Shown: positions 1 through 62,198 of the stretch, piece by piece
How positions within the stretch are numbered: the stretch's first letter is position 1
Layout: each line of letters opens with the position of its first letter
Source of the DNA: Klenkia terrae
Lineage (GTDB): Bacteria > Actinomycetota > Actinomycetes > Mycobacteriales > Geodermatophilaceae
Assembly: GCF_900491935.1 (NCBI RefSeq)
Contig: NZ_UEXK01000004.1
Location: forward strand, 2,312,899 to 2,375,096
DNA length: 62,198 nt
Direction of reading: 5' to 3'
Position numbers and translations under genes: made by a program
Notes under the pieces: model-generated
Told to the model about the DNA's origin: nothing
Database searches by the model: none
What the model saw: only the letters and a program-made list of their open reading frames with translations

Positions 1-738
1 GGGGGAGTCCGCGGGCGCGGCCGGGGTGGCCGGGACGGCGGTGGTGGTGGGGGTGGTGGTCGTGGTCGAGGTGCCGGCGGCCCAGGGTGCGGTGGCCGAG
101 CCGGCGGTGGTCATCGCGACCACCAGGCCGGCGCCGGCGCCGGCGAGCAGGGCGGTGGGGTCCACGACCGGGGCGAGCGCCGCGGTGGCCGGCGCGAGCG
201 TGTCGACCACCGGAGCCAGGGCGTCGACGACGGGGGACAGGGCCTCGGTGACCGGGCTCAGGGCGCCGGTGACGGGGGTGAGTGCCCTGGTCAGCGGGGT
301 GACGGCATCAAGGACGGGCTGCACGGCGGCCACCACCGGCGCCGCTGCGCGAACCACGGGCGCGACGGCCTGCGCCACCGGCGTGACAGCCTGGGCCACC
401 GGCGCCACGACAGGTGCGACGACCTGCGTGACGACCGGTGCGACGGGGGCTACGACGGCCTGGGCCACCGGGGCGACGGTCTGCGCCACCGGGGCGACGA
501 CCTGCGCGACCGGGGTGGTCACCGGGGCCACGACCTGCGAGACCGGGGCGGCGACCTGGCCGACCAGGTCGGCGACCGGGGTGGTGATGCCCGACAGCAG
601 AGTGCCGGCGGCGGGCTCCTCGGCCGAGGCGGAGGCGGCGGCCTGACCGGCCAGCCACAGGCCGACGCCGAGGCCGGCGACGGTGAGGACCCGGCCGGCG
701 GTGCGGGACAGGTGGGCAGGGCGACGGAATCCGGACAT
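1..738 (-). CDS. Secreted Ala/Pro/Val-rich repeat protein (C-terminus beyond the window)
   Basis: The start is ATG at 738, preceded by GAGGTGAGCAGG. The 246 visible codons stay open to the left edge. Residues 1-39 form a Sec-type signal (basic start, hydrophobic VLTVAGLGVGLWLAG, ASASA cleavage region). Residues of about 45-175 are a degenerate array of 7-11-residue units built on APV followed by a small polar residue (VAPVAQ, VTPVAQ, LSPVTE, LAPVVD). A hydrophobic patch (AGAGAGLVVAMTTAGSA) follows, then a Thr/Pro-rich tail. I do not recognise a family; similar low-complexity proteins are seen at actinobacterial surfaces. The regular hydrophobic periodicity suggests an extended or amphipathic rod. 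The opposite strand also reads open, but only as an artefact of the repeat. Confidence 0.75.
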   Translation of the reverse strand, partial: MSGFRRPAHLSRTAGRVLTVAGLGVGLWLAGQAAASASAEEPAAGTLLSGITTPVADLVGQVAAPVSQVVAPVTTPVAQVVAPVAQTVAPVAQAVVAPVAPVVTQVVAPVVAPVAQAVTPVAQAVAPVVRAAAPVVAAVQPVLDAVTPLTRALTPVTGALSPVTEALSPVVDALAPVVDTLAPATAALAPVVDPTALLAGAGAGLVVAMTTAGSATAPWAAGTSTTTTTPTTTAVPATPAAPADSP

Positions 739-783
739 CCTGCTCACCTCCACGCACGGTCATCGGGCGACTACGAATAGTCA

Positions 784-861
784 ACCGGACGGCAGCGTTC
801 CGTGGAGGCCGAGCAGGGTCCCTCGATCGGTGGAGATGATGACCGGACGGTCACGTTCCGT
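784..861. repeat. Pair of 20-bp direct repeats
   Basis: ACCGGACGGCAGCGTTCCGT (784-803) recurs as ACCGGACGGTCACGTTCCGT (842-861), 17 of 20 identical and 58 bp apart. They lie between the iron-binding lipoprotein stop and the repeat-protein start. Each unit is weakly self-complementary (CGGA with TCCG). They could be regulator sites for the gene at 738 or the remains of a terminator. A possible -35 (TTGACT on the minus strand, 784-779) overlaps the first copy. Confidence 0.4.
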
Positions 862-1868
862 CAGGACGGGATGGTGGACGGATCCCCGGCGACGGCGGTG
901 GACAGCGCCGGCACGAGCTCGTCGAGCAGGTAGGGGAGCGACAGCGGGCTGGTGAAGTAGATCGCCCCGGCCAGCGTGCCGTCGGTGAAGACCAGGTTGC
1001 CGCCCTGGACCGCCCGCAGCGACCGGTACACCCCCAGCGACTCCAGCGCCGTCCGGTCCGCCGGCGACTCGGTGCCCCAGATCAGCACGTCGGCCTCGTC
1101 CAGCACCGAGGCCTGCTCCAGCGGGACGTAGGCCTGGCCCTCGGTGGCGAACTGGTAGAGCACCGCCGGGACCGTGAAGCCGAGGTCGGTGAGGAACGCC
1201 GTCGACAGGCCCTCCTGGTAGGCGATCAGGTCGCCCTCGTAGACCGCGTTCTGCAGGAAGACCGCCGGGGTGCCGGCGAACTCGGGGTGCGCGGCCGCCT
1301 CGTCGGCGAACCGGTCCTTGATCCCGTCGACCAGCTCCTGGGCCTCCTCGGCCTTGCCCAGCGCGGTGCCGATGGCGATCGTCTGCACGTCCCACGGCTC
1401 GAAGTACGCCTCCTCGGAGTGCGCGACGACCGGGGCGATGGCCGACAGGGTGTCGTAGTCGTCCTGCTCAAGCCCAGCGTTGGTCGCCACGATGAGGTCG
1501 GGGTCCAGCGCGGCGATGGCCTCGAACTGCAGGCCGTCGTCGGTGGTGAGCACGGTGGGCTCGGCGTCCCCGAGCGCGTCCTGCGCCCAGGGCCAGGTGG
1601 CGTACGGCTGCTCGCCGTACCACTCGGTCACCCCGACCGGGACGACGCCGAGGGCGAGCAGGGTGTCCTGCTCGGTGTAGCCGACGCTCACCACGCGGGT
1701 CGGCTCGGACTCCACGGTGGTGCTGCCGAACGCGTGCTCCACGGTGACCGGGAAGCCGTCGCCGCCCGCGGGGGCGTCCGCGCCGCCGTCCTCGGTCGAC
1801 GATCCGCAGCCGGCGAGCAGCAGCCCGGCGAGGGCGACGGCGGCGAGGCGGGTGGTGGGCAGGCGCAC
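861..1868 (-). CDS. Iron-siderophore ABC transporter substrate-binding lipoprotein
   Basis: This 335-residue lipoprotein has the lipobox LLLAGC (Cys21) and a class III (FecB/FepB/BtuF-like) periplasmic-binding fold: an N-terminal lobe with RVVSVGYTEQDTLLALGVVPVGV, a mid helix after DPDLIVATNAG, and a C-terminal lobe. It should capture a ferric siderophore outside the membrane for an ABC importer whose other subunits are not here. GTG 1868 is chosen because GGAG sits 6 bases upstream and the signal peptide begins at once; a farther ATG (1925) would run through the iron box at 1904-1922. It is divergent from an AraC gene and probably repressed by Fe-loaded IdeR/DtxR. Confidence 0.87.
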   Translation of the reverse strand: MRLPTTRLAAVALAGLLLAGCGSSTEDGGADAPAGGDGFPVTVEHAFGSTTVESEPTRVVSVGYTEQDTLLALGVVPVGVTEWYGEQPYATWPWAQDALGDAEPTVLTTDDGLQFEAIAALDPDLIVATNAGLEQDDYDTLSAIAPVVAHSEEAYFEPWDVQTIAIGTALGKAEEAQELVDGIKDRFADEAAAHPEFAGTPAVFLQNAVYEGDLIAYQEGLSTAFLTDLGFTVPAVLYQFATEGQAYVPLEQASVLDEADVLIWGTESPADRTALESLGVYRSLRAVQGGNLVFTDGTLAGAIYFTSPLSLPYLLDELVPALSTAVAGDPSTIPS

Positions 1869-1903
1869 GGGGAGCTCCAGGGGACGATGACGGAACGGCC
1901 CGC

Positions 1904-1922
1904 TGAGGTTAGGCTGCCCTAT
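1904..1922. promoter_or_regulatory. IdeR/DtxR-type iron box
   Basis: TGAGGTTAGGCTGCCCTAT matches the actinobacterial consensus TTAGGTTAGSCTAACCTAA at 15 of 19 positions. It lies in the divergent promoter between the siderophore-binding lipoprotein (start 1868) and the AraC gene (start 1980), where bound repressor could shut both down in iron excess. Confidence 0.75.
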
Positions 1923-1979
1923 CATCGTAGGACAGTCCGCCAGCGCCCGGACGACGACGCCCAGCGCTCAGGAGGCCCG

Positions 1980-2747
1980 GTGACCGCCCTCGACGACGTC
2001 GTGACCGACGACCACCCCGGGTCGGCCGAGCGGGACGCCTGGACGTGCGCGTTCGACACCGAGGAGGGCGGCGCCTGGGGGCTGCACCGGCACGACCAGC
2101 ACCAGCTGGTGTGGACGGCGGCCGGGTCGGCGCGGGCCGTGGCCGGGGGCCGCTCGTGGGTGCTGCCGCCGTCCCGCGCCCTGTTCGTGCCCGGCGGGGT
2201 GCCGCACGACGTCGTCCTCCGGCCGCCGGCCGCGCTGCACTGCCTCTACGTCTGGCCGCACGCCTGCCCGCTGCCCTGGACCCGACCGACCGTGGTCGCG
2301 GTGTCCGGGCTGCTCCGCGAGCTGCTGCTCGCGCTGGGCCAGACCGGCGGCGAGGGCCCGGTCGCCGCGCCGACCCTGGCGCTCGTGCTGCACGAGGTCG
2401 CCGGCGCCGCGGTCGCCGACGACGGGGTGGTGCTGCCCGAGGACCCCCGCGCGGCCGCCGTCGCCACCCGGCTGCTGGCCGACCCCGCCGACGATACCCC
2501 GCTCGCCGACTGGGCGGCCCGGCTGCGGGCGGGGGAGAGCACGCTGCGCCGGGCGTTCGTGACCGGCACCGGGCTGACCTGGACCGAGTGGCGCAGCCGT
2601 GCCCGGCTGCAGGCGGCGCTGGCGCTGCTCGAGCGGGGCCTGCCGGTCACGTCGGTCGCCGCGCGGGTCGGGTACGCCTCGGTGCACGGCTTCGGCACCG
2701 CGTTCCGCCGGCGCTACGGCACCAGCCCCGGCGCCTGGCGCAGCTAG
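1980..2747 (+). CDS. AraC-family regulator with cupin sensor domain
   Basis: This 255-residue protein starts at GTG 1980 behind GGAGG. Residues 30-105 are a cupin-like AraC sensor (WGLHRHDQHQLVW, VPGGVPHDVVL). Residues 165-255 form the two helix-turn-helix motifs, with the conserved endings VAARVGYASVHGFGTAFRRRYGTSPGAWR. It lies head to head with the iron lipoprotein across the iron box, and its stop overlaps that of the convergent MFS gene. By position it probably controls siderophore uptake or export. AraC-type activators of siderophore genes are common, but the ligand here is unknown. Confidence 0.83.
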   Translation: MTALDDVVTDDHPGSAERDAWTCAFDTEEGGAWGLHRHDQHQLVWTAAGSARAVAGGRSWVLPPSRALFVPGGVPHDVVLRPPAALHCLYVWPHACPLPWTRPTVVAVSGLLRELLLALGQTGGEGPVAAPTLALVLHEVAGAAVADDGVVLPEDPRAAAVATRLLADPADDTPLADWAARLRAGESTLRRAFVTGTGLTWTEWRSRARLQAALALLERGLPVTSVAARVGYASVHGFGTAFRRRYGTSPGAWRS

Positions 2748-3916
2748 CCGCGGACCGGTGTGGGGTGCCGGCGGGTCAGCAGCGCCGCGGCCGCCGACAG
2801 CACGACCACCAGGACGGCGAGCGCGATCGCCGCGGTCGTCAGCGAGGTCGCGGTGGCGATCTCGCCGACCCCGACCACCGGCACGGTGATGCCGAGGTAG
2901 GCGACGACGAAGAAGCTCGACGTCACCGCGGCCCGCTCGTCTGCCGAGGCCAGGCCGCCCACCCGCGAGACGGCGGACTGGAAGGAGAAGCCCACCCCAG
3001 CGCCGCCGACCACCGCGGAGAGCAGGAACAGCGGCAACGACCCGACGGCGAGCGCCACCACGACGAGGGCGGTGCCGGTCGGCAGCAGCGCGGCGCCGAC
3101 GAGCGCGGCCCGGTCGGGGTCCCAGCGCTGCACCAGCAGCTGGCAGGCCACCGCCGCGGCGAACATGACCGCCACCGAGAACCCGACCAGCTGCGGGCCC
3201 GGGTCGCCGAGCTCCTGACCCAGGAACGAGGACGTGAGCGAGGTGAACAGCCCCAGGACGGCGAAGGCCGCGAACCCGCCCACCGCCGCCGCGGCGAACC
3301 GGGCCCGGGTCGCGCGCGGGACCGACAGCCGCTGCGGCCGCATCGCGCCGGCCAGGCTCTCGGTGCGCGGGCGGGTCTCGGGCACCAGCCCGATCGCCAG
3401 CACCGGCAGCAACAGGACCAGGAACGCGAGGTAGGGGCCGACCGTCGGGCCGGGCAGGTGCTGGGCGACCAGGCCGGAGACGACCGGGCCCAGGCCGAGG
3501 CCGCCCATGTTGGCCACGGTCGCCAGGGTGGTCGCCGTCCGGCGGTCGGGGTGCAGCTCGGCGATGGCCGCGGTCGCCGTCCCGGTGGTCAGGCCGACCG
3601 ACAGCCCGGACAGCACGCGCGCGAACAGCAGGCCCGGCAGCGTCGGGGCGAGCAGGAAGACCAGCGTGGACAGCACCGCGATGCCGACCGCCAGCACCAG
3701 CACCGGGCGCCGGCCCAGCCGGTCGGACACCCCGCCGCCCAGCAGCAGCGCGGTCAGCGTGCCCACCGCGTAGGCGGCGAAGACGATCGTCACCTGCAGC
3801 TCGGACAGGTCCAGCGAGCGCACGTAGAACGGGTACAGCGGCGCCGGCACCGTCCCGCCCAGCATCACGACGGTGAAGATCCACACGACCAGCCCGACCG
3901 CACCCCGTGTCCGCAC
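2744..3916 (-). CDS. MFS transporter
   Basis: This is a 390-residue, 12-helix major facilitator. The first helix is VGLVVWIFTVVMLGGTVPAPLYPFY, and motif A between helices 2 and 3 is GGGVSDRLGRRPVLV. The central loop near residue 195 is short and basic. MFS proteins beside siderophore-binding lipoproteins often export siderophores, which is an inference here; a drug exporter is equally possible from sequence. The gene converges on the AraC gene with a 4-bp overlap of the stops. Confidence 0.85.
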   Translation of the reverse strand: MRTRGAVGLVVWIFTVVMLGGTVPAPLYPFYVRSLDLSELQVTIVFAAYAVGTLTALLLGGGVSDRLGRRPVLVLAVGIAVLSTLVFLLAPTLPGLLFARVLSGLSVGLTTGTATAAIAELHPDRRTATTLATVANMGGLGLGPVVSGLVAQHLPGPTVGPYLAFLVLLLPVLAIGLVPETRPRTESLAGAMRPQRLSVPRATRARFAAAAVGGFAAFAVLGLFTSLTSSFLGQELGDPGPQLVGFSVAVMFAAAVACQLLVQRWDPDRAALVGAALLPTGTALVVVALAVGSLPLFLLSAVVGGAGVGFSFQSAVSRVGGLASADERAAVTSSFFVVAYLGITVPVVGVGEIATATSLTTAAIALAVLVVVLSAAAALLTRRHPTPVRG

Positions 3917-3960
3917 GCCGCAGACGGTAGGCCGGTGGCCTGCGCCTCCCGCACCCGTCT

Positions 3961-4018
3961 AGCTCGGCACGGATCATGGGCACTCCCGACGCGGAATGCG
4001 CAGGGACCACGCCGAGCC
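3961..4018. repeat. Degenerate copy of the 58-bp palindromic repeat
   Basis: This sequence starts with the same AGCTCGGCACGGATC as the perfect palindrome at 5008-5065 and keeps TGCGCAGG and GCCGAGC in the right arm, but the arms are now imperfect. It lies directly after the stop of the AbiEi/DUF559 gene and may act as a weak terminator. The two related copies bracket that gene. Confidence 0.6.
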
Positions 4019-4927
4019 TCAGCGTCGGCGGGCGTGGAAGGCGCTGGCCATCTCTGCGCGGCAGGTGTCGGGCTGTGCGTGGGCGCGGCGGTGGCTGATG
4101 CGGAGCACCGCCCAGCCCTCGGCCAGGGCCGCGGCGTCCCGGCGCAGGTCGCGCTCGCGCTGGTCGGGTGCCCGGTGGTACGCGGCCCCGTCCAGCTCGA
4201 AGCCCAGCTTCACCTCCTCCAGGGCCCCGTCGAGGTGGATCGTCCCGATCGACGTCGCCACCGGGTGCTGGCGGGAGACGGTCGGCAGACCGGGGAGGTC
4301 GAACAGGTGGGTCAGGCCCCAGATCTCGAACTCGCTGTGCGATCCGCTGCCCACCAGCTCGAGCAGGTCCGCGAGCGCTCGTCGTCCCGGCAGCACCGGG
4401 TGGCGGGCGAGCTCACGGCGCACGCCGGCCACCGACACCTCGCGACGGCGGCCCCCGCCGATGACCGCCTCCCGGGCCACCCGGACCGCCTCCGGTGAGC
4501 CCGACCGTCCGTGCGCCTCGCCCCAGGCGTCGACCAGTGCCCGGCGGGCGGTCACGAGCGGGAGCCCGTCGACCACCGACCACTCCGGCACGGTCGTCCG
4601 GTGGACGCGCAGCCACGGCGGCACCGGCGGGACGTGCCGGCGTCGGCCCACCGCCACGTGGGTGCGTGCGCCGGGGTGGCCCAGGAGGTCCCACAGCGTG
4701 AGCGCGGTCCGCCCGGTCAGCTGCCCGCCGCTCCACAGCACGGCGGCCGCAGCCCGGCCGCGCCACGTGTCGGCTGCACCGGGCAGTGCGAGCACGCCGG
4801 GAAGGGGGCGGACCAGCCGACCGGCACCGACCCAGCGGCTGATGCTGCCCGGGTCGGCGGCGCACAGCACCTGGGCGGTGGGCCGGACCCCGGTGGGACC
4901 GAGGAGGACGTGCAGGTCGGTGGTCAC
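4019..4927 (-). CDS. AbiEi-like N-terminal domain with DUF559 endonuclease-like domain
   Basis: The protein has 302 residues. The first 110 resemble the actinobacterial AbiEi antitoxin-like winged-helix region (SISRWVGAGRLVRPLPGVLAL, then TGRTALTLWDLLG). Residues of about 205-300 are a DUF559/Vsr-like nuclease fold (IHLDGALEEVKLGFELDGAAYH, then RDAAALAEGWAVLRISHRR). The E-x6-D-x5 layout resembles PD-(D/E)XK enzymes. The family is abundant and dispersed in actinobacteria. Its role is unproven; no toxin partner is adjacent, so a working toxin-antitoxin pair is not supported. It is flanked by two copies of a palindromic repeat. Confidence 0.75.
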   Translation of the reverse strand: MTTDLHVLLGPTGVRPTAQVLCAADPGSISRWVGAGRLVRPLPGVLALPGAADTWRGRAAAAVLWSGGQLTGRTALTLWDLLGHPGARTHVAVGRRRHVPPVPPWLRVHRTTVPEWSVVDGLPLVTARRALVDAWGEAHGRSGSPEAVRVAREAVIGGGRRREVSVAGVRRELARHPVLPGRRALADLLELVGSGSHSEFEIWGLTHLFDLPGLPTVSRQHPVATSIGTIHLDGALEEVKLGFELDGAAYHRAPDQRERDLRRDAAALAEGWAVLRISHRRAHAQPDTCRAEMASAFHARRR

Positions 4928-5007
4928 GGGTCCGACCGTGCAGCGAACACCCCCTCCGCAGGGCGCTCGCGGACGATCTGTGGACAGCCCACATCCCTGT
5001 GCACATC

Positions 5008-5065
5008 AGCTCGGCACGGATCCTGCGCACTCCGGCCGCGGGATGCGCAGGATCCGTGCCGAGCT
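5008..5065. terminator. Perfect 22-bp inverted repeat, likely terminator
   Basis: The arms at 5008-5029 and 5044-5065 are perfectly complementary and enclose a 14-base loop. The element begins 10 bases after the stop of the cyclopropane synthase operon, where a strong hairpin would end transcription. There is no T tract, as usual for high-GC actinobacteria. A degenerate relative occurs at 3961-4018. Confidence 0.7.
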
Positions 5066-5074
5066 ACCAGGCGG

Positions 5075-6358
5075 TCAGCGGGGGAAGGGGTCCCTCGCCA
5101 GGCCCAGCTGGCTGACGCCGAGGTAGCCGCTGCGGAAGCCGGCCTCGCAGTAGGCGAGGTAGAACTCCCACATCCGGCGGAAGGTGCCGTCGAAGGCGCC
5201 CTCCAGCGAGGGCCACTCCGCGATGAAGCGCTCGCGCCACATCTGCAGGGTGACCGCGTAGTGCGGGCCCAGGTCCCGGCGCTCGACGACCGAGAGCGTC
5301 GTGTGCGCGGCCAGGTTGTCCTCGATCGACCGGATCGACGGGATGATCCCGCCGGGGAAGACGTACTTGTGGATCCAGGTGTAGCTGCGCCGGGTGGCCA
5401 TCATCCGGTCGTGCGGCATGGTGATCGACTGCAGGCCGACCCGGCCGCCGGGGGCCAGCAAGGTGTCCAGCGCGGAGAAGTAGGTGGCCCAGAACTCCTC
5501 GCCGACCGCCTCGATCATCTCCACCGAGACGACGGCGTCGTACTGGCCGCGGGCGTCGCGGTAGTCGCACAGCTGGACGTCGACCAGGTGCGCCACCCCG
5601 GCGTCCTCGGCGCGCACCCGGGCCAGGGCCTGCTGCTCCGACGACAGCGTCAGCGTGGTCACCCGGGCGCCGCGCTGGGCGGCGCGGATCGCCAGCGCGC
5701 CCCAGCCGGAGCCGATCTCCAGCACGCTCATGCCCTCGCCCACCCGGGCCAGGTCGAGCACGCCGTCGATCTTGCGCAGCTGGGCGTCGACCAGGGAGTC
5801 GCCGGGCTCGAACCAGGCCGAGGAGTAGCTCATCGTCTCGTCGAGGAAGGTCTCGAAGAGCTGGTTGGACAGGTCGTAGTGCCGGCTGATGTTGTGCCGG
5901 CTGTTCTCCTTGGTGTTCACCTCGCCCATCGGCTGGGTGCGCTCGACCAGGTGCCGCATGCGCTGCAGCGCCGGGTGGATCAGCGAGGACATCCGGGCGG
6001 CGAACGGGCTGAGCAGGTCGGCGAGGTCGGTGCCAGGCCCCGTCGTCCAGTCGCCGGTCATGTAGGCCTCGCCGAAGCCGATCTTGGCGTCGGCGCCCAG
6101 GCGGTGGAAGACGTTGGCCGGGCGGACCAGCCGCATCACCGGGGCGTGCCGGTCACCGGAGCCCAGCACGGTGCCGTCGGGGAAGACCACCCGCACCGGC
6201 AGCGTCGACACCGCGTGCCGGAACAGCCGCTCGGCCACGGCCGCGCGCACCGGGGACCGCGGCGGGGTCGCCAGGCCGGGCCAGTGCGCCTCGTCCGGGC
6301 GGGGCACGGGGAACCGTGCGTCCTCGGTCCGGCTCTCGTTGTGGTGCACCGTGGTCAT
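5075..6358 (-). CDS. Cyclopropane-fatty-acyl-phospholipid synthase family methyltransferase
   Basis: This 427-residue enzyme transfers a methyl(ene) group from S-adenosylmethionine to the double bond of membrane phospholipid acyl chains. The SAM motif I is VLEIGSGWGALAIRAAQ (about residue 195); VSVEMIEAVGEEFWATYF and LAPGGRVGLQSITM follow in the family's order. The start ATG 6358 overlaps the DUF1365 stop (ATGA), indicating translational coupling. In an FAD oxidoreductase-DUF1365-synthase operon the product may be a cyclopropane, 10-methyl or furan fatty acid; the sequence does not decide. A hairpin at 5008-5065 ends the operon. Confidence 0.9.
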   Translation of the reverse strand: MTTVHHNESRTEDARFPVPRPDEAHWPGLATPPRSPVRAAVAERLFRHAVSTLPVRVVFPDGTVLGSGDRHAPVMRLVRPANVFHRLGADAKIGFGEAYMTGDWTTGPGTDLADLLSPFAARMSSLIHPALQRMRHLVERTQPMGEVNTKENSRHNISRHYDLSNQLFETFLDETMSYSSAWFEPGDSLVDAQLRKIDGVLDLARVGEGMSVLEIGSGWGALAIRAAQRGARVTTLTLSSEQQALARVRAEDAGVAHLVDVQLCDYRDARGQYDAVVSVEMIEAVGEEFWATYFSALDTLLAPGGRVGLQSITMPHDRMMATRRSYTWIHKYVFPGGIIPSIRSIEDNLAAHTTLSVVERRDLGPHYAVTLQMWRERFIAEWPSLEGAFDGTFRRMWEFYLAYCEAGFRSGYLGVSQLGLARDPFPR

Positions 6359-7167
6359 GACCTGTCCTCGATCGCTTCAAGGGAATGCTTCCGCGGGGTG
6401 TTCGTACCCACCCCCGGTACCGGATCGTGCGTCGGCCTGGGGACCACCGGCAACTTGCGCGCCCAGAGCCGGATCCCCTGCCACCTGATCAGGGCGGCCA
6501 CCCACAGGCTCATGAACGGCCAGCGCAGGATCGTACGGACGACGGCCCCCGTGGTCGCCCGCCGCGCCGTGCCGCGCAGGGTGGCCACGAACGGCGTCCG
6601 CCCGCCCACCTGCAGCGCCATCGTCACGTGCAGCTGGTCGCCCGGACCGGAGAAGCGCATGAGGTACCGGCCGTCCACGGTGTTGAACGGCGAGACGTAG
6701 AAGTCCTTCTCCGCCTCCGACCGCCCGGCTTCGTCGGGGTGCAGCAGGTAGGCGTGCCGCTCCCCGTAGGTGTTGTGCACCTCGGCCACGATGCAGGCCA
6801 GCGATCCGTCGGCCCGGTAGCACCAGTGCGTCGACAGCGGGTTGAACACGTGCGGCCCGCTGCGCGCGTTGGCCATCATCACCACCCGGACGACGCCGTC
6901 CACGCCGTGCAGGCCGGCGAACCGGACCACGTTGGCCTTGATGGAGTCGGCAGGCTCGCCGAGGTGGTCGGCGGCGTCGAACCGGGCCGCCCAGCGCAGC
7001 CCGCGCGGCAGCACCGGCAGGTCGTCCAGGTCGACGGCCCACAGGTAGCCGCCGTACTCGAAGGAGTTCTCCAGCGGGTGCGAGCGGCGGTGCCCGACCC
7101 GGACGTCGTAGAGCGCCGGCAGCGTGGTCGGGCTCCAGTCGACGGTCGCGGGTCGGACGGCGGTCAC
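6355..7167 (-). CDS. DUF1365 family protein
   Basis: The protein has 270 residues and starts at GTG 7167, overlapping the stop of the FAD oxidoreductase by GTGA. Family features visible are the N-terminal ALYDVRVGHRRSHPLENSFEYGGYLWAVDLDDLP, the central VFNPLSTHWCYRADG, and the C-terminal KDFYVSPFNTVDGRYLMRF. A hydrophobic, possibly membrane-associated stretch lies near residue 230 (WPFMSLWVAALIRWQG). The biochemical role is unknown. It is almost always found between an FAD-dependent amine-oxidase-like protein and a cyclopropane synthase, as here, so it probably assists in fatty-acyl modification. Confidence 0.87.
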   Translation of the reverse strand: MTAVRPATVDWSPTTLPALYDVRVGHRRSHPLENSFEYGGYLWAVDLDDLPVLPRGLRWAARFDAADHLGEPADSIKANVVRFAGLHGVDGVVRVVMMANARSGPHVFNPLSTHWCYRADGSLACIVAEVHNTYGERHAYLLHPDEAGRSEAEKDFYVSPFNTVDGRYLMRFSGPGDQLHVTMALQVGGRTPFVATLRGTARRATTGAVVRTILRWPFMSLWVAALIRWQGIRLWARKLPVVPRPTHDPVPGVGTNTPRKHSLEAIEDRS

Positions 7168-8474
7168 CAGCCGCTGCCGAGGGACTCCGCGGCCCGCACG
7201 CCCGAGGCGCAGCCGTCCTCGTGGAAGCCCCACCCGTGGTAGGCCCCGGCGAACGCCGTCCGTCCGCTGTTGAGCTCGGGCAGCCGGCGCTGGGCGGCGA
7301 CCGAGGTCGGGGTGTACTCCGGGTGGTCGTAGACCATCCGGCGCAGCACGGTGCCCGGGTCCACCCGGTCGACGGCGTTGAGCGACACCAGGTAGTCCAC
7401 CGGCTCGTCGATCGCGTGCAGCTTGTTCATCCAGTACGTCACCTGGACGGCGGAGGTGTCGGTCGCGCAGCCGGGCATCCGGTAGTTCCACGACGCCTTG
7501 GCCGCCGCGGCCGCCGGCATGATCGAGGTGTCGGTGTGCAGCAGGGTCTCGTTGCGCGAGTAGGAGAAGGCCCCGAGGACGGCGCGCTCGTCGTCGGTCG
7601 GGTCGCCGAGCAGGGCCAGCGCCTGGTCGGGGTGGGTGGCCACCACGACGACGTCGGCCTCGTGCCGCTCGCCGTCGACGTCGACCAGCTCGACGCCGTC
7701 CACGTGCCGGGTCAGCGTCCGGATCCCGGTCGCGGTCTGCACCGCCGTCAGGCCCTTGGCCGCCTTCTCCACGTAGGCCCGCGAGCCGCCGGTCACCGTC
7801 CGCCACTGCGGGGAGCCGGAGACCGAGAGCATCCCGTGGTTGGCCAGGAACCGGAACAGGTACAGGGCGGGGTACTGCAGCGAGGTGCCGGTCCCCGAGG
7901 ACCACACGCAGGACACGACCGGGACCATGAAGTGCCGGACGAAGTAGTCGGAGTAGCCACCCAGGGCCAGGAAGGCGCCGAGGGTCAGCCCGTCGAACTC
8001 ACCGGTGCCGCCGGACCCGCGCTCGTGGTCGGCGCCGGCGAGCTCCAGCAGCCGGTGCGCCGACCGGTGGAACTTCTTCACCTCGACGAGCATCCGCAGG
8101 TAGGCCGGGTTGGCCAGCTGCTTGCGCTGGGCGAAGACGCCGGGCAGGCCGCGGGCCCCGGCGTACTCGAGCCCGCAGCCCTCGCAGACGATCGACATGC
8201 TCATCTCGGTCGGCTGGGTGGCCACCCCGAGCTCGGCGAAGAGCTTCAGCAGGTTCGGGTAGGTGCGCTCGTTGTGCACGATGAACCCGGTGTCGATCGG
8301 GATGACCCGGTCGTCGGGGGTCTCGACGTCGTGGGTGTGCGCGTGCCCGCCCAACCGCCCGTCGGTCTCGAACAGCGTCACGTCGTGCGTGCGCTGCAGG
8401 AGGTGCGCGGCGGTGAGCCCGGAGACCCCGGATCCCACGACGGCGGCGGTCGGTCGGTTGCGCACGGCGGACAT
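7164..8474 (-). CDS. FAD/NAD(P)-binding oxidoreductase of the lipid-modification operon
   Basis: The 436 residues begin with the dinucleotide-binding motif VVGSGVSGLTAAHLL and the FAD ribose-binding acid in LFETDGRLGGHAHTH. The DTGFIVHNERTYPNLLKLF region is typical of the amine-oxidase-like partners of cyclopropane synthases. The C-terminus carries the FAD-closing motif TAFAGAYHGWGFHEDGCASGVRAAESL. It likely oxidises or isomerises acyl chains before or after methylation; that is inference from gene order. It lies 48 bp after the hydrolase gene, overlaps DUF1365 by 4 bp, and is probably cotranscribed with both. Confidence 0.87.
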   Translation of the reverse strand: MSAVRNRPTAAVVGSGVSGLTAAHLLQRTHDVTLFETDGRLGGHAHTHDVETPDDRVIPIDTGFIVHNERTYPNLLKLFAELGVATQPTEMSMSIVCEGCGLEYAGARGLPGVFAQRKQLANPAYLRMLVEVKKFHRSAHRLLELAGADHERGSGGTGEFDGLTLGAFLALGGYSDYFVRHFMVPVVSCVWSSGTGTSLQYPALYLFRFLANHGMLSVSGSPQWRTVTGGSRAYVEKAAKGLTAVQTATGIRTLTRHVDGVELVDVDGERHEADVVVVATHPDQALALLGDPTDDERAVLGAFSYSRNETLLHTDTSIMPAAAAAKASWNYRMPGCATDTSAVQVTYWMNKLHAIDEPVDYLVSLNAVDRVDPGTVLRRMVYDHPEYTPTSVAAQRRLPELNSGRTAFAGAYHGWGFHEDGCASGVRAAESLGSGW

Positions 8475-8522
8475 CTTCTTCTCCTCGGCAGTCGGGGTGC
8501 CGTGCGGTACCCCACCGACGAG

Positions 8523-9218
8523 TCAGAGCGGGACCGCGAGACCCTCCGGGCTCGGCAGCTGCAGAGCGTTCGCCACGTCGGCCCGCATCGGTTCGAGACC
8601 GGTGCCGGCCAGGACGACGTCGCGGGCGAACCCGTGCCAGCGGTGGGCGCCGCGCAGCATGCTGTGCCCGCCGGGGGTGGTGAACCGGGCGACCCGCGCA
8701 CCGGCCCGGCGGGCCCGGACGGCGAAGTCCGCGGACAGCTTGGCGGGCACCCAGCGGTCGCCCGAGCCGTGCAGGATCACCACGGTCTGGTCGCGCAGCT
8801 GCATCACCGGCTCGCCGGGCGGAGTCCACGGGGCCAGCGCGCAGACGGCGGTCACCTGCGGGTCGCCGCCGGCCTTCAGCGCGGCCCGGCCGCCCATCGA
8901 GTGCCCGACCAGCACGATCGGGACGTCCTTGCCGAGGTCGGCGCGCAACGCCTCGATCGACCAGTGCACGTCCTGGTAGGCGTCGGCGGCCTCGCCGTTC
9001 CAGCCCGCCACCCGGTAGCGGACAAGCGCGGTCTCGACCCCGCGGCCGCCCAGGTCGTCGCGCACGAAGCGCTCGAAGGCCCGCATCCGGACCAGGGACA
9101 GCGCCCGGTCCTTGGGCGGGGCCTGGCTGGCGGCCGTCCCGCCGTGGCAGAACAGGGCCACCCCCCGGGTCTCGCCGTCGACGGGGTGGCGTTCCAGCTG
9201 CGGGTCGGTCACGGGCAC
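8523..9218 (-). CDS. Alpha/beta hydrolase
   Basis: The 231-residue protein has the nucleophile elbow GHSMGG (Ser at about residue 122), a preceding oxyanion strand (GVALFCHGGTAAS), an acid after VVILHGSGDRWVP and the terminal histidine in TTPGGHSML. This is a compact single-domain dienelactone-hydrolase/lipase-like enzyme without a signal peptide, so it is cytoplasmic. The substrate is unknown. It is the first gene of the presumed operon with the FAD oxidoreductase, DUF1365 and cyclopropane synthase, which suggests a lipid ester substrate. Confidence 0.83.
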   Translation of the reverse strand: MPVTDPQLERHPVDGETRGVALFCHGGTAASQAPPKDRALSLVRMRAFERFVRDDLGGRGVETALVRYRVAGWNGEAADAYQDVHWSIEALRADLGKDVPIVLVGHSMGGRAALKAGGDPQVTAVCALAPWTPPGEPVMQLRDQTVVILHGSGDRWVPAKLSADFAVRARRAGARVARFTTPGGHSMLRGAHRWHGFARDVVLAGTGLEPMRADVANALQLPSPEGLAVPL

Positions 9219-9317
9219 CGTTCGATGGTCGGCCGGAACCGGTTCGCCCGCACCCCCGAAGGGTGATCACCGGCCTCCTGGGCTGTGTGATCCGCACCGC
9301 TGTGCCGAGAAGGGGGC

Positions 9318-11093
9318 ATGACCTCGTGGCTCGGTGGCTGGCGTGCGGGCACGTCCCTGGCCGCGGCCGAGTGGGAGCTGCGGCACCGCTGGATCGTCCG
9401 CGCCGCCCTCACCCAGGCGGTGGCCCTGGCCCTGCTGACCGGTGCGCTGGGGCACGGCCGCGGACCGGCGTCCTCGGTGCTGCTGCTCGCCGGGCTGCCG
9501 GCGGTGCTCGCCACCCGGGCCGGCTGGCCCGCCCGGCTGCGCACCGTGCTGGCCACGCTGAGCCTGACCGTGGGCGCCGCGACCCTCGTGCCGATCACCG
9601 GCCAGGGCGAGGCGTTCAGCTGGATGCTGCTGGCCATCGCGGTCAGCGCGCTGTACCAGGACTGGGTCATCGTCCCCACCGCGGTGGTGGTCGCCGTCGC
9701 CGAGTTCGGCGTGGTCGTCTACCACCCGGGCCGCACCGACCCCTACGACCTGCTGCCGGTGGTCGCCACCCTCCTGGTCTGCCTGGTGCACCACCGCACC
9801 TGGCAGCTCGCCGAGGACCGGGCCCGCACCGACCCGCTCACCGTGCTGGGCAACCGCCGCCGGCTGGAGGAGGCCACCGCCCGCCTGCTCCGCCACGACG
9901 GCCCGCTCAGCGTGCTGTTCCTGGACCTCGACGGCTTCAAGGCGGTCAACGACGGGCGCGGCCACCTGTTCGGCGACCAGCTCCTCGTCGAGGTCGCCGA
10001 CCGGTTGCGGACCGGCGTGCGCGCCGACGACCTGGTGGTCCGGCTCGGCGGCGACGAGTTCGCCGTCCTGGTTCCGGGGGTGGCCACGCACGCCTCGGAC
10101 GTCGCCCGCCGGCTGCAGGCGGCCATGCGGGTGCCGGTGCAGCTCACCGGTCGTCCGGTCACCGTCACCGCCAGCATCGGCGTGGCCACCACGGGCACGG
10201 CCGGACGGCGGGACGCCGAGGAGCTGCTGCGCAACGCCGACCTGGCGATGTACCAGGCCAAGGCGACCGGGCGGAACCGCGTGGTCAGCTTCGTGCCGGG
10301 CATGGCCGAGGCGGTCACCGACCGCGCCGCCCTCGCCGAGGACCTGACGGCCGCGATGGCCGCCGGCGACCAGCTCGCCGTGCACTACCAGCCCGTGGTC
10401 ACCCTGCCCGGCGGGCAGGCGGGCGGGTACGAGGCGCTGCTCCGCTGGCGGCACCCCCCCCGGGGACCCATCCCGCCGCTGCAGTTCATCCCGATCGCCG
10501 AGCAGACCGGTGCCATCACGGCGCTGGGCACCTGGGTGCTCCGGCAGGCCACCCGCGACGCGGTGACCGGGCTGGGCGGGGAGTGCGGTCCGAGCAAGGT
10601 CGCGGTCAACGTCTCGGCCGTGCAGCTGGCCGACCAGGACTTCGTCGGCACGGTCCGGGCCGCGCTGGCCGACAGCGGTCTGCCGGCCGAGCGGCTGGTG
10701 CTCGAGGTGACCGAGAGCGTGCTGGCCGACGACCTGGTGGCCGTCTGCGCCCGGCTGCAGCAGCTGCGCGACCTCGGGGTGCGCATCGCCATCGACGACT
10801 TCGGGACCGGCTACTCGAGCCTGTCCTACCTGCGCCAGCTGCCCGCCGACATCGTCAAGGTCGACCGCAGCTTCATCACCGACCTGGCCCGCGGCGGCGC
10901 GGCGACCACGCTGGTGGCCTCCATCGTCGAGCTGGCCCGGAGCCTGTCGCTGGACGTGGTGGCCGAGGGCGTGGAGACCGAGCTGCAGCGCGACACCCTC
11001 GCCGCGCTGGGCTGCACCTACGCGCAGGGCTACCTGTTCGGCCGGCCGGAGCCGGTCGCACCGGCCCCGGCGCAGCTGCCGCTCACAACCTGA
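9318..11093 (+). CDS. Membrane-bound diguanylate cyclase/phosphodiesterase (GGDEF-EAL)
   Basis: The 591 residues begin with four or five membrane helices (about 30-155), then a GGDEF domain (signature GGDEF at 244-248, inhibitory-site motif RADD five residues upstream) and an EAL domain starting at YEALLRWRHP (Glu372). Metal and catalytic motifs of the EAL domain look intact: VNVSAVQL, LEVTESVL, DDFGTGYSSL, KVDRSF, EGVETE and QGYLFGRP. Both synthesis and hydrolysis of cyclic di-GMP are therefore possible; which dominates cannot be read from sequence. The last 11 bases overlap the convergent oxidoreductase gene. Confidence 0.92.
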   Translation: MTSWLGGWRAGTSLAAAEWELRHRWIVRAALTQAVALALLTGALGHGRGPASSVLLLAGLPAVLATRAGWPARLRTVLATLSLTVGAATLVPITGQGEAFSWMLLAIAVSALYQDWVIVPTAVVVAVAEFGVVVYHPGRTDPYDLLPVVATLLVCLVHHRTWQLAEDRARTDPLTVLGNRRRLEEATARLLRHDGPLSVLFLDLDGFKAVNDGRGHLFGDQLLVEVADRLRTGVRADDLVVRLGGDEFAVLVPGVATHASDVARRLQAAMRVPVQLTGRPVTVTASIGVATTGTAGRRDAEELLRNADLAMYQAKATGRNRVVSFVPGMAEAVTDRAALAEDLTAAMAAGDQLAVHYQPVVTLPGGQAGGYEALLRWRHPPRGPIPPLQFIPIAEQTGAITALGTWVLRQATRDAVTGLGGECGPSKVAVNVSAVQLADQDFVGTVRAALADSGLPAERLVLEVTESVLADDLVAVCARLQQLRDLGVRIAIDDFGTGYSSLSYLRQLPADIVKVDRSFITDLARGGAATTLVASIVELARSLSLDVVAEGVETELQRDTLAALGCTYAQGYLFGRPEPVAPAPAQLPLTT

Positions 11094-12090
11094 CGAGCAT
11101 CTTCCCGGTGTTCCCGCCGCGCAGGAGGTCCAGGAACGCCGGGACGGCGGCGTCCAGCCCCTCGCGGACGGTCTCCCGGGCGGTCAGCTCGCCCGAGCGC
11201 AGCCAGCCGGTCACCGCCTCGGTGAACTGCGGGCGCAGGTCGGCGTGGTCGCCGACGATGAACCCGCGCAGGCTCAGCCGCTTGCCCACCACCAGGAACA
11301 TGTTGCGCGGTCCGGCCGGCGGCTCGACGGCGTTGTAGCCGGAGATCGCGCCGCACAGCGCAGCCCGCCCGTGCTCCCGGAAGGCGCCGATCGCGGCCTC
11401 GAGGTGGTCACCGCCGACGTTGTCGAAGAAGACGTCGATGCCCCCGGGGGCCGCGGCGGCGAGCAGGTCGGCGACCGGTCCGTCGTGGTAGTCGAAGGCG
11501 GCGGTGAACCCGAGGTCCTCGGTCAGCCAGCGGACCTTCTCCGGCGTCCCGGCGCTGCCCACGACGCTGCCGGCCCCCGACAGCCGGGCGAACTGGCCGA
11601 CCAGGCTGCCCACGGCGCCCGCGGCACCGGAGACGAAGACGTCGTCGCCGGGCTCGAAGGCGGCCAGCCGGTGCAGCCCGGCCCAGGCGGTGAGCCCGGG
11701 CATGCCCAGCACGCCCAGGTGCCAGGTCACCGGGACGTCGTCGGCGTCGGGGCGGACCGAGACCTCGGTGTCGGCGAGCACGGCGACGTCCCGCCAGGCC
11801 GCGTTGCTCACCACGAGCGCACCCTCGGGCACCCGGGACGAGCGGGAGGCCACGACCCGGCCGACCGCGCCGCCCTGCATCGTCTCGCCGAGCTCCCAGG
11901 CGGGGGCGTAGGACGGGCCGGCGTTCATCCGGCCGCGCATGTACGGGTCCACCGACATGGCCAGGTTCTGCACCACGACCTGGCCCTCGGTCGGGTCCGG
12001 GCGCTGCAGCTCGACGGTGGCGAAGTCGGTGGGCACGGGCTCGCCGTGGGGGCGGGCGACCAGCTGGACCTCGCGCGTGGTGATCGGCAT
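11083..12090 (-). CDS. NADP-dependent medium-chain oxidoreductase (CurA/leukotriene B4 reductase-like)
   Basis: The 335 residues show the zinc-free MDR layout: a GroES-like domain ([11 protein letters not shown] near residue 50), then a Rossmann domain with [20 protein letters not shown] and [13 protein letters not shown]. The family reduces the double bond of alpha,beta-unsaturated ketones or aldehydes using NADPH. The C-terminal [10 protein letters not shown] ending is characteristic. The gene stands alone; its 3' end overlaps that of the GGDEF-EAL gene. Confidence 0.9.
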
Positions 12091-12163
12091 ACCCCTTCCA
12101 GTGCGGGCGCGGGGTGGTCTGTTCCCGGTCGGCGGGGTTGCGGGCCGGTCCTACATTCGGGCC

Positions 12164-12820
<657 letters not shown>

Positions 12821-12836
12821 GACACCTCCACCCCCC

Positions 12837-12915
12837 AGCGTCGATCAGGGGGGTGCCCCGAAGTCCGTCCTCCTGCGCCAGATCTGGTGCAGGAGGACGG
12901 ACTTCCGTGCAGGGG
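12837..12915. repeat. Palindromic repeat, family A (truncated copy)
   Basis: The core 12864-12901 is a 38-bp palindrome with a single mismatch pair. It is preceded by CAGCGTCGATCAGGGGGGTGC, the left outer arm also present in the complete copy at 18479-18572; the right outer arm is missing here. The repeat lies between msrA and the methyltransferase gene, whose start follows closely, so it may end msrA transcription. Confidence 0.75.
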
Positions 12916-12945
12916 GACGACGACCGGTGGGGCAGAGTGGGCCGA

Positions 12946-14070
12946 GTGCCTGACGCCTTCCTCGACCAGCTGACCCGGTACCCCGACGTCGAGGCGCCCG
13001 ACCTGGTCGCGGTGGACGCCACCGACCGGCTGCTGCTCGACGAGGCCGCGGCCGGCATCGCCGCGCACCCCGAAGGCGTGCTGACCGTCGACGACACGCA
13101 CGGTGCGCTGACCCTCGGCGCGATCGCGCTGCACGGCGCCACCGGCGTCCGGGTGCACACCGACCAGCGGGTCGCCGAGCTGGCCCTGGCCGCCAACGCC
13201 GAGCGCACCGGGGTGACCGGCTTCCAGGTGCTGCCGGTGCTGGACGCCGCTGGCGCCCGGGTCGTGCTGGTGCAGGCGCCCAAGTCCCTGGACGCGCTGC
13301 GCGAGATCGCCGAGACCGTCGCCGCCGGCGCGGACCCCTCCGTCACGCTGTACGTCGGCGGCCGGGTCAAGCACATGACGCACGCGATGAACGGCGTGCT
13401 GGCCGACTCCTTCGACGCCGTTCACGCCACCCTCGCCCGGCAGAAGTCGCGGGTGCTGGTGGCCACCGGACCGCGACCGGGCGCCTCGTCCTTCCCACGG
13501 GTCGCCGAGCACGCCGACCTGGGACTCACCGTCGCCGCGCACGGCGCCGCGTTCGCCGGGACCAAGGTCGACATCGGCACCCGGGCGCTGCTGCGCGCGC
13601 TGCCCGAGCAGGGCTCGGGCACCGCGGTCGACCTGGGCTGCGGCACCGGGGTGCTGGCCGTCGCGCTGGCCCGGGCCGGGTTCGACGTGCTGGCGTCGGA
13701 CGCCTCCGCGGCCGCGGTGGCCTCCGCGCGGGCCACCGCCGCCGCCAACGGGGTGGCCGACCGGGTGACCGTGGTGCGCGACGACGCGCTGGCCGGGGTG
13801 GCGCCGGGCAGCGTCGACCTGGTCGCCTGCAACCCGCCCTTCCACCAGGGGACGACGGTGCACGCCGGGATCGCCGAGCGGTTGTTCGAGGCGGCGGCGC
13901 GGGTGCTCCGACCCGGTGGCCAGCTGCTGTGCGTCTACAACTCCCACCTGCCGCACCGGGACGCGCTGCGGCGCATCGTCGGCCCCACCCGCCAGGTCTC
14001 GCGAGACCCGAAGTTCACCGTCACCGCTTCCACCAAGCCCGGCGGGGGCGGCATCCGGCGGGGGTCGTGA
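12946..14070 (+). CDS. Class I SAM-dependent RNA methyltransferase (RsmC/RlmG type)
   Basis: The protein has about 374 residues and two Rossmann-like halves. The first half is degenerate (VDDTHGALTLGAIALHGATGVRV). The second carries motif I VDLGCGTGVLAVALA (near residue 228) and the N6/N2-methyltransferase motif ACNPPFHQG. The pattern matches guanine-N2 methyltransferases of 16S/23S rRNA (RsmC/RlmG). GTG 12946 is the preferred start; GTG 12937 or 12907 would add residues encoded by the upstream palindromic repeat. The stop overlaps the next start by GTGA. Confidence 0.87.
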   Translation: MPDAFLDQLTRYPDVEAPDLVAVDATDRLLLDEAAAGIAAHPEGVLTVDDTHGALTLGAIALHGATGVRVHTDQRVAELALAANAERTGVTGFQVLPVLDAAGARVVLVQAPKSLDALREIAETVAAGADPSVTLYVGGRVKHMTHAMNGVLADSFDAVHATLARQKSRVLVATGPRPGASSFPRVAEHADLGLTVAAHGAAFAGTKVDIGTRALLRALPEQGSGTAVDLGCGTGVLAVALARAGFDVLASDASAAAVASARATAAANGVADRVTVVRDDALAGVAPGSVDLVACNPPFHQGTTVHAGIAERLFEAAARVLRPGGQLLCVYNSHLPHRDALRRIVGPTRQVSRDPKFTVTASTKPGGGGIRRGS

Positions 14071-14360
14071 GCGCCGCCGCGGACCGCCGGCGGTCCGCCG
14101 ACCTGCTCGAGGAGCTCGCCGCCCGGACGACGCCGGGCCGGTGGACCCCCCGCGGCCTGCTCGCCCCCCGCCCGGAGGTCGTCGCGCAGCTCCCGGACGG
14201 CGGCACCCAGCACGTCGCCGAGGCCCGGGCCGGCACCGCCGGCTGGATCAGCACGCTCTCCCCGGCGCTGGCCGGGCCGATCGCCGCCTGGCTGCGCCGG
14301 GCCGGGGACGACGACGCCGAGGCCGCCGCGGTGGCCCGGCTGCTGCTCGGGGAGCCGTAG
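14067..14360 (+). CDS. Small hypothetical protein
   Basis: This encodes 97 residues from GTG 14067, overlapping the methyltransferase stop (GTGA), so it is translationally coupled. It has no signal or membrane segment. It is Arg/Ala-rich, with GRWTPRGLLAPRPEVVAQLPDGGTQHVAEA and a C-terminal region (LSPALAGPIAAWLRRAGDDDAEAAAVARLLLG) that could form two helices. I do not recognise a family. The helical tail and location after an RNA methyltransferase give no firm function. Confidence 0.65.
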   Translation: MSAAADRRRSADLLEELAARTTPGRWTPRGLLAPRPEVVAQLPDGGTQHVAEARAGTAGWISTLSPALAGPIAAWLRRAGDDDAEAAAVARLLLGEP

Positions 14361-14395
14361 ACGCCGGGGGCCGACCAGGTCCAGGCTGTGCCGGC

Positions 14396-14942
14396 ATGAG
14401 CAGACGGACGGTGCTGGCGCTGCTGGGTGGGCTGGTCGTCGTGGGGGTGGTGGCCGCGCTGCTGGTCTTCGAGCCGTGGCGGTTGTGGACCAGCAGCACC
14501 GTGGACGAGGCGCTGCCCGTGGTGGTCGAGCCGGTGCTCCAGCCCGACCTCGCGCCGACGCCGGGCCGGGCGTCGGCGGCCCGCCCCGCCCGCCGAGCCG
14601 GTGGAGCTGGCCGCGGGTGCCTTCGAGGACGGCGAGCACGCCACGACCGGCACCGCCCGGATCATCGAGCTGGCCGACGGCAGCCGGTTCCTGCGGCTGG
14701 AGGACTTCGCCACCTCCGACGGTCCCGACGTCGTCGTGTGGCTCACCGACCGGCCCAGCGGCGGGGAGTGGGGGAGCTACGACGACGGCCGGTTCGTCGA
14801 GCTCGGCGACCTGACGGCCACCAACGGCAACCAGAACTACCCGATCCCCGCCGACGTCGACCTGGCCGGGCTCACCTCGGTGGTGGTCTGGTGCGACCGC
14901 TTCGACGTCGCCTTCGGCACCGCCCCGGTCTCAGTGGGCTAG
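14396..14942 (+). pseudogene. DM13-domain membrane-anchored protein, interrupted by a frameshift
   Basis: From ATG 14396 one frame encodes an N-terminal membrane anchor (TVLALLGGLVVVGVVAALLVFEPW) and the linker VDEALPVVVEPVLQPDL. The DM13 domain (GTARIIELADGSRFLRLEDF, then NGNQNYPIPADVDLAGL and VWCDRFDVAFGTAPVSVG) lies in a frame shifted by one base. The change must fall in about 14540-14595; the C runs at 14584-14591 are the likeliest site, and removing one base there joins both parts. DM13 domains are extracytoplasmic and proposed to be redox- or electron-transfer-related. A sequencing error in GC-rich DNA is as likely as a real mutation. Confidence 0.75.
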
Positions 14943-15437
14943 GCCGCCCCGCCGGTTGACCACGGGGGGCTGCACCGACCAGGGGAAGTCGATCCAGGCG
15001 TCGGTGCGCCTCCAGACGTAGTCGCACTTCACCACCGAGCGGGGCTTCTCGTAGACCACCGCGGACCGGACCTCGGCGACGTAGCCGGTGCAGAAGTCGC
15101 GCACCAGCTCCAGCGTCTTGCCGGTGTCGGCGACGTCGTCGGCGATGAGCACGTTCGCGCCGGTCAGGTCCACCCGGTCCAGGTTCGGCGGCAGCATCAC
15201 CGGCAGCTCGAGCCGCTCGTCGACGCCGGTGTAGAACTCCACGTTCATCACGAAGAGGTTCTTCACGTCCAGCGCGTAGCCCAGCGCCCCGCCCAGGAAC
15301 AGTCCGCCGCGCGCGATGGCCAGGATCAGGTCGGGCTCGAAGCCGTCGTCGGCGACCTGCTGGGCCAGGTCGCGGCCCGCCGTCCCGAACATCTCGTAGG
15401 TGAGCGTCTCCCGCTCCGGTGCCGTCACACCGGACAT
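14931..15437 (-). CDS. Purine-type phosphoribosyltransferase
   Basis: This 168-residue cytoplasmic type I phosphoribosyltransferase has the PRPP-binding motif NVLIADDVADTGKTLE near residue 95 and AIARGGLFLGGAL as the pyrophosphate loop. It resembles the hypoxanthine/xanthine-guanine group. It begins 5 bp after psuG, so it is probably in the psuK-psuG operon, where salvage of a released base would fit. Whether it takes uracil or purines cannot be decided; classic Upp motifs are absent. Its 3' end overlaps the DM13 remnant by 12 bp. Confidence 0.87.
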   Translation of the reverse strand: MSGVTAPERETLTYEMFGTAGRDLAQQVADDGFEPDLILAIARGGLFLGGALGYALDVKNLFVMNVEFYTGVDERLELPVMLPPNLDRVDLTGANVLIADDVADTGKTLELVRDFCTGYVAEVRSAVVYEKPRSVVKCDYVWRRTDAWIDFPWSVQPPVVNRRGGLAH

Positions 15438-15441
15438 GCTG

Positions 15442-16365
15442 TCACCGCAGGGCGGACAGCGCGGTGGCGACCTCCGCGGCGACGGCGGCGTTGTTCTCGG
15501 CCAGGGCCAGGTTCGCCGGAATGGACTCGCCGTCGGTCTCGGCCTCGATCCGGGCCAGGATGAACGGGGTGACCTTGGGGCCGGTCACGCCGGCCTCGGC
15601 GGCCGCGGCCAGCGCGCGCAGCATCTTGGCCTCGATCTCCTCGGCCGGGATCTCCGCGGCCTCGGGGATCGGCACGCCGAGCAGCACGCCGGTGTCCTCG
15701 CGCAGCCGGGCGCGCAGCACGCCGGCCACGGTGGCGGCGTCCTCGACGCGGTGCGGCACGGGCAGGCCGACCGAGCGGGAGTAGAAGGCCGGGAACCAGT
15801 CGTGCCGCCAGCCCAGCACGGGGACGCCGATGGCCTCGAGGTGCTCCAGCGTGCGGGGGAGGTCCAGGAACGCCTTGGCGCCGGCGCACACGGTGACCAC
15901 CGGGTGGCTGGCCAGGGCGTCCAGGTCGGCGGAGATGTCGCCGGTGGTGTCGACCCCACGGTGCACCCCGCCGATGCCGCCGGTGGCGAAGACCTCGATG
16001 CCGGCGGCGTGCGCCAGCGCGACCGAGGCCGACACCGTGGTCATGCCCTCGGCCCAGCGCTGGGCGATGGCCACCGGGACGTCGCGCTCGGCGACCTTGG
16101 AGCTGCCGGTGAGCACCCGGTCGACGTCGTCGGCGGTCAGCCCGACCCGCGGACGACCGTCGAGGAGGGCGGTCACGGCCGGCACGGCACCGCCGGCGCG
16201 GACGGCGGCCTCGCACCGGTCGAAGGCCTCCCGGTTGCCGGGGGCGGGCAGCCCGAGGTTGGAGAAGATCGTGGACTCCATGGCGACGACCGGGCGGCCC
16301 TCGGCCAGGGCGGTGGCGACCTCGTCGGCGACGACGAGCCCGATGCGTGCGGCGGTGGAGGTCAT
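15442..16365 (-). CDS. psuG: Pseudouridine-5'-phosphate glycosidase
   Basis: The 307-residue enzyme reversibly cleaves the C-glycosidic bond of pseudouridine 5'-phosphate to uracil and ribose 5-phosphate. The recognisable family motifs are VVAMESTIFSNLGLPAPGN, GAVPA, FATGGIGGVHRG and PLGVP-like VLLGVPIPEAAEIP, with the C-terminal IPANLALAENNAAVAAEVA. The start ATG overlaps the upstream kinase stop (ATGA), and the length is normal. The kinase supplies its substrate, and the LacI regulator at 17272 probably controls both. Confidence 0.94.
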   Translation of the reverse strand: MTSTAARIGLVVADEVATALAEGRPVVAMESTIFSNLGLPAPGNREAFDRCEAAVRAGGAVPAVTALLDGRPRVGLTADDVDRVLTGSSKVAERDVPVAIAQRWAEGMTTVSASVALAHAAGIEVFATGGIGGVHRGVDTTGDISADLDALASHPVVTVCAGAKAFLDLPRTLEHLEAIGVPVLGWRHDWFPAFYSRSVGLPVPHRVEDAATVAGVLRARLREDTGVLLGVPIPEAAEIPAEEIEAKMLRALAAAAEAGVTGPKVTPFILARIEAETDGESIPANLALAENNAAVAAEVATALSALR

Positions 16366-17240
16366 GCGGGTGCTCCCGAGGGTTCGACGGTGGGGTCCGG
16401 GGTGAGGTTCGCGCCCGGCTGCTGCAGGACGCGGGCGGCCAGCGCGTGGCCGGCCCGGCAGGCCGCGACCGGGTCGCGGTCGAGGGCGAAGGCGGGGAGG
16501 AAGCCGGCCGCGAAGGCGTCGCCGGCCCCGGTGGTGTCGCGGACGCCGGCCACCGGGTCGACCGGCACCCGGACGACGGCGCCGTCCGGGCCGGTGACCG
16601 TGGTGGGCGCCGCGCCGGCCTTGACCACCGTCGTCGCGACGCCGGGCACCGGGCCGAGCGCGGCCGACTCCTCGGTGTTGGCGATCAGCACGTCGGGGAC
16701 CAACCGGATGATCGCGGCGCGCAGCGCATCGGCGCCGAACCGGGTCACCAGGTCGACGGACGAGACGTCGATGCTGGTCAGCGCACCGGTGTCCCGGGCG
16801 GCGAGGAACAGCGTGCGCACCGCGGTGGCCGGGCCCGGGGTGGCCAGGGCGTAGGCGGGGGCGTGCACGACGGACGCACCGGCCACCCAGGACGGCGGCG
16901 GGTCGGCCAGCTCGGCGGCCGCGCCGCGGTCGGGGACCATCGTGCGCTCGCCGGAGGGGTCGACCAGGACGACGATGCTGCCGGTGCGGCCCGCCCGCTG
17001 GACCCGGACCTCGACCCCGGCCCGTTCCAGGTCGGTGGTGAGCGCGGCGCCCAGCGCGTCGGTGCCGACCCGGCCGACGAACCGGCTGGCCGCCCCGGTG
17101 GCCGCGGCGAAGACGGCGACGTTGGCCGCGCTGCCGCCGCGGGTGCGCACGACCCGGCCGGGGTTGTCGGTGCCGGTGCGGAGGGGTCCGTCGGTCCAGA
17201 CGACGACGTCCTCGACGACGTCGCCGATGCAGACCAGCAC
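16362..17240 (-). CDS. psuK: PfkB-family carbohydrate kinase, probable pseudouridine kinase
   Basis: The protein has 292 residues. The N-terminal PfkB region is DNPGRVVRTRGGSAANVAVFAAATGA and the C-terminal signature is DTTGAGDAFAAGFL, with the catalytic Asp. It starts at GTG 17240 behind AGGAGG. Direct coupling to psuG argues for phosphorylation of pseudouridine at the 5' position; by sequence alone another nucleoside or sugar kinase is possible. A perfect LacI-type operator lies 17 bp upstream of the start codon. Confidence 0.87.
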   Translation of the reverse strand: MLVCIGDVVEDVVVWTDGPLRTGTDNPGRVVRTRGGSAANVAVFAAATGAASRFVGRVGTDALGAALTTDLERAGVEVRVQRAGRTGSIVVLVDPSGERTMVPDRGAAAELADPPPSWVAGASVVHAPAYALATPGPATAVRTLFLAARDTGALTSIDVSSVDLVTRFGADALRAAIIRLVPDVLIANTEESAALGPVPGVATTVVKAGAAPTTVTGPDGAVVRVPVDPVAGVRDTTGAGDAFAAGFLPAFALDRDPVAACRAGHALAARVLQQPGANLTPDPTVEPSGAPA

Positions 17241-17256
17241 GGTTCCTCCTGGGACG

Positions 17257-17270
17257 GTTAAGCGCTTAAC
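17257..17270. promoter_or_regulatory. LacI-family operator
   Basis: GTTAAGCGCTTAAC is a perfect 14-bp palindrome with the central CG typical of LacI/GalR sites. It lies between the lacI-type gene stop (17272) and the psuK start codon (17240), so repressor bound here would block psuK-psuG-phosphoribosyltransferase transcription. Confidence 0.87.
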
Positions 17271-17271
17271 G

Positions 17272-18318
17272 TCACCGTATCAGGTCGGTCGCCGGTCCGG
17301 TGCTGCCGCGGACCACCAGGTGCGCCGGCAGCACGACCGGCTCCCCGGGGGGAGCTGCCGGGTCCTCGATGACCTGGGCGAGCAGCACGGCGCCGCGGTG
17401 GCCGAGCTCGCGGGCGGGCAGCGCGACCGTGGTCAGCGGGGGCGCTGACACCTCCGCGAAGGGGATGTCGTCGAACCCGGCCACCGACAGCTGCCCCGGC
17501 ACCGCGACCCCGGCCCCGTGCAGCCCGGCCAGCACGCCGAGGGCTTGCACGTCGGTGGCGGCCACGACCGCGGTGGCGCCGGACCGCCGCCAGCCCTCCG
17601 CCCGCTGCGCCGCGTGGTCCCGGGCGGCGGCCAGGTCGATGTCGCACCGGTCGTCGGTGACCACCGCGCCGGGGACCAGCCGGGCGAACTCGTCGGCGAA
17701 GGCGGCCCGGCGCTCGGCGAAGGTGGACCAGGGCCGGTTGCTGTCCAGGTGCACCACGTGCCGGTGGCCCAGGTCGGCGAGGTGCCGGGCCAGCTCGCGG
17801 GCGCCGACCGCGACGTCGAGGGACACCTGGTGGCCGCCGGCGGCGGGGTCGTCCAGGTGCACCACCGGCAGGTCGGGCCGCCCGGCCGGGAGGGTGCCCG
17901 GGTAGTTGATGAGCACGCCGTCCACCGTGGCCGCGCCGACCGGCTCGACGTCGGGTTCGTCGAGGCCCGCGGCCAGCAGCAGGAGCAGGTGCCCGGTGCC
18001 GTCGGTGGCCTCGGCGATGCCGGTGGCCGCACCCGCGGCGACCTGGGCGGTGAACGGGTTGGTCATGTCGTGGGCGAGCAGGGCGACCTGCCGGCGGCGG
18101 CCGGTGGCCAGGGCGCGCGCGGAGGCGTCGGTGACGTAGCCCAGGGCGGCGATCGCGTCGAGGACCCGCAGGCGGGTGGCGGGGGAGACCCGGCCCTCGG
18201 CCTTGCCGTTGACCACGAAGGACACGGTGGCCACGGAGACGCCGGCCCGGGCGGCCACGTCCACGGCGCGGGGACGCCGGACGGGTCCGGGTCGGCCGAT
18301 CCCCCCTGCGTCCCGCAC
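17272..18318 (-). CDS. LacI-family transcriptional regulator
   Basis: This encodes about 348 residues from GTG 18318. The DNA-binding head is VDVAARAGVSVATVSFVVNGK with the hinge RLRVLDAIAALGYV. The periplasmic-binding-like effector domain follows (LLAHDMTNPFTAQVAAG, VSVAGFDDIPFAEVSAPPLTTV). The gene lies immediately before psuK and the operator, so it is the likely repressor of pseudouridine salvage, with pseudouridine or its phosphate as probable inducer (inference). The exact start is uncertain because upstream codons remain open; 18318 places the helix-turn-helix at the usual distance from the N-terminus. Confidence 0.9.
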   Translation of the reverse strand: MRDAGGIGRPGPVRRPRAVDVAARAGVSVATVSFVVNGKAEGRVSPATRLRVLDAIAALGYVTDASARALATGRRRQVALLAHDMTNPFTAQVAAGAATGIAEATDGTGHLLLLLAAGLDEPDVEPVGAATVDGVLINYPGTLPAGRPDLPVVHLDDPAAGGHQVSLDVAVGARELARHLADLGHRHVVHLDSNRPWSTFAERRAAFADEFARLVPGAVVTDDRCDIDLAAARDHAAQRAEGWRRSGATAVVAATDVQALGVLAGLHGAGVAVPGQLSVAGFDDIPFAEVSAPPLTTVALPARELGHRGAVLLAQVIEDPAAPPGEPVVLPAHLVVRGSTGPATDLIR

Positions 18319-18383
18319 GGGTGAACCGTAACCGTGCGCACCGCCCCCCGAGCACCGCGTGCGCCCCAGCGTCCCCGGGCGTG

Positions 18384-18463
18384 GATCAGCTGGGTTCACC
18401 GGTGGCCGTCCTGGCTCACCGGCGCCGGTGAGCCAGGACGGCTCCAGCTGAACCCAGCTGATC
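18384..18463. repeat. 80-bp imperfect palindrome
   Basis: The 15-base outer arms are identical, the 19-base inner arms are identical and only a seven-base stretch between them is mismatched. It lies between the LacI gene start and the uricase stop. It differs from the neighbouring family-A palindrome (18479-18572), so two unrelated large hairpins stand side by side. Confidence 0.75.
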
Positions 18464-18478
18464 GAAGCCGTGGGGGCC

Positions 18479-18572
18479 CAGCGTCGATCAGGGGGGTGCG
18501 CCGAACTCCGTCCTCCTGCGCCAGATCTGGCGCAGGAGGACGGACGATGCGGCACCCCCCTGATCAACGCTG
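18479..18572. repeat. Palindromic repeat, family A (complete copy)
   Basis: The central 18507-18544 is a perfect 38-bp palindrome, and outer arms of 21 bases (18479-18499 and 18552-18572) pair with one mismatch. A truncated relative occurs at 12837-12915. It lies 13 bp beyond the uricase stop, a suitable place for a terminator. No open reading frame or transposase accompanies it. Confidence 0.83.
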
Positions 18573-18585
18573 CGGGGGAGGGCGG

Positions 18586-19476
18586 TCAGACGAAGCCGGG
18601 GGTGCCTTCCCAGGCGACCTCGGCGGCGGGGACGTCGTCGCGCAGGACGGTGCCCTCGATCAGGCCGTACGGGCGGTCGTCGGCGTGGTAGACGACGTCC
18701 GGGTTGTCCAGGCCGAACGCGGACAGGTCCTGCAGGAAGTGGTGCTTGTTGGGCATCGACATCCGCACCTCGGCGACGTCGGGGTGCCGCTCCAGCACCG
18801 CGGTGGCCATCGCGTACTGGCTCTGCTGCAGGGCCAGGGAGTGCAGGGAGGCGAACGTCTCCAGCATCGTCGTCCGGACGCTGTCGTAGACCGCGGCGAA
18901 GTCCAGGTCGGTGCGGGTGTAGCGCCAGCGGGCGGTCACCGCGGTGGCCAGGATCCGCTCCCGGGTCTCGGGCAGCGTCGTGTACGCGTCCCGTGGGAAG
19001 CCCCAGAACTCCGAGCCGGTGGTCTTCAGCACGACCAGGTCCGACAGCCCGGCGACGACGTGCAGGTCGTCGCCGTCGGCGGTGACGACGGCGGTGCGCA
19101 CCTCGCCCCCGGCCCGGCGGAACGCGTGGTCGTGCGGCTGCCCGCCGACGGCGATCCGGTCCCAGCCGAAGGACTCGATGCCGATCCGCGCGCCGGTGAT
19201 CCAGTCGTAGCTGCCGGCGAAGTGCCGGGCCAGCCGCAGCCCGAACTCCTCGGGCGTGCTGATCCCGTCGCGGGCGAAGGCGAAGACGGTGTTCTTCTGC
19301 GAGTCGGTGGCCAGGATGTGGCTGTTGTCGCCGTCGGTGAACGCCCCGGCGAAATCCCCGCGCAGCGCCGAGCTGACGTTGAGGTCCACGAGGGTGTGCC
19401 GGGGGGTGGAGCGGTCGACCGCGACCACCCGCACCTCGGCCTTCCCGTACTGGTTGGGTCCGAGCACGATCGCCAT
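18586..19476 (-). CDS. Urate oxidase (uricase)
   Basis: This 296-residue cofactor-free enzyme oxidises urate to 5-hydroxyisourate. The motifs TDSQKNTVFAFARDG (catalytic Thr/Lys area), TGSEFWGFPRDAYTTLPET and SMPNKHHFLQDLSAFGLDNP match the T-fold uricase family. The start ATG 19476 is chosen because MAIVLGPNQYGKAEVRVV is the usual N-terminus; GGAGAAGG lies upstream. It is the last gene of an operon after OHCU decarboxylase, HIU hydrolase and DUF1348, whose enzymes complete conversion to allantoin. Confidence 0.95.
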   Translation of the reverse strand: MAIVLGPNQYGKAEVRVVAVDRSTPRHTLVDLNVSSALRGDFAGAFTDGDNSHILATDSQKNTVFAFARDGISTPEEFGLRLARHFAGSYDWITGARIGIESFGWDRIAVGGQPHDHAFRRAGGEVRTAVVTADGDDLHVVAGLSDLVVLKTTGSEFWGFPRDAYTTLPETRERILATAVTARWRYTRTDLDFAAVYDSVRTTMLETFASLHSLALQQSQYAMATAVLERHPDVAEVRMSMPNKHHFLQDLSAFGLDNPDVVYHADDRPYGLIEGTVLRDDVPAAEVAWEGTPGFV

Positions 19477-19508
19477 GGGCGCACCTTCTCCGATCGGTGT
19501 GTCAGCGG

Positions 19509-19524
19509 TGTTGCACGTGGAACG
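19509..19524. other. parS-like site 1
   Basis: TGTTGCACGTGGAACG matches the ParB-site consensus TGTTNCACGTGNAACA at every specified position except the last. It lies in the 52-bp gap between the DUF1348 stop and the uricase start. Two further similar sites occur in the window. Confidence 0.7.
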
Positions 19525-19528
19525 TCGG

Positions 19529-19990
<462 letters not shown>

Positions 19991-19998
19991 GGTGGTCC

Positions 19999-20316
19999 TC
20001 AGCTCCCTCGGTAGGTGCTGAACGCGAAGGGCGACAGCAGCAGGGGCACGTGGTGGTGCGCCGTCCCGTCGACGACGGAGAACTCCAGGGTCACCGACGG
20101 GTAGAAGGTCTCCCGGCCCTGCTCGGCGAACCAGGCGCCGGTGCCGAAGACCACCCGGTGGGTGCCGGTGCCGGTGTCCCGGTCGGCCAGCCGGAACCGG
20201 CCGTCGGCGTCGGTGACGCCCTCGGCGAGCAGCTCGTCCCCGACCAGCAGCTGCACCACCATCCCGGCCGCGGGCCGACCCAGCACCGCGTCCAGCACGT
20301 GCGTCGAGACGCTCAC
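19999..20316 (-). CDS. uraH: 5-Hydroxyisourate hydrolase
   Basis: The 105-residue transthyretin-like enzyme opens the ring of 5-hydroxyisourate to give OHCU. It has the N-terminal [15 protein letters not shown] with the catalytic His, the Arg region after FRL, and the diagnostic C-terminal tetrapeptide YRGS. The start GTG 20316 overlaps the decarboxylase stop (GTGA), so translation is coupled. Confidence 0.95.
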
Positions 20317-20807
20317 GAGACGAGCCCCCGGACCCGCAGCTCGGTGATCTGGGCGAGCTGCTCGAGCACCTCGGGCCGCTCCTGCTCCGGCGGGTGCGCC
20401 AGCCGGCGGCGCAGCTCGGCGAGCATCTCCTCCGGCGTCCGGCCCGCGGCCCGGATGAGGAAGACGTGGTCGAAGCGGTCCTCGTAGTCCCGGTTGCCCT
20501 GCAGCAACGCGTCCCGGACGTCGTCGGCGGCCGAGGACATCGAGGACTGCTCGCGCCGGGACGATGCGGCCTCCGCCGAGTCCCCGGACACCCGGTCGCC
20601 GATCCGCGGGTGCGCGGCCAACGCCTGGGCCACCTCGTCCCACGGGAGTGCCCGGGACACCTCGCCCGCCCGCGCCACCAGGGCGTCCACCGACGGGTAG
20701 GGCCGGCCGGCGGCGACGGTGGGGGCGAAGGACCGGGCGGCGTTGCACGCGCGCAACGCCTCGGTCACCTCGTCGAGGCTCGCTGCGGAGAAGCTGGACA
20801 GGTCCAC
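20313..20807 (-). CDS. uraD: OHCU decarboxylase
   Basis: The 164-residue enzyme decarboxylates 2-oxo-4-hydroxy-4-carboxy-5-ureidoimidazoline to S-allantoin. The catalytic histidine motif [10 protein letters not shown] is present, with the downstream [21 protein letters not shown] and the closing [11 protein letters not shown] typical of the family. GTG 20807 gives the usual length. It is the first gene of the urate operon and only 45 bp from the divergent malate synthase start, so both must share a promoter region. Confidence 0.94.
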
Positions 20808-20852
20808 GGCTGCGAGGATGCCAGCACCAGAACCCCGATCGAAGGAGTGCGC

Positions 20853-22424
20853 GTGGTCGACGTCCAGGTGATCGGTCCCGAGGTCGAGCGGTCGGCGGAG
20901 GTGCTCACCCCGGAGGCCCTGCAGTTCGTCGGGCAGCTGCAGCACCTGTTCGGCGCCAGCCGCGACGAGCTGCTGGCCACCCGCGCGCTGCGCCGGCAGG
21001 CCATCGCCGACGGCGAGCCGCTGGACTTCCGGGTGGAGACCGCCGACGTCCGCGAGGGTGAATGGTCCGTCCCGCCGCCCCCGCCGGGCCTGGTGCGCCG
21101 CCGGGTGGAGATCACCGGACCGACCGAGCCGAAGATGGCGATCAACGCGCTCAACTGCGGCGCCGACGTCTGGCTGGCCGACCTCGAGGACGCCAACACC
21201 CCGCACTGGCACAACGTGGTCACCGGCCAGCTCGTGCTGCGCGACGCCGTCCGTGGGTCGCTGTCGTTCACCAGCCCCGAGGGCAAGCAGTACGCCGTCC
21301 GCCCCGACGCCGTCCTGCCCACGATCGTGCCCCGCCCGCGCGGCTGGCACCTGGACGAGCGGCACGTGCTGGTGGACGGCGACCCGGTGGTCGGCGCGTT
21401 CGTCGACGCCGGCCTGTACCTGTTCCACAACGCCGTGGAGCAGCTCGAGCGCGGCAGCGGGCCCTACTTCTACCTGCCGAAGATGGAGTCCCACCTCGAG
21501 GCGCGGCTGTGGGCCGACGTCTTCGTGCACTGCGAGCGCGAGCTCGGCATCCCGCGCGGCTCGATCCGGGCCACGATGCTGATCGAGACCATCCCGGCCG
21601 CCTTCGAGATGGAGGAGATGCTCTACGAGCTGCGCGAGCACGCCACCGGGCTCAACGCCGGCCGCTGGGACTACCTCTTCAGCGTGGTCAAGGTCTTCCG
21701 GGACGCCGGCCCGGACTTCGTGCTGCCCGACCGCTCGGCGGTGACGATGACCGCGCCGATGATGCGGGCCTACACCGAGCAGCTCGTGGCCACCTGCCAC
21801 CGCCGCGGCGCGATGGCCATCGGCGGCATGGCCGCGGCCATCCCCAGCCGCCGGGACGCCGAGGCCAACGAGCGCGCCCTGGCCAAGGTCCGGGAGGACA
21901 AGACCCGGGAGGCCGGCGACGGCTTCGACGGGTCCTGGGTCGCCCACCCCGACCTCGTCGGGATCTGCCGCGAGGTGTTCGAGGGCGTGCTCGGCGACGC
22001 CGACAACCAGCTCACCCGGCAGCGGGACGACGTCCACGTCACCCGGGAGCAGCTGCTCGACGTCGCCGGGGTCCCCGGTGAGCGCACCGAGGCGGGGCTG
22101 CGGGCCAACGTCGAGGTCGGCATCCGCTACCTGGCCGCGTGGCTGGCCGGCAACGGCGCGGTCGGCATCCACGGCCTGATGGAGGACGCCGCCACCGCCG
22201 AGATCTCCCGCTCCCAGGTCTGGCAGTGGCTGCGCACCGGCGTCGTGCTGGACACCGGCGAGACCGTCACCGCCGAGCTGGTGCACCGGGTGATCGAGGA
22301 GGAGGTCGCCGGGATCGGCGACCTGGACCGGGTGGACGACGCCCGCCGGCTGTTCGAGCAGGTGGCGCTGGCCGACGAGTTCCCCGACTTCCTGACCCTC
22401 CCCGCCTACACCCTCATCGACTAG
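20853..22424 (+). CDS. aceB: Malate synthase A
   Basis: The 523-residue enzyme condenses glyoxylate with acetyl-CoA to malate. The motifs GADVWLADLEDANTPHWHNVVTGQ, the catalytic-base region AAAIPSRRDAEANERAL and GIRYLAAWLAGNGAVGIHGLMEDAATAEISRSQVWQW are those of the AceB form. GTG 20853 is preferred over GTG 20847 because AAGGAG ends 5 bases before it. It is head to head with the urate operon, consistent with use of glyoxylate released from allantoin. No isocitrate lyase is present in the window. Confidence 0.95.
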   Translation: MVDVQVIGPEVERSAEVLTPEALQFVGQLQHLFGASRDELLATRALRRQAIADGEPLDFRVETADVREGEWSVPPPPPGLVRRRVEITGPTEPKMAINALNCGADVWLADLEDANTPHWHNVVTGQLVLRDAVRGSLSFTSPEGKQYAVRPDAVLPTIVPRPRGWHLDERHVLVDGDPVVGAFVDAGLYLFHNAVEQLERGSGPYFYLPKMESHLEARLWADVFVHCERELGIPRGSIRATMLIETIPAAFEMEEMLYELREHATGLNAGRWDYLFSVVKVFRDAGPDFVLPDRSAVTMTAPMMRAYTEQLVATCHRRGAMAIGGMAAAIPSRRDAEANERALAKVREDKTREAGDGFDGSWVAHPDLVGICREVFEGVLGDADNQLTRQRDDVHVTREQLLDVAGVPGERTEAGLRANVEVGIRYLAAWLAGNGAVGIHGLMEDAATAEISRSQVWQWLRTGVVLDTGETVTAELVHRVIEEEVAGIGDLDRVDDARRLFEQVALADEFPDFLTLPAYTLID

Positions 22425-23644
22425 TGCTCGGTCCGGAGCACTACGCCGAGCTGGACCGGCGCCTGGGGCCGGTGGACGACGCCCGGGCGGCGGCCTACCC
22501 GGGGGAGCGGTCCACCCGCCAGCCGGTGCACACCTGCTACGTGCCGGCCGACGCCGTCGTCCCCGGGCTGGTCGCGTCCTGGGGCGAGCGGGCGCTGGCC
22601 GCCCTCGACGAGCACGGCCTGCCCGACCTGGGGCTCGACCCCGCCCTCGTCGAGCAGGTGCTGCCCCGGGTGCGGGCGAAGCTGGCCCGGGAGCCCGTGG
22701 AGGACCTGCGGGTCGACAGCGAGGACGGCTACCGCGGCCCGCCCGACCGCGAGGACGACGACGTGCGGACGGCGGCGCGGGTGCTGGCCGCCGAGCCGGT
22801 GCTGCCGCCCTTCTGGGGCACCCGGGCCAAGTCGCTGGAGGGCCCGACCCGGCACCGCGGCGTCCGCTCGCTGGACCTCTTCCTGGCCGGCCTGGCCGGT
22901 CGGGGCCGCGCGGTCGTCACCTTGCCCAAGGTCACCGCGGTGGAGCAGGTCGCGGCGTTCCTGCCGGTCCTCGACGCGCTGGAGCAGGCGCACGGGCTCG
23001 GCCTGGACCTGGAGCTGCAGGTGGAGACGCCGCAGGCGGTGCTCGGCGCCGACGGCGCGGCGACCCTGGCCGCGATGCTGCACGCCGGGGGTGGCCGGGT
23101 GACCGGGCTGCACTACGGCACCTACGACTACTCGGCGTCCCTGGGCATCGCCGCGGCGCACCAGGCCAGCGACCACCCGGCCGCCGACCACGCCAAGGCC
23201 ACCATGCAGGTGGCGGTCGCCGGCACCGGGGCCCGGGCGGTCGACGGCTCCACGAACGTGCTGCCGGTGGGCTCCCGCGAGCAGGTCCACGCGGGCTGGC
23301 AGCTGCACGCCGGGCTGGTCCGCCGCGCCCTGGAGCGCGGTTTCTACCAGGGCTGGGACCTGCACCCGGCCCAGCTGGTCACCCGGTACACGGCCACCTA
23401 CGCCTTCTTCCGGGCCGCGCTGCCCGCCGCCGGGTCCCGCCTGGCGGCCTACGTCTCCCGGGTGGACGGCGGCGTGCTCGACGAGCCGGCGACCGCCCGG
23501 GCGCTGGCGTCGGTGGTGCTGCGCGGGGTCGACTGCGGCGCGCTGGACGGCGCCGAGGCCGCCGCGGCCACCGGGCTCGGCCGGGCCGAGCTCGACGCGC
23601 TGGCCGGTCGGGCGCGACACGCCGGGGGCGCCGGCACCGGCTGA
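22424..23644 (+). CDS. HpcH/HpaI aldolase/citrate lyase-like protein (DUF6986 type)
   Basis: This 406-residue TIM-barrel-type protein has VEDLRVDSEDGYR (acidic metal-site region), VTLPKVTAVEQVAAFLPVLD, ELQVETPQAVLG (metal-binding Glu) and GLHYGTYDYSASLGI. It resembles CoA-lyase/pyruvate aldolase enzymes but is longer. Its GTG start overlaps the aceB stop by one base, so it is coupled to malate synthase. The pairing suggests cleavage or formation of a malate- or glyoxylate-related C-C bond, though no reaction is established. The C-terminal 80 residues are an additional helical region. Confidence 0.8.
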   Translation: MLGPEHYAELDRRLGPVDDARAAAYPGERSTRQPVHTCYVPADAVVPGLVASWGERALAALDEHGLPDLGLDPALVEQVLPRVRAKLAREPVEDLRVDSEDGYRGPPDREDDDVRTAARVLAAEPVLPPFWGTRAKSLEGPTRHRGVRSLDLFLAGLAGRGRAVVTLPKVTAVEQVAAFLPVLDALEQAHGLGLDLELQVETPQAVLGADGAATLAAMLHAGGGRVTGLHYGTYDYSASLGIAAAHQASDHPAADHAKATMQVAVAGTGARAVDGSTNVLPVGSREQVHAGWQLHAGLVRRALERGFYQGWDLHPAQLVTRYTATYAFFRAALPAAGSRLAAYVSRVDGGVLDEPATARALASVVLRGVDCGALDGAEAAAATGLGRAELDALAGRARHAGGAGTG

Positions 23645-23762
23645 GGACGCGCTGGCCGGCACGGGGGTGCCCCCCGTCACGCACCCCTTGGTGCGTTGTG
23701 CACGGCGGATGCTCCATGATGTCGGGGTCCGGTCACAGGGGCCGGTCTGGGTAGGGGGTGAC

Positions 23763-24737
23763 GTGCTCGGTCACACCGCGGTGCGCACCCACCGCATCGC
23801 CGTCGTCGAGACCGACGACGAACTCCTCGCCGTCGTGCTGCCCTACCTGCGGGAGGGCATCGCCGAGGGCGACCTCACCGTGGCCCTGCTGGCCCCGCGG
23901 ACCGCTGCCCTGGTGCGCGACGCGGTGCCCGGTGTCGAGGTCTACGAGCACGGGCCCTCGACGCCGCGCGAGCCGGACTCCATCGAGGCGCAGTCCCGGT
24001 TCCTGGCGACGGCGGTCGGGCAGGGGCGCCGGCTGCGGATGCTGGGCCAGGTCCGCGAGCGGTCCCGGCGGGTCTGGGACGAGCGGGTCCGCGGCGAGCT
24101 CGCCCACGAGCACGTGTTCACCGACTGCGGCATGGCCTCGCTGTGCGTCTACGACCGGCGGACCACCCCGCCGGAGGTGCTCGCGCAGGCCCTGCTGGTG
24201 CACGCCGAGCAGCTCGTCGGCGGCGAGGTGCGCCCGGTCCCCGGCCACCGCTCCCCGGCCGAGCTGGCCGCGGAGCTCCCCGTCCCCGAGGAGCCGGTGC
24301 AGCGGACGGTCCCGGTGCTGGTCGTCGACCCCGCGACCTCCCTCCCCGCGCTGCGGCACCGGCTGCGCGACGCGCTGGTCGGCCGGCTGGGCAGCGCGGC
24401 GGCCGACGACGACGCCCACCTGGCGGCGAGCGAGATCGCGGCCAACGCCTTCCGGCACGGCGGCGGGCAGGTGTCGGCCCGGGTGTGGGCCGATGCGGAC
24501 CGGGTGGTGGTGACGATCTCCGACGGCGGGCACACCTTCGACGGGCGGTTGGCCGGGTACCGACCGGCCCACGGCGAGGACCTGTCCCGGGGCGGGATGG
24601 GCATGTGGCTGGCCCGCAAGCTGTGCGACCACGTCGACACCGAGCAGACCGCTGCCGGGTTCACGGTCCGGCTGACGACCGCCGTCTCGCCGGTGCGCGC
24701 CGAGGCCGGTTCGTGCGCGCACCGCTCGGTGGCTTGA
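23763..24737 (+). CDS. MEDS-domain sensor with RsbW-type ATPase domain
   Basis: The protein has about 324 residues. Residues 1-160 are a MEDS (DcmR-like sensory) domain (HRIAVVETDDELLAVVLPYLREGIAEGD, then FTDCGMASLCVYD). Residues 200-315 are a GHKL ATPase of the anti-sigma kinase type, with N box EIAANAFRHGGG, G1 ISDGGHTFDG and G2 GGMGMWLARKLCD. Such proteins typically control sigma factors of the SigB/SigF group by phosphorylating anti-anti-sigma factors; no partner is adjacent. The start GTG 23763 follows a GGGGG tract; ATG 23709 is an alternative. The ligand is unknown. Confidence 0.83.
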   Translation: MLGHTAVRTHRIAVVETDDELLAVVLPYLREGIAEGDLTVALLAPRTAALVRDAVPGVEVYEHGPSTPREPDSIEAQSRFLATAVGQGRRLRMLGQVRERSRRVWDERVRGELAHEHVFTDCGMASLCVYDRRTTPPEVLAQALLVHAEQLVGGEVRPVPGHRSPAELAAELPVPEEPVQRTVPVLVVDPATSLPALRHRLRDALVGRLGSAAADDDAHLAASEIAANAFRHGGGQVSARVWADADRVVVTISDGGHTFDGRLAGYRPAHGEDLSRGGMGMWLARKLCDHVDTEQTAAGFTVRLTTAVSPVRAEAGSCAHRSVA

Positions 24738-24745
24738 CTCCGCGG

Positions 24746-24763
24746 TAGCTCACCGCTGAGGTA
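24746..24763. promoter_or_regulatory. Probable MarR operator 1
   Basis: Read on the minus strand, the site is TACCTCAGCGGTGAGCTA, an imperfect palindrome (CTCA...TGAG). It sits 5 bp before the start of the NmrA-MarR operon, downstream of a possible -35 TTGACT (24735-24740). A 15-of-18 match occurs at 27731-27748. Confidence 0.65.
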
Positions 24764-24768
24764 GTGCC

Positions 24769-25593
24769 GTGATCGTGGTGACGGCTGCCGGCGGCAGCAC
24801 CGGGACGGCGGTGGTCCGCGAGCTGCGCTCGCGCGGCCAGGAGGTGCGCGCCGTCGTCGGCACGCCGCGGGCGAGGCCGGAGCTCGACGGCCTCGGCGCC
24901 GAGGTGGTGGTCGGCGACCTGGTGGGCGACCCCGCCGGGTTGCCGCTGGCCGATGCGGACGCCCTGTACCTGATCTGGCCGAACTTCGAGCCGACCGAGG
25001 GGGCCGGGGCGCCGACGGCGTTCCGCGCGGCCCGCGACGCCGGGGTCGGCCGGGTGGTCTACCACTCGGTGCTCCGGCCCCAGCTGCGCGCGATGCCGCA
25101 CCACGCGGCCAAGGACCGCGCCGAGGAGGCGCTGGACGCCGCCGGGGTGCCGTGGCGGGGGCTGCAGCCGTGCGCGTACGCCGACAACCTGGACGCCGCG
25201 CTGCGCACCGCGGCCGAGACCGGCGAGCTGCGCAGCGCCTGGGGTGTGCGGCAGGCGCAGTCGCTGGGGGACCTGCGCGACGTCGCCGCGGCCGCCGCGG
25301 TGCTGCTCACCGAGGACGGCCTGGACGGCGGCACCTTCGAGGCGGTCGGCCCCGAGCGGTTGACCGCCCCGGACGTCGCGGCCGCGATGGCGGCGCACCT
25401 GGGCCGGCCGGTCACCGCCGTGGACACCCGGGCGCCGGAGCAGGACAGCTACGCCGGCCGGTGCCTGCGGACGATGTTCGAGCACTACCGGGCGCACGGG
25501 TTCACCGGCAGCCCGCGGGTGCTCACCGACCTGCTGGGCCGCCCGCCCCGCAGCTACGCCGAGCACCTCGCCGACCTCGGGGACCCGGCGTGA
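24769..25593 (+). CDS. NmrA-family NAD(P)-binding protein (atypical SDR)
   Basis: The 274 residues begin with the NAD(P)-binding motif VTAAGGSTGTAVVRELRSRG and continue as a Rossmann fold with ALYLIWPNFEP, VGRVVYHSVLRPQ and WRGLQPCAYADNL. The catalytic YxxxK of classical SDRs is not evident, as usual for NmrA/HSCARG-like NADP sensors or quinone/azo-reductase relatives. It is the first gene of a two-gene operon, overlapping the MarR gene by GTGA. It is likely induced by an electrophile or phenolic compound through MarR (inference). Confidence 0.87.
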   Translation: MIVVTAAGGSTGTAVVRELRSRGQEVRAVVGTPRARPELDGLGAEVVVGDLVGDPAGLPLADADALYLIWPNFEPTEGAGAPTAFRAARDAGVGRVVYHSVLRPQLRAMPHHAAKDRAEEALDAAGVPWRGLQPCAYADNLDAALRTAAETGELRSAWGVRQAQSLGDLRDVAAAAAVLLTEDGLDGGTFEAVGPERLTAPDVAAAMAAHLGRPVTAVDTRAPEQDSYAGRCLRTMFEHYRAHGFTGSPRVLTDLLGRPPRSYAEHLADLGDPA

Positions 25594-26099
25594 CCGCCGG
25601 CGACGCGATGGACGTCATCCTCGCCCAGTGGGCCCGCGAGCGGCCCGACCTGGACTGCGCCCCGATGGGGGTGATCGGCCGGATCTCCCAGCTGCAGCGG
25701 GAGGTCTTCCTCGCCCAGCGGGCGACGTTCGCCCGGCACGGCCTGGACGCGCCGTCCTTCGACGTCCTGGCGGCGCTGCGCCGGGCCGGCGAGCCCTACC
25801 AGCTCACGCCCACGGCCCTCATGCGGACCGCGCTGGTCACCAGCGGGGCGATCACCCAGCGGCTTGACCGGCTGGAGGAGAAGGGCCTGATCACCCGGGG
25901 GCGCAGCGACGCCGACGGGCGGGCGGTCGTGGTGACGCTGACCGCCGCCGGGCGGGACGCGCTGGACGCCGCGCTGCCCGACCACCTGGAGACCGAGCAC
26001 GCGATGCTGACCGGTCTCAGCGCCGCCGAGCAGGCCCAGCTGGCGGGTCTGCTGCGGCGGTTCTTGGTCTCCCTGGGGCGGACCCCGCCGGAGGCCTGA
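25590..26099 (+). CDS. MarR-family transcriptional regulator
   Basis: This 169-residue winged-helix regulator has the recognition helix region LTPTALMRTALVTSGAITQRLDRLEEKGLITRGRSDADGRAVVVTLTAAGRDAL, the standard MarR wing. The start GTG 25590 overlaps the NmrA stop. The N-terminus is 35 residues longer than short MarR proteins (MDVILAQWARERPDLDCAPM). It probably autoregulates through the palindrome at 24746-24763 and may also act on the related site at 27731-27748. Confidence 0.92.
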   Translation: MTAGDAMDVILAQWARERPDLDCAPMGVIGRISQLQREVFLAQRATFARHGLDAPSFDVLAALRRAGEPYQLTPTALMRTALVTSGAITQRLDRLEEKGLITRGRSDADGRAVVVTLTAAGRDALDAALPDHLETEHAMLTGLSAAEQAQLAGLLRRFLVSLGRTPPEA

Positions 26100-26125
26100 G
26101 CCGGCCGGATGTTTGAACGGCGGGC

Positions 26126-26168
26126 TTACGGCGTAATGACAGCAGGTCGGCGGCCCCTTACGACGTAG
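26126..26168. promoter_or_regulatory. Two TTACGNCGTAR palindromes at 32-bp pitch
   Basis: TTACGGCGTAA (26126-26136) and TTACGACGTAG (26158-26168) are near-identical 11-bp palindromes, exactly 32 bp apart, about three helical turns. They precede the small membrane protein-aquaporin operon, the first 63 bp and the second 95 bp closer to it. They could bind a dimeric regulator cooperatively; no regulator is assigned. Confidence 0.5.
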
Positions 26169-26230
26169 GAACCGTAACGGGCAACCCGATCGCATCCGAT
26201 CTGTTGTCGCCGTCCCCTTGGAGGAAGCCC

Positions 26231-26458
26231 GTGTGGGCCTTTCTGTCCCGCCGTCTGCGCACCTGGGTGCTGCTGAGCGTCGCCGTCCCCCTGCTCTCCC
26301 GCCTGCTGCGCGGCGCCGGGCAGCAGCTGGAGACCCGCCGCGGCCCCAGCTCGCTGTCCCGCGGGCTGCGCAAGGCCGGTGACCTGACCGGTCGGGTGGC
26401 CCGCAAGGGCGCCGCGACCGCGACCGATGCCGCCACCGGCACCCGGCGCGCGGCATGA
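26231..26458 (+). CDS. Small hypothetical protein coupled to aquaporin
   Basis: This encodes 75 residues from GTG 26231, with GGAGGA ending 5 bases upstream. The N-terminal half has one weakly hydrophobic helix (RTWVLLSVAVPLLSRLL), and the C-terminal half is basic and Ala-rich (GRVARKGAATATDAATGTRRAA). The stop overlaps the aquaporin start (ATGA), so it is cotranslated with it. No family is recognised. A membrane-associated accessory peptide is possible. Confidence 0.65.
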   Translation: MWAFLSRRLRTWVLLSVAVPLLSRLLRGAGQQLETRRGPSSLSRGLRKAGDLTGRVARKGAATATDAATGTRRAA

Positions 26459-27225
26459 GCGACACCGCGACCGTCCAGCCTGCCCTGCCGGTCCGCGCGC
26501 TGGCCGAGTTCCTCGGCACCGCGCTGCTGGTCGTCGGGGGCGTCGGCACCGCCGTGGCCGCCCCGGACACCGGCACCGTGGGGATCGCGCTCGGGTTCGG
26601 CCTGAGCCTGCTGGTGCTGGCCTACACGATCGGCCCCATCTCCGGTTGCCACATCAACCCGGCGGTGACCCTGGGTGCGCTGGTCGCCGGCCGGATCGCA
26701 CCCGCCGCCGCCGGCGCGTACGTCGTCGCCCAGGTGCTCGGCGGTGTGGCCGGGGCCGGCGTCGTGCTGGCCTTCCGCAGCGCCGACCCGTCCTTCGACC
26801 TGTCCGTCGACGGCCTGGGCACCAACGGCTGGGGCGCGGCCTCGGCCGGCGGCTACGGCATCGGCGGAGCGATCGTGGTCGAGCTGGTCCTCACCGCGCT
26901 GCTGGTCCTCGTCGTGCTGGCCGCCACGGCCCGCTCGTCGAACGCCGCGGTCGCCGGCATCCCCATCGGCCTGGCCCTGGTGGTGGCCCACCTGGTCGCC
27001 GTCCCGGTGGACGGCACGTCGGTCAACCCGGCCCGGAGCCTCGGCCCGGCCCTGCTGTCCGGCGGCACCGCGCTGTCCCAGGTGTGGCTGTTCGTCCTGG
27101 TCCCGCTCGTCGGTGCGGTGATCGGTGCGCTGCTGCACCGCGTGCTGTGGAGCGCGGACGGCGGGCACGCCGTCACCGGGTCGCGCACCACCCCGGACCC
27201 GACCACCGCCGGGTCCCGGCACTGA
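26455..27225 (+). CDS. aqpZ: Aquaporin (MIP family)
   Basis: This 256-residue channel has six membrane helices and the two half-helix signatures CHINPAVT (about residue 64) and TSVNPARS (about residue 186), placed as usual. The residue after the second NPAR and the helix 2/5 positions suggest a water-type rather than glycerol-type filter, but this needs alignment. The C-terminal 25 residues are hydrophilic. The gene is followed by a strong hairpin terminator. Confidence 0.92.
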   Translation: MSDTATVQPALPVRALAEFLGTALLVVGGVGTAVAAPDTGTVGIALGFGLSLLVLAYTIGPISGCHINPAVTLGALVAGRIAPAAAGAYVVAQVLGGVAGAGVVLAFRSADPSFDLSVDGLGTNGWGAASAGGYGIGGAIVVELVLTALLVLVVLAATARSSNAAVAGIPIGLALVVAHLVAVPVDGTSVNPARSLGPALLSGGTALSQVWLFVLVPLVGAVIGALLHRVLWSADGGHAVTGSRTTPDPTTAGSRH

Positions 27226-27270
27226 CCGACCGGCGCTGAACCACCGGCGCCGGACCACCCGCACCGAGAC

Positions 27271-27306
27271 GACCGGCCCGGGCAGCTGCTGCTGCCCGGG
27301 CCGGTC
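27271..27306. terminator. Bidirectional hairpin terminator
   Basis: The 16-bp perfect stem (27271-27286 with 27291-27306) encloses the loop TGCT. It lies between the convergent aquaporin and 107-residue genes. There is no U tract on the aquaporin side, as usual here. Confidence 0.85.
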
Positions 27307-27324
27307 GTCGTGGGGTCGGTGCGG

Positions 27325-27648
27325 TCAGTGCGGCGGCGCGACCGAGCTGGGGACGGGGTCCCCGGCCAGCCAGCTGGTGGCGCCGTCGAGCCCGACGACC
27401 GACACCTCGACGACCTCGGCCGGGAGGCCGAGCTGCGCGGTCAGCGTCGCCGTGGTCTGCAGGCCGAGGGCCAGGGCGCGCTGGGCGTCGGCGGCCTCGA
27501 TGCAGGCCTCCAGGTAGAACACCCCCGGGACGTGCGGGTCCTCGCGGACCACCAGGCCGCTCGGCGCATCCAGCTCGAGCGCGAGGCCCAGCTCGAACGC
27601 GTGCGACTCCAGGGTCTCCACGACCGCGCAGGTCACGAAGGTGTTCAC
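27325..27648 (-). CDS. Hypothetical 107-residue protein
   Basis: The GTG start lies behind GAGGAG. The protein is acidic and Ala/Leu-rich, with no signal or membrane segment. Features are MNTFVTCAVVETLESHAFELGLALELD and the central VPGVFYLEACIEAADAQRALALGLQTTATL, suggesting an alpha/beta fold. I do not recognise a family. The upstream region contains a copy of the MarR-type operator found in front of the NmrA/MarR operon, so it may belong to that regulon. Confidence 0.7.
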   Translation of the reverse strand: MNTFVTCAVVETLESHAFELGLALELDAPSGLVVREDPHVPGVFYLEACIEAADAQRALALGLQTTATLTAQLGLPAEVVEVSVVGLDGATSWLAGDPVPSSVAPPH

Positions 27649-27730
27649 GCTTGCTCCTCGTCATCGGGCTGTCTGCACCGGGTAGATCCACGGTGCGGCA
27701 GCCCTCTTGTGCCCGTCAACCACCTGGATA

Positions 27731-27748
27731 TACCTCAGCGTTGAGGAA
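27731..27748. promoter_or_regulatory. Probable MarR operator 2
   Basis: TACCTCAGCGTTGAGGAA matches the minus-strand reading of the site at 24746-24763 in 15 of 18 positions. It is an inverted repeat (CCTCA-N4-TGAGG) about 83 bp upstream of the gene that starts at 27648. A second small inverted repeat (CACTCC/GGAGTG, 27750-27763) adjoins it. Confidence 0.55.
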
Positions 27749-27795
27749 TCACTCCGTGGAGTGACGGACACGCGTCGACCCGTCAAGGTCCGGGC

Positions 27796-28899
27796 TCACC
27801 CCAGCAGCTGCTCGCCCGCCGTCCAGGGCAGGCCGTGGGCGGCGGCGACCGGCTCGCTGGTGAGCTGCCCGCCGAGGGAGGTCAGGCCCTTCGCCAGCAC
27901 CGGGGACGTGCGGGCCGCGCCGCGCACGCCGTGGTCGGCGACCGTGACCAGGTAGGGCAGCGTCGCCGAGGTCAGCGCCAGGGTCGAGGTGCGGGCGACC
28001 GCGCCGGGGATGTTGGCCACGCAGTAGTGCACGACGCCGTCGGTGACGTAGGTCGGGTGCGAGTGCGTGGTCGGCCGGCTGGTCTCGAAGCACCCGCCCT
28101 GGTCGATGGCGATGTCCACCGCGACGCTGCCGGGGCGCATCGCGGCGATCATCTCGCGGCTGACCAGCTTGGGCGCCTTGGTGCCGGGGACCAGGACCGC
28201 GCCGATGACGACGTCGGAGTCGGCCACGTAGGCGGCCAGCCGGGAGCGGTTGGGCTGCACCAGGTCCAGCCGGCCGTCGAAGACGTCGGACAGGTAGGCC
28301 AGCCGGGCGGGGTTGGTGTCGAAGACCCGCACGATGGCCCGCATGCCGACGGCGATCTTGGCGGCCTCGGTGCCGGAGACGCCGCCGCCGATGATGGTCA
28401 CCTTGGCCGCCGGCGTGCCGGGTACCCCGCCCATGAGCACGCCCGCGCCGCCGGCGGGGCTCTCCAGGTGGTGCGCGGCGGCCTGCACGGCCATCCGGCC
28501 GGCGACCTCGCTCATCGGCGTCAGCAGCGGGAGCCGGCCGTCGGGGGTCTGCACCGTCTCGTAGGCGATCGAGTCGATCCGCCGCTCGAGCAGGAAGTCG
28601 GTCAGCGAGCGGTCGGCCGCGGCGTGCAGGTAGGTGAACAGCTGCTGGCCGTCCCGGAAGCGGTGGTACTCCTCGGGGACAGGCTCCTTGACCTTCACGA
28701 CGAGGTCGGCGGGGAACACGTCGTCGACGATCCGGGCGCCGGCGGCCGCGTACTCCTCGTCGGAGAACCGGGAGCCGACGCCGGCCCCGGACTCCACGAG
28801 CACCTCGTGGCCGTGGTGCACCAGCTCGGCGGCGCCGTCGGGCTGCAGGGAGACCCGCTGCTCGTTGTCCTTGATCTCGCGGGGGATGCCGATCAGCAC
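27796..28899 (-). CDS. ald: Alanine dehydrogenase
   Basis: The 367-residue NAD-dependent enzyme interconverts L-alanine and pyruvate plus ammonium. The motifs are IGIPREIKDNEQRVSLQPDGAAELV (N-terminal), VKVKEPVPEEY with the catalytic Lys/Glu area, the NAD motif IIGGGVSGTEAAKIAVGM and a His motif in LFTYLHAAAD. GTG 28899 lies behind AGGAG. It is divergent from an Lrp-type regulator, the usual arrangement for ald/aldR, so induction by alanine is likely. Confidence 0.95.
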   Translation of the reverse strand: MLIGIPREIKDNEQRVSLQPDGAAELVHHGHEVLVESGAGVGSRFSDEEYAAAGARIVDDVFPADLVVKVKEPVPEEYHRFRDGQQLFTYLHAAADRSLTDFLLERRIDSIAYETVQTPDGRLPLLTPMSEVAGRMAVQAAAHHLESPAGGAGVLMGGVPGTPAAKVTIIGGGVSGTEAAKIAVGMRAIVRVFDTNPARLAYLSDVFDGRLDLVQPNRSRLAAYVADSDVVIGAVLVPGTKAPKLVSREMIAAMRPGSVAVDIAIDQGGCFETSRPTTHSHPTYVTDGVVHYCVANIPGAVARTSTLALTSATLPYLVTVADHGVRGAARTSPVLAKGLTSLGGQLTSEPVAAAHGLPWTAGEQLLG

Positions 28900-29000
28900 G
28901 GGGGTCTCCTGGGTCGGTGGGTGAGCCGTGCCACCATCCATCCACCAACTGCGGGTGCGGGCCAGAGGAGTCGAACAAGTGCGCAGGCAAGAGCCGATCA

Positions 29001-29017
29001 GCCGCAGGATCTGCGGC
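29001..29017. promoter_or_regulatory. Candidate Lrp operator
   Basis: GCCGCAGGATCTGCGGC is a 7-bp perfect inverted repeat with a 3-base centre, in the 135-bp divergent region between ald and the Lrp-type gene, 18 bp before the latter's start codon. Such placement would allow autoregulation and control of ald. Confidence 0.5.
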
Positions 29018-29034
29018 CGGGACCGGTCGGTGCG

Positions 29035-29487
29035 GTGAGCGGCCGAACGCTGGACGACGTCGACCGGCGGCTGCTGGAGCTGCTGCGCCTGGACGGGCGC
29101 CGGCCGAACAACCAGCTCGCCGCGGCGCTGGGCATCTCGCCGTCCACCTGCCTGGCCCGGGTGCGCGCGCTGGTGGCCGACGGGGTCATCACCCGGTTCA
29201 CCGTGGACGTCGACCCCGAGCTGCTCGGCCGGCCGCTGCAGGCCCTGGTCTCGGTGCGGATCCGCCCCGGTGCGCGGCACCAGCTCACCGCGTTCGCCGA
29301 CGGGCTGCGGTCGCTGCCCGAGGTCGCGCAGTTCTTCTACCTGGCCGGCGCCGAGGACTTCGTCGTCCACGTCCGGGCCCGGGACACCGCCCACCTGCGC
29401 GACTTCGTGACCGACCGGATCTCCACCCAGCCGATGGTCGCCGCGACGAACACCAGCCTGATCTTCGAGCACGAGCGCGGCGGCTGA
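29035..29487 (+). CDS. Lrp/AsnC-family regulator, probably of alanine dehydrogenase
   Basis: The 150 residues comprise an N-terminal helix-turn-helix (LDDVDRRLLELLRLDGRRPNNQLAAALGISPSTCLARVRALVADGVI) and a C-terminal RAM ligand-binding domain (LVSVRIRPGARHQL, VAQFFYLAGAEDFVVHVRARD). It is divergent from ald and therefore a likely AldR-type regulator responding to alanine. The GTG start is chosen by the domain boundary; no strong ribosome site is visible upstream. Confidence 0.92.
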   Translation: MSGRTLDDVDRRLLELLRLDGRRPNNQLAAALGISPSTCLARVRALVADGVITRFTVDVDPELLGRPLQALVSVRIRPGARHQLTAFADGLRSLPEVAQFFYLAGAEDFVVHVRARDTAHLRDFVTDRISTQPMVAATNTSLIFEHERGG

Positions 29488-29525
29488 GCGCGCGCGGACC
29501 GGGGCACCCGGGGCACAGTGACCGG

Positions 29526-30947
29526 GTGAGCGACCCGGCTGCCGCCTACCGCGCCGCCCTCCCGGAGGGCGCGACCACCGAGCTCGACCTCCGCCCGTAC
29601 GACCGGACCGGCGTCCCGGTGACCGCGACCGTCTGGCGGTCCGCGGACGGCGCCCGGTCCGGCCACGGGGTCGGCTACGGCGCGACCGCCGAGGCGGCGG
29701 CGATCGGCGCCTGGGGCGAGCTGGCCGAGCAGGTGCTCCTGGACGACGCGTTGTTGCACGTGGAACCACGGACGGCGAGCCACCGCGAGCTGGTCGGCGA
29801 GCGCGGCGCCGGCCGGGTGGCCGACCCCCGCACGCTGGTGCTGCCGGCCGGGGCCGACGTCGACCTCGACCGGCCGCTGCGCTGGCTGCCGACCACCCGG
29901 TGGGCGACCGGGGAGGAGGTGCTCGTCCCGGCCGAGTTCGTCGCCCCGCACGCCGGCGGCATCGCCGCGGCACCGCCGCCGGGTGGCTGGTTGGTCACCC
30001 CGATCACCAACGGGATGGGGGCCGGGGACACCGCCGAGCGGGCGGTGGCGCACGGGATCGGCGAGCTGCTCCAGCGCGACGGCGACACGGTCGACTTCCG
30101 GGCGCTGGACACCGGCCGGGTGGTCACCGGGATCGACGACCCGGAGACGGTCCGGCTGCTGGCCGAGCTGGCCGCCGCGGGGCTCGAGGTCACGGTCAAG
30201 CTCGACAGCACCGAGTTCGCCGTGGTCGTGCACGCGGTGGCCCGGGACGCCGCCGCGGACCCGCCGGTGGTGCTCAGCGCGGTCGGCGAGGCCGCGGCCC
30301 CGGACCGGGCCGAGGCCGTGCGCAAGGCGGTGCTGGAGCTGGCCTCCTCCCGCGCGCGTCGGGCGTTCGCCTTCGGCCCGCTGGACCGGGTGCGTGCGCT
30401 GCACCCCGACTACCTGGCCGCCGAGCTCGCCGTCCCGCTCGGCCCGCAGGAGGACCGCGCCCTCGCCGCCATGACGGCGTGGGGGCGGCTGACCACGGCC
30501 GAGCTCGACGAGCTGCTGGCCCCGCTCTGGCGGCGCACCACCGAGGTGCCCTACGCCGACCTGCCCACCTCGACGGTGACCGGCCCCGTGGACACCCTGG
30601 CCCTGCACCGGGAGCGGCTGGCCGGGTTCGACCTGCTGGTCGCGCCGGTGCGGGTCGGCGACGTGCACGTGGCCAAGGTGCTGGTGCCCGGCCTGGAGGT
30701 CGAGACGCTGTCCTACGGCCGGATCGGCGAGCGGGTGCTGCGCCGCCTGCTGGCCCGGGGGTCCGACCTGGTCGGGCTCGGGGCGCCGACGACGCCGGAC
30801 CGGCTCCCGGTCCGGCTCACCCCCGAGGCCACCGAGCGGGTGGGCGGGCCGGCCTGGCTGGACGTCGCCGCCGTCGCGCGCACCGTCGGCGAGCTCTACC
30901 CGCTCTACCGCGAGCCCGCCCGGCACGCCCCGCAGCGGCTGGGCTGA
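29526..30947 (+). CDS. YcaO-family protein
   Basis: The 473 residues contain the ATP-binding glutamates of YcaO in order: AAIGAWGELAEQVLL (about residue 65), AHGIGELLQRDGDTVDF (about residue 180) and RKAVLELASSRAR (about residue 265). YcaO enzymes use ATP to activate peptide amides for azoline or thioamide formation, or modify small molecules and ribosomal proteins. No TfuA, E1-like partner, dehydrogenase or precursor peptide is adjacent, so the substrate is unknown. The protein has no leader-peptide-binding domain evident. A parS-like site lies inside the gene (29752-29767). Confidence 0.85.
   Translation: MSDPAAAYRAALPEGATTELDLRPYDRTGVPVTATVWRSADGARSGHGVGYGATAEAAAIGAWGELAEQVLLDDALLHVEPRTASHRELVGERGAGRVADPRTLVLPAGADVDLDRPLRWLPTTRWATGEEVLVPAEFVAPHAGGIAAAPPPGGWLVTPITNGMGAGDTAERAVAHGIGELLQRDGDTVDFRALDTGRVVTGIDDPETVRLLAELAAAGLEVTVKLDSTEFAVVVHAVARDAAADPPVVLSAVGEAAAPDRAEAVRKAVLELASSRARRAFAFGPLDRVRALHPDYLAAELAVPLGPQEDRALAAMTAWGRLTTAELDELLAPLWRRTTEVPYADLPTSTVTGPVDTLALHRERLAGFDLLVAPVRVGDVHVAKVLVPGLEVETLSYGRIGERVLRRLLARGSDLVGLGAPTTPDRLPVRLTPEATERVGGPAWLDVAAVARTVGELYPLYREPARHAPQRLG
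29752..29767. other. parS-like site 2
   Basis: TGTTGCACGTGGAACC has all specified positions of TGTTNCACGTGNAACA except the last, inside the YcaO coding sequence. Its first 15 bases are identical to site 1 at 19509-19523. ParB sites within genes are common. Confidence 0.7.
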
Positions 30948-30950
30948 CCC

Positions 30951-31820
30951 TCAGCGCAGCCCGCTGCGGGCCACGCCCTCCACGAACTGGCGCTGGAAGA
31001 TCGCGAAGACCACCAGCACGGGCAGCGTGGACAGCAACGCCATGCCCATGAGGGCCGGGTAGTCGGTGCCGTACTCGCCCTGCAGGAACGCCAGCCCGAT
31101 CGGGACGGTGAACAGCTGCTGGTCGTTGAGCACGATCAGCGGCCAGGCGAACTCGTTCCACCGGTACATGAACGTGAGGATGACCAGCACCGCGATCAGC
31201 GGCCGGCTCATCGGCAGCACGATCGACCAGAAGATCCGCAGGTGCCCGGCGCCGTCCAGGCGAGCGGCCTCGAGGACCTCGTCGGGGATGCCGAGCATGA
31301 ACTGCCGGCACAGGAAGATGCCGAACGCCTCGGCCGCGCGCGGGACGATCACCGCCCAGTACGAGTTGATCCAGCCCAGCCCGGCGACCAGCTGGAACTG
31401 CGGCACCATCACGACCTGCACCGGGATCATCAGCGTGGACACGATCATCACGAAGACGACCTGCTGGCCCCGGAACCGGTACTTGGCCAGCACGTAGCCG
31501 GCCAGCAGGTTCAGCGTCACCGACAGCGCCATCGCCACCAGCGCGATCGCGGTGGAGTTGAGGAAGAAGCTGCTGAACGGGAGCAGCGCGAACGCCCGCC
31601 GGAAGCCGTCGAGGGTGGGGTCGGCCGGGAAGAACCGCAGCGGACCGCTGGTCAGCGCGCCCTGGCCGCTGAAGGCGGTGATGACCATCCAGTACAGCGG
31701 GAAGAGCATGACCAGGGCGCCGACCACCAGCGCCACCGCCCGCCAGGACGCCCAGCCGGCGCCCGCCCGCTGCGGCGTGCGGGGCTTTCTCTTCGTCGAG
31801 GTCGAGGTCGAGGTGCTCAC
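30951..31820 (-). CDS. Carbohydrate ABC transporter permease (MalG/UgpE type)
   Basis: The 289-residue inner-membrane subunit has six helices and the EAA loop EVLEAARLDGAGHLRIFWSIVLPMSRPLIAV near residue 195. The Thr/Ser-rich N-terminus (STSTSTSTKRKPRTP) is cytoplasmic. GTG 31820 overlaps the preceding permease stop (GTGA). It forms a permease pair with the 31817-32761 product; no ATPase is encoded here, so a shared MsmK-type ATPase elsewhere is assumed. Its end lies 3 bp from the convergent YcaO stop. Confidence 0.92.
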   Translation of the reverse strand: MSTSTSTSTKRKPRTPQRAGAGWASWRAVALVVGALVMLFPLYWMVITAFSGQGALTSGPLRFFPADPTLDGFRRAFALLPFSSFFLNSTAIALVAMALSVTLNLLAGYVLAKYRFRGQQVVFVMIVSTLMIPVQVVMVPQFQLVAGLGWINSYWAVIVPRAAEAFGIFLCRQFMLGIPDEVLEAARLDGAGHLRIFWSIVLPMSRPLIAVLVILTFMYRWNEFAWPLIVLNDQQLFTVPIGLAFLQGEYGTDYPALMGMALLSTLPVLVVFAIFQRQFVEGVARSGLR

Positions 31821-32761
31821 AGGTCCGCCTCCTGGGCCTTCTGCCGGCGGTACCAGAGCGCGGTGAGGACGGCGATGAACAGGTAGGTGACCACCCCGAT
31901 GGTGGCCGCGTAGCCCTGCCGGCGGGCGTCGAAGCCCTCGGCGTAGGCGTAGGTCACCAGCATCTCGGTGGCGTTGCCGGGCCCGCCGCCGGTGAGCACG
32001 TAGACGATGTCGAAGACCTGGAAGCTCTCGATCACCCCGAGCACGACCAGGAAGATCGTCGTCGGCTTCAGCAGCGGGACCACGATGTACCGCAGCTGGG
32101 TCCACCGGCCGGCGCCGTCGGTCTGCGCGGCCTCCAGGTACTCCTTGGGGATCGACTGCAGGCCGGCCAGGTAGACCACCATGCAGAACCCGACCTTCGT
32201 CCAGATGCTGATCAGCACCAGCGAGCTCATGGCCCCGACCGCGTCGGACTGCCAGGGCACGCCGTCCAGCCCGGCCGAGCGCAGCAGCCGGTTCACCACG
32301 CCGACGTTCTCGTTGAAGATCCACCGCCCGGCCACCGCGACGACGACGCCGCTGATCACGTAGGGCACGTAGTAGATCGCCCGCAGGACGCCGCGCCCGC
32401 GCAGCGGCCGGTTCATCGCCAGCGCCACCCCGAGCCCCAGCACCAGCGAGACCGGCACGGTGAGCAGCGCGTACAGGCCGGTGTTGAGGGTGGCCCGCCA
32501 GAACGTGGAGTCGGCGAACAGCTCGGCGTAGTTGTCCGCGCCGACGAACTCCCGCGGGCCGAAGCCGGACGAGGAGTAGAGCGACAGCCAGACCGTGGCC
32601 AGCAGCGGGACGAAGAGGAAGACGCCGAAGACGACCAGGTTGGGCGACAGCAGACCCCAGGCGGCCACCGCGTCGCGGGAGACCCGGGGCCGCCGCCGCG
32701 GTGGCGGGGTGGGCTGCTCGGGGCCGGGTGCGGTGACCGCCGCCGGCGCCGCGGTGGTCAC
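31817..32761 (-). CDS. Carbohydrate ABC transporter permease (MalF/UgpA type)
   Basis: The 314-residue protein has six membrane helices after a Pro/Arg-rich N-terminal tail and the EAA loop EYLEAAQTDGAGRWTQLRYIVVPLLKPTTIF. The closing FQVFDIVYVLTGGGPGNATEML is the MalF-family helix-5 region. GTG 32761 overlaps the binding-protein stop (GTGA), so the binding protein and both permeases are translationally coupled. Confidence 0.92.
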   Translation of the reverse strand: MTTAAPAAVTAPGPEQPTPPPRRRPRVSRDAVAAWGLLSPNLVVFGVFLFVPLLATVWLSLYSSSGFGPREFVGADNYAELFADSTFWRATLNTGLYALLTVPVSLVLGLGVALAMNRPLRGRGVLRAIYYVPYVISGVVVAVAGRWIFNENVGVVNRLLRSAGLDGVPWQSDAVGAMSSLVLISIWTKVGFCMVVYLAGLQSIPKEYLEAAQTDGAGRWTQLRYIVVPLLKPTTIFLVVLGVIESFQVFDIVYVLTGGGPGNATEMLVTYAYAEGFDARRQGYAATIGVVTYLFIAVLTALWYRRQKAQEADL

Positions 32762-34053
32762 GACAGCCGTCCGGTGATGTCCTCGGCGAGGTCGGCGAGC
32801 ACCTGGCCGGGGTCGTCGCCGGCGAGGAACGCCTGCTCCAGCCGGTCGACCATCGAGGCGTTCACCGCGTTGAACTGCGGCACCGTCACCTGCGCCGACA
32901 GCTCGGGGGTGATGGTGGTGGCCTGCTCCACGAACAGCTCCATGAGGTCGGGCCGGACGGCGTAGTCCAGCTGCTGGCCCAGCAGCGCCGTCCGGGTGGG
33001 CAGCACGGTGGCCTGCTCGCAGAACAGCGCCTGCTGCTCGTCGTCGGACAGGAAGGCCAGGAAGTCCGCGGCCGCCTCGGGGTTGACCGACTGCGCGGTG
33101 GCCACCACGGCGTTGCCGCCCAGGTCGGCCGAGGCCCGCTCGTCGGCGGGCAGGAAGGTCGCGCCGTACTCCCGGCCGGCCGCGACGAACGCCGGGTCGA
33201 TGGTGGGCAGCAGGAAGTCCCCGGCGAAGACCATCGCGATGGTCCCGGTGGTGAACAGCTCGTCGACGTAGGCACCCTTGGTCGACGTCGTCGGCGGGAC
33301 CAGGCCGTCGGTGAAGAAGGACTGGGTGAAGGCCAGGGCCTCCCGGCCGGCCCGGTCGTCGATCGCGGGCCCGGTGAGGTCCTCGGTCAGCAGCCGGCCG
33401 CCGAGCTGGTCGACCCAGTTCAGCCACCGGTACGCCCCGGCCAGCTGCCAGTTCACGCCGAAGGCGAACTGCGCGTCCCCGGTGGGCAGGTCCGCCGCGA
33501 TCGACCGGAACTCCTCCCAGCTCCAGGCGTCGTCCAGGCTGGTGGGGATGCGGGCGCCAGCCAGCGCCTCGACGTCGTAGAGCACCAGCGAGGTGTCGGT
33601 GTGGTGCGGCACCCCGTAGACCCGGTCCCCGTTGCTGACCGCCGACACGAAGGCGGGGCCGAACCCGTCGACGAACCCGGCGGGCAGCCGGTCGGTGAGG
33701 TCGAGCAGGGCGCCGCCGGCGGCGTAGATGCCGATGTCCTGGTAGGTCACCCGGAACAGGTCCGGCGCCCGGTCGCTGGCCAGGTTGGCGTCCACGCCGG
33801 TGAGCGCCTCGCTGAACGGGACGACGTTGAACACCACGGGGATGCCGCTGGTCGCCGTCCACCGCTCCGCCACCGTGGTGAACGCGGCGAGCTCGGCCTC
33901 GCCGGCCCACAGCGTGAAGCTGAGCCGGCCCTCCCGGCTGGCGGTGCCGTCGCCGCGCTGCAGCGCGAACCCGGTGCCGCAGCCGGCCAGGGCCAGCGCG
34001 CCGACCGCCGAAGCGCCCAGGAATCCCCGTCGGGACAGCTGTGACCTGATCAC
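32758..34053 (-). CDS. Extracellular solute-binding lipoprotein (sugar ABC importer)
   Basis: This 431-residue family 1 binding protein carries a twin-arginine signal, SRRGFLG (Arg8-Arg9), and lipobox LALAGC (Cys25), so it is exported folded and lipid-anchored. The mature part begins LSFTLWAGEAELAAF, with PDLFRVTYQDIGIYAAGGALLDLTD and YGVPHHTDTSLVLYD as in oligosaccharide-binding proteins. GTG 34053 is supported by AAGG 8 bases upstream and the signal. The ligand is unknown; the adjacent deacetylase-like gene hints at an N-acetylated sugar polymer. Confidence 0.92.
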   Translation of the reverse strand: MIRSQLSRRGFLGASAVGALALAGCGTGFALQRGDGTASREGRLSFTLWAGEAELAAFTTVAERWTATSGIPVVFNVVPFSEALTGVDANLASDRAPDLFRVTYQDIGIYAAGGALLDLTDRLPAGFVDGFGPAFVSAVSNGDRVYGVPHHTDTSLVLYDVEALAGARIPTSLDDAWSWEEFRSIAADLPTGDAQFAFGVNWQLAGAYRWLNWVDQLGGRLLTEDLTGPAIDDRAGREALAFTQSFFTDGLVPPTTSTKGAYVDELFTTGTIAMVFAGDFLLPTIDPAFVAAGREYGATFLPADERASADLGGNAVVATAQSVNPEAAADFLAFLSDDEQQALFCEQATVLPTRTALLGQQLDYAVRPDLMELFVEQATTITPELSAQVTVPQFNAVNASMVDRLEQAFLAGDDPGQVLADLAEDITGRLS

Positions 34054-34112
34054 GGCCCGACCTTGAGGGCTGGCTGTGCACCGCACCAGTCGATCTTGTG
34101 CGTCAAGTTTCC

Positions 34113-35126
34113 TCAGGCGAGCCGCTCGACCGCGGCGTTCGACGTCCACAGGCGCACCCCGGCGGCGGCGACCGCCGCGTCCCCGGGCGCGGCCGGGTCG
34201 AACGGGGTGCCGCCCAGCCAGGCCCAGCCGGCTGGACGACGCCCGACGACCTCGGTCAGGCGGGCCAGCGGGCGGTGCACCTGGCGCTCGACGTCGGCCG
34301 CGGTGCGCACCGAGACCGAGCTGGCGTGGGTGGCCGAGTGCCCGCAGACCACGTGCCGGGTGGCCAGGTCGGCCAGGGCGTCCCAGGTCATGGCCAGCGG
34401 GGCGTCACCGGCCAGGTCCTCGTCCAGCACGCCCAGGTCGTGCTCGGCGGCGAAGCCGCGCTGCTGCGCGGGCGGGCAGTCCAGGAACTCCGTGGGCGGG
34501 TAGAACCAGCCGACCAGGCCGAGCTCCTCGCACAGCGGGGCGGCGACCTGCGCGGCGCTGGCGAAGCCGTCGAAGAAGGCCGGGACGACGCCCGGGCGCG
34601 GGTCGGCCCAGCGGCCGGTGTCCAGCGCGGCGTGCAGGTCGGCCTCGGTCACGGGGGAGAAGCGCTCCGCGTACCAGGTCAGCTCCTGCCGCAGCTCCGC
34701 CGCGTGGGAGGCCGATGTGTTGTGCCAGTTGACCACCCGCAGGTGCCGGCCGTGCAGCACCGCGTCGACCACCACGGCGGCCTCGGCGTCCCGTGCGGCC
34801 GCGTCGGGCCGGTCGGTGTCGCGCGGCCGCCACGCCGCCAGCGGGGCGTCGCCGGCCGGACCGCGGCTGGCCGGTGGGCGCAGCCGCAGGTGGGCCAGCG
34901 CCGCCAGCGCGTCCTGCACCGTCACGTCGGCGTCCGCCGCCCGCAGCACCTCCCAGGCCTGCTGGACGTCGGCGGCCAGCTCGACGTCCCCGGGCCGTGG
35001 GTCGACGGCGGGCGCCGGCCGGGTGCGGTCGACCAGGGCGACCAGCATCGCCACCCCGGTGCGGTCCTCGTCCTCGGCCGCCACCGCCCGGGCGGCCGCC
35101 AGCAGCGCGTCGCGCGGGATCGGCAC
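34113..35126 (-). CDS. NodB-like polysaccharide deacetylase-family protein with altered active site
   Basis: The protein has about 337 residues. Residues 135-337 show a NodB-like barrel: the entry motif VVNWHNTS, PAFFDGFAS in place of TFDDG, GWFYPPTEFL, and the metal-binding pair GHSATHAS (H-x3-H). The catalytic-base Asp of TFDDG appears replaced by Phe, while the metal Asp and both His remain, so activity may be altered or lost. The first 130 residues are a helical region of unknown role. The gene precedes the sugar importer by 59 bp, suggesting one operon. The start is uncertain, with no clear ribosome site. Confidence 0.72.
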   Translation of the reverse strand: MPIPRDALLAAARAVAAEDEDRTGVAMLVALVDRTRPAPAVDPRPGDVELAADVQQAWEVLRAADADVTVQDALAALAHLRLRPPASRGPAGDAPLAAWRPRDTDRPDAAARDAEAAVVVDAVLHGRHLRVVNWHNTSASHAAELRQELTWYAERFSPVTEADLHAALDTGRWADPRPGVVPAFFDGFASAAQVAAPLCEELGLVGWFYPPTEFLDCPPAQQRGFAAEHDLGVLDEDLAGDAPLAMTWDALADLATRHVVCGHSATHASSVSVRTAADVERQVHRPLARLTEVVGRRPAGWAWLGGTPFDPAAPGDAAVAAAGVRLWTSNAAVERLA

Positions 35127-35226
35127 GCACCCGATCGAACACCATGGGCCCGGTGGACGCCCCCCGCCCGGCGCCGCCGTGCGGGGTCGGCGCCCCCGAC
35201 GGGGGCCGACCTGGTGGAATCGGGGG

Positions 35227-35766
35227 GTGGAGACCTTTCGCATCCGCAAGCTGCGGGTGGAGCGCGGCATGACCATCGCCGAGCTCGCGACCGCCGCGGA
35301 GGTCTCCACCGCGCTGATCAGCCAGGTCGAGCGCGGGTTGACCGACCCGAGCATGGCCACGCTGCGGCAGATCGCCAAGGTGCTGGCCGTGCCGCTGTTC
35401 GACCTGTTCCAGCCGGCGTCGCCGGAGTCCGCGGTGACGGTGATCAAGCGGGGCGAGGAGTCCACGATCACCTCGCCGAACGGGGACGCGTCCTACGCCC
35501 GCAAGTCCGTGCCGCACGGCCAGGTCGAGGTGCTGCGGGGGGAGCTGCGCCCGGGCGGGGTGTCCCACGAGCAGCCGTGGAGCCACCCGGCCGAGGAGTG
35601 CGTGGTCGTCGTCGAGGGCTCGCTGCTGGTGGAGGTCGACGGCGTGGACCACCGGCTCACCGACGGCGACAGCTGCTACTTCGACTCCCGGCTGCCGCAC
35701 CGCCTGGTCAACGACAGCGACCGGCCGACCGTCTTCCTGGTCGCGGTCACCCCGCCCAGCTACTGA
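35227..35766 (+). CDS. XRE-family regulator with C-terminal cupin
   Basis: The 179 residues comprise an N-terminal XRE helix-turn-helix (IRKLRVERGMTIAELATAAEVSTALISQVERGLTDPSMATLRQIAKVL) and a C-terminal cupin (SHPAEECVVVVEGSLLVEVDGVDHRLTDGDSCYFDSRLPHRLVN). This is the architecture of PuuR-type and amino-acid-utilisation regulators. It is divergent from the deacetylase-like gene and convergent with the bicupin. The likely targets are one of these neighbours; the ligand is unknown. Confidence 0.9.
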   Translation: METFRIRKLRVERGMTIAELATAAEVSTALISQVERGLTDPSMATLRQIAKVLAVPLFDLFQPASPESAVTVIKRGEESTITSPNGDASYARKSVPHGQVEVLRGELRPGGVSHEQPWSHPAEECVVVVEGSLLVEVDGVDHRLTDGDSCYFDSRLPHRLVNDSDRPTVFLVAVTPPSY

Positions 35767-35782
35767 GCGGGGTGACCGGCGA

Positions 35783-36526
35783 TCACTCGACGGGCGTGTT
35801 CTGGGTGGGGCTGCCGGCCGGGGTGAAGACCCCCAGCTCGACCAGGTGCTCCTCGGCGCGGTTCTGGACCAGGTGGACGGTGCCGCGCGGCAGGTAGTAG
35901 CACCAGCCGGCCGACACCTCCTGCTCCACGCCCTCGATCTCCACGGTCCCCGTGCCGCTGACGATGCACAGCATCTCGTCGTAGGGGTGGGTGTGCCGCG
36001 GGGTGCGCAGCGCCGGGACGTAGCCGACGAACTGGGTCATGCCCGAGCAGCCGCAGTCCGGGTCGAACAGCAGCTGGTACTCCCGGCTGCTGACCGCCGG
36101 GTGCTTGGCCCGGTCGGCCAGGTCGAGGCTGACCGGCCCGACCGTGGCCGGGGTGCCCGGGTCGACGCGCCCGGAGACGACGGCCACCTCGAGCGGCTCG
36201 GCACCGGTGCTGCGCAGCTCGTAGGCGGCGTCGCCGGCCACCCGGACGGCGGTGTCGCGGACGAGGTCGTGGGCGACCCCGTCGACGACGGCCTCCCCGC
36301 GGCCGCCGAGCACGTAGAGCAGCTCGTCCCGGCCGGCGTCCACCCGGCGGGTGCCGTGGTCGGCCACGACGAGGACCGCCATCTCCAGCCCGGACCCGTC
36401 GGGGTCGGCGTGCACCCGGTGCACGGCCACGCCGTCGGCGGTGACGGCGGGGACGTCGCGGTAGTGCACCGGCATCCCGGCCCGGCCGGCGGGCAGGTCC
36501 CCGCCGACCCGGGCCGGGGCGCTCAC
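35783..36526 (-). CDS. Bicupin protein of unknown function
   Basis: The 247-residue protein has two cupin barrels: residues 25-115 (ELLYVLGGRGEAVVDGV; few metal ligands) and 145-240, which carries HTHPYDEMLCIVSGTGTVEIEG with the metal-binding His/Glu set and LPRGTVHLVQNRAEEHLVELGVFTP. There are shared features with ureidoglycine aminohydrolases and dioxygenase-like bicupins, but I do not assign a reaction. Its start overlaps the OsmC stop (GTGA). It is the last gene of an operon after the aminotransferase, permease and OsmC genes. Confidence 0.8.
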   Translation of the reverse strand: MSAPARVGGDLPAGRAGMPVHYRDVPAVTADGVAVHRVHADPDGSGLEMAVLVVADHGTRRVDAGRDELLYVLGGRGEAVVDGVAHDLVRDTAVRVAGDAAYELRSTGAEPLEVAVVSGRVDPGTPATVGPVSLDLADRAKHPAVSSREYQLLFDPDCGCSGMTQFVGYVPALRTPRHTHPYDEMLCIVSGTGTVEIEGVEQEVSAGWCYYLPRGTVHLVQNRAEEHLVELGVFTPAGSPTQNTPVE

Positions 36527-36957
36527 GGGGCCACCAGCCGGGCGGTCAGCCGGACGTCGGCCCGGAACAGCCGGGACACCGGGCAGCCCTCGTGTGCGGT
36601 GGTGGCGATCCGCTGGAAGGCGTCGTCGTCCACGCCGTCGACCTGCGCGGCCACCTCGAGGTCGACGGTCGGGATCCCGAAGCCGTCGGGCCCCTGCACC
36701 AGGTGCACCGTCGAGGTCGAGGTGATCCGGGTGGCCGGCGTCCCGTTGCCGGCCAGCTCGTTGGCCAGCGACATCGAGTAGCACCCCGACAGTGCCGAGG
36801 CCAGCAGCTCCTCCGGGTTGGTCGAGGGCTCCCCGCCCATCCGGGTCTTCAGGCTGAAGGGCAGGTCGAGGTCGGTGCGGCCGACCCCGATGTGGCCGCT
36901 GCCGGTCTCCAGGTCGCCCTCCCAGTGGGCGGTGGAGGTGCGTCGGATGGTCACCAT
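36523..36957 (-). CDS. OsmC-family peroxiredoxin-like protein
   Basis: The 144-residue protein has both conserved cysteines: LASALSGCYSMSLANEL (about residue 59) and HEGCPVSRLFRA (about residue 124), arranged as in OsmC, which reduces organic hydroperoxides using dithiol donors. The N-terminal Arg (TIRRTSTAHWEGDL) is also present. It lies between an amino-acid permease and a bicupin in one operon; protection from peroxides produced in catabolism is a plausible role. Confidence 0.92.
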   Translation of the reverse strand: MVTIRRTSTAHWEGDLETGSGHIGVGRTDLDLPFSLKTRMGGEPSTNPEELLASALSGCYSMSLANELAGNGTPATRITSTSTVHLVQGPDGFGIPTVDLEVAAQVDGVDDDAFQRIATTAHEGCPVSRLFRADVRLTARLVAP

Positions 36958-36991
36958 GCTGTTCTCCTGCGGGTCGAGGGGGGTCGGTTCG

Positions 36992-38464
36992 TCACGCGTC
37001 GGTCGCGCGGGGCTCGTAGTCGGGGAGCCGCGTCTCGGCCAGCAGGTGGTCGCACCGCCCGGTCTTCTTCATCACCAGGTAGGTGGCCACCAGCAGGACG
37101 AAGAACGGCAGGCCGAACTGCCAGGCCGGGTCCAGGCCCTCGACGAAGTAGGTCGAGACCAGGACGGCGACCAGGAACACCGCGACCACGCTGCGGGTGA
37201 CCGGCGCGGCCCACAGCTGCACCGGCGAGGGCGGCAGGCCCTCCTTGCGCCGGGTGGCGCGGAAGGAGGCGTGGGTGGCGAGGATCAGCAGCCAGACGAC
37301 GATCGCGGCGAAGACCGAGATGCCGAACAGCACCAGGTAGGCCTGGCCGGAGTCGTTCGCCGACAGGATCGCGGCCACGACCATGCCCAGGGCGGAGAGC
37401 GCCAGGGCGTTGCGCGGCACCCCGCTGGTGCTGAGCCGACCGGCCCAGGCCGGCGCGAGCCGGTGCTCGGCCAGCGAGTGCATCATCCGGGTGGTCAGGT
37501 ACAGGTTCGTGTTCGCGCTGGACAGCGCCGCGGTCAGCACGACGAAGGTCATGATGCCGGCGGCCGCGGGGATGCCGGCGCCCTCGAACACGGTGACGAA
37601 CGGGCTGGCGTTGATCGTGCCGCCCTGCGCGGTGAGGGTCCACGGCACGACGAGGACGACGACCATGATCGCCAGCACGTAGAACAGCCCCAGCCGCAGG
37701 ACCATCGCCCGGGCGGCGCGGGGGATGTCCCGCTGCGGGTTCTCCGACTCCGCCGCGGTGACCGAGACGACCTCGGTGCCGATGTAGCTGAAGAGCACGA
37801 AGACCATGGCCAGCATCAGGCCGGTGATCCCGTTGGGGAAGAAGCCGCCGTCCAGCAGCAGGTTGTCGGTGCCGACGGCGGGCCGGTCGGGCAGGCCGAA
37901 GACGACGAGGACCAGGCCGAGCAGCACGAAGACGGCGATCGCGGTCACCTTGATCATCGCGAACCAGTACTCGAACGAGCCGAACAGGTGCACGGCGGCG
38001 GCGTTCACGGCGAGCACGAGCACCGAGAAGACGATCACCGGCAGCCAGAGCGGGATGTCCGGCCACCAGAACTTCACGTAGACGCCGGCGGCGATCATCT
38101 CCCCGCCGATGGCGATCACCTGCATCGCCCAGTAGGTCCAGCGCAGCACGAAGCCGGTGCCCGCGCCGAGGTAGTTGTGCGCGATGGCGCCGAAGGCACC
38201 GGCGGTCGGGGGCACCACGACCATCTCGGCCAGCGCCCCGGCGATGACCAGCGCGACCAGCCCGCACAGGATGTAGGCGATGATCACCGCCGGTCCGGCC
38301 TGCGAGATCGCGAGGCTGGCCCCCAGGAACAGGCCGGTGCCGAGGGCCCCGCCGATCCCGATCATGGTCAGCTGCTTGGAGTTGAGCCGGCGCTGCAGCC
38401 CGGCGGTGCCGGTGGCGCCGTCGGACCCGGTGCCGGTGCCCGGGGTGTCGGTGGTCGATGACAT
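36992..38464 (-). CDS. Amino acid permease (APC superfamily)
   Basis: The 490-residue transporter has twelve membrane helices. The family signature is QLTMIGIGGALGTGLFLGASLAISQAGPAVIIAYILCG at the first two helices. The S-Y-I-G-T-E-V-V motif (helix 6) and ENPQRDIPRAARAMVLRLGLFYVLAI follow as in the GABA/aromatic amino-acid (GabP/AroP) group. The substrate cannot be read from sequence. Its start is 10 bp after the aminotransferase stop, so both are cotranscribed, indicating uptake and degradation of an amino acid or amine. Confidence 0.93.
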   Translation of the reverse strand: MSSTTDTPGTGTGSDGATGTAGLQRRLNSKQLTMIGIGGALGTGLFLGASLAISQAGPAVIIAYILCGLVALVIAGALAEMVVVPPTAGAFGAIAHNYLGAGTGFVLRWTYWAMQVIAIGGEMIAAGVYVKFWWPDIPLWLPVIVFSVLVLAVNAAAVHLFGSFEYWFAMIKVTAIAVFVLLGLVLVVFGLPDRPAVGTDNLLLDGGFFPNGITGLMLAMVFVLFSYIGTEVVSVTAAESENPQRDIPRAARAMVLRLGLFYVLAIMVVVLVVPWTLTAQGGTINASPFVTVFEGAGIPAAAGIMTFVVLTAALSSANTNLYLTTRMMHSLAEHRLAPAWAGRLSTSGVPRNALALSALGMVVAAILSANDSGQAYLVLFGISVFAAIVVWLLILATHASFRATRRKEGLPPSPVQLWAAPVTRSVVAVFLVAVLVSTYFVEGLDPAWQFGLPFFVLLVATYLVMKKTGRCDHLLAETRLPDYEPRATDA

Positions 38465-38474
38465 GTCTGCTCCC

Positions 38475-39617
38475 TCAGTGGGTCTTGCGGTAGTCGGCGA
38501 CGGCCTGCACGGCCCGGGTGACGTCGGAGTCGTCGTTGTAGAGGTGGAAGGACAGCCGGACGACGTCGCCGCGGGGGCTGCCGATCACCGAGTGCGCCTT
38601 CAGGTGGGCGTCCAGGGCGTGCGGGTCGGCGTCGAGGAGGGCGACCTGCGGGCCGCGGAGCGCGTCGTCCTTGGGGGAGCGGGTCACCTCGCCGGCGGCC
38701 ATGAGCTGGTCCTGCAGGCTGCGGGTCAGCTCGGTGATGTGCTGCTGCACCCGGTGCATGTCCAGCTGCTCGAGCAGCGAGAGGCCGGCGACGGCGCCGT
38801 AGGCCGAGGGGATCGACGGGGTGCCGCCCTCGAACCGGCGGGCGTGCGTCGGGTGGTCCAGGTGCCGGGGGTCGAAGTTGAACGGGTCCTGCCGGCCGAA
38901 CCAGCCGGTCAGCGAGGGGGCCACGTCGTCGCGCACGCCGGAGCGGACGTAGAGGAACGCCAGGCCGGGGATGCCGAGCATGTACTTCAGCGAGCCGCTG
39001 ACCAGGTAGTCGCAGTCGAGCTCACGGACGTCGACGGGCTCGACGCCCATGCCCTGGTAGGCGTCGACGAACGTCTTGGCGCCCAGCTCGCGGGCCCGGG
39101 CGACGACCTCGCGGACCGGCAGCCGCAGGCCGTTGCGGTAGGAGATCAGCGGGACCGACACCAGCGCGGCGCGCTCGTCCACCAGGGCCAGGTAGTCGTC
39201 GAGCTCGACGACGCCGTCGCGGTCGGGCACGTGCACGACCTCGGCGCCCCGGGGCCGCTGGGCCAGCCAGACGTGGGCCACCGAGGGGAACTCCATGTCG
39301 GTGGTGACCAGGCGCGGGCGGGTGGACCAGTCCTGGGTCGAGGCGACGTGGAAGGCGCCCTCCGACGCGGTGGACACCACGGCGACCTCGTCGACGTCGG
39401 CCCCGATGTGCCGGGCGAAGCCGGCGCGGGCCTCGGCCACCTTGCCCATCCACAGCTCCCACGGGGCGCCGTGCTCCCGGATGGAGAACTGGAACTCCAG
39501 CAGGGCCGCGGTCATCGCGTCGGAGAGCGCGCCCTGGCTGCAGCTGGCCAGGTAGGTGGTGTCGGCCAGGGCCGGGAAGTGCGCGCGGAACTCCGCGACG
39601 GAGGGGTGGGCGGTCAT
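38475..39617 (-). CDS. Class V aminotransferase family PLP enzyme
   Basis: The 380-residue PLP enzyme of the cysteine-desulfurase/kynureninase superfamily shows VSTASEGAFHVA (phosphate-binding turn), TFVDAYQGMGVEPVDV (PLP-binding Asp) and SGSLKYMLGIPGLAFLYV with the Schiff-base Lys (Lys211). The C-terminal region DVVRLSFHLYNDDSDVTRAV resembles desulfurase-like aminotransferases rather than kynureninase. ATG 39617 is preferred because the N-terminus then starts at the fold. It is driven by a clear promoter (39794-39766) divergent from an AraC gene, and heads the operon with permease, OsmC and bicupin. Confidence 0.88.
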   Translation of the reverse strand: MTAHPSVAEFRAHFPALADTTYLASCSQGALSDAMTAALLEFQFSIREHGAPWELWMGKVAEARAGFARHIGADVDEVAVVSTASEGAFHVASTQDWSTRPRLVTTDMEFPSVAHVWLAQRPRGAEVVHVPDRDGVVELDDYLALVDERAALVSVPLISYRNGLRLPVREVVARARELGAKTFVDAYQGMGVEPVDVRELDCDYLVSGSLKYMLGIPGLAFLYVRSGVRDDVAPSLTGWFGRQDPFNFDPRHLDHPTHARRFEGGTPSIPSAYGAVAGLSLLEQLDMHRVQQHITELTRSLQDQLMAAGEVTRSPKDDALRGPQVALLDADPHALDAHLKAHSVIGSPRGDVVRLSFHLYNDDSDVTRAVQAVADYRKTH

Positions 39618-39765
39618 GGAGGCCTCTCGTGGTGCATCGGGGGAGGTGGGCGTCGGCGGGGCGGCTGCCGGGACGCACCGCTGCAGCCAGTGCCGTGCAG
39701 GTGCCGGGGACGGCGTCGCGGGATCCGCGGACCGTGACGAGATGTCAGCCAGGCTGAACGAGCGG

Positions 39766-39794
39766 AGCGTAGGAGTGACTTTTTGGGGTGTCAA
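39766..39794 (-). promoter_or_regulatory. Vegetative-type promoter of the aminotransferase operon
   Basis: On the minus strand the -35 is TTGACA (39794-39789), followed by a 17-base spacer and the -10 TACGCT (39771-39766), a TANNNT match. It is the clearest promoter in the window. The AraC gene at 39861 begins 66 bp to the other side and could act here. Confidence 0.75.
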
Positions 39795-39860
39795 GGGCCA
39801 CATCGCACGCTTCGAAGGCCTACGCTCGAGGAGCTCGCGACGACCCCAGGAGGCGGATCC

Positions 39861-40823
39861 GTGCCCCGTTCGGCGGTCCCGCTGTCCTCCCACCGCATCC
39901 TGCGGACGACCAGCATCGAGGCCGCCCAGTCGGCGATCTCGGCCTCGCTGGCCCCGCACCGGCTGGTGCCGGCCGACCGCGGCGGCACCTTCTGCGCCCG
40001 GCACAACGGGGCCGACCTCGGCGGGGTCGGCCTGCACTTCCTGGACTACGGGGTGGCCGCCGACGTCGCGGTGGACGCCATGGACTTCCACCTGGTGCAG
40101 ATCCCGCTGGGCGGCCGGACCACCGTCGACGCAGGCTCCGGGGTCGTCGGGGCCGGGCCGGGCGCCGCGGTGGTCACCCCGGCCGGTCGGCCGCTGCGGA
40201 TGGGCTACTCCGGGGACAACCCCCGGCTGGTGGTGCAGGTCGCCGAGCGGCTGCTGGCCGACCGGTCGGCCGTGGCCCGGGAGGCCGGCCTGGACGTGCC
40301 GGCGCCCGGCGGGGCGGCGCTGGACCTGACCCGGGGCGCCGGCCGCTCCTGGCGCAGCCTGGTCGAGCTGGTGCTGACCGACCTCGAGCGGCCGGACGGC
40401 CTGGCGGCGTCCCCGGTGGCCGCGGCGTCGCTGCGGACGGCGCTGGTGGACGGCCTGGTCGCCGGTCTCGCCACCCGCCGGGCGGCGCCGCCGGCGACGT
40501 CGGACACCGTCGTCCGGCGGGCAACCCGGCTGATCGAGGAGCACTGCGCCGAGCCGCTGGGCACCCCGGACGTCGCCGAGGCCCTGCACGTCAGCGTCCG
40601 GGCGCTGCAGGCCGGGTTCCGGGCGCAGCTGGGCTGCACGCCGATGGCCTACCTGCGCCGCACCCGGCTCGAGCGCATCCGGGCCAGCCTCGCCGACGGC
40701 ACGGCCGGCACCGTCACCGAGGCCGCCGCCCGCTGGGGCCACCCGCACCTGGGCCGGCTGGCCGTGGACTACCGGGCCGCCTTCGGGGAGAGCCCCGCGG
40801 AGACCCTGCGCCGCTCCCGCTGA
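39861..40823 (+). CDS. AraC-family regulator (AraC_binding_2 type), paralogue 1
   Basis: The 320-residue protein starts at GTG 39861 with AGGAGG seven bases upstream. The first 190 residues are an AraC_binding_2 sensor (DYGVAADVAVDAMDFHLVQIPLGGRTTV) and the last 100 are the HTH_18 DNA-binding part (TPDVAEALHVSVRALQAGFRAQLGCTPMAYLRRTRLERIR). It is closely related to the 58613 gene: EEHCAEPLGTPDVAEA is identical in both. By position it probably controls the divergent aminotransferase operon. This subfamily commonly regulates aromatic compound catabolism. Confidence 0.9.
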   Translation: MPRSAVPLSSHRILRTTSIEAAQSAISASLAPHRLVPADRGGTFCARHNGADLGGVGLHFLDYGVAADVAVDAMDFHLVQIPLGGRTTVDAGSGVVGAGPGAAVVTPAGRPLRMGYSGDNPRLVVQVAERLLADRSAVAREAGLDVPAPGGAALDLTRGAGRSWRSLVELVLTDLERPDGLAASPVAAASLRTALVDGLVAGLATRRAAPPATSDTVVRRATRLIEEHCAEPLGTPDVAEALHVSVRALQAGFRAQLGCTPMAYLRRTRLERIRASLADGTAGTVTEAAARWGHPHLGRLAVDYRAAFGESPAETLRRSR

Positions 40824-40842
40824 CCCGCGCGGGACGGACCGG

Positions 40843-41328
40843 TCAGGCCCACATCTGGGCATAAGGGTGGGAGCACAGCTCGATGACGGTGCCCCAGGGG
40901 TCCTGGCAGTAGACGATCGTGTAGCCCTTCTCGGCGTCCAGCACCACCGGCTCCGCCCGCACCCGGCCCCCGGCCGCGGCGATCCGGTCGGCCACCTCGC
41001 GCACGTCGGGCGCGGTGAGCGAGAAGTGGTTGATGCCGGTCTTCCAGAACTCGAAGTTGTCCTCGCGGACCTCGAGCGCCGGGACGTCGAAGGTGAACAG
41101 CTCCAGGCCGACCGCGTCGGCGAAGGCCAGGTGGGCGAACCGGAACCGGCGGAAGCCCTGGCCGTAGATCGCCGCGGCCGCGTCGCCCAGCGGCGAGCCG
41201 TCCTCCAGCACCTCGATCGGCCCGACCAGCAGGTAGGCGCCGAGGGTCTCCCGGTACCACCCGACCGCGGCCTCGAGGTCGGGGACGGTGGCGCCGACGT
41301 GGGAGAAGGCGTGGGCGGGCGATGCCAT
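40843..41328 (-). CDS. VOC-family (glyoxalase/dioxygenase-like) protein
   Basis: The 161-residue protein consists of two beta-alpha-beta-beta-beta units. The first begins FSHVGATVPDLEAAVGWYRETLGAYLLVG with a metal-binding His, and the second contains INHFSLTAPDVREVADRIAAAGGRV with a second His and DPWGTVIELCSHPYA with the metal Glu. Metal-dependent lactoylglutathione lyase, extradiol dioxygenase or epimerase activity cannot be separated. It converges on the AraC gene at 39861 and is divergent from the NCS1 permease. Confidence 0.87.
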   Translation of the reverse strand: MASPAHAFSHVGATVPDLEAAVGWYRETLGAYLLVGPIEVLEDGSPLGDAAAAIYGQGFRRFRFAHLAFADAVGLELFTFDVPALEVREDNFEFWKTGINHFSLTAPDVREVADRIAAAGGRVRAEPVVLDAEKGYTIVYCQDPWGTVIELCSHPYAQMWA

Positions 41329-41406
41329 GGCGGGGCTCCTGGGGACGGGCAGTCGGGTGGGTCATCGCATCGAAAGCCCAGGTGGGGACGGCGTCAACGC
41401 ATCCGT

Positions 41407-41468
41407 GCGGAATGCGGACAGCGGGTGCGCCGGGCGGATGGACCCAGGGGGTGTGACCTCCCTAACGT
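41407..41468 (+). promoter_or_regulatory. Paired 15-bp direct-repeat boxes and -10 of the NCS1 permease
   Basis: GCGGAATGCGGACAG (41407-41421) and GCGCCGGGCGGATGG (41427-41441) are 20 bp apart, and the -10-like TAACGT lies at 41463-41468, 36 bp from the start of the second box. The same architecture precedes the genes at 53273 and 61650 (second box to -10 distance 35 bp). It is the likely binding site of an AraC activator. Confidence 0.6.
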
Positions 41469-41511
41469 CCCGCGGCAGCTCGACCGCGACCCCACTCCCG
41501 AAGGACACCCG

Positions 41512-42945
41512 ATGGCAGACCGCATCCCCGTGGAACCGGCGCTCCGTGCCCGCATGGAGGACCACGCACTCACCGCCGTCCCCGACTCCGAGCGCCGCTC
41601 GGGATGGGGTCTGATGACCAACACCGCGGGCATCGCCTCCACGCTGATCCAGCTGGCGATCGGCGGCACCGTCACCCTCATCGCCGGCGTCTGGTGGGGC
41701 CTGCTCGCCGGCGTCGTCGTCGCCGTCTTCGGCGGCACGCTGGGCTGGCTGGTCGGGCACGTCGCCTACAAGTCGGGCACCTCGAGCACCGTGACCGCCC
41801 GCTTCTACGGGCTGGGCACCCGCGGCTCGGCGCTGGCCTCGCTGATCTTCGCGTTCATGATCCTGGGCTTCCTCGCCCTGGAGAACGCGCTGCTCTACTA
41901 CGGCACGCTGTTCATGTTCGGCTGGGCGCCCACGCTGCTCAACGCGGTCGTCATCTACGGCCTGCTCACGCTGGCCTGGATCGCGCTCACCGTCTTCGGC
42001 CTGCCGCTGGTGCAGAAGACCTCGATGGTGCTGCTGGTCGCCTTCGTGGCGCTGACCGTCGTCCTGGCGTTCGTGGCGCTGGCCGACTCCAGCGTGTCGC
42101 TGGGCGAGCTGTTCGCCGCCGGCCCCGTGGTCCCCGGCTTCGAGAGCGGCACCGCCCGGTTCACCGCCGTGCTGTCGATCCTGGCCGGCTCGGCCGGTGC
42201 GCTGGCGCTGGTCGACGCCGACTTCGCCCGCTACGCCCGCTCCACCAAGGACGTCGGCATCCTCGCCGTCGGCGGCGCGGTGATGATCGACGTCGTGGTC
42301 GTCGTGCTCGGCACGATCATCATCCACGCGGGCTCGGGCGAGGTCAGCGACTACCTGACCGCCAACCCGGACATCGCCGCCACGCAGGTGGGCGACACCG
42401 TGGCCGACAAGCTGGCCTGGATGATCGCCAACAACGCCGGCGCCTTCTTCGTCGTCCTGGCCGGGACGCTCGGCTTCGTCCTGATGTACGTCGCGCAGGT
42501 CAAGGCGCAGGTGCTCAACACCTACAGTGGCTCGCTGTCGCTGTCGAACCTGGCCGACGGCCTCTTCGGCCGAAGCCCGGGCCGGGTCACCATGGTCGTG
42601 GTCGGCAACCTCATCGCCCTGCTGATGGTGGCCGGCGACATCCTCGGCCTGATCGGCAGCTACCTGGGCATCCTCGGCGTCACCACCACCGCGCTGGCCG
42701 GGGTGATCATCGCCGACTTCTTCATCGTCCGGAAGCGCCGGGTGGCCGACCCGGGCGAGACCGAGTCGGTCAACTGGGCCGGGGTCATCTCGGTGGTCGG
42801 CGCCGCGCTGCTCGGCGGGATCCTGCAGGAGACCGGTGTGACGGCGCTGGGCTTCGTCGTCGCCCTCGTGGTCGTGCTGGTCGCCTACCCGACCCTGCGG
42901 ACGACGGTGCTCAAGCCCGCCGAGACCCGCCTCCCGGTCGGCTGA
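41512..42945 (+). CDS. NCS1-family purine/cytosine permease-like transporter
   Basis: The 477-residue protein has about 12 membrane helices. The N-terminal domain resembles CodB/PurP-type NCS1 transporters (GWGLMTNTAGIASTLIQLAIGGTVTLIAGVWWG, then ALVDADFARYARSTKD in helix 6). It likely takes up a nucleobase or related small heterocycle by cation symport. The start ATG 41512 gives a 25-residue cytoplasmic tail; AAGGAC is a weak ribosome site. The gene has its own promoter and a perfect hairpin terminator (42952-42986). The substrate is unknown. Confidence 0.88.
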   Translation: MADRIPVEPALRARMEDHALTAVPDSERRSGWGLMTNTAGIASTLIQLAIGGTVTLIAGVWWGLLAGVVVAVFGGTLGWLVGHVAYKSGTSSTVTARFYGLGTRGSALASLIFAFMILGFLALENALLYYGTLFMFGWAPTLLNAVVIYGLLTLAWIALTVFGLPLVQKTSMVLLVAFVALTVVLAFVALADSSVSLGELFAAGPVVPGFESGTARFTAVLSILAGSAGALALVDADFARYARSTKDVGILAVGGAVMIDVVVVVLGTIIIHAGSGEVSDYLTANPDIAATQVGDTVADKLAWMIANNAGAFFVVLAGTLGFVLMYVAQVKAQVLNTYSGSLSLSNLADGLFGRSPGRVTMVVVGNLIALLMVAGDILGLIGSYLGILGVTTTALAGVIIADFFIVRKRRVADPGETESVNWAGVISVVGAALLGGILQETGVTALGFVVALVVVLVAYPTLRTTVLKPAETRLPVG

Positions 42946-42951
42946 GCGGGT

Positions 42952-42986
42952 GGGTACCGGGCGGGTCCGACGCCCGCCCGGTACCC
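42952..42986. terminator. Hairpin terminator after the NCS1 permease
   Basis: A perfect 14-bp stem (42952-42965 with 42973-42986) encloses a 7-base loop. It begins 7 bp after the permease stop. Confidence 0.85.
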
Positions 42987-43006
42987 AGACGTAACATGAC
43001 ATTGCA

Positions 43007-43034
43007 TTGACGTTCGCTCCGAATTGGTCATACG
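43007..43034 (+). promoter_or_regulatory. Promoter of AraC paralogue 2
   Basis: TTGACG (43007-43012) is followed after 16 bases by CATACG (43029-43034), 43 bp before the start codon. The surrounding bases are unusually A/T-rich for this genome (AACATGACATTGCATTG). Confidence 0.55.
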
Positions 43035-43076
43035 CTTCCCTCCGCGCCGCCGTCCGGCGCAGAGGGATGGTGCGCG

Positions 43077-44036
43077 ATGCTCGCTGCCACGGTGCTGCGC
43101 AGTGCTGACCTGGACGAGACCCGGGACGTGGTGGCCGCCGCGTTCTGCCCGCACACGCTCGAGCTGCCCGACCGCTCGGCCGCGCTGTCGGCCCGGTGGC
43201 GGGCGCACCAGGTCGAGGACATCGGCGTCACGGTGCTCGACTACGGCGCGCCCGTGCGGATCACCACCCGCGGCGGCTGCGACGCGTTCCTGGTCGAGAT
43301 CCCGCTCGGCGGCCGGTCCACCATCACCCAGGGCGCCGACACCGTGGTCGCCGACCGCACCACCGGCGCGATCCTGTCGCTGGCCGAGCCGATCAGCACG
43401 GTCCGCTCGGCCGGCAGCCCGCAGCTCATCGTCCGGCTCGAGCGCGCCGCCCTCGACGACCAGCTGCGCACGCTGACCGGCGCCGAGGTGCACCGCCCGC
43501 TGCGCTTCACCGCGGCCCTGGACCTCACCTCGCCCGAGGGCCGGTCGTGGCACCGGCTGGTCGACCTGCTGCGCACCGAGGCCGAGCAGGACGGCGCCCT
43601 GGTGCACTCGCCGGTCGCCCGGGCCCAGCTGCGCAGCCTGCTGCTCACCCAGCTGCTGTGCGGCCAGCCCAACAACTACAGCGACGTGCTGCGGCAGGGG
43701 TCGGGCACCCCGGTGCCCCGGCTGCTGCAGCGGGCCGTCGACCTGATCCGGGACCACGCCGCCGAGGCGCTCACCGTCGAGGACGTCGCCCAGGCCACCG
43801 GCATGAGCGTGCGGGCGCTGCAGCAGGGCTTCCGCCGCTACGTCGGCTGCACGCCCACCGAGTACCTGCGCGACGTCCGGCTGGACCGGGTGCACGCCGC
43901 GCTGCAGGCCGGTGACCCCGGCAGCCTGACGGTCACCGACGCGGCCTTCCGGTGGGGGTTCACCCACCTGGGCCGGTTCGCCGGGGACTACCGCCGGCGC
44001 TTCGCCGAGCCCCCCTCGGCCACGCTCCGCCGCTGA
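43077..44036 (+). CDS. AraC-family regulator (AraC_binding_2 type), paralogue 2
   Basis: The 319-residue protein has the sensor with FCPHTLELPDRSAALSARW and DYGAPVRITTRGGCDAFLVEIPLGGRSTI. The DNA-binding part is LTVEDVAQATGMSVRALQQGFRRYVGCTPTEYLRDVRLDRVHAAL, followed by WGFTHLGRFAGDYRRRF. It has the same design as the 39861, 44055 and 58613 proteins but is divergent in sequence. It lies between the NCS1 permease and another AraC gene (convergent). Its own promoter is at 43007-43034. The target is unknown. Confidence 0.9.
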   Translation: MLAATVLRSADLDETRDVVAAAFCPHTLELPDRSAALSARWRAHQVEDIGVTVLDYGAPVRITTRGGCDAFLVEIPLGGRSTITQGADTVVADRTTGAILSLAEPISTVRSAGSPQLIVRLERAALDDQLRTLTGAEVHRPLRFTAALDLTSPEGRSWHRLVDLLRTEAEQDGALVHSPVARAQLRSLLLTQLLCGQPNNYSDVLRQGSGTPVPRLLQRAVDLIRDHAAEALTVEDVAQATGMSVRALQQGFRRYVGCTPTEYLRDVRLDRVHAALQAGDPGSLTVTDAAFRWGFTHLGRFAGDYRRRFAEPPSATLRR

Positions 44037-44054
44037 CCCGGTGGGCCCGGTGGC

Positions 44055-44999
44055 TCAGCCGGCCAGGGTCTGGGAGGGCAGCTCGCGGTAGGTCTCGCGG
44101 TAGACCTGGGAGAACCGGCCCAGGTGGAAGAAGCCCCAGCGGGCCGCGACGTCGGTGACCGACGTGGTGCCGGGGTCGGCGGCCTGCAGGTCGCGGCGGG
44201 CCCGGGTCAGCCGGACCAGGCGCAGCTGCTCCAGCGGCGTGCTGCCGAGCTCGCGCTGGAAGGCCTCCTGCAGGGAGCGGGCGGAGACGCCGGCGGTGCC
44301 GGCCAGGTCGGCCAGCCGCCAGGCCCGCCCGGGCTCCGCCTCGATGGCGGCCAGCACCCGGCGCACCGCCCGGGAGCCGACCGGTGCCGGCACCGCGTCG
44401 GTCGTGCTGTTGGGCTGGGCGGCCAGCAGCGCGGAGATCAGCGTCTGCTCGAACTGGGTGGCCACCAGCGGCGACCGCAGCAGCGGGCCGCCGGCGCCCA
44501 GGTCGTCGACCGCCAGGTGCACCAGGCGCAGCCACGACCGCAGCGGTGCCGCGGTCAGGTCGACCAGCGGGTCGAACACGACCGGACCGCCCGCGGCCGC
44601 CTCGACGGCGGACCGGCGCAGGTAGACCAGCAGCTGCTCGCAGCCGGCCTCCCAGGTCATGTCGACGTGCTCGGTGGGGGAGCCCAGCGAGGCCCGCGTG
44701 GTGTCCGACGGGACGACGCGGTCGCCGACCCGCACCCGCGCGCGACCGGCCAGCGGGACCTGGACCAGGAAGAAGTCCTCGAACCGCCCGGGCACGATGC
44801 GCACCTCGTCGCCGTAGCGCAGGTAGTCCAGCGTGACGTCCTCACCGAGGGCGGCCGCGTTGTGCACCATGTCCAGCCGCCCGTCGCGGCGGGTCAGCCC
44901 GAGGTGGTGGGGGCAGAACCGCTGCGCGACCTCGCTGCGCGCCTCGTCCAGCTCCGTCGTGACGACCAGCGGGTGACGGGCGAGCAGTGCGGTGGCCAT
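44055..44999 (-). CDS. AraC-family regulator (AraC_binding_2 type), paralogue 3
   Basis: The 314-residue protein starts at ATG 44999. The sensor region is FCPHHLGLTRRDGRLDMVHNAAALGEDVTLDYLRYGDEVRI, and the HTH part is AWRLADLAGTAGVSARSLQEAFQRELGSTPLEQLRLVRLTRARRDLQ with WGFFHLGRFSQVYRETYRELPSQTL. It lies upstream on the same side as the Rid-family gene and the aryl-CoA cluster; regulation of this cluster alongside PaaX is plausible. It converges on paralogue 2. Confidence 0.9.
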   Translation of the reverse strand: MATALLARHPLVVTTELDEARSEVAQRFCPHHLGLTRRDGRLDMVHNAAALGEDVTLDYLRYGDEVRIVPGRFEDFFLVQVPLAGRARVRVGDRVVPSDTTRASLGSPTEHVDMTWEAGCEQLLVYLRRSAVEAAAGGPVVFDPLVDLTAAPLRSWLRLVHLAVDDLGAGGPLLRSPLVATQFEQTLISALLAAQPNSTTDAVPAPVGSRAVRRVLAAIEAEPGRAWRLADLAGTAGVSARSLQEAFQRELGSTPLEQLRLVRLTRARRDLQAADPGTTSVTDVAARWGFFHLGRFSQVYRETYRELPSQTLAG

Positions 45000-45091
45000 G
45001 CGGGCTCCTCGTGGGCGGCGCGTCCATTGGGGCACGCGGTCCCGGCGCGCGTCAACGCCGGGACGCCCGTCATCTGCGCGGAACGTGCAGG

Positions 45092-45511
45092 TCAGGGCCG
45101 GACGAGCCGCTCGTCGGGGATGACCGCGGTGCCCACGATCTCGATCAGCGCGTCGGTCTGCCACAGGCCCGTGGTGCCGATCCCGGCCATGGCCGGGTAG
45201 ACCGGGCCGGCCAGCTCGCGCCAGACCTCGCCGATCTCCTTGCCGTGCGCCTGGTAGTCGGGGATGTCGGTCAGGAAGATCGTGATGCTGACCAGGTCGC
45301 CCGGCTCGCCGCCCGCGGCGCGCAGCGTGGTGAGCACGTTGCCGAAGGCCTGCCGGAACTGCGCCACGATCCCCCCCGGGACGATCCGCATGTCTGCGTC
45401 GAGGGCGGTCTGCCCACCCAGGTACAGCGTGTTGCCGCTGAGCGTGCCGTGCGAGTAGCCGCGCGGCGTGGGCATTGACGACGGGTTGACGGCCTGCGGC
45501 TCGAGCGACAT
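45092..45511 (-). CDS. Rid-family (YjgF) protein
   Basis: The 139-residue protein has the Rid trimer fold (GYSHGTLSGNTLYLGGQTALDADMRIV, QFRQAFGNVLTTLRAAGGEPGDLVSITIFLTD). RidA enamine/imine deaminases carry an Arg in the PARTT region; here the equivalent reads PAMAG, so classical deaminase activity is doubtful and it probably belongs to a non-RidA subfamily. The ribosome site CAGGAG precedes ATG 45511. It is divergent from the FAH-cupin-aryl-CoA operon. A role on amino-substituted ring intermediates is attractive but unproven. Confidence 0.88.
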   Translation of the reverse strand: MSLEPQAVNPSSMPTPRGYSHGTLSGNTLYLGGQTALDADMRIVPGGIVAQFRQAFGNVLTTLRAAGGEPGDLVSITIFLTDIPDYQAHGKEIGEVWRELAGPVYPAMAGIGTTGLWQTDALIEIVGTAVIPDERLVRP

Positions 45512-45561
45512 GACGGGCTCCTGGTGGTGGGGGCGGTCCGGACGCAGCCACTCTGTCATCG

Positions 45562-45584
45562 TATTGACAACGACGCAACGATCG
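45562..45584. promoter_or_regulatory. Shared promoter/operator element, copy 1 (FAH operon)
   Basis: TATTGACA-N4-CGCAACGATCG, matching 20 of 23 positions with copy 2 at 51459-51481 at identical spacing. TTGACA is a consensus -35 hexamer (45564-45569), with a possible -10 CAGAAT at 45589-45594. Its location in front of two operons flanking a PaaX gene makes it a PaaX operator candidate. Confidence 0.7.
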
Positions 45585-45620
45585 TGCGCAGAATGCAACA
45601 CCGAACGAGAAGGGGGACCG

Positions 45621-46460
45621 ATGCGGCTCGCCACGGTCAGCACACCGACCGGCACGACGGCAGCGGTGCAGGACGGCGAGGACTGGCGCGCCCTGCCCGC
45701 GCGCGACCTCTCCGCGGCCTTCGCCGACGGCTCCTGGGCCGCGGCGCCCGGTGCCGTCGTCCCCGGGGCGGTGCCGGTGCTCCCGCTGCCGCGCCCGGGC
45801 AAGGTGGTCTGCTGCGGCCTGAACTACGGCGAGCACATCCGGGAGACCGGCCGGGAGCTGCCCGCCCACCCCACGCTGTTCGCCAAGTTCGCCGACACGC
45901 TCACCGGCCCGACCGACGACCTGCGGCTGGACGCCTCGGCGCAGTGGGACTGGGAGGCCGAGCTGGCCGTCGTCGTCGGCACCCCGCTGCACCGGGCCGA
46001 CCGCGCCGCCGCCCGCGCGGCCATCGGCGGCTGGACGGTCGCCAACGACCTGTCCGCCCGGGACTGGCAGCGCCGCACCCTGCAGTGGTTCCAGGGCAAG
46101 GCGTGGGACGCCACCACCCCGCTGGGCCCGGTCGTCGTCACCCCCGACGAGGTCGACCCCTTCGCCGGGCTGGCCGTCTCCTGCCGGATCGACGGCGTGG
46201 AGGTGCAGCGCGACAGCACGGCCACGCTGGTCTTCGACGCCGCGGACCTGCTGGCCTACGTCTCCACCTTCACCGTGCTGCGCCCCGGCGACCTGGTGCT
46301 CACCGGCACGCCCGGCGGCGTCGGCATGGCCCGCGATCCGCAGCGCTGGCTCGCCGACGGCGAGGTGCTCGAGACCGAGGTCGAGGGCATCGGCACCCTG
46401 CGCAACACCATCCGTCTCACCCAGGAGGAGTCATCGTGGACCCCAGCAACGACCGCCTGA
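45621..46460 (+). CDS. Fumarylacetoacetate hydrolase-family protein
   Basis: The 279-residue protein has the FAH fold with GKVVCCGLNYGEHIRETG, the metal-binding AQWDWEAELAVVVG (Glu/Asp set), NDLSARDWQ and LVLTGTPGGVGMARDP. Family members hydrolyse C-C bonds of beta-diketo acids such as fumarylpyruvate or maleylpyruvate, or decarboxylate them. As first gene of the aryl-CoA operon it would act on a ring-opened product. ATG 45621 follows AAGGGGG. Its end overlaps the cupin gene by 25 bp. Confidence 0.9.
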   Translation: MRLATVSTPTGTTAAVQDGEDWRALPARDLSAAFADGSWAAAPGAVVPGAVPVLPLPRPGKVVCCGLNYGEHIRETGRELPAHPTLFAKFADTLTGPTDDLRLDASAQWDWEAELAVVVGTPLHRADRAAARAAIGGWTVANDLSARDWQRRTLQWFQGKAWDATTPLGPVVVTPDEVDPFAGLAVSCRIDGVEVQRDSTATLVFDAADLLAYVSTFTVLRPGDLVLTGTPGGVGMARDPQRWLADGEVLETEVEGIGTLRNTIRLTQEESSWTPATTA

Positions 46461-46897
46461 TCACCCCGGCCACGGGCCTCGTCGTCCCGGTCGTCACCCG
46501 CTCGGGCCAGGAGCCCGACCGGACGGCGCAGAGCGAGGGCGCGACCCGCATCTCCGGGGTCAGCCCGCAGCACACCCCGGCCACGAAGATCTGGTTCGGC
46601 CAGGTGCACAACCTGGCCGGCTACCGCTCGGTGCCGCACCACCACGGCGAGGCCGAGACCGGCGGGTTCGTGCTCAGCGGCCGGGCCCGGATCTACTTCG
46701 GCGAGCGGTTCGACGACTACATCGACATGTCCGAGGGCGACTGGGTCTTCGTCCCGCCGCACATGCCGCACGTCGAGTGCAACCTGGACCGGAACAACCC
46801 GCTGACCTGGATGACCACCCGGACGCCGGACAACATCGTGGTCAACCTGCCCCAGGTGGACGACGCCGACCTGCGCGACTGGGCGGACCGGCCGTGA
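46436..46897 (+). CDS. Single-domain cupin protein of the aryl-CoA cluster
   Basis: The 153-residue protein starts at GTG 46436 behind AGGAGG, within the FAH gene. The cupin motif 1 is SVPHHHGEAETGGFVLSGRARIYFGE (His cluster and Glu for metal) and motif 2 is GDWVFVPPHMPHVECN. It is too short for a bicupin gentisate dioxygenase, but a metal-dependent ring-modifying or isomerising role is possible. No reaction is assigned. It is translationally coupled to its neighbours on both sides. Confidence 0.83.
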   Translation: MDPSNDRLITPATGLVVPVVTRSGQEPDRTAQSEGATRISGVSPQHTPATKIWFGQVHNLAGYRSVPHHHGEAETGGFVLSGRARIYFGERFDDYIDMSEGDWVFVPPHMPHVECNLDRNNPLTWMTTRTPDNIVVNLPQVDDADLRDWADRP

Positions 46898-47811
46898 CCG
46901 CCACCTCGGAGGTCTTCACCGCCGCGGTCACGCTGCAGGAGGCCCCGGCGGAGGTGCACGACGTGGCCTTCACCGCGACCACCCAGCCCTGCCCGTGGCC
47001 CAAGGCCTACGGCGGGGACATGGTCGCCCAGGCGCTGGTCGCCGCGCTGCGCACCGTCACCGACGGCAAGACCGTGCACTCGATGCACTCCTACTTCCTG
47101 CGGCCGGTCGACATCGGCGGGCAGGTCCGCTACGAGGTCGAGCTGCTGCGCGACGGCCGCGGCTACGCCACCCGCCAGGTCCGCGGCTTCCAGAACGGCA
47201 AGCCGGTCTACACCTGCCTGGTCAGCTTCGCCGCGGGCGAGGCCGGCGGCAGCTGGGCGCCCGCCGCCCCGACCGGCGTCCCCGCGCCCGAGGACCTGCC
47301 GTCGGCGGCCGACGTGCTGGCCGGACGCGAGGGCGGCACCAGCACCGAGGCCTCCCGCGCCTACTGGGCCGGCGGCCGCAGCTTCGACATGCGGCACGTG
47401 CCCGGCCCGCTCTACCTCGACGTCGCCGGCGGCACCGGCCCGCAGCAGGCGGTCTGGGTGCGCCCGTTCGACGCGCTGCGCCCGGTGCCCGGCGTGGACG
47501 ACGCCCAGCGGGACGCCGCCGCCCTGGCCTACGTCTGCGACTACACGATCCTCGAGCCCGCCCTGCGGGTGCTCGGGCACGCGTGGGCCGACGAGGGCCT
47601 GGTCACCGCCAGCCTCGACCACGCCATGTGGTTCCACCGGCCGGTCGTCATGGGCGACTGGCTGCTCTACGCCCAGGAGGTGGTCTCGGTCGAGGACGGC
47701 CGCGGCACCGGGGTGGGCCGGTTCTACGACACCGACGGGGTCCACCTGGCCACCGTCGTCCAGGAAGGTCTGATCCGGGCGGCCGTGCCGCAGACGGGGG
47801 AGCAGTCGTGA
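46894..47811 (+). CDS. Acyl-CoA thioesterase II (TesB family)
   Basis: The 305-residue protein has two hotdog domains: YGGDMVAQALVAALRTVTDGKTVHSMHSYFLRPVDIGGQVRYEVELLRDGRGYATRQVRGFQNGK in the first, and SLDHAMWFHRPVVMGDWLLY in the second, with the conserved active-site Asp/Gln area. It hydrolyses acyl-CoA thioesters. It overlaps the cupin and flavoprotein genes by 4 bp each. A second thioesterase (50180) is in the same operon, so distinct CoA intermediates are probably released. Confidence 0.92.
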   Translation: MTATSEVFTAAVTLQEAPAEVHDVAFTATTQPCPWPKAYGGDMVAQALVAALRTVTDGKTVHSMHSYFLRPVDIGGQVRYEVELLRDGRGYATRQVRGFQNGKPVYTCLVSFAAGEAGGSWAPAAPTGVPAPEDLPSAADVLAGREGGTSTEASRAYWAGGRSFDMRHVPGPLYLDVAGGTGPQQAVWVRPFDALRPVPGVDDAQRDAAALAYVCDYTILEPALRVLGHAWADEGLVTASLDHAMWFHRPVVMGDWLLYAQEVVSVEDGRGTGVGRFYDTDGVHLATVVQEGLIRAAVPQTGEQS

Positions 47812-50183
47812 AGGTCGCGATCGTCGGCGGCGGGCCCGGTGGCCTGTACCTGGCCGCGCTGCTGCGCCAGCTGGACAGCAGCCACGAGATCACCGTCTGG
47901 GAGCGCAACGCCCCCGAAGACACGTTCGGCTTCGGCGTCGTGTTCTCCGACGAGACGCTGGGCAGCATCGAGGGCGCCGACGAGGTCGTGCACCAGCGGA
48001 TGGAGTCCCGCTTCGCCCGGTGGACCGACATCGACGTCGAGGTCGACGGGCAGTCCTTCACCGTGGGCGGCCAGGGCTTCGCCGCGATGAGCCGCAAGGA
48101 GCTGCTGTCGATCCTGCAGGAGCGGGTCGCCGAGCTCGGCGTCACCGTGCACTACCGCGCGCTGGCCCCCGACGTCGAGGAGCTGCGCGCCACCCACGAC
48201 CTGGTGGTGGCCTGCGACGGGCTGAACTCCCAGATCCGGACGGCGCACGCCCAGGCGTTCGGCCCCACGCTGGACCGCCGGCACAACAAGTACATCTGGC
48301 TGGGCACCGACCTGGTCTTCGAGGCCTTCCAGTTCATCGTCAAGCACACGGAGTGGGGGACGATGCAGATCCACGGCTACCCGTTCTCCGACACCGGCTC
48401 GACCTTCATCGTCGAGATGCACGACGACGTCTGGGAGCGCGCGGGCTTCGGCGCGACCGAGGGCCAGGAGTTCCCGCCCGGGGTGAGCGACACCTACGCC
48501 GTCGAGCGGATCCGGGAGATCTTCGCCGACGAGCTGGCCGGGCACGAGGTGCTCACCAACAACTCGAAGTGGCTGAACTTCCAGACCGTCCGCAACGAGT
48601 GCTGGCACGAGGGCAACCTGGTGCTGCTGGGCGACGCGGCGCACACCGCGCACTTCTCCATCGGCTCGGGCACCAAGCTCGCCATGGAGGACGCGCTGGC
48701 GCTGGCCGCCTGCCTGCACGAGCACCCCACGATCGAGCAGGCTCTGGCCGCCTACCAGGACGAGCGCAAGCCGGTGGTCGAGTCCACCCAGCGCGCGGCC
48801 CAGGCCTCGCTGGAGTGGTTCGAGCGGATCGGCATGTACGCGGGCCAGGAGCCGACCGAGTTCGTGTTCAACCTGCTGACCCGGTCCCGCCGGATCACCT
48901 TCGAGAACCTGCGCGACCGGGACGCCGTGTTCGCCGCCCAGGTCGAGGCCGCCTTCGCCGCCCGGCACGGGGACGGCGAGCCCGCCCCGGCCATGTTCCA
49001 GCCGGTCCGGATCGGCGGGCTGGAGCTGGCCAACCGGGTCGTGCTGGCGCCCATGGACATGTACGTGGCCGACGAGGGCGTGCCCGGTGAGTTCCACCTG
49101 GTGCACCTGGGCAGCAAGGCCCTGGGCGGCGCCGGCCTGGTGATGACCGAGATGACCTGCGTGTCCCCGGAGGCCCGGATCACCCTGGGCTGCCCCGGGC
49201 TGTGGACCGACGAGCAGCGCGACGCCTGGGCCCGGGTGACCCGGTTCGTGCACGAGCGGTCGCCGGCCAAGATCGGCGTCCAGATCGGGCACTCGGGCCG
49301 CAAGGGCTCCACCAAGCTCATGTGGGAGGGCATCGACCAGCCCCTGGAGAGCGGCAACTGGGAGGTCGTCGGGCCCAGCGCGCTGCCCTACGGCCCCGGC
49401 TGCCACGTGCCCCGCGAGGCCACCCGCGCCGACCTGGACACCGCGGTCGCCGACTTCGCCGCCGCGGCCGGCCGGGCGGTCGACGCCGGGTTCGACCTGG
49501 TCGAGGTGCACGCCGCGCACGGCTACCTGCTGTCGTCGTTCCTGTCCCCGGCCGCCAACCAGCGCACCGACTCCTACGGCGGGAGCCTGGCGAACCGGCT
49601 GCGGTTCCCGCTGGAGGTCTTCGACGCCGTCCGCGAGGTCGTCGCGGGCCGGGTGCCGGTGACCGTGCGCATCTCCGCGCACGACTGGCTGCCCGACGGC
49701 AACACCGACGACGACGCCGTGGAGATCGCCCGGGCCTTCGTGGCGCACGGCGCGGCCGCCGTCCACGTGTCCTCCGGCCAGGTGTCCAAGGAGGAGAAGC
49801 CGGCGTTCGGGCGGTCCTACCAGACCCCCTTCGCCGACCGGATCCGGCAGGAGGTGGCGGCGCCGGCCGGCGCGATGGTGATCGCGGTCGGGGCGATCTC
49901 CTCGCACGACGACGTCAACTCGATCCTGCTCGCCGGGCGCGCGGACCTCTGCGCGCTGGGCCGCACCCACCTCTACGACGGGCAGTGGACGCTGCACGCC
50001 GCCGCCGAGCAGGGCTACGCCGGTCCCGGCGCGGTCTGGCCGACGCCCTGGGCCGGCGGCAGCCGCAAGCCCCCGACGTCGCGCACGGACAAGGTGCCGC
50101 CGCGGTTGTCCCTGCTGCGCGACGGCGTCGTGGAGCCCGAGCACGTCCGGTGGCGGCCGCGCACGCCGGTCGCGGCGGGGTGA
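47808..50183 (+). CDS. Bifunctional aryl-CoA monooxygenase / Old-Yellow-Enzyme reductase fusion
   Basis: The 791 residues fall into two parts. Residues 1-390 form a flavin monooxygenase (VAIVGGGPGGLYLAALL; GDAAHTAHFSIGSGTKLAMEDA near residue 275), like salicylyl-CoA 5-hydroxylase. Residues 395-780 form an OYE-type FMN domain (FQPVRIGGLELANRVVLAPM; GVQIGHSGRKGS; EVHAAHGYLLSSFLSP; YGGSLANRLR). The same fusion is known for 2-aminobenzoyl-CoA monooxygenase/reductase, which hydroxylates and then reduces the ring. Substrate (anthraniloyl- or salicylyl-CoA) is not resolvable from sequence. Starts overlap on both sides. Confidence 0.92.
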   Translation: MKVAIVGGGPGGLYLAALLRQLDSSHEITVWERNAPEDTFGFGVVFSDETLGSIEGADEVVHQRMESRFARWTDIDVEVDGQSFTVGGQGFAAMSRKELLSILQERVAELGVTVHYRALAPDVEELRATHDLVVACDGLNSQIRTAHAQAFGPTLDRRHNKYIWLGTDLVFEAFQFIVKHTEWGTMQIHGYPFSDTGSTFIVEMHDDVWERAGFGATEGQEFPPGVSDTYAVERIREIFADELAGHEVLTNNSKWLNFQTVRNECWHEGNLVLLGDAAHTAHFSIGSGTKLAMEDALALAACLHEHPTIEQALAAYQDERKPVVESTQRAAQASLEWFERIGMYAGQEPTEFVFNLLTRSRRITFENLRDRDAVFAAQVEAAFAARHGDGEPAPAMFQPVRIGGLELANRVVLAPMDMYVADEGVPGEFHLVHLGSKALGGAGLVMTEMTCVSPEARITLGCPGLWTDEQRDAWARVTRFVHERSPAKIGVQIGHSGRKGSTKLMWEGIDQPLESGNWEVVGPSALPYGPGCHVPREATRADLDTAVADFAAAAGRAVDAGFDLVEVHAAHGYLLSSFLSPAANQRTDSYGGSLANRLRFPLEVFDAVREVVAGRVPVTVRISAHDWLPDGNTDDDAVEIARAFVAHGAAAVHVSSGQVSKEEKPAFGRSYQTPFADRIRQEVAAPAGAMVIAVGAISSHDDVNSILLAGRADLCALGRTHLYDGQWTLHAAAEQGYAGPGAVWPTPWAGGSRKPPTSRTDKVPPRLSLLRDGVVEPEHVRWRPRTPVAAG

Positions 50184-50578
50184 GCGGGCCCAGCGGCACC
50201 TGTCGCCGCCGGGTGGAGTGGGTGGACACCGACGCGTCGGGGATCTACCACAACACCGCGGTGGCCCGGTTCGCCGAGGCGGCCGAGGCGGAGCTCATGC
50301 GGGGGGTCGGGCTGGACTTCGCCCCGACCGCCCCGCGGGTCCGGTACGAGGTCGAGTTCGTGTCCCCGCTGCGCTTCGGCGACGAGGCGGTGACCACCGT
50401 GCAGGTGGCCGAGATCGGCCGGACCTCGATGACCTTCGACTTCGAGGTGCGCCGTGGGGACGACGTGCTGGCCGCCCGCGGCCGGTACGTCGTGGTGCAC
50501 GTGGACGGGTTCGAGGGCGGCGGGCCCAGCCCGTGGCCGGACGCCTGGCGCGCGGCGCTGGGGGCCGACGGGTCGTGA
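50180..50578 (+). CDS. 4HBT-type acyl-CoA thioesterase
   Basis: The 132-residue hotdog protein has the active-site motif VEWVDTDASGIYHNTAVARFAEAAEAELM, where the Asp and following loop match 4-hydroxybenzoyl-CoA thioesterases. Strands FVSPLRFGDEAVTTVQVAEIGRTSMTFDFEV follow. It is coupled by GTGA overlaps to the flavoprotein and PaaX genes. It likely releases CoA from a ring-hydroxylated aryl-CoA. Confidence 0.9.
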   Translation: MSGPSGTCRRRVEWVDTDASGIYHNTAVARFAEAAEAELMRGVGLDFAPTAPRVRYEVEFVSPLRFGDEAVTTVQVAEIGRTSMTFDFEVRRGDDVLAARGRYVVVHVDGFEGGGPSPWPDAWRAALGADGS

Positions 50579-51444
50579 CCGGGTCGGCTGGCACGATGCT
50601 GCTGGTGAGCCCGGAGGTGGAGGAGCGACGGGACGGCGGGGGGCGTGCCTCCCGCACCGTCGTCGTGACGTTCCTCGGTGCCGTGGTCCGGCGGATGGGC
50701 GGCTGGCTGCCCATCGGCGGCAGCATCGACCTGCTGGCCGCCCTCGACCTGGACGGGCCGACCGTGCGCACCGCGGTCTTCCGGCTGAAGAAGCGCGGCT
50801 GGCTGGACCCGGAGAGCCGGGGCGGGGTGCGCGGCTACGCGCTGACCCCGCTGGCCGCCGACTCCTTCGCCCGCGGCGACGAGATCATCTGGCACGCCCG
50901 CCAGCCGGCGGCGCTGACCGACGGCTGGTGCATCGTGAACTTCTCGGTGCCCGAGTCGATGCGCAGCCGCCGCCAGCAGCTGCGGTCGCACCTGTCCTCC
51001 CTCGGCTTCGGGAACGTGGGGACGGCGACCTGGATCGCCCCGGCCCGGATGCTGCCGGCGGCGCAGGCGGCCATCACCGAGCTCGACCTGGTCGGCCACA
51101 GCGCGGTCTTCGTCGGCGACCACGTCGCCGGGCAGGACCTGGCCACGCTGATCCGGGAGAGCTGGGACCTGGCCGGCATCGACCAGCGGTACCGGGAGTT
51201 CGTCGCCGAGCACGCCGACACCCTCGCGGTGGTCGAGGGCGGCGTGGACCCGGCGACGGCGTTCGCCACCTATCTGCAGGTGGTCGACGCCTGGCGCCGG
51301 CTGCCCTACCGGGACCCGGGCCTGCCCCGCACCCTGCTGCCCGACGACTGGGCCGGCCCGCGGGCCGCCGCGGTGTTCGAGCAGCTGGTGCAGGCCCTCG
51401 AGGGCCGGGCGCTGGCGCACGCCGCGGGGCACTGGCCCGCCTGA
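50575..51444 (+). CDS. PaaX-family transcriptional repressor
   Basis: The 289-residue protein has the N-terminal winged helix of PaaX (GSIDLLAALDLDGPTVRTAVFRLKKRGWLDPESRGGVRGYALTPLAADSF) followed by the PaaX-like middle domain (DGWCIVNFSVPESMRSRRQQLRSHLSSLGFGNVGTATWIAPAR) and a C-terminal helical domain. PaaX senses phenylacetyl-CoA in the classical system; relatives respond to other aryl-CoA esters. It is the last gene of the aryl-CoA operon and probably represses that operon and the ligase by the element at 45562 and 51459. Confidence 0.93.
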   Translation: MTGSAGTMLLVSPEVEERRDGGGRASRTVVVTFLGAVVRRMGGWLPIGGSIDLLAALDLDGPTVRTAVFRLKKRGWLDPESRGGVRGYALTPLAADSFARGDEIIWHARQPAALTDGWCIVNFSVPESMRSRRQQLRSHLSSLGFGNVGTATWIAPARMLPAAQAAITELDLVGHSAVFVGDHVAGQDLATLIRESWDLAGIDQRYREFVAEHADTLAVVEGGVDPATAFATYLQVVDAWRRLPYRDPGLPRTLLPDDWAGPRAAAVFEQLVQALEGRALAHAAGHWPA

Positions 51445-51458
51445 ACCCGACCGGTGTG

Positions 51459-51481
51459 TATTGACACCTGCGCAACGATCG
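51459..51481. promoter_or_regulatory. Shared promoter/operator element, copy 2 (ligase operon)
   Basis: TATTGACA-N4-CGCAACGATCG, the partner of 45562-45584, located 15 bp after the PaaX stop and 45 bp before the ligase start. TTGACA (51461-51466) can serve as the -35 hexamer. Confidence 0.7.
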
Positions 51482-51525
51482 CGCTTGATGTGTCATGTCA
51501 CCCGGACCAGAGTTGAGGAGCGCCC

Positions 51526-53217
51526 GTGCAGCTCTCGCCGTCGGCCCACACCGACACCTTCGCCCGGGACCACCTCCCGCCGGCCGAGGACTGGCCGGTC
51601 CTCGAGTTCACCACCCCCGAGCTGCAGCACCCGGCCCGGCTGAACGCCGGGGCCGCCCTCGTCGACGAGGCCGTGGCCCGGTTCGGCCGGGACCGCCCGG
51701 CGCTGCGCACCCCGGACGGCGAGGTGTGGACCTACGGCGAGCTGCAGGACCGGGCCGATCAGGTCGCCCACGTGCTGGTCGACGACCTCGGCCTGGAGCC
51801 GGGCAACCGCGTGCTGCTGCGCGCACCGAACACGCCGTGGATGGTCGCGGCCTGGCTGGGCACGCTGAAGGCCGGCGGCGTCGCCACGGTGGTCTTCGCC
51901 GCGCTGCGGGCCGGTGAGCTGGCCCCGGTCGTCGAGCGGACCCGGCCCGCCCTCGCCCTGGTCGACCACCGCAGCGTCGCCGACGTCGAGGCCGTCCGGG
52001 ACTCCTCCGCCCCGGACCTGCGGGTGACCACGATCGGGGCCGGCACCGACACCGACCTGGTGGCCCGGGCGGCGACCAAGCCGGCCGGGTTCACCGCCGT
52101 CGACACCGCCGCCGACGACGTCGCGCTGCTGTGCCCCACCTCGGGCAGCACCGGCGTCCCCAAGATCACCATGCACTTCCACCGGGACGTGCTGAGCATC
52201 GACGCCACCTTCGGCCGGCACGTGCTGCAGCTGGGGCCCGACGACCTGGTGGCCTGCACTGCGCCGTTCGCGTTCACCTTCGGGCTGGGCATGCTGGTGG
52301 TCTTCCCGCTGCGCGCGGGCGCCTGCGCCCTGCTCACCGACGCGCTGGCCCCGCCCGCGCTGGCCGACCTGGTCGCCGAGCAGGGTGTCACCGTGCTGGC
52401 CACCGCGCCGACGGCCTACCGGCAGATCCTGGCCGCGGGCAAGGGATCGCAGCTGGCGGGCCTGCGGATGGCGGTCAGCGCCGGCGAGCACATCTCCGAC
52501 GACACCTGGGCCGCGCTGCACGACGACCTCGGCCTGCAGGTGGTCGACGGCATCGGCGGCACCGAGCTGCTGCACATCTTCATCTCCGCCGCCGGTGAGG
52601 ACGTCCGGCGCGGCACGACCGGCCGGCCCCTGCCCGGGTACCGCGCGGCGATCCTCGACCCGGACGGCGCTGAGCTGCCGGCCGGCGTCGAGGGCCGGCT
52701 CGCGGTGATCGGCCCGGTCGGCTGCCGGTACCTGGACGACGACCGGCAGCGCAGCTACGTGCAGGGCGGCTGGAACGTCACCGGCGACACCTTCCGGCGC
52801 GACGAGGACGGCTGGTTCACCTACTGCGCCCGCACCGACAACATGATCGTGTCCTCGGGCTACAACATCGGCGGGCCCGAGGTCGAGTTCGCCGTCGACG
52901 GGCACCCCGACGTGGTCGAGTCCGCGGTGGTCGGGCGCCCGGACCCCGACCGCGGCGCGGTGGTCTGCGCGTTCGTCGTCCTGCGCGCGGGCGTCCCGGC
53001 CAGCGAGGCGACGGCGCGGTCGATCCAGGACCACGTGAAGGCCGTGCTGGCCCCGTACAAGTACCCGCGCGACGTCCGGTTCGTCGACGCCCTGCCGCGC
53101 AACACCAGCGGCAAGCTGCAGCACTTCAAGCTGCGCGAGCAGCTCGCCGGGACCGCCCCGCGCTCCGCGGACGCCGGTCGCGCAGAGCGGATAGCCCCCG
53201 GTCCCGGGCCTTCCTAG
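51526..53217 (+). CDS. Aryl-CoA ligase (2-aminobenzoate/benzoate-CoA ligase-like)
   Basis: This 563-residue ANL-superfamily enzyme forms an aryl-CoA through an aryl-AMP. The AMP-binding P-loop is LLCPTSGSTGVPKITMHFHRDV (about residue 204), the core motif is DGIGGTELLHIFISA, the hinge region is YCARTDNMIVSSGYNIGGPEVE and the catalytic Lys is in RNTSGKLQH (Lys530). The substrate pocket is closest in style to 2-aminobenzoate and benzoate ligases. GTG 51526 follows GAGGAG. The last 15 codons overlap AraC-type boxes, and the stop TAG begins the -10 of the next operon. Confidence 0.92.
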   Translation: MQLSPSAHTDTFARDHLPPAEDWPVLEFTTPELQHPARLNAGAALVDEAVARFGRDRPALRTPDGEVWTYGELQDRADQVAHVLVDDLGLEPGNRVLLRAPNTPWMVAAWLGTLKAGGVATVVFAALRAGELAPVVERTRPALALVDHRSVADVEAVRDSSAPDLRVTTIGAGTDTDLVARAATKPAGFTAVDTAADDVALLCPTSGSTGVPKITMHFHRDVLSIDATFGRHVLQLGPDDLVACTAPFAFTFGLGMLVVFPLRAGACALLTDALAPPALADLVAEQGVTVLATAPTAYRQILAAGKGSQLAGLRMAVSAGEHISDDTWAALHDDLGLQVVDGIGGTELLHIFISAAGEDVRRGTTGRPLPGYRAAILDPDGAELPAGVEGRLAVIGPVGCRYLDDDRQRSYVQGGWNVTGDTFRRDEDGWFTYCARTDNMIVSSGYNIGGPEVEFAVDGHPDVVESAVVGRPDPDRGAVVCAFVVLRAGVPASEATARSIQDHVKAVLAPYKYPRDVRFVDALPRNTSGKLQHFKLREQLAGTAPRSADAGRAERIAPGPGPS

Positions 53218-53220
53218 CGT
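53160..53220 (+). promoter_or_regulatory. Paired boxes and -10 of the SDR-FMO operon
   Basis: GCGCTCCGCGGACGC (53160-53174) and GCGCAGAGCGGATAG (53180-53194) are 20 bp apart. TAGCGT (53215-53220) is 35 bp from the start of the second box, exactly as at 61554/61589. The boxes lie within the end of the ligase gene, so this is an intragenic promoter for the next operon. Confidence 0.6.
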
Positions 53221-53272
53221 CGCCCTCCACACGTTGTGACCGATGTCGCAGCGTCGGAGGAGAGGAGCCCGC

Positions 53273-54058
53273 ATGACCGACCTGACCGGTCGCACCGCCG
53301 TCGTCACCGGCGGTGCCACCCTGCTCGCCCACGGGGTCGTCGAGGCCCTCGCCCGGGCCGGCGCCCGCGTGGTGGTCGCCGACGTCGACGAGGTCGGCGG
53401 CGCCGCGGCCGAGGCGCTGGGCACCGACGTCGTCTTCGTCCGCACCGACGTCACCGACGACGACTCGCTGGCCGCCCTGGTGCAGACCACCGTCGAGCGG
53501 TTCGGCGGCATCGACGTGGTGGTCAACCTGGCCGCGGTCTACCTCGACGAGGGCTTCGCCACCTCCCGGCAGGACTGGCTGCGGGCGCTGGACGTGAACG
53601 TGGTGAGCATGGTCGAGGTGGTGCGGCACGCGCACCCGCACCTGGTCGCCAGCGAGCACGCCGCGGTCGTCAACTTCACCTCGATCTCCTCGAAGGTCGC
53701 CCAGACCGGCCGCTGGGTCTACCCGGCGTCCAAGGCGGCGATCGCCCAGCTCACCCGGTCGATGGCGCTGGACCTGGCCCCCGACGGCATCCGGGTCAAC
53801 TCCATCAGCCCCGGCTGGACCTGGTCGAAGATCATGGACGACCTCTCCGGCGGCGACCGCGCGAAGACCGACGCCGTCGCGGCCCCGTTCCACCTGACCG
53901 GCCGGGTCGGGGACGGCGCCGAGATCGGCGCCGTCGTCGCCTTCCTGGTCTCCGACGCCGCCTCCGTCGTCACCGGGGCCGACTGGGCCGCCGACGGCGG
54001 CTACTCCGCGCTCGGCCCCGAGCAGACCGTCCCCGCCATCCCGCAGCTCGCAGAGTGA
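53273..54058 (+). CDS. Short-chain dehydrogenase/reductase
   Basis: The 261-residue classical SDR has the cofactor motif VTGGATLLAHGVVEALARAG (a TGxxxLxxG variant), VNLAAVYLDEG (NNAG equivalent) and the catalytic Ser plus YPASK. The C-terminal GADWAADGGYSALGPEQ is also typical. The start ATG 53273 is supported by AGGAGAGGAG. It heads a three-gene operon with two flavoenzymes. It could oxidise or reduce a cyclohexenone-type CoA intermediate from the aryl-CoA pathway; that is inference. Confidence 0.92.
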   Translation: MTDLTGRTAVVTGGATLLAHGVVEALARAGARVVVADVDEVGGAAAEALGTDVVFVRTDVTDDDSLAALVQTTVERFGGIDVVVNLAAVYLDEGFATSRQDWLRALDVNVVSMVEVVRHAHPHLVASEHAAVVNFTSISSKVAQTGRWVYPASKAAIAQLTRSMALDLAPDGIRVNSISPGWTWSKIMDDLSGGDRAKTDAVAAPFHLTGRVGDGAEIGAVVAFLVSDAASVVTGADWAADGGYSALGPEQTVPAIPQLAE

Positions 54059-54069
54059 GGTCCTCCACC

Positions 54070-55542
54070 ATGAAGATCGGCATCGTCGGGGCCGGGTTCG
54101 CCGGCCTGTCCTCCGCCAAGGTCCTCCGCCAGCTCGGCCACGAGGTGGTGGTCTGGGAGAAGGCGCCCGACCTGGGCGGGGTGTGGAGCGGGACCCGCCG
54201 CTACCCCGGGCTCAAGACCCAGAACGACAAGGGCACCTACGCCCTGTCGGACCTCACGATGCCCGTGGACTACCCGGAGTGGCCCTCGGGCGCCCAGGTG
54301 CAGGCCTACCTGCAGACCTACGCGGAGAAGTTCGACCTGGTCCGGCACGTGCAGCTGGGCACCGAGGTGGTGCAGGCCCGCCCGTCCGACGGCGGCGGGT
54401 GGGACGTCGAGACCGCCGAGAGCACCACGCACGTGGACCACCTGGTGCTGGCCAGCGGGATCTTCTCCCGGCCCTTCGTGCCGCCGATCGAGAACCTCGA
54501 CCTGTTCGAGAAGCTGGGCGGCGAGGTGCTGGCGGCCAGCGAGTGGCACAGCCACGAGCAGGTCCGCGGCAAGGACGTCGTCGTGCTCGGCTACGGCAAG
54601 AGCGCCTGCGACATCACCGTGGAGATCGCCTCGGTGGCGGCCTCGACCACCGTCGTGGCCCGCGAGCTGCTGTGGAAGATGCCGCGCAAGGTGGCCAACG
54701 CGGTCAACTACAAGTTCTTCATGCTCACGCGGATGGGCGAGGGCCTGTTCCGCTACCGGTCCACCACCGGTCCGGAGAAGCTGCTGCACGCCAGGAACTC
54801 GGCGATGGCCAACTCGATGCTGGGCAGCGTGGAGAAGGTGACCACCGGCCAGCTCAAGCTCACCGACCTCGGCCTGGTGCCGCTGGGCCAGTTCTCCGAC
54901 ATCGCCCGGTCGACGGTCTCGCTGGCCACCGAGGGCTTCTTCGAGGGCGTCGCCGAGGGCCGGATCGCCGTCAAGCGCGACACCGTCGTCGCCCGGTTCG
55001 TGGAGCAGGACGGGAAGGCGCTCGCCGAGCTCTCCACCGGGGAGCTGGTGCCCGCCGACGTCGTCGTCGCCGCCACCGGCTGGACCCAGGACCTGCCCTT
55101 CCTGCCCGAGGACGTCGTCGACCGGCTCACCGACGACAAGGGGGACTTCCTGCTGCACCGGCAGATCCACCCGATCGACGTCGCCGACCTCAGCTTCGCC
55201 GGGTACAACTCGTCGTTCTTCTCCCCGTTGTCGGCGGAGGTCTCGGCGATCTGGATCGGCTCGCTGCTGGGCGGCAACCACGAGCTGCCCAGCCGGGACG
55301 AGATGCACCGGCAGCGGCGCGAGACCCTGGACTGGATGCGCGAGCGCACCCACGGCGCGCACGCCCGCGGCACCAACATCATCCCGTTCTCGGTGAAGAA
55401 CATCGACGAGGTGCTCTCCGACGTCGGCATCGGCGTCGGCCCGCTCACCCGGGCCAAGCAGTGGCTGCTGCCGATCGACCCGGGCGACTACGCGCACGTC
55501 ACGCCCACCCTGGCGAAGCGGCTGCAGGGGTCGCCGGCATGA
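54070..55542 (+). CDS. FAD/NADPH-dependent flavin-containing monooxygenase-like oxidoreductase
   Basis: The 490-residue protein has the FAD motif VGAGFAGLSSAKVLRQLGHEVVVWEKAPDLGGVW at the start and the NADPH motif VVLGYGKSACDITVEIA near residue 175. This is a group B monooxygenase layout (FMO/Baeyer-Villiger type), yet the fingerprint FxGxxxHxxxW is not clear; AASEWHSHEQ stands in that place. It could oxygenate a ketone or nitrogen. The start lies 11 bp after the SDR stop, and the end overlaps the next FAD gene by 4 bp. Confidence 0.88.
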   Translation: MKIGIVGAGFAGLSSAKVLRQLGHEVVVWEKAPDLGGVWSGTRRYPGLKTQNDKGTYALSDLTMPVDYPEWPSGAQVQAYLQTYAEKFDLVRHVQLGTEVVQARPSDGGGWDVETAESTTHVDHLVLASGIFSRPFVPPIENLDLFEKLGGEVLAASEWHSHEQVRGKDVVVLGYGKSACDITVEIASVAASTTVVARELLWKMPRKVANAVNYKFFMLTRMGEGLFRYRSTTGPEKLLHARNSAMANSMLGSVEKVTTGQLKLTDLGLVPLGQFSDIARSTVSLATEGFFEGVAEGRIAVKRDTVVARFVEQDGKALAELSTGELVPADVVVAATGWTQDLPFLPEDVVDRLTDDKGDFLLHRQIHPIDVADLSFAGYNSSFFSPLSAEVSAIWIGSLLGGNHELPSRDEMHRQRRETLDWMRERTHGAHARGTNIIPFSVKNIDEVLSDVGIGVGPLTRAKQWLLPIDPGDYAHVTPTLAKRLQGSPA

Positions 55543-57164
55543 GCGACCGGTTCGACGCCGTCGTCGTCGGCGCGGGGATCAACGGCATGGTGGCCGCCGC
55601 CGAGCTGGCCGGCGCCGGCTGGCGGGTGGCGCTGGTGGACGAGCACGACCGGATCGGCGGCTTCATCGCGTCGGACGAGCTGACCCTGCCCGGGTACACC
55701 CACGACACGTTCAGCTCGTGGCACCCGCTGTTCATGGCCGGCGGCGCCTACGCCGCGCTCGGGGCGGACCTGCACCGGCACGGCCTGGTCTACCGGAACG
55801 CCGAGGGCCCGGTGACCGCCTCGGTGTCCGAGCGGGGTGCCGTCGTCGCCGACCGCGACCCCGCCGCCACCGCGGCCACGTTCGAGCACCCGGAGGACGC
55901 CGCGGCCTACGCCGCGATGCTCACCCAGCTCGAGCGCTGGTCCCCGCACGTGTTCGGCGCGCTGGGCTCCCGGCTGGGCGGCACCGACGCCGCCCGGCTG
56001 GGCCTGGGTGCGCTGCGCGGGCTGGGCCGGGCCGAGGTCGTCGAGCTGGTGCGGGTGGCCGGCCAGTCCGGCCGCGGCCTGGTGCGCGAGCGGTTCGCCG
56101 GCCACGAGGTCGACCAGCTGTGGGCGCCGTGGCTGCTGCACGCCGGGCTGGCCCCCGACCAGGCCACCGGCGGGCTGATGCTGCCGGTGATGGCCTTCAC
56201 CATGCACGCCGTCGGGCTGCCGGTCGTCGAGGGCGGTGCCGGCCGGTTCACCGAGGCCTTCGGCCGGCTGCTCGCCGAGCGCGGCGTCGAGGTCGTGCTG
56301 GGGGCGCCGGCCGAGCGGATCGAGGTGCAGGACGGGCTCGCCGTCGCCGTGCACGTCGGTGGCCGGCGGCTGTCGGCGACCAAGGCCGTGCTCGCCTCCA
56401 CGGCGACCGGCCGGCTGTACGGGGACCTGCTGCGGCCCGAGGACGTGGACGACGGCGGGCGGCAGGCCGTGGTCCGGCACCGTCCGGGCCGGGCCGCCGC
56501 CCAGCTGCACCTCGCCCTGGACCGGCCGCTGAGCTGGGCCGACAGCCGGCTGGACGCCGTCCCGCTGGTGCACGTGAGCAACGGGTCCGACAGCACCGGG
56601 GTGGCGTGCGCGCAGGCCGAGGCCGGGTTGCTGCCCGCCGAGCCCACGGTGGTGGTCGGCCAGCAGACGGTGCTGGACCCCACCCGCGCCCCCGCGGGCG
56701 GCGCGACGCTGTGGCTGCAGCTGCAGGAGCTGCCCTGGGCGCCGACCGGGGACGCGGCCGGCGAGATCGACACGACCGGTGGCTGGACCCCCGAGGTGGC
56801 CGACGCCTACGCCGACCGCGTGCTGGCCCGGGTGGAGCGGTACGCGCCTGGGCTGGGCGACCGGGTGGTGGGCCGGCACATCATCTCCCCGGCCGGGCTC
56901 AGCGCGGCCAACGCCAACGCCGTCCAGGGCGACCCGTACGGCGGGGCGGCCGAGCTGGACCAGTCGCTGCTGTGGCGGCCGGGCACCGGCACCGGGCACC
57001 GCACCGGGGTGGCCCGGCTGTTCCACATCGGCGCCTTCACCCACCCGGGCCCCGGCCTGGGCGGCGGCTCCGGCCACATCGTGGCGCAGGGCCTGCTCCG
57101 GCCCCCGGCTGCCCAGCGCCTGGCCGCAGCCGTGCGGTCGAAGCTGGCCGCCGTCCGCAGCTGA
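55539..57164 (+). CDS. FAD-dependent oxidoreductase (phytoene-desaturase-like)
   Basis: The 541-residue protein has VVVGAGINGMVAAAELAGAGWRVALVDEHDRIGGFIASDE at the N-terminus and the FAD-closing motif LFHIGAFTHPGPGLGGGSGHIVAQGL at the C-terminus, the pattern of CrtI/NAD(P)-binding Rossmann-like amine oxidases. No carotenoid genes are near, so a desaturation or dehydrogenation in the preceding catabolic pathway is more likely. Its start overlaps the FMO stop (ATGA). The operon ends at two large hairpins. Confidence 0.88.
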   Translation: MSDRFDAVVVGAGINGMVAAAELAGAGWRVALVDEHDRIGGFIASDELTLPGYTHDTFSSWHPLFMAGGAYAALGADLHRHGLVYRNAEGPVTASVSERGAVVADRDPAATAATFEHPEDAAAYAAMLTQLERWSPHVFGALGSRLGGTDAARLGLGALRGLGRAEVVELVRVAGQSGRGLVRERFAGHEVDQLWAPWLLHAGLAPDQATGGLMLPVMAFTMHAVGLPVVEGGAGRFTEAFGRLLAERGVEVVLGAPAERIEVQDGLAVAVHVGGRRLSATKAVLASTATGRLYGDLLRPEDVDDGGRQAVVRHRPGRAAAQLHLALDRPLSWADSRLDAVPLVHVSNGSDSTGVACAQAEAGLLPAEPTVVVGQQTVLDPTRAPAGGATLWLQLQELPWAPTGDAAGEIDTTGGWTPEVADAYADRVLARVERYAPGLGDRVVGRHIISPAGLSAANANAVQGDPYGGAAELDQSLLWRPGTGTGHRTGVARLFHIGAFTHPGPGLGGGSGHIVAQGLLRPPAAQRLAAAVRSKLAAVRS

Positions 57165-57173
57165 CCCCTCCGG

Positions 57174-57246
57174 CGCCGGGGCAAGGGATCCCTTCCGCAA
57201 CGTTCCACGTGAATCCGTTGCGGAGGGATCCATTGCCCGCGCCGGG
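57174..57246. terminator. Large palindrome C with parS-like loop
   Basis: Arms of about 30 bases (57174-57203 and 57216-57246, minor mismatches) flank a loop containing CGTTCCACGTGAATCC (57201-57216), a near match to the parS consensus with one core mismatch. It lies 10 bp after the FAD oxidoreductase stop, so it may also terminate transcription. Confidence 0.65.
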
Positions 57247-57274
57247 ATGGGGCGCCCTACCCACCCCCCGCTGG

Positions 57275-57334
57275 GGCAAAGGAACCTCTGCATCCCCTTC
57301 CGAGCTCACGAGGGGGTGCAGAGGTTCCTCTGCC
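57275..57334. terminator. Large palindrome D between convergent genes
   Basis: Arms 57275-57299 and 57310-57334 match in 22 of 25 positions around a 10-base loop. It is 20 bp from the stop of the convergent luciferase-type gene (57355), serving as its likely terminator. Confidence 0.7.
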
Positions 57335-57354
57335 GCGGTGCGAGAGGGGGAGCC

Positions 57355-58455
57355 TCAGCCGACCTCGGGGCGGAGGCCCTTCTTGGCCAGGCGCGGCATG
57401 ACCTCCTGCGCGAAGTACTCCAGCTCGCCGGCGTAGTCGACGAAGGCCATCGTGATGCCGCCGAAGCCGGCCTTGGCGAACCGCTCGATCTCGTCGGCGA
57501 CGTCGTCCGGCGAGCCGATCACCGGGCAGGTGCCGTGCCCGGCGGCGAACCGGCCGCGGAAGGTCTCCAGCATCTCCGCGCTGAAGGACTGCGCGTGCAG
57601 GCCCTGCAGCCGCATCAGGTTGTCCACGGCGTCCCAGTCGGCCTTCTCGTCGGCGTAGTGGTGCAGGTACTCCTCCGCCTCGGTGCGGGTCGGCCGGCAG
57701 ACCACGTGGGTCGGGGTCATGACGCCGGCCCGGCGGCCCTGCGCGGCGGAGTCCGCGGTGAGCTGCTCGACGACGCCGGCGCCGTCCTCGGGACCGCCGA
57801 CGATGGTGAACACGAAGTCGGCGTTGCGGGCGGCGTAGGCCCGGCCCTGCGTGCTGGACCCGGCGTTGAGGATCGGGATCCGGCCGGCGACCGGCTTGGG
57901 CAGCGCCTCGACGCCGGTGAGGTCCCAGAACCGGCCCGGCAGGTCGAACCGGCCCTCCCGGCTCCACAGCTCGGTGACCACGTCGATCCACTCCTGGGCC
58001 AGCGCATAGCGGGAGTCGTGGTCGGTGGGCAGGTCCACGCCCATGGCCTCGTACTCGGGCTGGTTCCAGCCGGCGACGACGTTGAGCCCGACCCGGCCGG
58101 GGGCGACCTGGTCCACGGTGGCCAGCTGCTTGGCGGTGACCACCGGGTGGTTGAACGCGGTGTGCACGGTGGCGAAGGCGGTCAGCCGCTCGGTGCTGGC
58201 CACGATCGCGGTCGCCCACGGCACCGGCTCGAGCACGCCCTCGTGGAAGTTGGTCTCGCCGCCGTAGCCGATCCAGCGGGCGATCGGCAGCATGAAGTCG
58301 ATGCCCACCCGGTCGGCGATCCGGGCCAGCCGGAGGTTGTCCTCCCACGAGCCCGACCAGCGCTCGGGCACGGTGGTGACGGCCAGGCCGCCGCTGCAGT
58401 TGGACGAGAACAGGCCGAGGCGGAAGTGGTCCGCCTCGAGGATCGGGGTGCTCAC
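57355..58455 (-). CDS. LLM-class flavin-dependent oxidoreductase, RutA-like
   Basis: The 366-residue luciferase-like barrel has IDFMLPIARWIGYGGETNFHEGVLEPVPWATAIVASTERLTAFATVHTAF and GRVGLNVVAGWNQPEYEAMGVDLPTDHDSRYALAQEWIDVVTELW, closely resembling pyrimidine monooxygenase RutA and its relatives that use FMNH2 with O2. No other Rut gene is adjacent, so the substrate may be another N-heterocycle or an aromatic. GTG 58455 lies behind GAGGAG. It is divergent from AraC paralogue 4, its probable regulator. Confidence 0.88.
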   Translation of the reverse strand: MSTPILEADHFRLGLFSSNCSGGLAVTTVPERWSGSWEDNLRLARIADRVGIDFMLPIARWIGYGGETNFHEGVLEPVPWATAIVASTERLTAFATVHTAFNHPVVTAKQLATVDQVAPGRVGLNVVAGWNQPEYEAMGVDLPTDHDSRYALAQEWIDVVTELWSREGRFDLPGRFWDLTGVEALPKPVAGRIPILNAGSSTQGRAYAARNADFVFTIVGGPEDGAGVVEQLTADSAAQGRRAGVMTPTHVVCRPTRTEAEEYLHHYADEKADWDAVDNLMRLQGLHAQSFSAEMLETFRGRFAAGHGTCPVIGSPDDVADEIERFAKAGFGGITMAFVDYAGELEYFAQEVMPRLAKKGLRPEVG

Positions 58456-58612
58456 GGTGGCTCTCCTCGGATCGGGGTGCCGGCGATCATGCGGGCGCGG
58501 GTGCACCGGTCGCCATCCACCCGCGGCGCCGGCTGTCCAGGAAGCGAGGTGTTCCGTTCTGCGGACGTTCGTCGCACACTCGTGAGGACGACGACGCGGC
58601 GAGGAGGTCCCG

Positions 58613-59551
58613 GTGGCCCGCACGGCGACACCCCTGGCCTCCCACGGCGTCCTGCGCACGACCAGCGTGGACGCCGCCCGCGCCTCGGTCTCGGACTCCC
58701 TGGCTCCGCACCGGCTGACCCCGGTGGGCCGCGGCGAGGGCTTCCGGGCGCTGCACAACGCGGTGGACCTCGACGGCCTGAGCCTGCACTTCATCGACTA
58801 CGCCACCGAGGTGGAGGTCGCCGTCGACGGCCTGGACTTCCAGCTGGTGCAGATCCCGCTGGCCGGGCGCACCACGATCGGCGGTGTGGTCGCCGTCCCC
58901 GGCACGGCGGCGGTGACCCCGGTGGGTCGGTCGCTGCGGATGCACTACTCGGCCGGCAACCCGCGGCTGATGGTCCGGGTCGCCGTCCCGCTGCTGCGCG
59001 ACCGGGCGGCCGTCGCGCGGGCCACCTGCCCGGCCGGCGGCACCACCCTGGACCTGACCCGGGGCGCCGGCCGCTGCTGGCGCGGGCTGGTCGACCTGCT
59101 GCTGGTGGACCTGGAGCGGCCCGACGGCCTGGCCGCACACCCGGCCGCGGCGGCGTCGCTGCGGCTGGCGCTGGTCGACGGCCTGGTCGCCGGGCTCGCC
59201 GACCCGGGCCCGGAGCCGGCCACCCCGGCGGAGTCCGTGGTGCGTCGCGCGGCCCGGCTGCTGGAGGAGCACTGCGCCGAGCCGCTGGGCACCCCGGACG
59301 TCGCCGAGGCGGTGCACCTGAGCGTGTGGGCGCTGCAGGCCGGGTTCCGCGCGCACCTGGGCTGCACGCCGACGGCCTACCTGCGCCGGGTCCGGCTGGA
59401 GCGGGTGCGGGAGTCGTTGAGCGACGGCAGCGCCGCCAGCGTCACCGACGCCGCGCTGCGCTGGGGCGTGCCGCACCTGGGCCGGCTGGCCGGGGACTAC
59501 CGGGCGGCCTTCGGGGAGAGCCCGAGCGACACCCTGCGCCGGTCTCGGTAA
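58613..59551 (+). CDS. AraC-family regulator (AraC_binding_2 type), paralogue 4
   Basis: The 312-residue protein starts at GTG 58613 after GAGGAGG. It is a close paralogue of the 39861 protein: the sensor has the same layout (HFIDYATEVEVAVDGLDFQLVQIPLAGRTTIGG) and EEHCAEPLGTPDVAEA is identical. The HTH part is VHLSVWALQAGFRAHLGCTPTAYLRRVRLERVRESL. It is divergent from the RutA-like monooxygenase. Recent duplication with divergence of sensor sequence is likely. Confidence 0.9.
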   Translation: MARTATPLASHGVLRTTSVDAARASVSDSLAPHRLTPVGRGEGFRALHNAVDLDGLSLHFIDYATEVEVAVDGLDFQLVQIPLAGRTTIGGVVAVPGTAAVTPVGRSLRMHYSAGNPRLMVRVAVPLLRDRAAVARATCPAGGTTLDLTRGAGRCWRGLVDLLLVDLERPDGLAAHPAAAASLRLALVDGLVAGLADPGPEPATPAESVVRRAARLLEEHCAEPLGTPDVAEAVHLSVWALQAGFRAHLGCTPTAYLRRVRLERVRESLSDGSAASVTDAALRWGVPHLGRLAGDYRAAFGESPSDTLRRSR

Positions 59552-59599
59552 CCGATCCTCTTGGGCTCAGCGTGTCGTCGCGCAAGACCGGCGTCAGGC

Positions 59600-59633
59600 G
59601 TTCAAAATTACCCTATGTTCACAATCATTGAAC
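59600..59633. promoter_or_regulatory. GTTCA repeat cluster before the AbiE genes
   Basis: GTTCA at 59600 and 59617, and TGAAC at 59629, form direct and inverted repeats; 59617-59633 is GTTCA-N7-TGAAC. This A/T-rich block (CAAAATTACCCTATGTTCAC) precedes the AbiEi-like gene and may be the antitoxin's operator. Confidence 0.5.
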
Positions 59634-59634
59634 G

Positions 59635-60666
59635 GTGTGCGAAGTGAACACCGACGATCTGCTGGACGCGCTACCTCGGGTTCTTGACGAACTCGGGGCT
59701 CGGGTCGAGCTAGGGGTGACGCACCACCACGACCGGCTCGAGGATGCCCGGATCCGGGTCTCCGTGCCCGGGGTGGGAGCACGGTCGTACGTTTTGGAGG
59801 TCAAGCGTCGTCTTACGCCGGGCCTGGCGACCACCGTGCGGAGCAATCACGAGCTGCCGCTCATGGTGGTGGCCCCGTACATCTCTGACGCGGTCGGCGC
59901 GGTGCTTCGCGGGATGGCAGTGGACTACGTGGACATGGTCGGGAACGGCTGCCTGCGGTGGCCGGGGGTGTACATCGACGTGCGGGGGAAGCGCCCTGCA
60001 AAGAACTCCGTCCAGTCCGGGCCCGAGCGCGGGGACCGGGCCTTCACGCGGGCGGGTCTGCAGGTCCTCTTCGTCCTGCTGACCCAGCCCGCTGCGGCCT
60101 CGACAAAGCTTCGACAGCTGGCCGAGGCATCGGGTACGTCGCTCGGGACGGCGCAGGGCGTCGTCGGCGAGCTAGAACAGACGGGCGCCCTGGTTCCGAC
60201 GTCGACGGGGCGACGTCTGCACCGACCGGGGCAGCTGTACGACAGGTGGGTCGAGGCGTATGCCACGCGACTGTCGCCGAGCCTGTACCTCAGGTCCTTC
60301 AGAGCCGACCGGCTCGACTGGTGGCGGGCAGCCCGGTCGGAGGATCCGGACCTCGTCGTCGGCGGTGAGGCAGCGGCCGCAGCCCTGGACACGATGCTCC
60401 GTCCTGAGTCCGTGACCTTCTATGTCACCCGCACCCCCACCCAGCTGGTTCGGCAGCACCGGCTCGTCCCGGTGCCCAGGAAGGAGGCGAACGTCCACCT
60501 CAAACGGCGATTCTGGGACGAACAGGTCGTCCGGGGAAGCAAGGGGCTTGCCCCCACAACGTTGGTGTTTGCCGACCTCGTGACCTCCGGTGAGCCACGC
60601 CTGCGCGAGCACGCCGAGCGACTGAGGAGGGCAGATGCTCGACTTCTCGAACTCGACGGATCCTGA
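59635..60666 (+). CDS. AbiEi-family type IV antitoxin-like protein
   Basis: The protein has 343 residues from GTG 59635 (GTG 59644 is an alternative; no clear ribosome site). Residues of about 140-195 are a winged helix (GLQVLFVLLTQPAAASTKLRQLAEASGTSLGTAQGVVGELEQTGALV) like AbiEi. The C-terminal half (LVVGGEAAAAALDTMLRPESVTFYVTRTPTQL; VVRGSKGLAPTTLVFADLVTSGEPRLREHAERLR) matches the usual AbiEi effector region. It overlaps the nucleotidyltransferase gene by 32 bp. Lower GC and codon use unlike neighbouring genes suggest horizontal transfer. Confidence 0.82.
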   Translation: MCEVNTDDLLDALPRVLDELGARVELGVTHHHDRLEDARIRVSVPGVGARSYVLEVKRRLTPGLATTVRSNHELPLMVVAPYISDAVGAVLRGMAVDYVDMVGNGCLRWPGVYIDVRGKRPAKNSVQSGPERGDRAFTRAGLQVLFVLLTQPAAASTKLRQLAEASGTSLGTAQGVVGELEQTGALVPTSTGRRLHRPGQLYDRWVEAYATRLSPSLYLRSFRADRLDWWRAARSEDPDLVVGGEAAAAALDTMLRPESVTFYVTRTPTQLVRQHRLVPVPRKEANVHLKRRFWDEQVVRGSKGLAPTTLVFADLVTSGEPRLREHAERLRRADARLLELDGS

Positions 60667-61471
60667 TGTCGTCGGAATGGCGGTCGCCCTCGGAACCCTC
60701 GGGGCCCGAGCTGAGGAGGTCGGACTGGAACCCATGCTCGTAGGGGCAAGCGCACGGACGCTGTGGTCGATTGCCCTGACCGAGGGCCTGCCGTCCCGGG
60801 CGACCCAGGACGTCGACGTCGCCGTGGCGGTCAGCAGCTGGGACCAACTCCGCACGCTGACCTCGCTCCTGACCCCGGAGGGAAACGTGGAGCACCGCTT
60901 CGTGGTCGAGGGCGTGCCGGTGGACGTCGTGCCCTTCGGTGAGGTCGAGGCCGAAGACCGGACCATCCGATGGGCGGACGACCACGTGATGAACGTGCTC
61001 GGTCTCCGCGAAGCACTGGATGTGCGGGTACCGGTGCTCCTGCCCGGAGGAGTCCGGACCTCTGTCCCGTCCGTCCCGGCCCTTGCTTCGCTGAAGGTGA
61101 TCGCATGGCTCGATCGCCGCCTCGACACCACCAGGGACGCCGTCGATCTGGCGATCATCATGGGCTGGTGGGGAACAGGACCGCTGCTCGACGAGGTCTA
61201 CGCAGCTGAGCACGAAGAGGTGCTGGCCGACTGCGACTTCGACCCGTCCCGGGCGGGAGCTGCACTGCTGGGCGCCGGTATGGCCGACGTCCTGGGTCCG
61301 GATGGCGCGGCCGCAGTGCTCGGAAGGCTGGACGACGACTCAGCCTCTCGGTGGGCGGCCGATGCCGGGTGGTCGAACCCGGTGTGGCGGCAGCGCTTCT
61401 CCGACCTGGTCGCTGCCCTCGGTGGCCGGTCCGGGAGCACCACCGGCTCATCGCACAAGCTCCGCTCCTAG
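60635..61471 (+). CDS. AbiEii-like nucleotidyltransferase toxin
   Basis: The 278-residue protein has the nucleotidyltransferase-superfamily signature VGASARTLWSIALTEGL followed by TQDVDVAVAV, giving G-x-S and D59-x-D61 for metal binding. A later conserved segment, ALASLKVIAWLDRRLDTTRDAVDLAIIMG, matches the Lys/Asp region of AbiEii/MenT toxins. MenT-type enzymes add pyrimidines to tRNA. Its ATG lies inside the antitoxin gene behind GAGGAGG, a typical type IV arrangement. Toxicity and cognate interaction are inferred. Confidence 0.82.
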   Translation: MLDFSNSTDPDVVGMAVALGTLGARAEEVGLEPMLVGASARTLWSIALTEGLPSRATQDVDVAVAVSSWDQLRTLTSLLTPEGNVEHRFVVEGVPVDVVPFGEVEAEDRTIRWADDHVMNVLGLREALDVRVPVLLPGGVRTSVPSVPALASLKVIAWLDRRLDTTRDAVDLAIIMGWWGTGPLLDEVYAAEHEEVLADCDFDPSRAGAALLGAGMADVLGPDGAAAVLGRLDDDSASRWAADAGWSNPVWRQRFSDLVAALGGRSGSTTGSSHKLRS

Positions 61472-61533
61472 CTCACTGGCCGACGAGCAGTCCGGCCAGC
61501 GCGCCGGTCGCGCTGAGGTCGGGGCCGGGCACG

Positions 61534-61594
61534 GCGCAAACCGGCTGCCGGCTGCGCATCGCGGATAGATCCGGGACGGCGACCGGCCTAGCGT
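61534..61594 (+). promoter_or_regulatory. Paired boxes and -10 of the cyclase gene
   Basis: GCGCAAACCGGCTGC (61534-61548) and GCGCATCGCGGATAG (61554-61568) are 20 bp apart, and TAGCGT lies at 61589-61594. The second box matches that at 53180 in 13 of 15 positions at the same distance to TAGCGT. It is the third member of the putative AraC operator set. Confidence 0.62.
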
Positions 61595-61649
61595 CGCACG
61601 CCACGGCAGCTGTGACCTGCCTCATGCGACCGGAAGGACGACCCTCCCC

Positions 61650-62198
61650 GTGACCGTCATCGACGCACTCCTGGCCTCCCTGGACTCCGGCGAGGTCGAG
61701 ATCATCGACCTCACCGCCCCGCTCTCCCCGGAGACGCCGGTGCTGCAGCTCCCGGCGCCGTTCGCCAACACGATCCCGCTGTCGCTGGAGAAGGTCAGCG
61801 ACTTCGACGACGACGGCCCGTTCTGGGGCTGGAACAACATCCACACCGGCGAGCACACCGGCACCCACGTCGACGCCCCCGCGCACTGGGCCACCGGCCG
61901 GGACGGCGCCACCGTCGACGTCATCCCGCCGCGCCGGCTGGTCGGCCCGGCCGTCGTCCTGGACTTCACCGAGCAGGCCTCGGCCGACCCGGACTTCCTC
62001 CTCGAGCCCGAGCACCTGGACGCCTACGTCGCCGAGCACGGCCCGCTGCCCGAGGGCGCCTGGCTGCTGTTCCGCACCGGCTGGAGCCGGTTCGGCCACG
62101 ACGCCGCCGCCTTCGCCAACGCCGACGATGCCGGCCCGCACACCCCCGGCGTCTCCGCCGCGGGCGCGCAGTGGCTGGCCGCCTCGCCGATCACCGGC
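61650..62198 (+). CDS. Cyclase-family metal-dependent hydrolase (kynurenine formamidase-like), C-terminus beyond window
   Basis: The 183 visible residues start at GTG 61650; GGAAGG lies 12 bases upstream. The metal-binding motif HTGTHVDAPAHW (His69, His73, Asp75, His79) is that of the cyclase/KynB family, which hydrolyses N-formylkynurenine to kynurenine or opens cyclic amides and isatin. The conserved EVEIIDLTAPLSPETPVL lies at the front, and PEGAWLLFRTGWSRFG near residue 140. It shares promoter boxes with the SDR-FMO operon, suggesting a common regulon. The reading frame runs off the right edge. Confidence 0.88.
   Translation, partial: MTVIDALLASLDSGEVEIIDLTAPLSPETPVLQLPAPFANTIPLSLEKVSDFDDDGPFWGWNNIHTGEHTGTHVDAPAHWATGRDGATVDVIPPRRLVGPAVVLDFTEQASADPDFLLEPEHLDAYVAEHGPLPEGAWLLFRTGWSRFGHDAAAFANADDAGPHTPGVSAAGAQWLAASPITG

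Follow-up and report, generated by a model that had tools for sequence, protein, structure and literature searches.

The sdg genes of Streptomyces sp. WA46 represent a salicylyl-CoA/gentisate route for the aerobic degradation of an aryl acid. For anthranilate, a 2015 review distinguishes, in the text available, aerobic routes via catechol, gentisate, 3-hydroxyanthranilate and 2-aminobenzoyl-CoA, the last of these with beta-oxidation (PMC4539516). The 2-aminobenzoyl-CoA pathway of Azoarcus evansii resembles the cluster described here in its CoA ligase, its bifunctional monooxygenase/reductase and a non-aromatic CoA product, said to proceed by beta-oxidation (PMC4539516, in the part describing Schuhle 2001). 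A homologous core is found on plasmid pAL1 of Arthrobacter sp. Rue61a (ARUE_113p00220/00230 and neighbours), in the order PaaX, Rid (divergent), FAH, cupin, TesB, ligase, fusion enzyme, PaaX. Six of its proteins (Rid, FAH, cupin, TesB, ligase and fusion enzyme) are 55-71% identical to those encoded in the window, i.e., the whole 62,198-nucleotide stretch of Klenkia terrae DNA that was analysed. The preliminary description had taken the cluster for the best candidate for an undescribed pathway; this view is not supported as it stood, as the cluster has a homologue on pAL1 whose ligase makes anthraniloyl-CoA, which gives a name to the entry substrate. The window differs from pAL1 in that its PaaX gene lies inside the operon and encodes a protein 34% identical to the best pAL1 match, its ligase gene is located downstream of PaaX, and adjacent quinaldine genes are absent. 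The 21-base motif described below was not found in the pAL1 stretch. pAL1 itself is a quinaldine-to-anthranilate plasmid.

Gene organisation and presumed PaaX-type regulation

All genes named in the preliminary description were retrieved, and profile searches agreed with their families (Table 1). The Rid gene is divergent from FAH-cupin-TesB-monooxygenase/OYE-4HBT-PaaX, followed by the CoA ligase gene. From FAH through PaaX, successive genes overlap by 25, 4, 4, 4 and 4 bases, the last value holding if PaaX starts at 50575, whereas the gene caller favours 50596. An aerobic aryl-CoA catabolic operon under PaaX-type regulation, as had been proposed, is supported. The ligase gene is indeed present beyond PaaX, but that part of the description needs correction, in that an 81-base gap with its own motif copy precedes it.

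The genome (4.8 Mb) contains exactly two copies of this 21-base motif, one ahead of FAH and one ahead of the ligase gene, these being also the only matches with at most one mismatch; the chance expectation within the window is 0.03. A related motif (0-4 mismatches) occupies the same place in all eight relatives with an orthologous PaaX, versus none of the 19 others, with no substitution in L074, one in L047, two in L073, three in L071 and L072, and four in L048, L069 and L070. At four substitutions, about 20 matches occur elsewhere in the scanned loci, so that chance matches arise; the argument relies on where the motif lies, between Rid and either FAH or cupin, and on how it agrees with the presence of the PaaX orthologue. 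The regulator scores below the NCBIfam PaaX equivalog cut-off (152.5 versus 264.55 bits) and is PaaX-like through three Pfam domains. Bound at both copies of the motif, it would act as a repressor that is released by binding an aryl-CoA. MeqR2, a PaaX-type repressor of pAL1, reportedly responds to anthraniloyl-CoA.

Table 1. Features of the cluster and its flanking accessory module (positions in the window)
Feature	Position	Strand	Profile match or remark
Rid-family protein (Rid), 139 aa	45092..45511	-	PF01042; longer start at 45559 possible
Operator-like motif copy 1, TTGACAACGACGCAACGATCG, upstream of FAH	45564..45584	+	holds TTGACA -35-like hexamer
FAH-family hydrolase (FAH), 279 aa	45621..46460	+	PF01557, 221.8 bits
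Single-domain cupin, 153 aa	46436..46897	+	PF07883, 30.3 bits vs cut-off 27.2
TesB-type acyl-CoA thioesterase (TesB), 305 aa	46894..47811	+	PF02551, PF20789, PF13622
FAD monooxygenase/Old Yellow Enzyme (OYE) reductase fusion (fusion enzyme), 791 aa, 2-aminobenzoyl-CoA monooxygenase/reductase type	47808..50183	+	NF006101
4HBT-type (YbgC-like) thioesterase, 132 aa, accessory	50180..50578	+	PF03061
PaaX-like regulator (PaaX), presumed repressor	50575..51444 (start maybe 50596)	+	PF07848, PF20803, PF08223
Operator-like motif copy 2, TTGACACCTGCGCAACGATCG, upstream of ligase	51461..51481	+	genome motif search
Aryl-CoA ligase, AMP-binding, 563 aa	51526..53217	+	TIGR02262, below cut-off
SDR oxidoreductase, accessory module	53273..54058	+	NF006121, 381.6 bits vs cut-off 294
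FMO-like flavin monooxygenase, accessory module	54070..55542	+	PF00743

Probable substrate and proposed formation of a non-aromatic CoA ester

Judged from its sequence, the ligase is probably an anthranilate-CoA ligase. Its top PDB match is 4wv3, 'Anthranilate-CoA ligase' (E 4.9e-69), and it reaches 321 bits against the benzoate-CoA ligase family TIGR02262, under the cut-off of 375.25. The pAL1 ligase gene, which by position is ARUE_113p00220, has been shown to encode an anthranilate-CoA ligase, making anthraniloyl-CoA (PMC3534580, available text). One cluster copy adjoins genes for a tryptophan 2,3-dioxygenase and a class-V PLP enzyme, another is near kynU, and the genome of the window contains matches above cut-off for tryptophan dioxygenase and kynureninase outside the cluster. 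The activity of the pAL1 ligase and these gene neighbours indicate that anthranilate, a break-down product of tryptophan, and not salicylate, is very probably the substrate. Anthranilate 1,2-dioxygenase gave no match in a profile search of this genome, an absence to be read from the model by itself, since no control genome scored above the cut-off. A class-V PLP gene of the window (38475-39617) was considered for a kynureninase role and rejected, being 28-30% identical over about 250 residues to two kynurenine-linked enzymes and reaching 61.9 bits, well under the NCBIfam cut-off of 246.4.

The fusion enzyme matches NF006101 (PRK08255) with 1165.2 bits, above the cut-off of 1078, and bears the NCBIfam name 'bifunctional salicylyl-CoA 5-hydroxylase/oxidoreductase'. 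This name would fit a conversion of salicylyl-CoA via gentisyl-CoA into gentisate, followed by a gentisate dioxygenase and by FAH as fumarylpyruvate hydrolase. Such a route is highly improbable here, as it would leave Rid without an amino group to remove, three relatives are near anthranilate-forming genes, and the gentisate dioxygenase model TIGR02272 found no match in the genome of the window at E 0.001; in a control search, it matched four of 14 genomes, none above the cut-off, so that this absence, too, is a statement of the model by itself. In addition, Rue61a grows on neither salicylate nor gentisate, according to the available text of PMC3534580. Salicylate, a candidate in the preliminary description, is thus disfavoured as substrate, and its route was rejected as the main reading on the absence of gentisate dioxygenase and these growth data. 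Another aryl acid, such as a substituted anthranilate delivered by neighbouring accessory modules and degraded by the same chemistry, is very unlikely. The ligase is only 59% identical to that of pAL1 and accessory genes vary between hosts, relatives of the SDR oxidoreductase being found close by in L047 (87%) and L069 (81-82%), as are those of the FMO-like monooxygenase; yet the core genes are kept beside very different upper modules, as would be expected of one funnel substrate.

We propose a lower pathway for anthranilate in six steps, to which we give, as a whole, a probability of roughly 0.4. The ligase would form anthraniloyl-CoA (step 1), and the fusion enzyme would hydroxylate C5 and reduce the ring, yielding 2-amino-5-oxocyclohex-1-ene-1-carbonyl-CoA (step 2). 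By analogy, step 1 can draw on the experiment with the pAL1 orthologue and step 2 on what the literature describes for the enzyme family. H568, H571 and Y573, which we take to be the OYE catalytic residues, are kept in all 28 cupin-linked copies of the fusion enzyme. Rid would then hydrolyse the enamine at the CoA-ester level, with release of ammonia, to 2,5-dioxocyclohexanecarbonyl-CoA (step 3).

It is fairly likely that Rid acts on the product of the fusion enzyme. It is also kept in all three of the examined sister clusters that have no cupin, which places its substrate probably upstream of the branch. The archetypal RidA arginine, presumably active-site residue R105, is present in the aligned structures 3k0t and 3r0p and absent in all 26 aligned copies (Met in 25, Thr in one); given the role we ascribe to this arginine, its absence would suit a substrate that is a CoA ester and has no free carboxylate, and it may also mean that Rid has no deaminase activity. 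Anthranilate-grown Rue61a cells hold anthraniloyl-CoA and a CoA ester whose formula, C7H8O4, is that of the proposed step-3 product; the same 2012 paper also saw a C7H7NO3 ester (PMC3534580, available text), presumably hydroxyanthraniloyl-CoA. As this strain has a second, chromosomal ligase/monooxygenase pair (PMC3534580), its CoA esters are not attributable to the plasmid-borne genes. To go by the reported hydrolytic deamination, the C7H8O4 ester may also arise non-enzymatically.

The cupin and the proposed opening of the ring

In the six-step pathway, TesB (or the 4HBT thioesterase) would free the acid, whose enol shows a carboxylate and an adjacent hydroxyl, as in salicylate (step 4). Acting as an Fe(II) dioxygenase, the cupin would break the C1-C2 bond of the enol, which is not aromatic, and give succinylpyruvate (2,4-dioxoheptanedioate; 2,4-dioxopimelate; step 5), which FAH, as an acylpyruvate hydrolase, would split into succinate and pyruvate, making a maleylpyruvate isomerase unnecessary (step 6). 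We infer steps 3 to 6; all proposed reactions balance. An anthranilate ending in which the cupin cleaves the enol of 2,5-dioxocyclohexane-1-carboxylate and FAH yields the two acids would be undescribed, and we advance it tentatively. No role for this cupin or FAH was described in the open-licence PubMed Central literature searched, and the word 'cupin' is absent from the main text of PMC3534580 as available; for this cupin family, the names in annotated records go no further than 'cupin domain-containing protein' and 'putative mannose-6-phosphate isomerase'.

The preliminary description considered the cupin too short for a gentisate dioxygenase. Ring cleavage is not excluded by its length, since single-cupin dioxygenases have been described: 5-nitrosalicylate 1,2-dioxygenase cleaves the ring of 5-nitrosalicylate (PMC10306065, available text), and Dke1, a cupin beta-diketone dioxygenase, cleaves enolised beta-diketones with O2 (PMC4019311, available text). 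A ring-cleaving dioxygenase of some kind is the somewhat favoured function, and one acting on a dearomatised ring is conceivable at a little under even odds. Residues H68, H70, E74 and H112 are invariant in all 18 aligned copies, a feature common to many non-oxygenase cupins too, and align with positions of oxalate decarboxylase that we take to be metal ligands. Oxalate decarboxylase is also the best remote PDB match (E 6.6e-07), with sugar isomerases lower down, and this match with all four metal-site positions leaves room for a non-oxygenase role. The matches listed by PDB sequence searches with the cupin include no gentisate dioxygenase, 5-nitrosalicylate dioxygenase or Dke1. Its AlphaFold prediction, on 10 aligned sequences, failed to give a usable model (pLDDT 39.8).

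As a non-oxygenase, the cupin might isomerise or decarboxylate the freed beta-keto acid, with FAH or another hydrolase opening the ring hydrolytically. Although FAH-family PDB chains include named decarboxylases and isomerases, this is quite unlikely, as it would, to judge from the gene content, end in a product of the 4-oxopimelate or cyclohexanedione type, and no gene to handle it was seen in the cluster; moreover, the typical substrates of FAH hydrolases are 2,4-dioxo acids. The FAH of the window has 6j57 as its nearest solved chain (E 2.4e-52) and the acylpyruvase FAHD1 among its PDB relatives. Its H..E and D.E.E residues, presumably those with known roles in FAH superfamily hydrolases, are invariant in all 20 aligned copies.

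The fit of FAH to acylpyruvates would also suit cleavage of an aromatic ring, whereby the fusion enzyme would make 5-hydroxyanthraniloyl-CoA, TesB would free 5-hydroxyanthranilate from it, the cupin would cleave this acid in the manner of gentisate, Rid would deaminate the opened enamine, and FAH would hydrolyse a maleylpyruvate-like acid. The C7H7NO3 ester of Rue61a and the single-cupin enzyme for 5-nitrosalicylate point this way, as does a reported anthranilate route of Nocardia opaca via 5-hydroxyanthranilate and gentisate (PMC4539516, available text). We consider it unlikely, since Rid also occurs in the examined cupin-free clusters, where no ring-opened enamine would arise, and the OYE half of the fusion enzyme retains its active site. 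Moreover, Rue61a converts 5-hydroxyanthranilate without growing on it, besides failing to grow on gentisate (PMC3534580, available text); uptake could explain these results.

Distribution and comparison with described pathways

The same gene content, mostly in the same order, recurs in diverse actinobacteria and on plasmids, indicating that the cluster is not a chance association; it is sparsely scattered among soil bacteria. Exceptions in order are L052, with the cupin gene at the opposite end and on the opposite strand, and L079, with ligase and fusion enzyme as a separate unit. Of 35 loci examined, 29 of those fetched encode a close relative of the cupin (at least 60%), and 27 of these 29 also have the fusion enzyme; the ratio is 24 of 26 without L058-L060, which were fetched on account of the fusion enzyme. 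Seven plasmid loci (L078-L084) were picked from the 146 plasmid records that the cupin matched, 30 of which were listed. In the other two of the 29 loci, FAH is still near the cupin, as expected of consecutive steps. FAH was not found within the fetched stretch in nine of the 29 loci, and direct adjacency is lacking in L051, L075 and L080. Where cupin and fusion enzyme occur together, TesB is present in all 25 loci from actinobacteria, whereas none was found in the two from alphaproteobacteria (L081 and L083); the 4HBT thioesterase is missing from some relatives. Among 112 genomes of the host family, five have the cupin, all with a close fusion enzyme. No fusion enzyme was found in L064, the sole locus checked with a cupin of about 40% identity, or within the stretch of L057 (cupin 50%), and a search of viral contigs found no further relatives.

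Cupin-linked fusion enzymes do not form one clade in a tree that omitted L001-L006, whose genomes were already represented by the window or by longer loci. Also omitted were L008 and L013, which duplicate L062 and L063, as well as L024-L028, L065 and L066, where the match did not exceed 700 residues. In the loci examined, a sister clade retains ligase, fusion enzyme and Rid and has enoyl-CoA hydratase genes, near the clusters in L061 and L063, and no cupin, TesB or FAH was found there. In contrast with Azoarcus evansii, the window cluster has cupin, TesB and FAH instead of an enoyl-CoA hydratase; a scan of its ten proteins gave no match to enoyl-CoA hydratase or acyl-CoA dehydrogenase families. 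It shares with Streptomyces sp. WA46 a CoA ligase and a flavoprotein of the salicylyl-CoA 5-hydroxylase type, but its genome is without a gentisate 1,2-dioxygenase match, Rid is present and the OYE residues are intact. The earlier view that known routes explain the cluster only in part is upheld: its later steps match neither the 2-aminobenzoyl-CoA pathway that proceeds by beta-oxidation nor the one through salicylyl-CoA and gentisate.

If the proposed pathway is true, anthranilate degradation can also end in a way that combines activation with CoA and loss of aromaticity with the oxygenolytic opening of an alicyclic ring, Rid gains a defined catabolic role, a cupin family is assigned a substrate, and the automatic label 'salicylyl-CoA 5-hydroxylase' would need correcting for this group of fusion enzymes. 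Each step predicts a named product and is directly testable with a few purified enzymes. Like 5-nitrosalicylate 1,2-dioxygenase and Dke1, the cupin has one cupin domain; with Dke1, which acts on enolised beta-dicarbonyls, it shares the length of 153 residues, although it retains the motif Glu, which is dispensable in Dke1. We propose that the cupin ending, which differs from the textbook aerobic 2-aminobenzoyl-CoA route, is a variant of that pathway.

Gene organization and putative PaaX operator

The genes of the cluster are those named in the preliminary description, namely a run encoding a fumarylacetoacetate hydrolase (FAH)-like protein, a cupin, TesB, a fusion enzyme (a bifunctional FAD monooxygenase/Old Yellow Enzyme (OYE) reductase of the 2-aminobenzoyl-CoA monooxygenase/reductase type), 4HBT, and PaaX, with a divergent Rid gene on one side and a CoA ligase gene 81 bases after PaaX on the other. 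The window has a GC content of 74.2% and the actinobacterial host genome a size of 4.8 Mb. Consecutive genes from FAH to PaaX overlap by 25, 4, 4, 4, and 4 bases, the last value holding for a PaaX start at 50575, an arrangement typical of a single transcript.

Features in and around the window, with relatives beside homologous clusters
Feature	Position	Relatives beside homologous clusters
XRE regulator, bicupin-like, OsmC-like, amino-acid permease, and class-V PLP genes	35227-39617	
AraC-type-looking regulator	39861-40823	
AraC-type-looking regulator	43077-44036	
AraC-type-looking regulator	44055-44999	L047, L050, L069
Rid to CoA ligase cluster	45092-53217	
Motif before FAH	45564	
Motif before ligase	51461	
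SDR, FMO-like, and CrtI-like genes, continuing beyond the ligase	53273-57164	trio in a Nocardioides MAG (L069); SDR and FMO genes near the cluster in L047
AraC-type-looking regulator	58613-59551	
Cyclase-family-like gene, then indolepyruvate ferredoxin oxidoreductase (IOR)-like alpha and beta genes	61650-62198 and beyond (L067:1549-6308)	cyclase and IOR alpha on a Tsukamurella plasmid (L082); cyclase in L050, L054, L073
Single N at the right window edge	G000:C4:2375097	

A 21-base motif, TTGACANNNNNGCAACGNTCG, occurred with at most one mismatch at exactly two sites in the whole genome, directly preceding the FAH and ligase genes, respectively. Its reversed control pattern did not occur in the whole genome, and a tighter pattern with up to three mismatches had a chance expectation of 0.03 in the window. 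In eight fetched loci (L047, L048, and L069 to L074), the space separating Rid from FAH or cupin held a related motif with zero to four substitutions; three of the eight had four, a level at which chance matches occur elsewhere too. Exactly these eight loci encoded a PaaX-like protein 57-75% identical to that of the window. In the 19 other loci that combine cupin and fusion enzyme, no motif was present at the corresponding position, and the PaaX match was at most 42% identical or missing. Since motif and close PaaX occur in the same loci, we infer that PaaX binds this putative operator.

The genes from the XRE regulator to the class-V PLP enzyme may constitute an upper module feeding the pathway, because in Flexivirga endophytica (L073) their homologues (54-76% identical) are immediate neighbours of the Rid-FAH-cupin genes. 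The four AraC-type-looking regulators have similar N-termini. At the right window edge, the ends flanking the single N share an exact 137-base overlap, as would two assembly pieces left unmerged within the cyclase gene.

Linkage of the cupin and branching of the fusion enzyme

The cupin was rare and was accompanied by the fusion enzyme. A sample of 298 genomes of the order contained 18 with a cupin match (E ≤ 1e-20); all 11 of these with at least 64% cupin identity, own genome included, had a fusion enzyme nearby. In the family (112 genomes), the cupin (E ≤ 1e-30) was present in five, each with a close fusion enzyme (77-79% identical, or the window's own), and some fusion-enzyme match was present in 27. 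A phylum sample of 396 genomes yielded three cupin matches (E ≤ 1e-40), own genome included. Of the 29 fetched loci with a cupin at least 60% identical, 27 contained the fusion enzyme (24/26 without the three loci picked by their fusion enzyme). TesB was present in all 25 actinobacterial loci having cupin and fusion enzyme; FAH was present in 20 of the 29 cupin loci and was not found within the fetched stretch of the other nine. On two alphaproteobacterial plasmids, the cluster was rearranged and had a regulator of the MarR or MhqR type.

Both loci without fusion enzyme, L077 and the Alloyangia pacifica plasmid locus L080, had FAH near the cupin, directly adjacent in the former and at about 2.8 kb in the latter. 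Besides the cupin, the L080 stretch had FAH, SDR, and TRAP transporter genes, and no fusion monooxygenase was found in it; judging from this locus, a route starting from a non-aromatic acid may make use of cupin and FAH as well.

In a tree of 46 fusion enzymes, 24 actinobacterial members formed a clade (support 0.987) in which every enzyme was cupin-linked. A further 18 formed a clade with a support of 0.948; in their genomes, all within the family searched, no cupin match was found. The cupin-linked enzymes of L055, L079, L081, and L083 fell outside the 24-member clade and, therefore, cupin linkage was gained or lost more than once. Three cupin-free loci (L061 to L063), each examined over 20 kb, kept ligase and Rid. 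A scan of the neighbour genes in L061 and L063 confirmed enoyl-CoA hydratase genes in both; L063 additionally had an SDR gene, and L061 had branched-chain transporter genes and one for a MaoC-type dehydratase. The two branches thus share their early genes and differ in their endings, apparently beta-oxidation-like in the cupin-free branch and composed of thioesterase, cupin, and FAH in the other. Genome G110 contained a second cluster (L065:9196-15261), with genes for a 500-amino-acid protein that matches the monooxygenase half alone (41-43%), a ligase (29%), an FAH homologue (54-61%), and PaaX-like proteins, perhaps representing a related, separate pathway.

Entry substrate

Anthranilate is very probably the compound that enters the pathway. 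The same core cluster is found on pAL1, a plasmid of Arthrobacter Rue61a, about 9 kb from the quinaldine-to-anthranilate genes. PMC3534580 reports anthranilate-CoA ligase activity for the pAL1 ligase produced in E. coli; in cells grown on anthranilate, anthraniloyl-CoA was present along with CoA esters of C7H7NO3 and of C7H8O4, and the strain failed to grow on 5-hydroxyanthranilate, gentisate, or salicylate. Because Rue61a also has a chromosomal ligase/monooxygenase pair (PMC3534580), these metabolites cannot be ascribed to a single cluster. Furthermore, a Rhodococcus plasmid copy adjoined genes for tryptophan 2,3-dioxygenase and a class-V PLP enzyme, and the copy of Arthrobacter ERGS1:01 lay near kynU. 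The window's genome had over-cut-off matches for tryptophan dioxygenase and kynureninase outside the cluster; it had no match at all for anthranilate 1,2-dioxygenase or gentisate dioxygenase, for neither of which any control genome exceeded the cut-off.

Proposed route and known pathways

In the proposed route, the ligase would form anthraniloyl-CoA and the fusion enzyme would then act on the ring, both steps following the 2-aminobenzoyl-CoA pathway as described in PMC4539516. The ring is probably reduced in the cupin branch too, since the OYE residues His568, His571, and Tyr573 were retained in 28/28 cupin-linked fusion enzymes. Rid, being common to both branches, probably acts before they part. 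The arginine of archetypal RidA, which binds the substrate carboxylate, was replaced in all 26 aligned Rid copies, its position being set by alignment to 3k0t and 3r0p; this fits a thioester substrate but could also mean that deaminase activity is lacking. The Rid product would be a C7H8O4 acid as its CoA ester, the formula of an ester reported from Rue61a (PMC3534580), from which TesB would free the acid. The enol of this acid resembles salicylate and enolised beta-diketones, compounds given as substrates of gentisate-type cupins (PMC10306065) and Dke1 (PMC4019311).

As a proposal, the cupin would cleave between C1 and C2, yielding 2,4-dioxoheptanedioate, an acylpyruvate. Its residues H68, H70, E74, and H112, as well as R38 and R129, were invariant in 18/18 aligned copies, and its best remote PDB match was oxalate decarboxylase. 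FAH-type hydrolases split acylpyruvates, and FAHD1, named acylpyruvase, was among the relatives of FAH in a PDB search; FAH would release succinate and pyruvate. All proposed steps balance. Within the open-licence PubMed Central text available, no explanation was found of the role of cupin, TesB, and FAH. The preliminary interpretation was supported in part: the cluster encodes an aryl-CoA pathway under PaaX-type regulation, and the ending of this pathway is unusual, but a homologous cluster, that of pAL1, is already in print. The cluster is rated a variant of the 2-aminobenzoyl-CoA pathway, distinguished by its ending, with the cupin reaction proposed.
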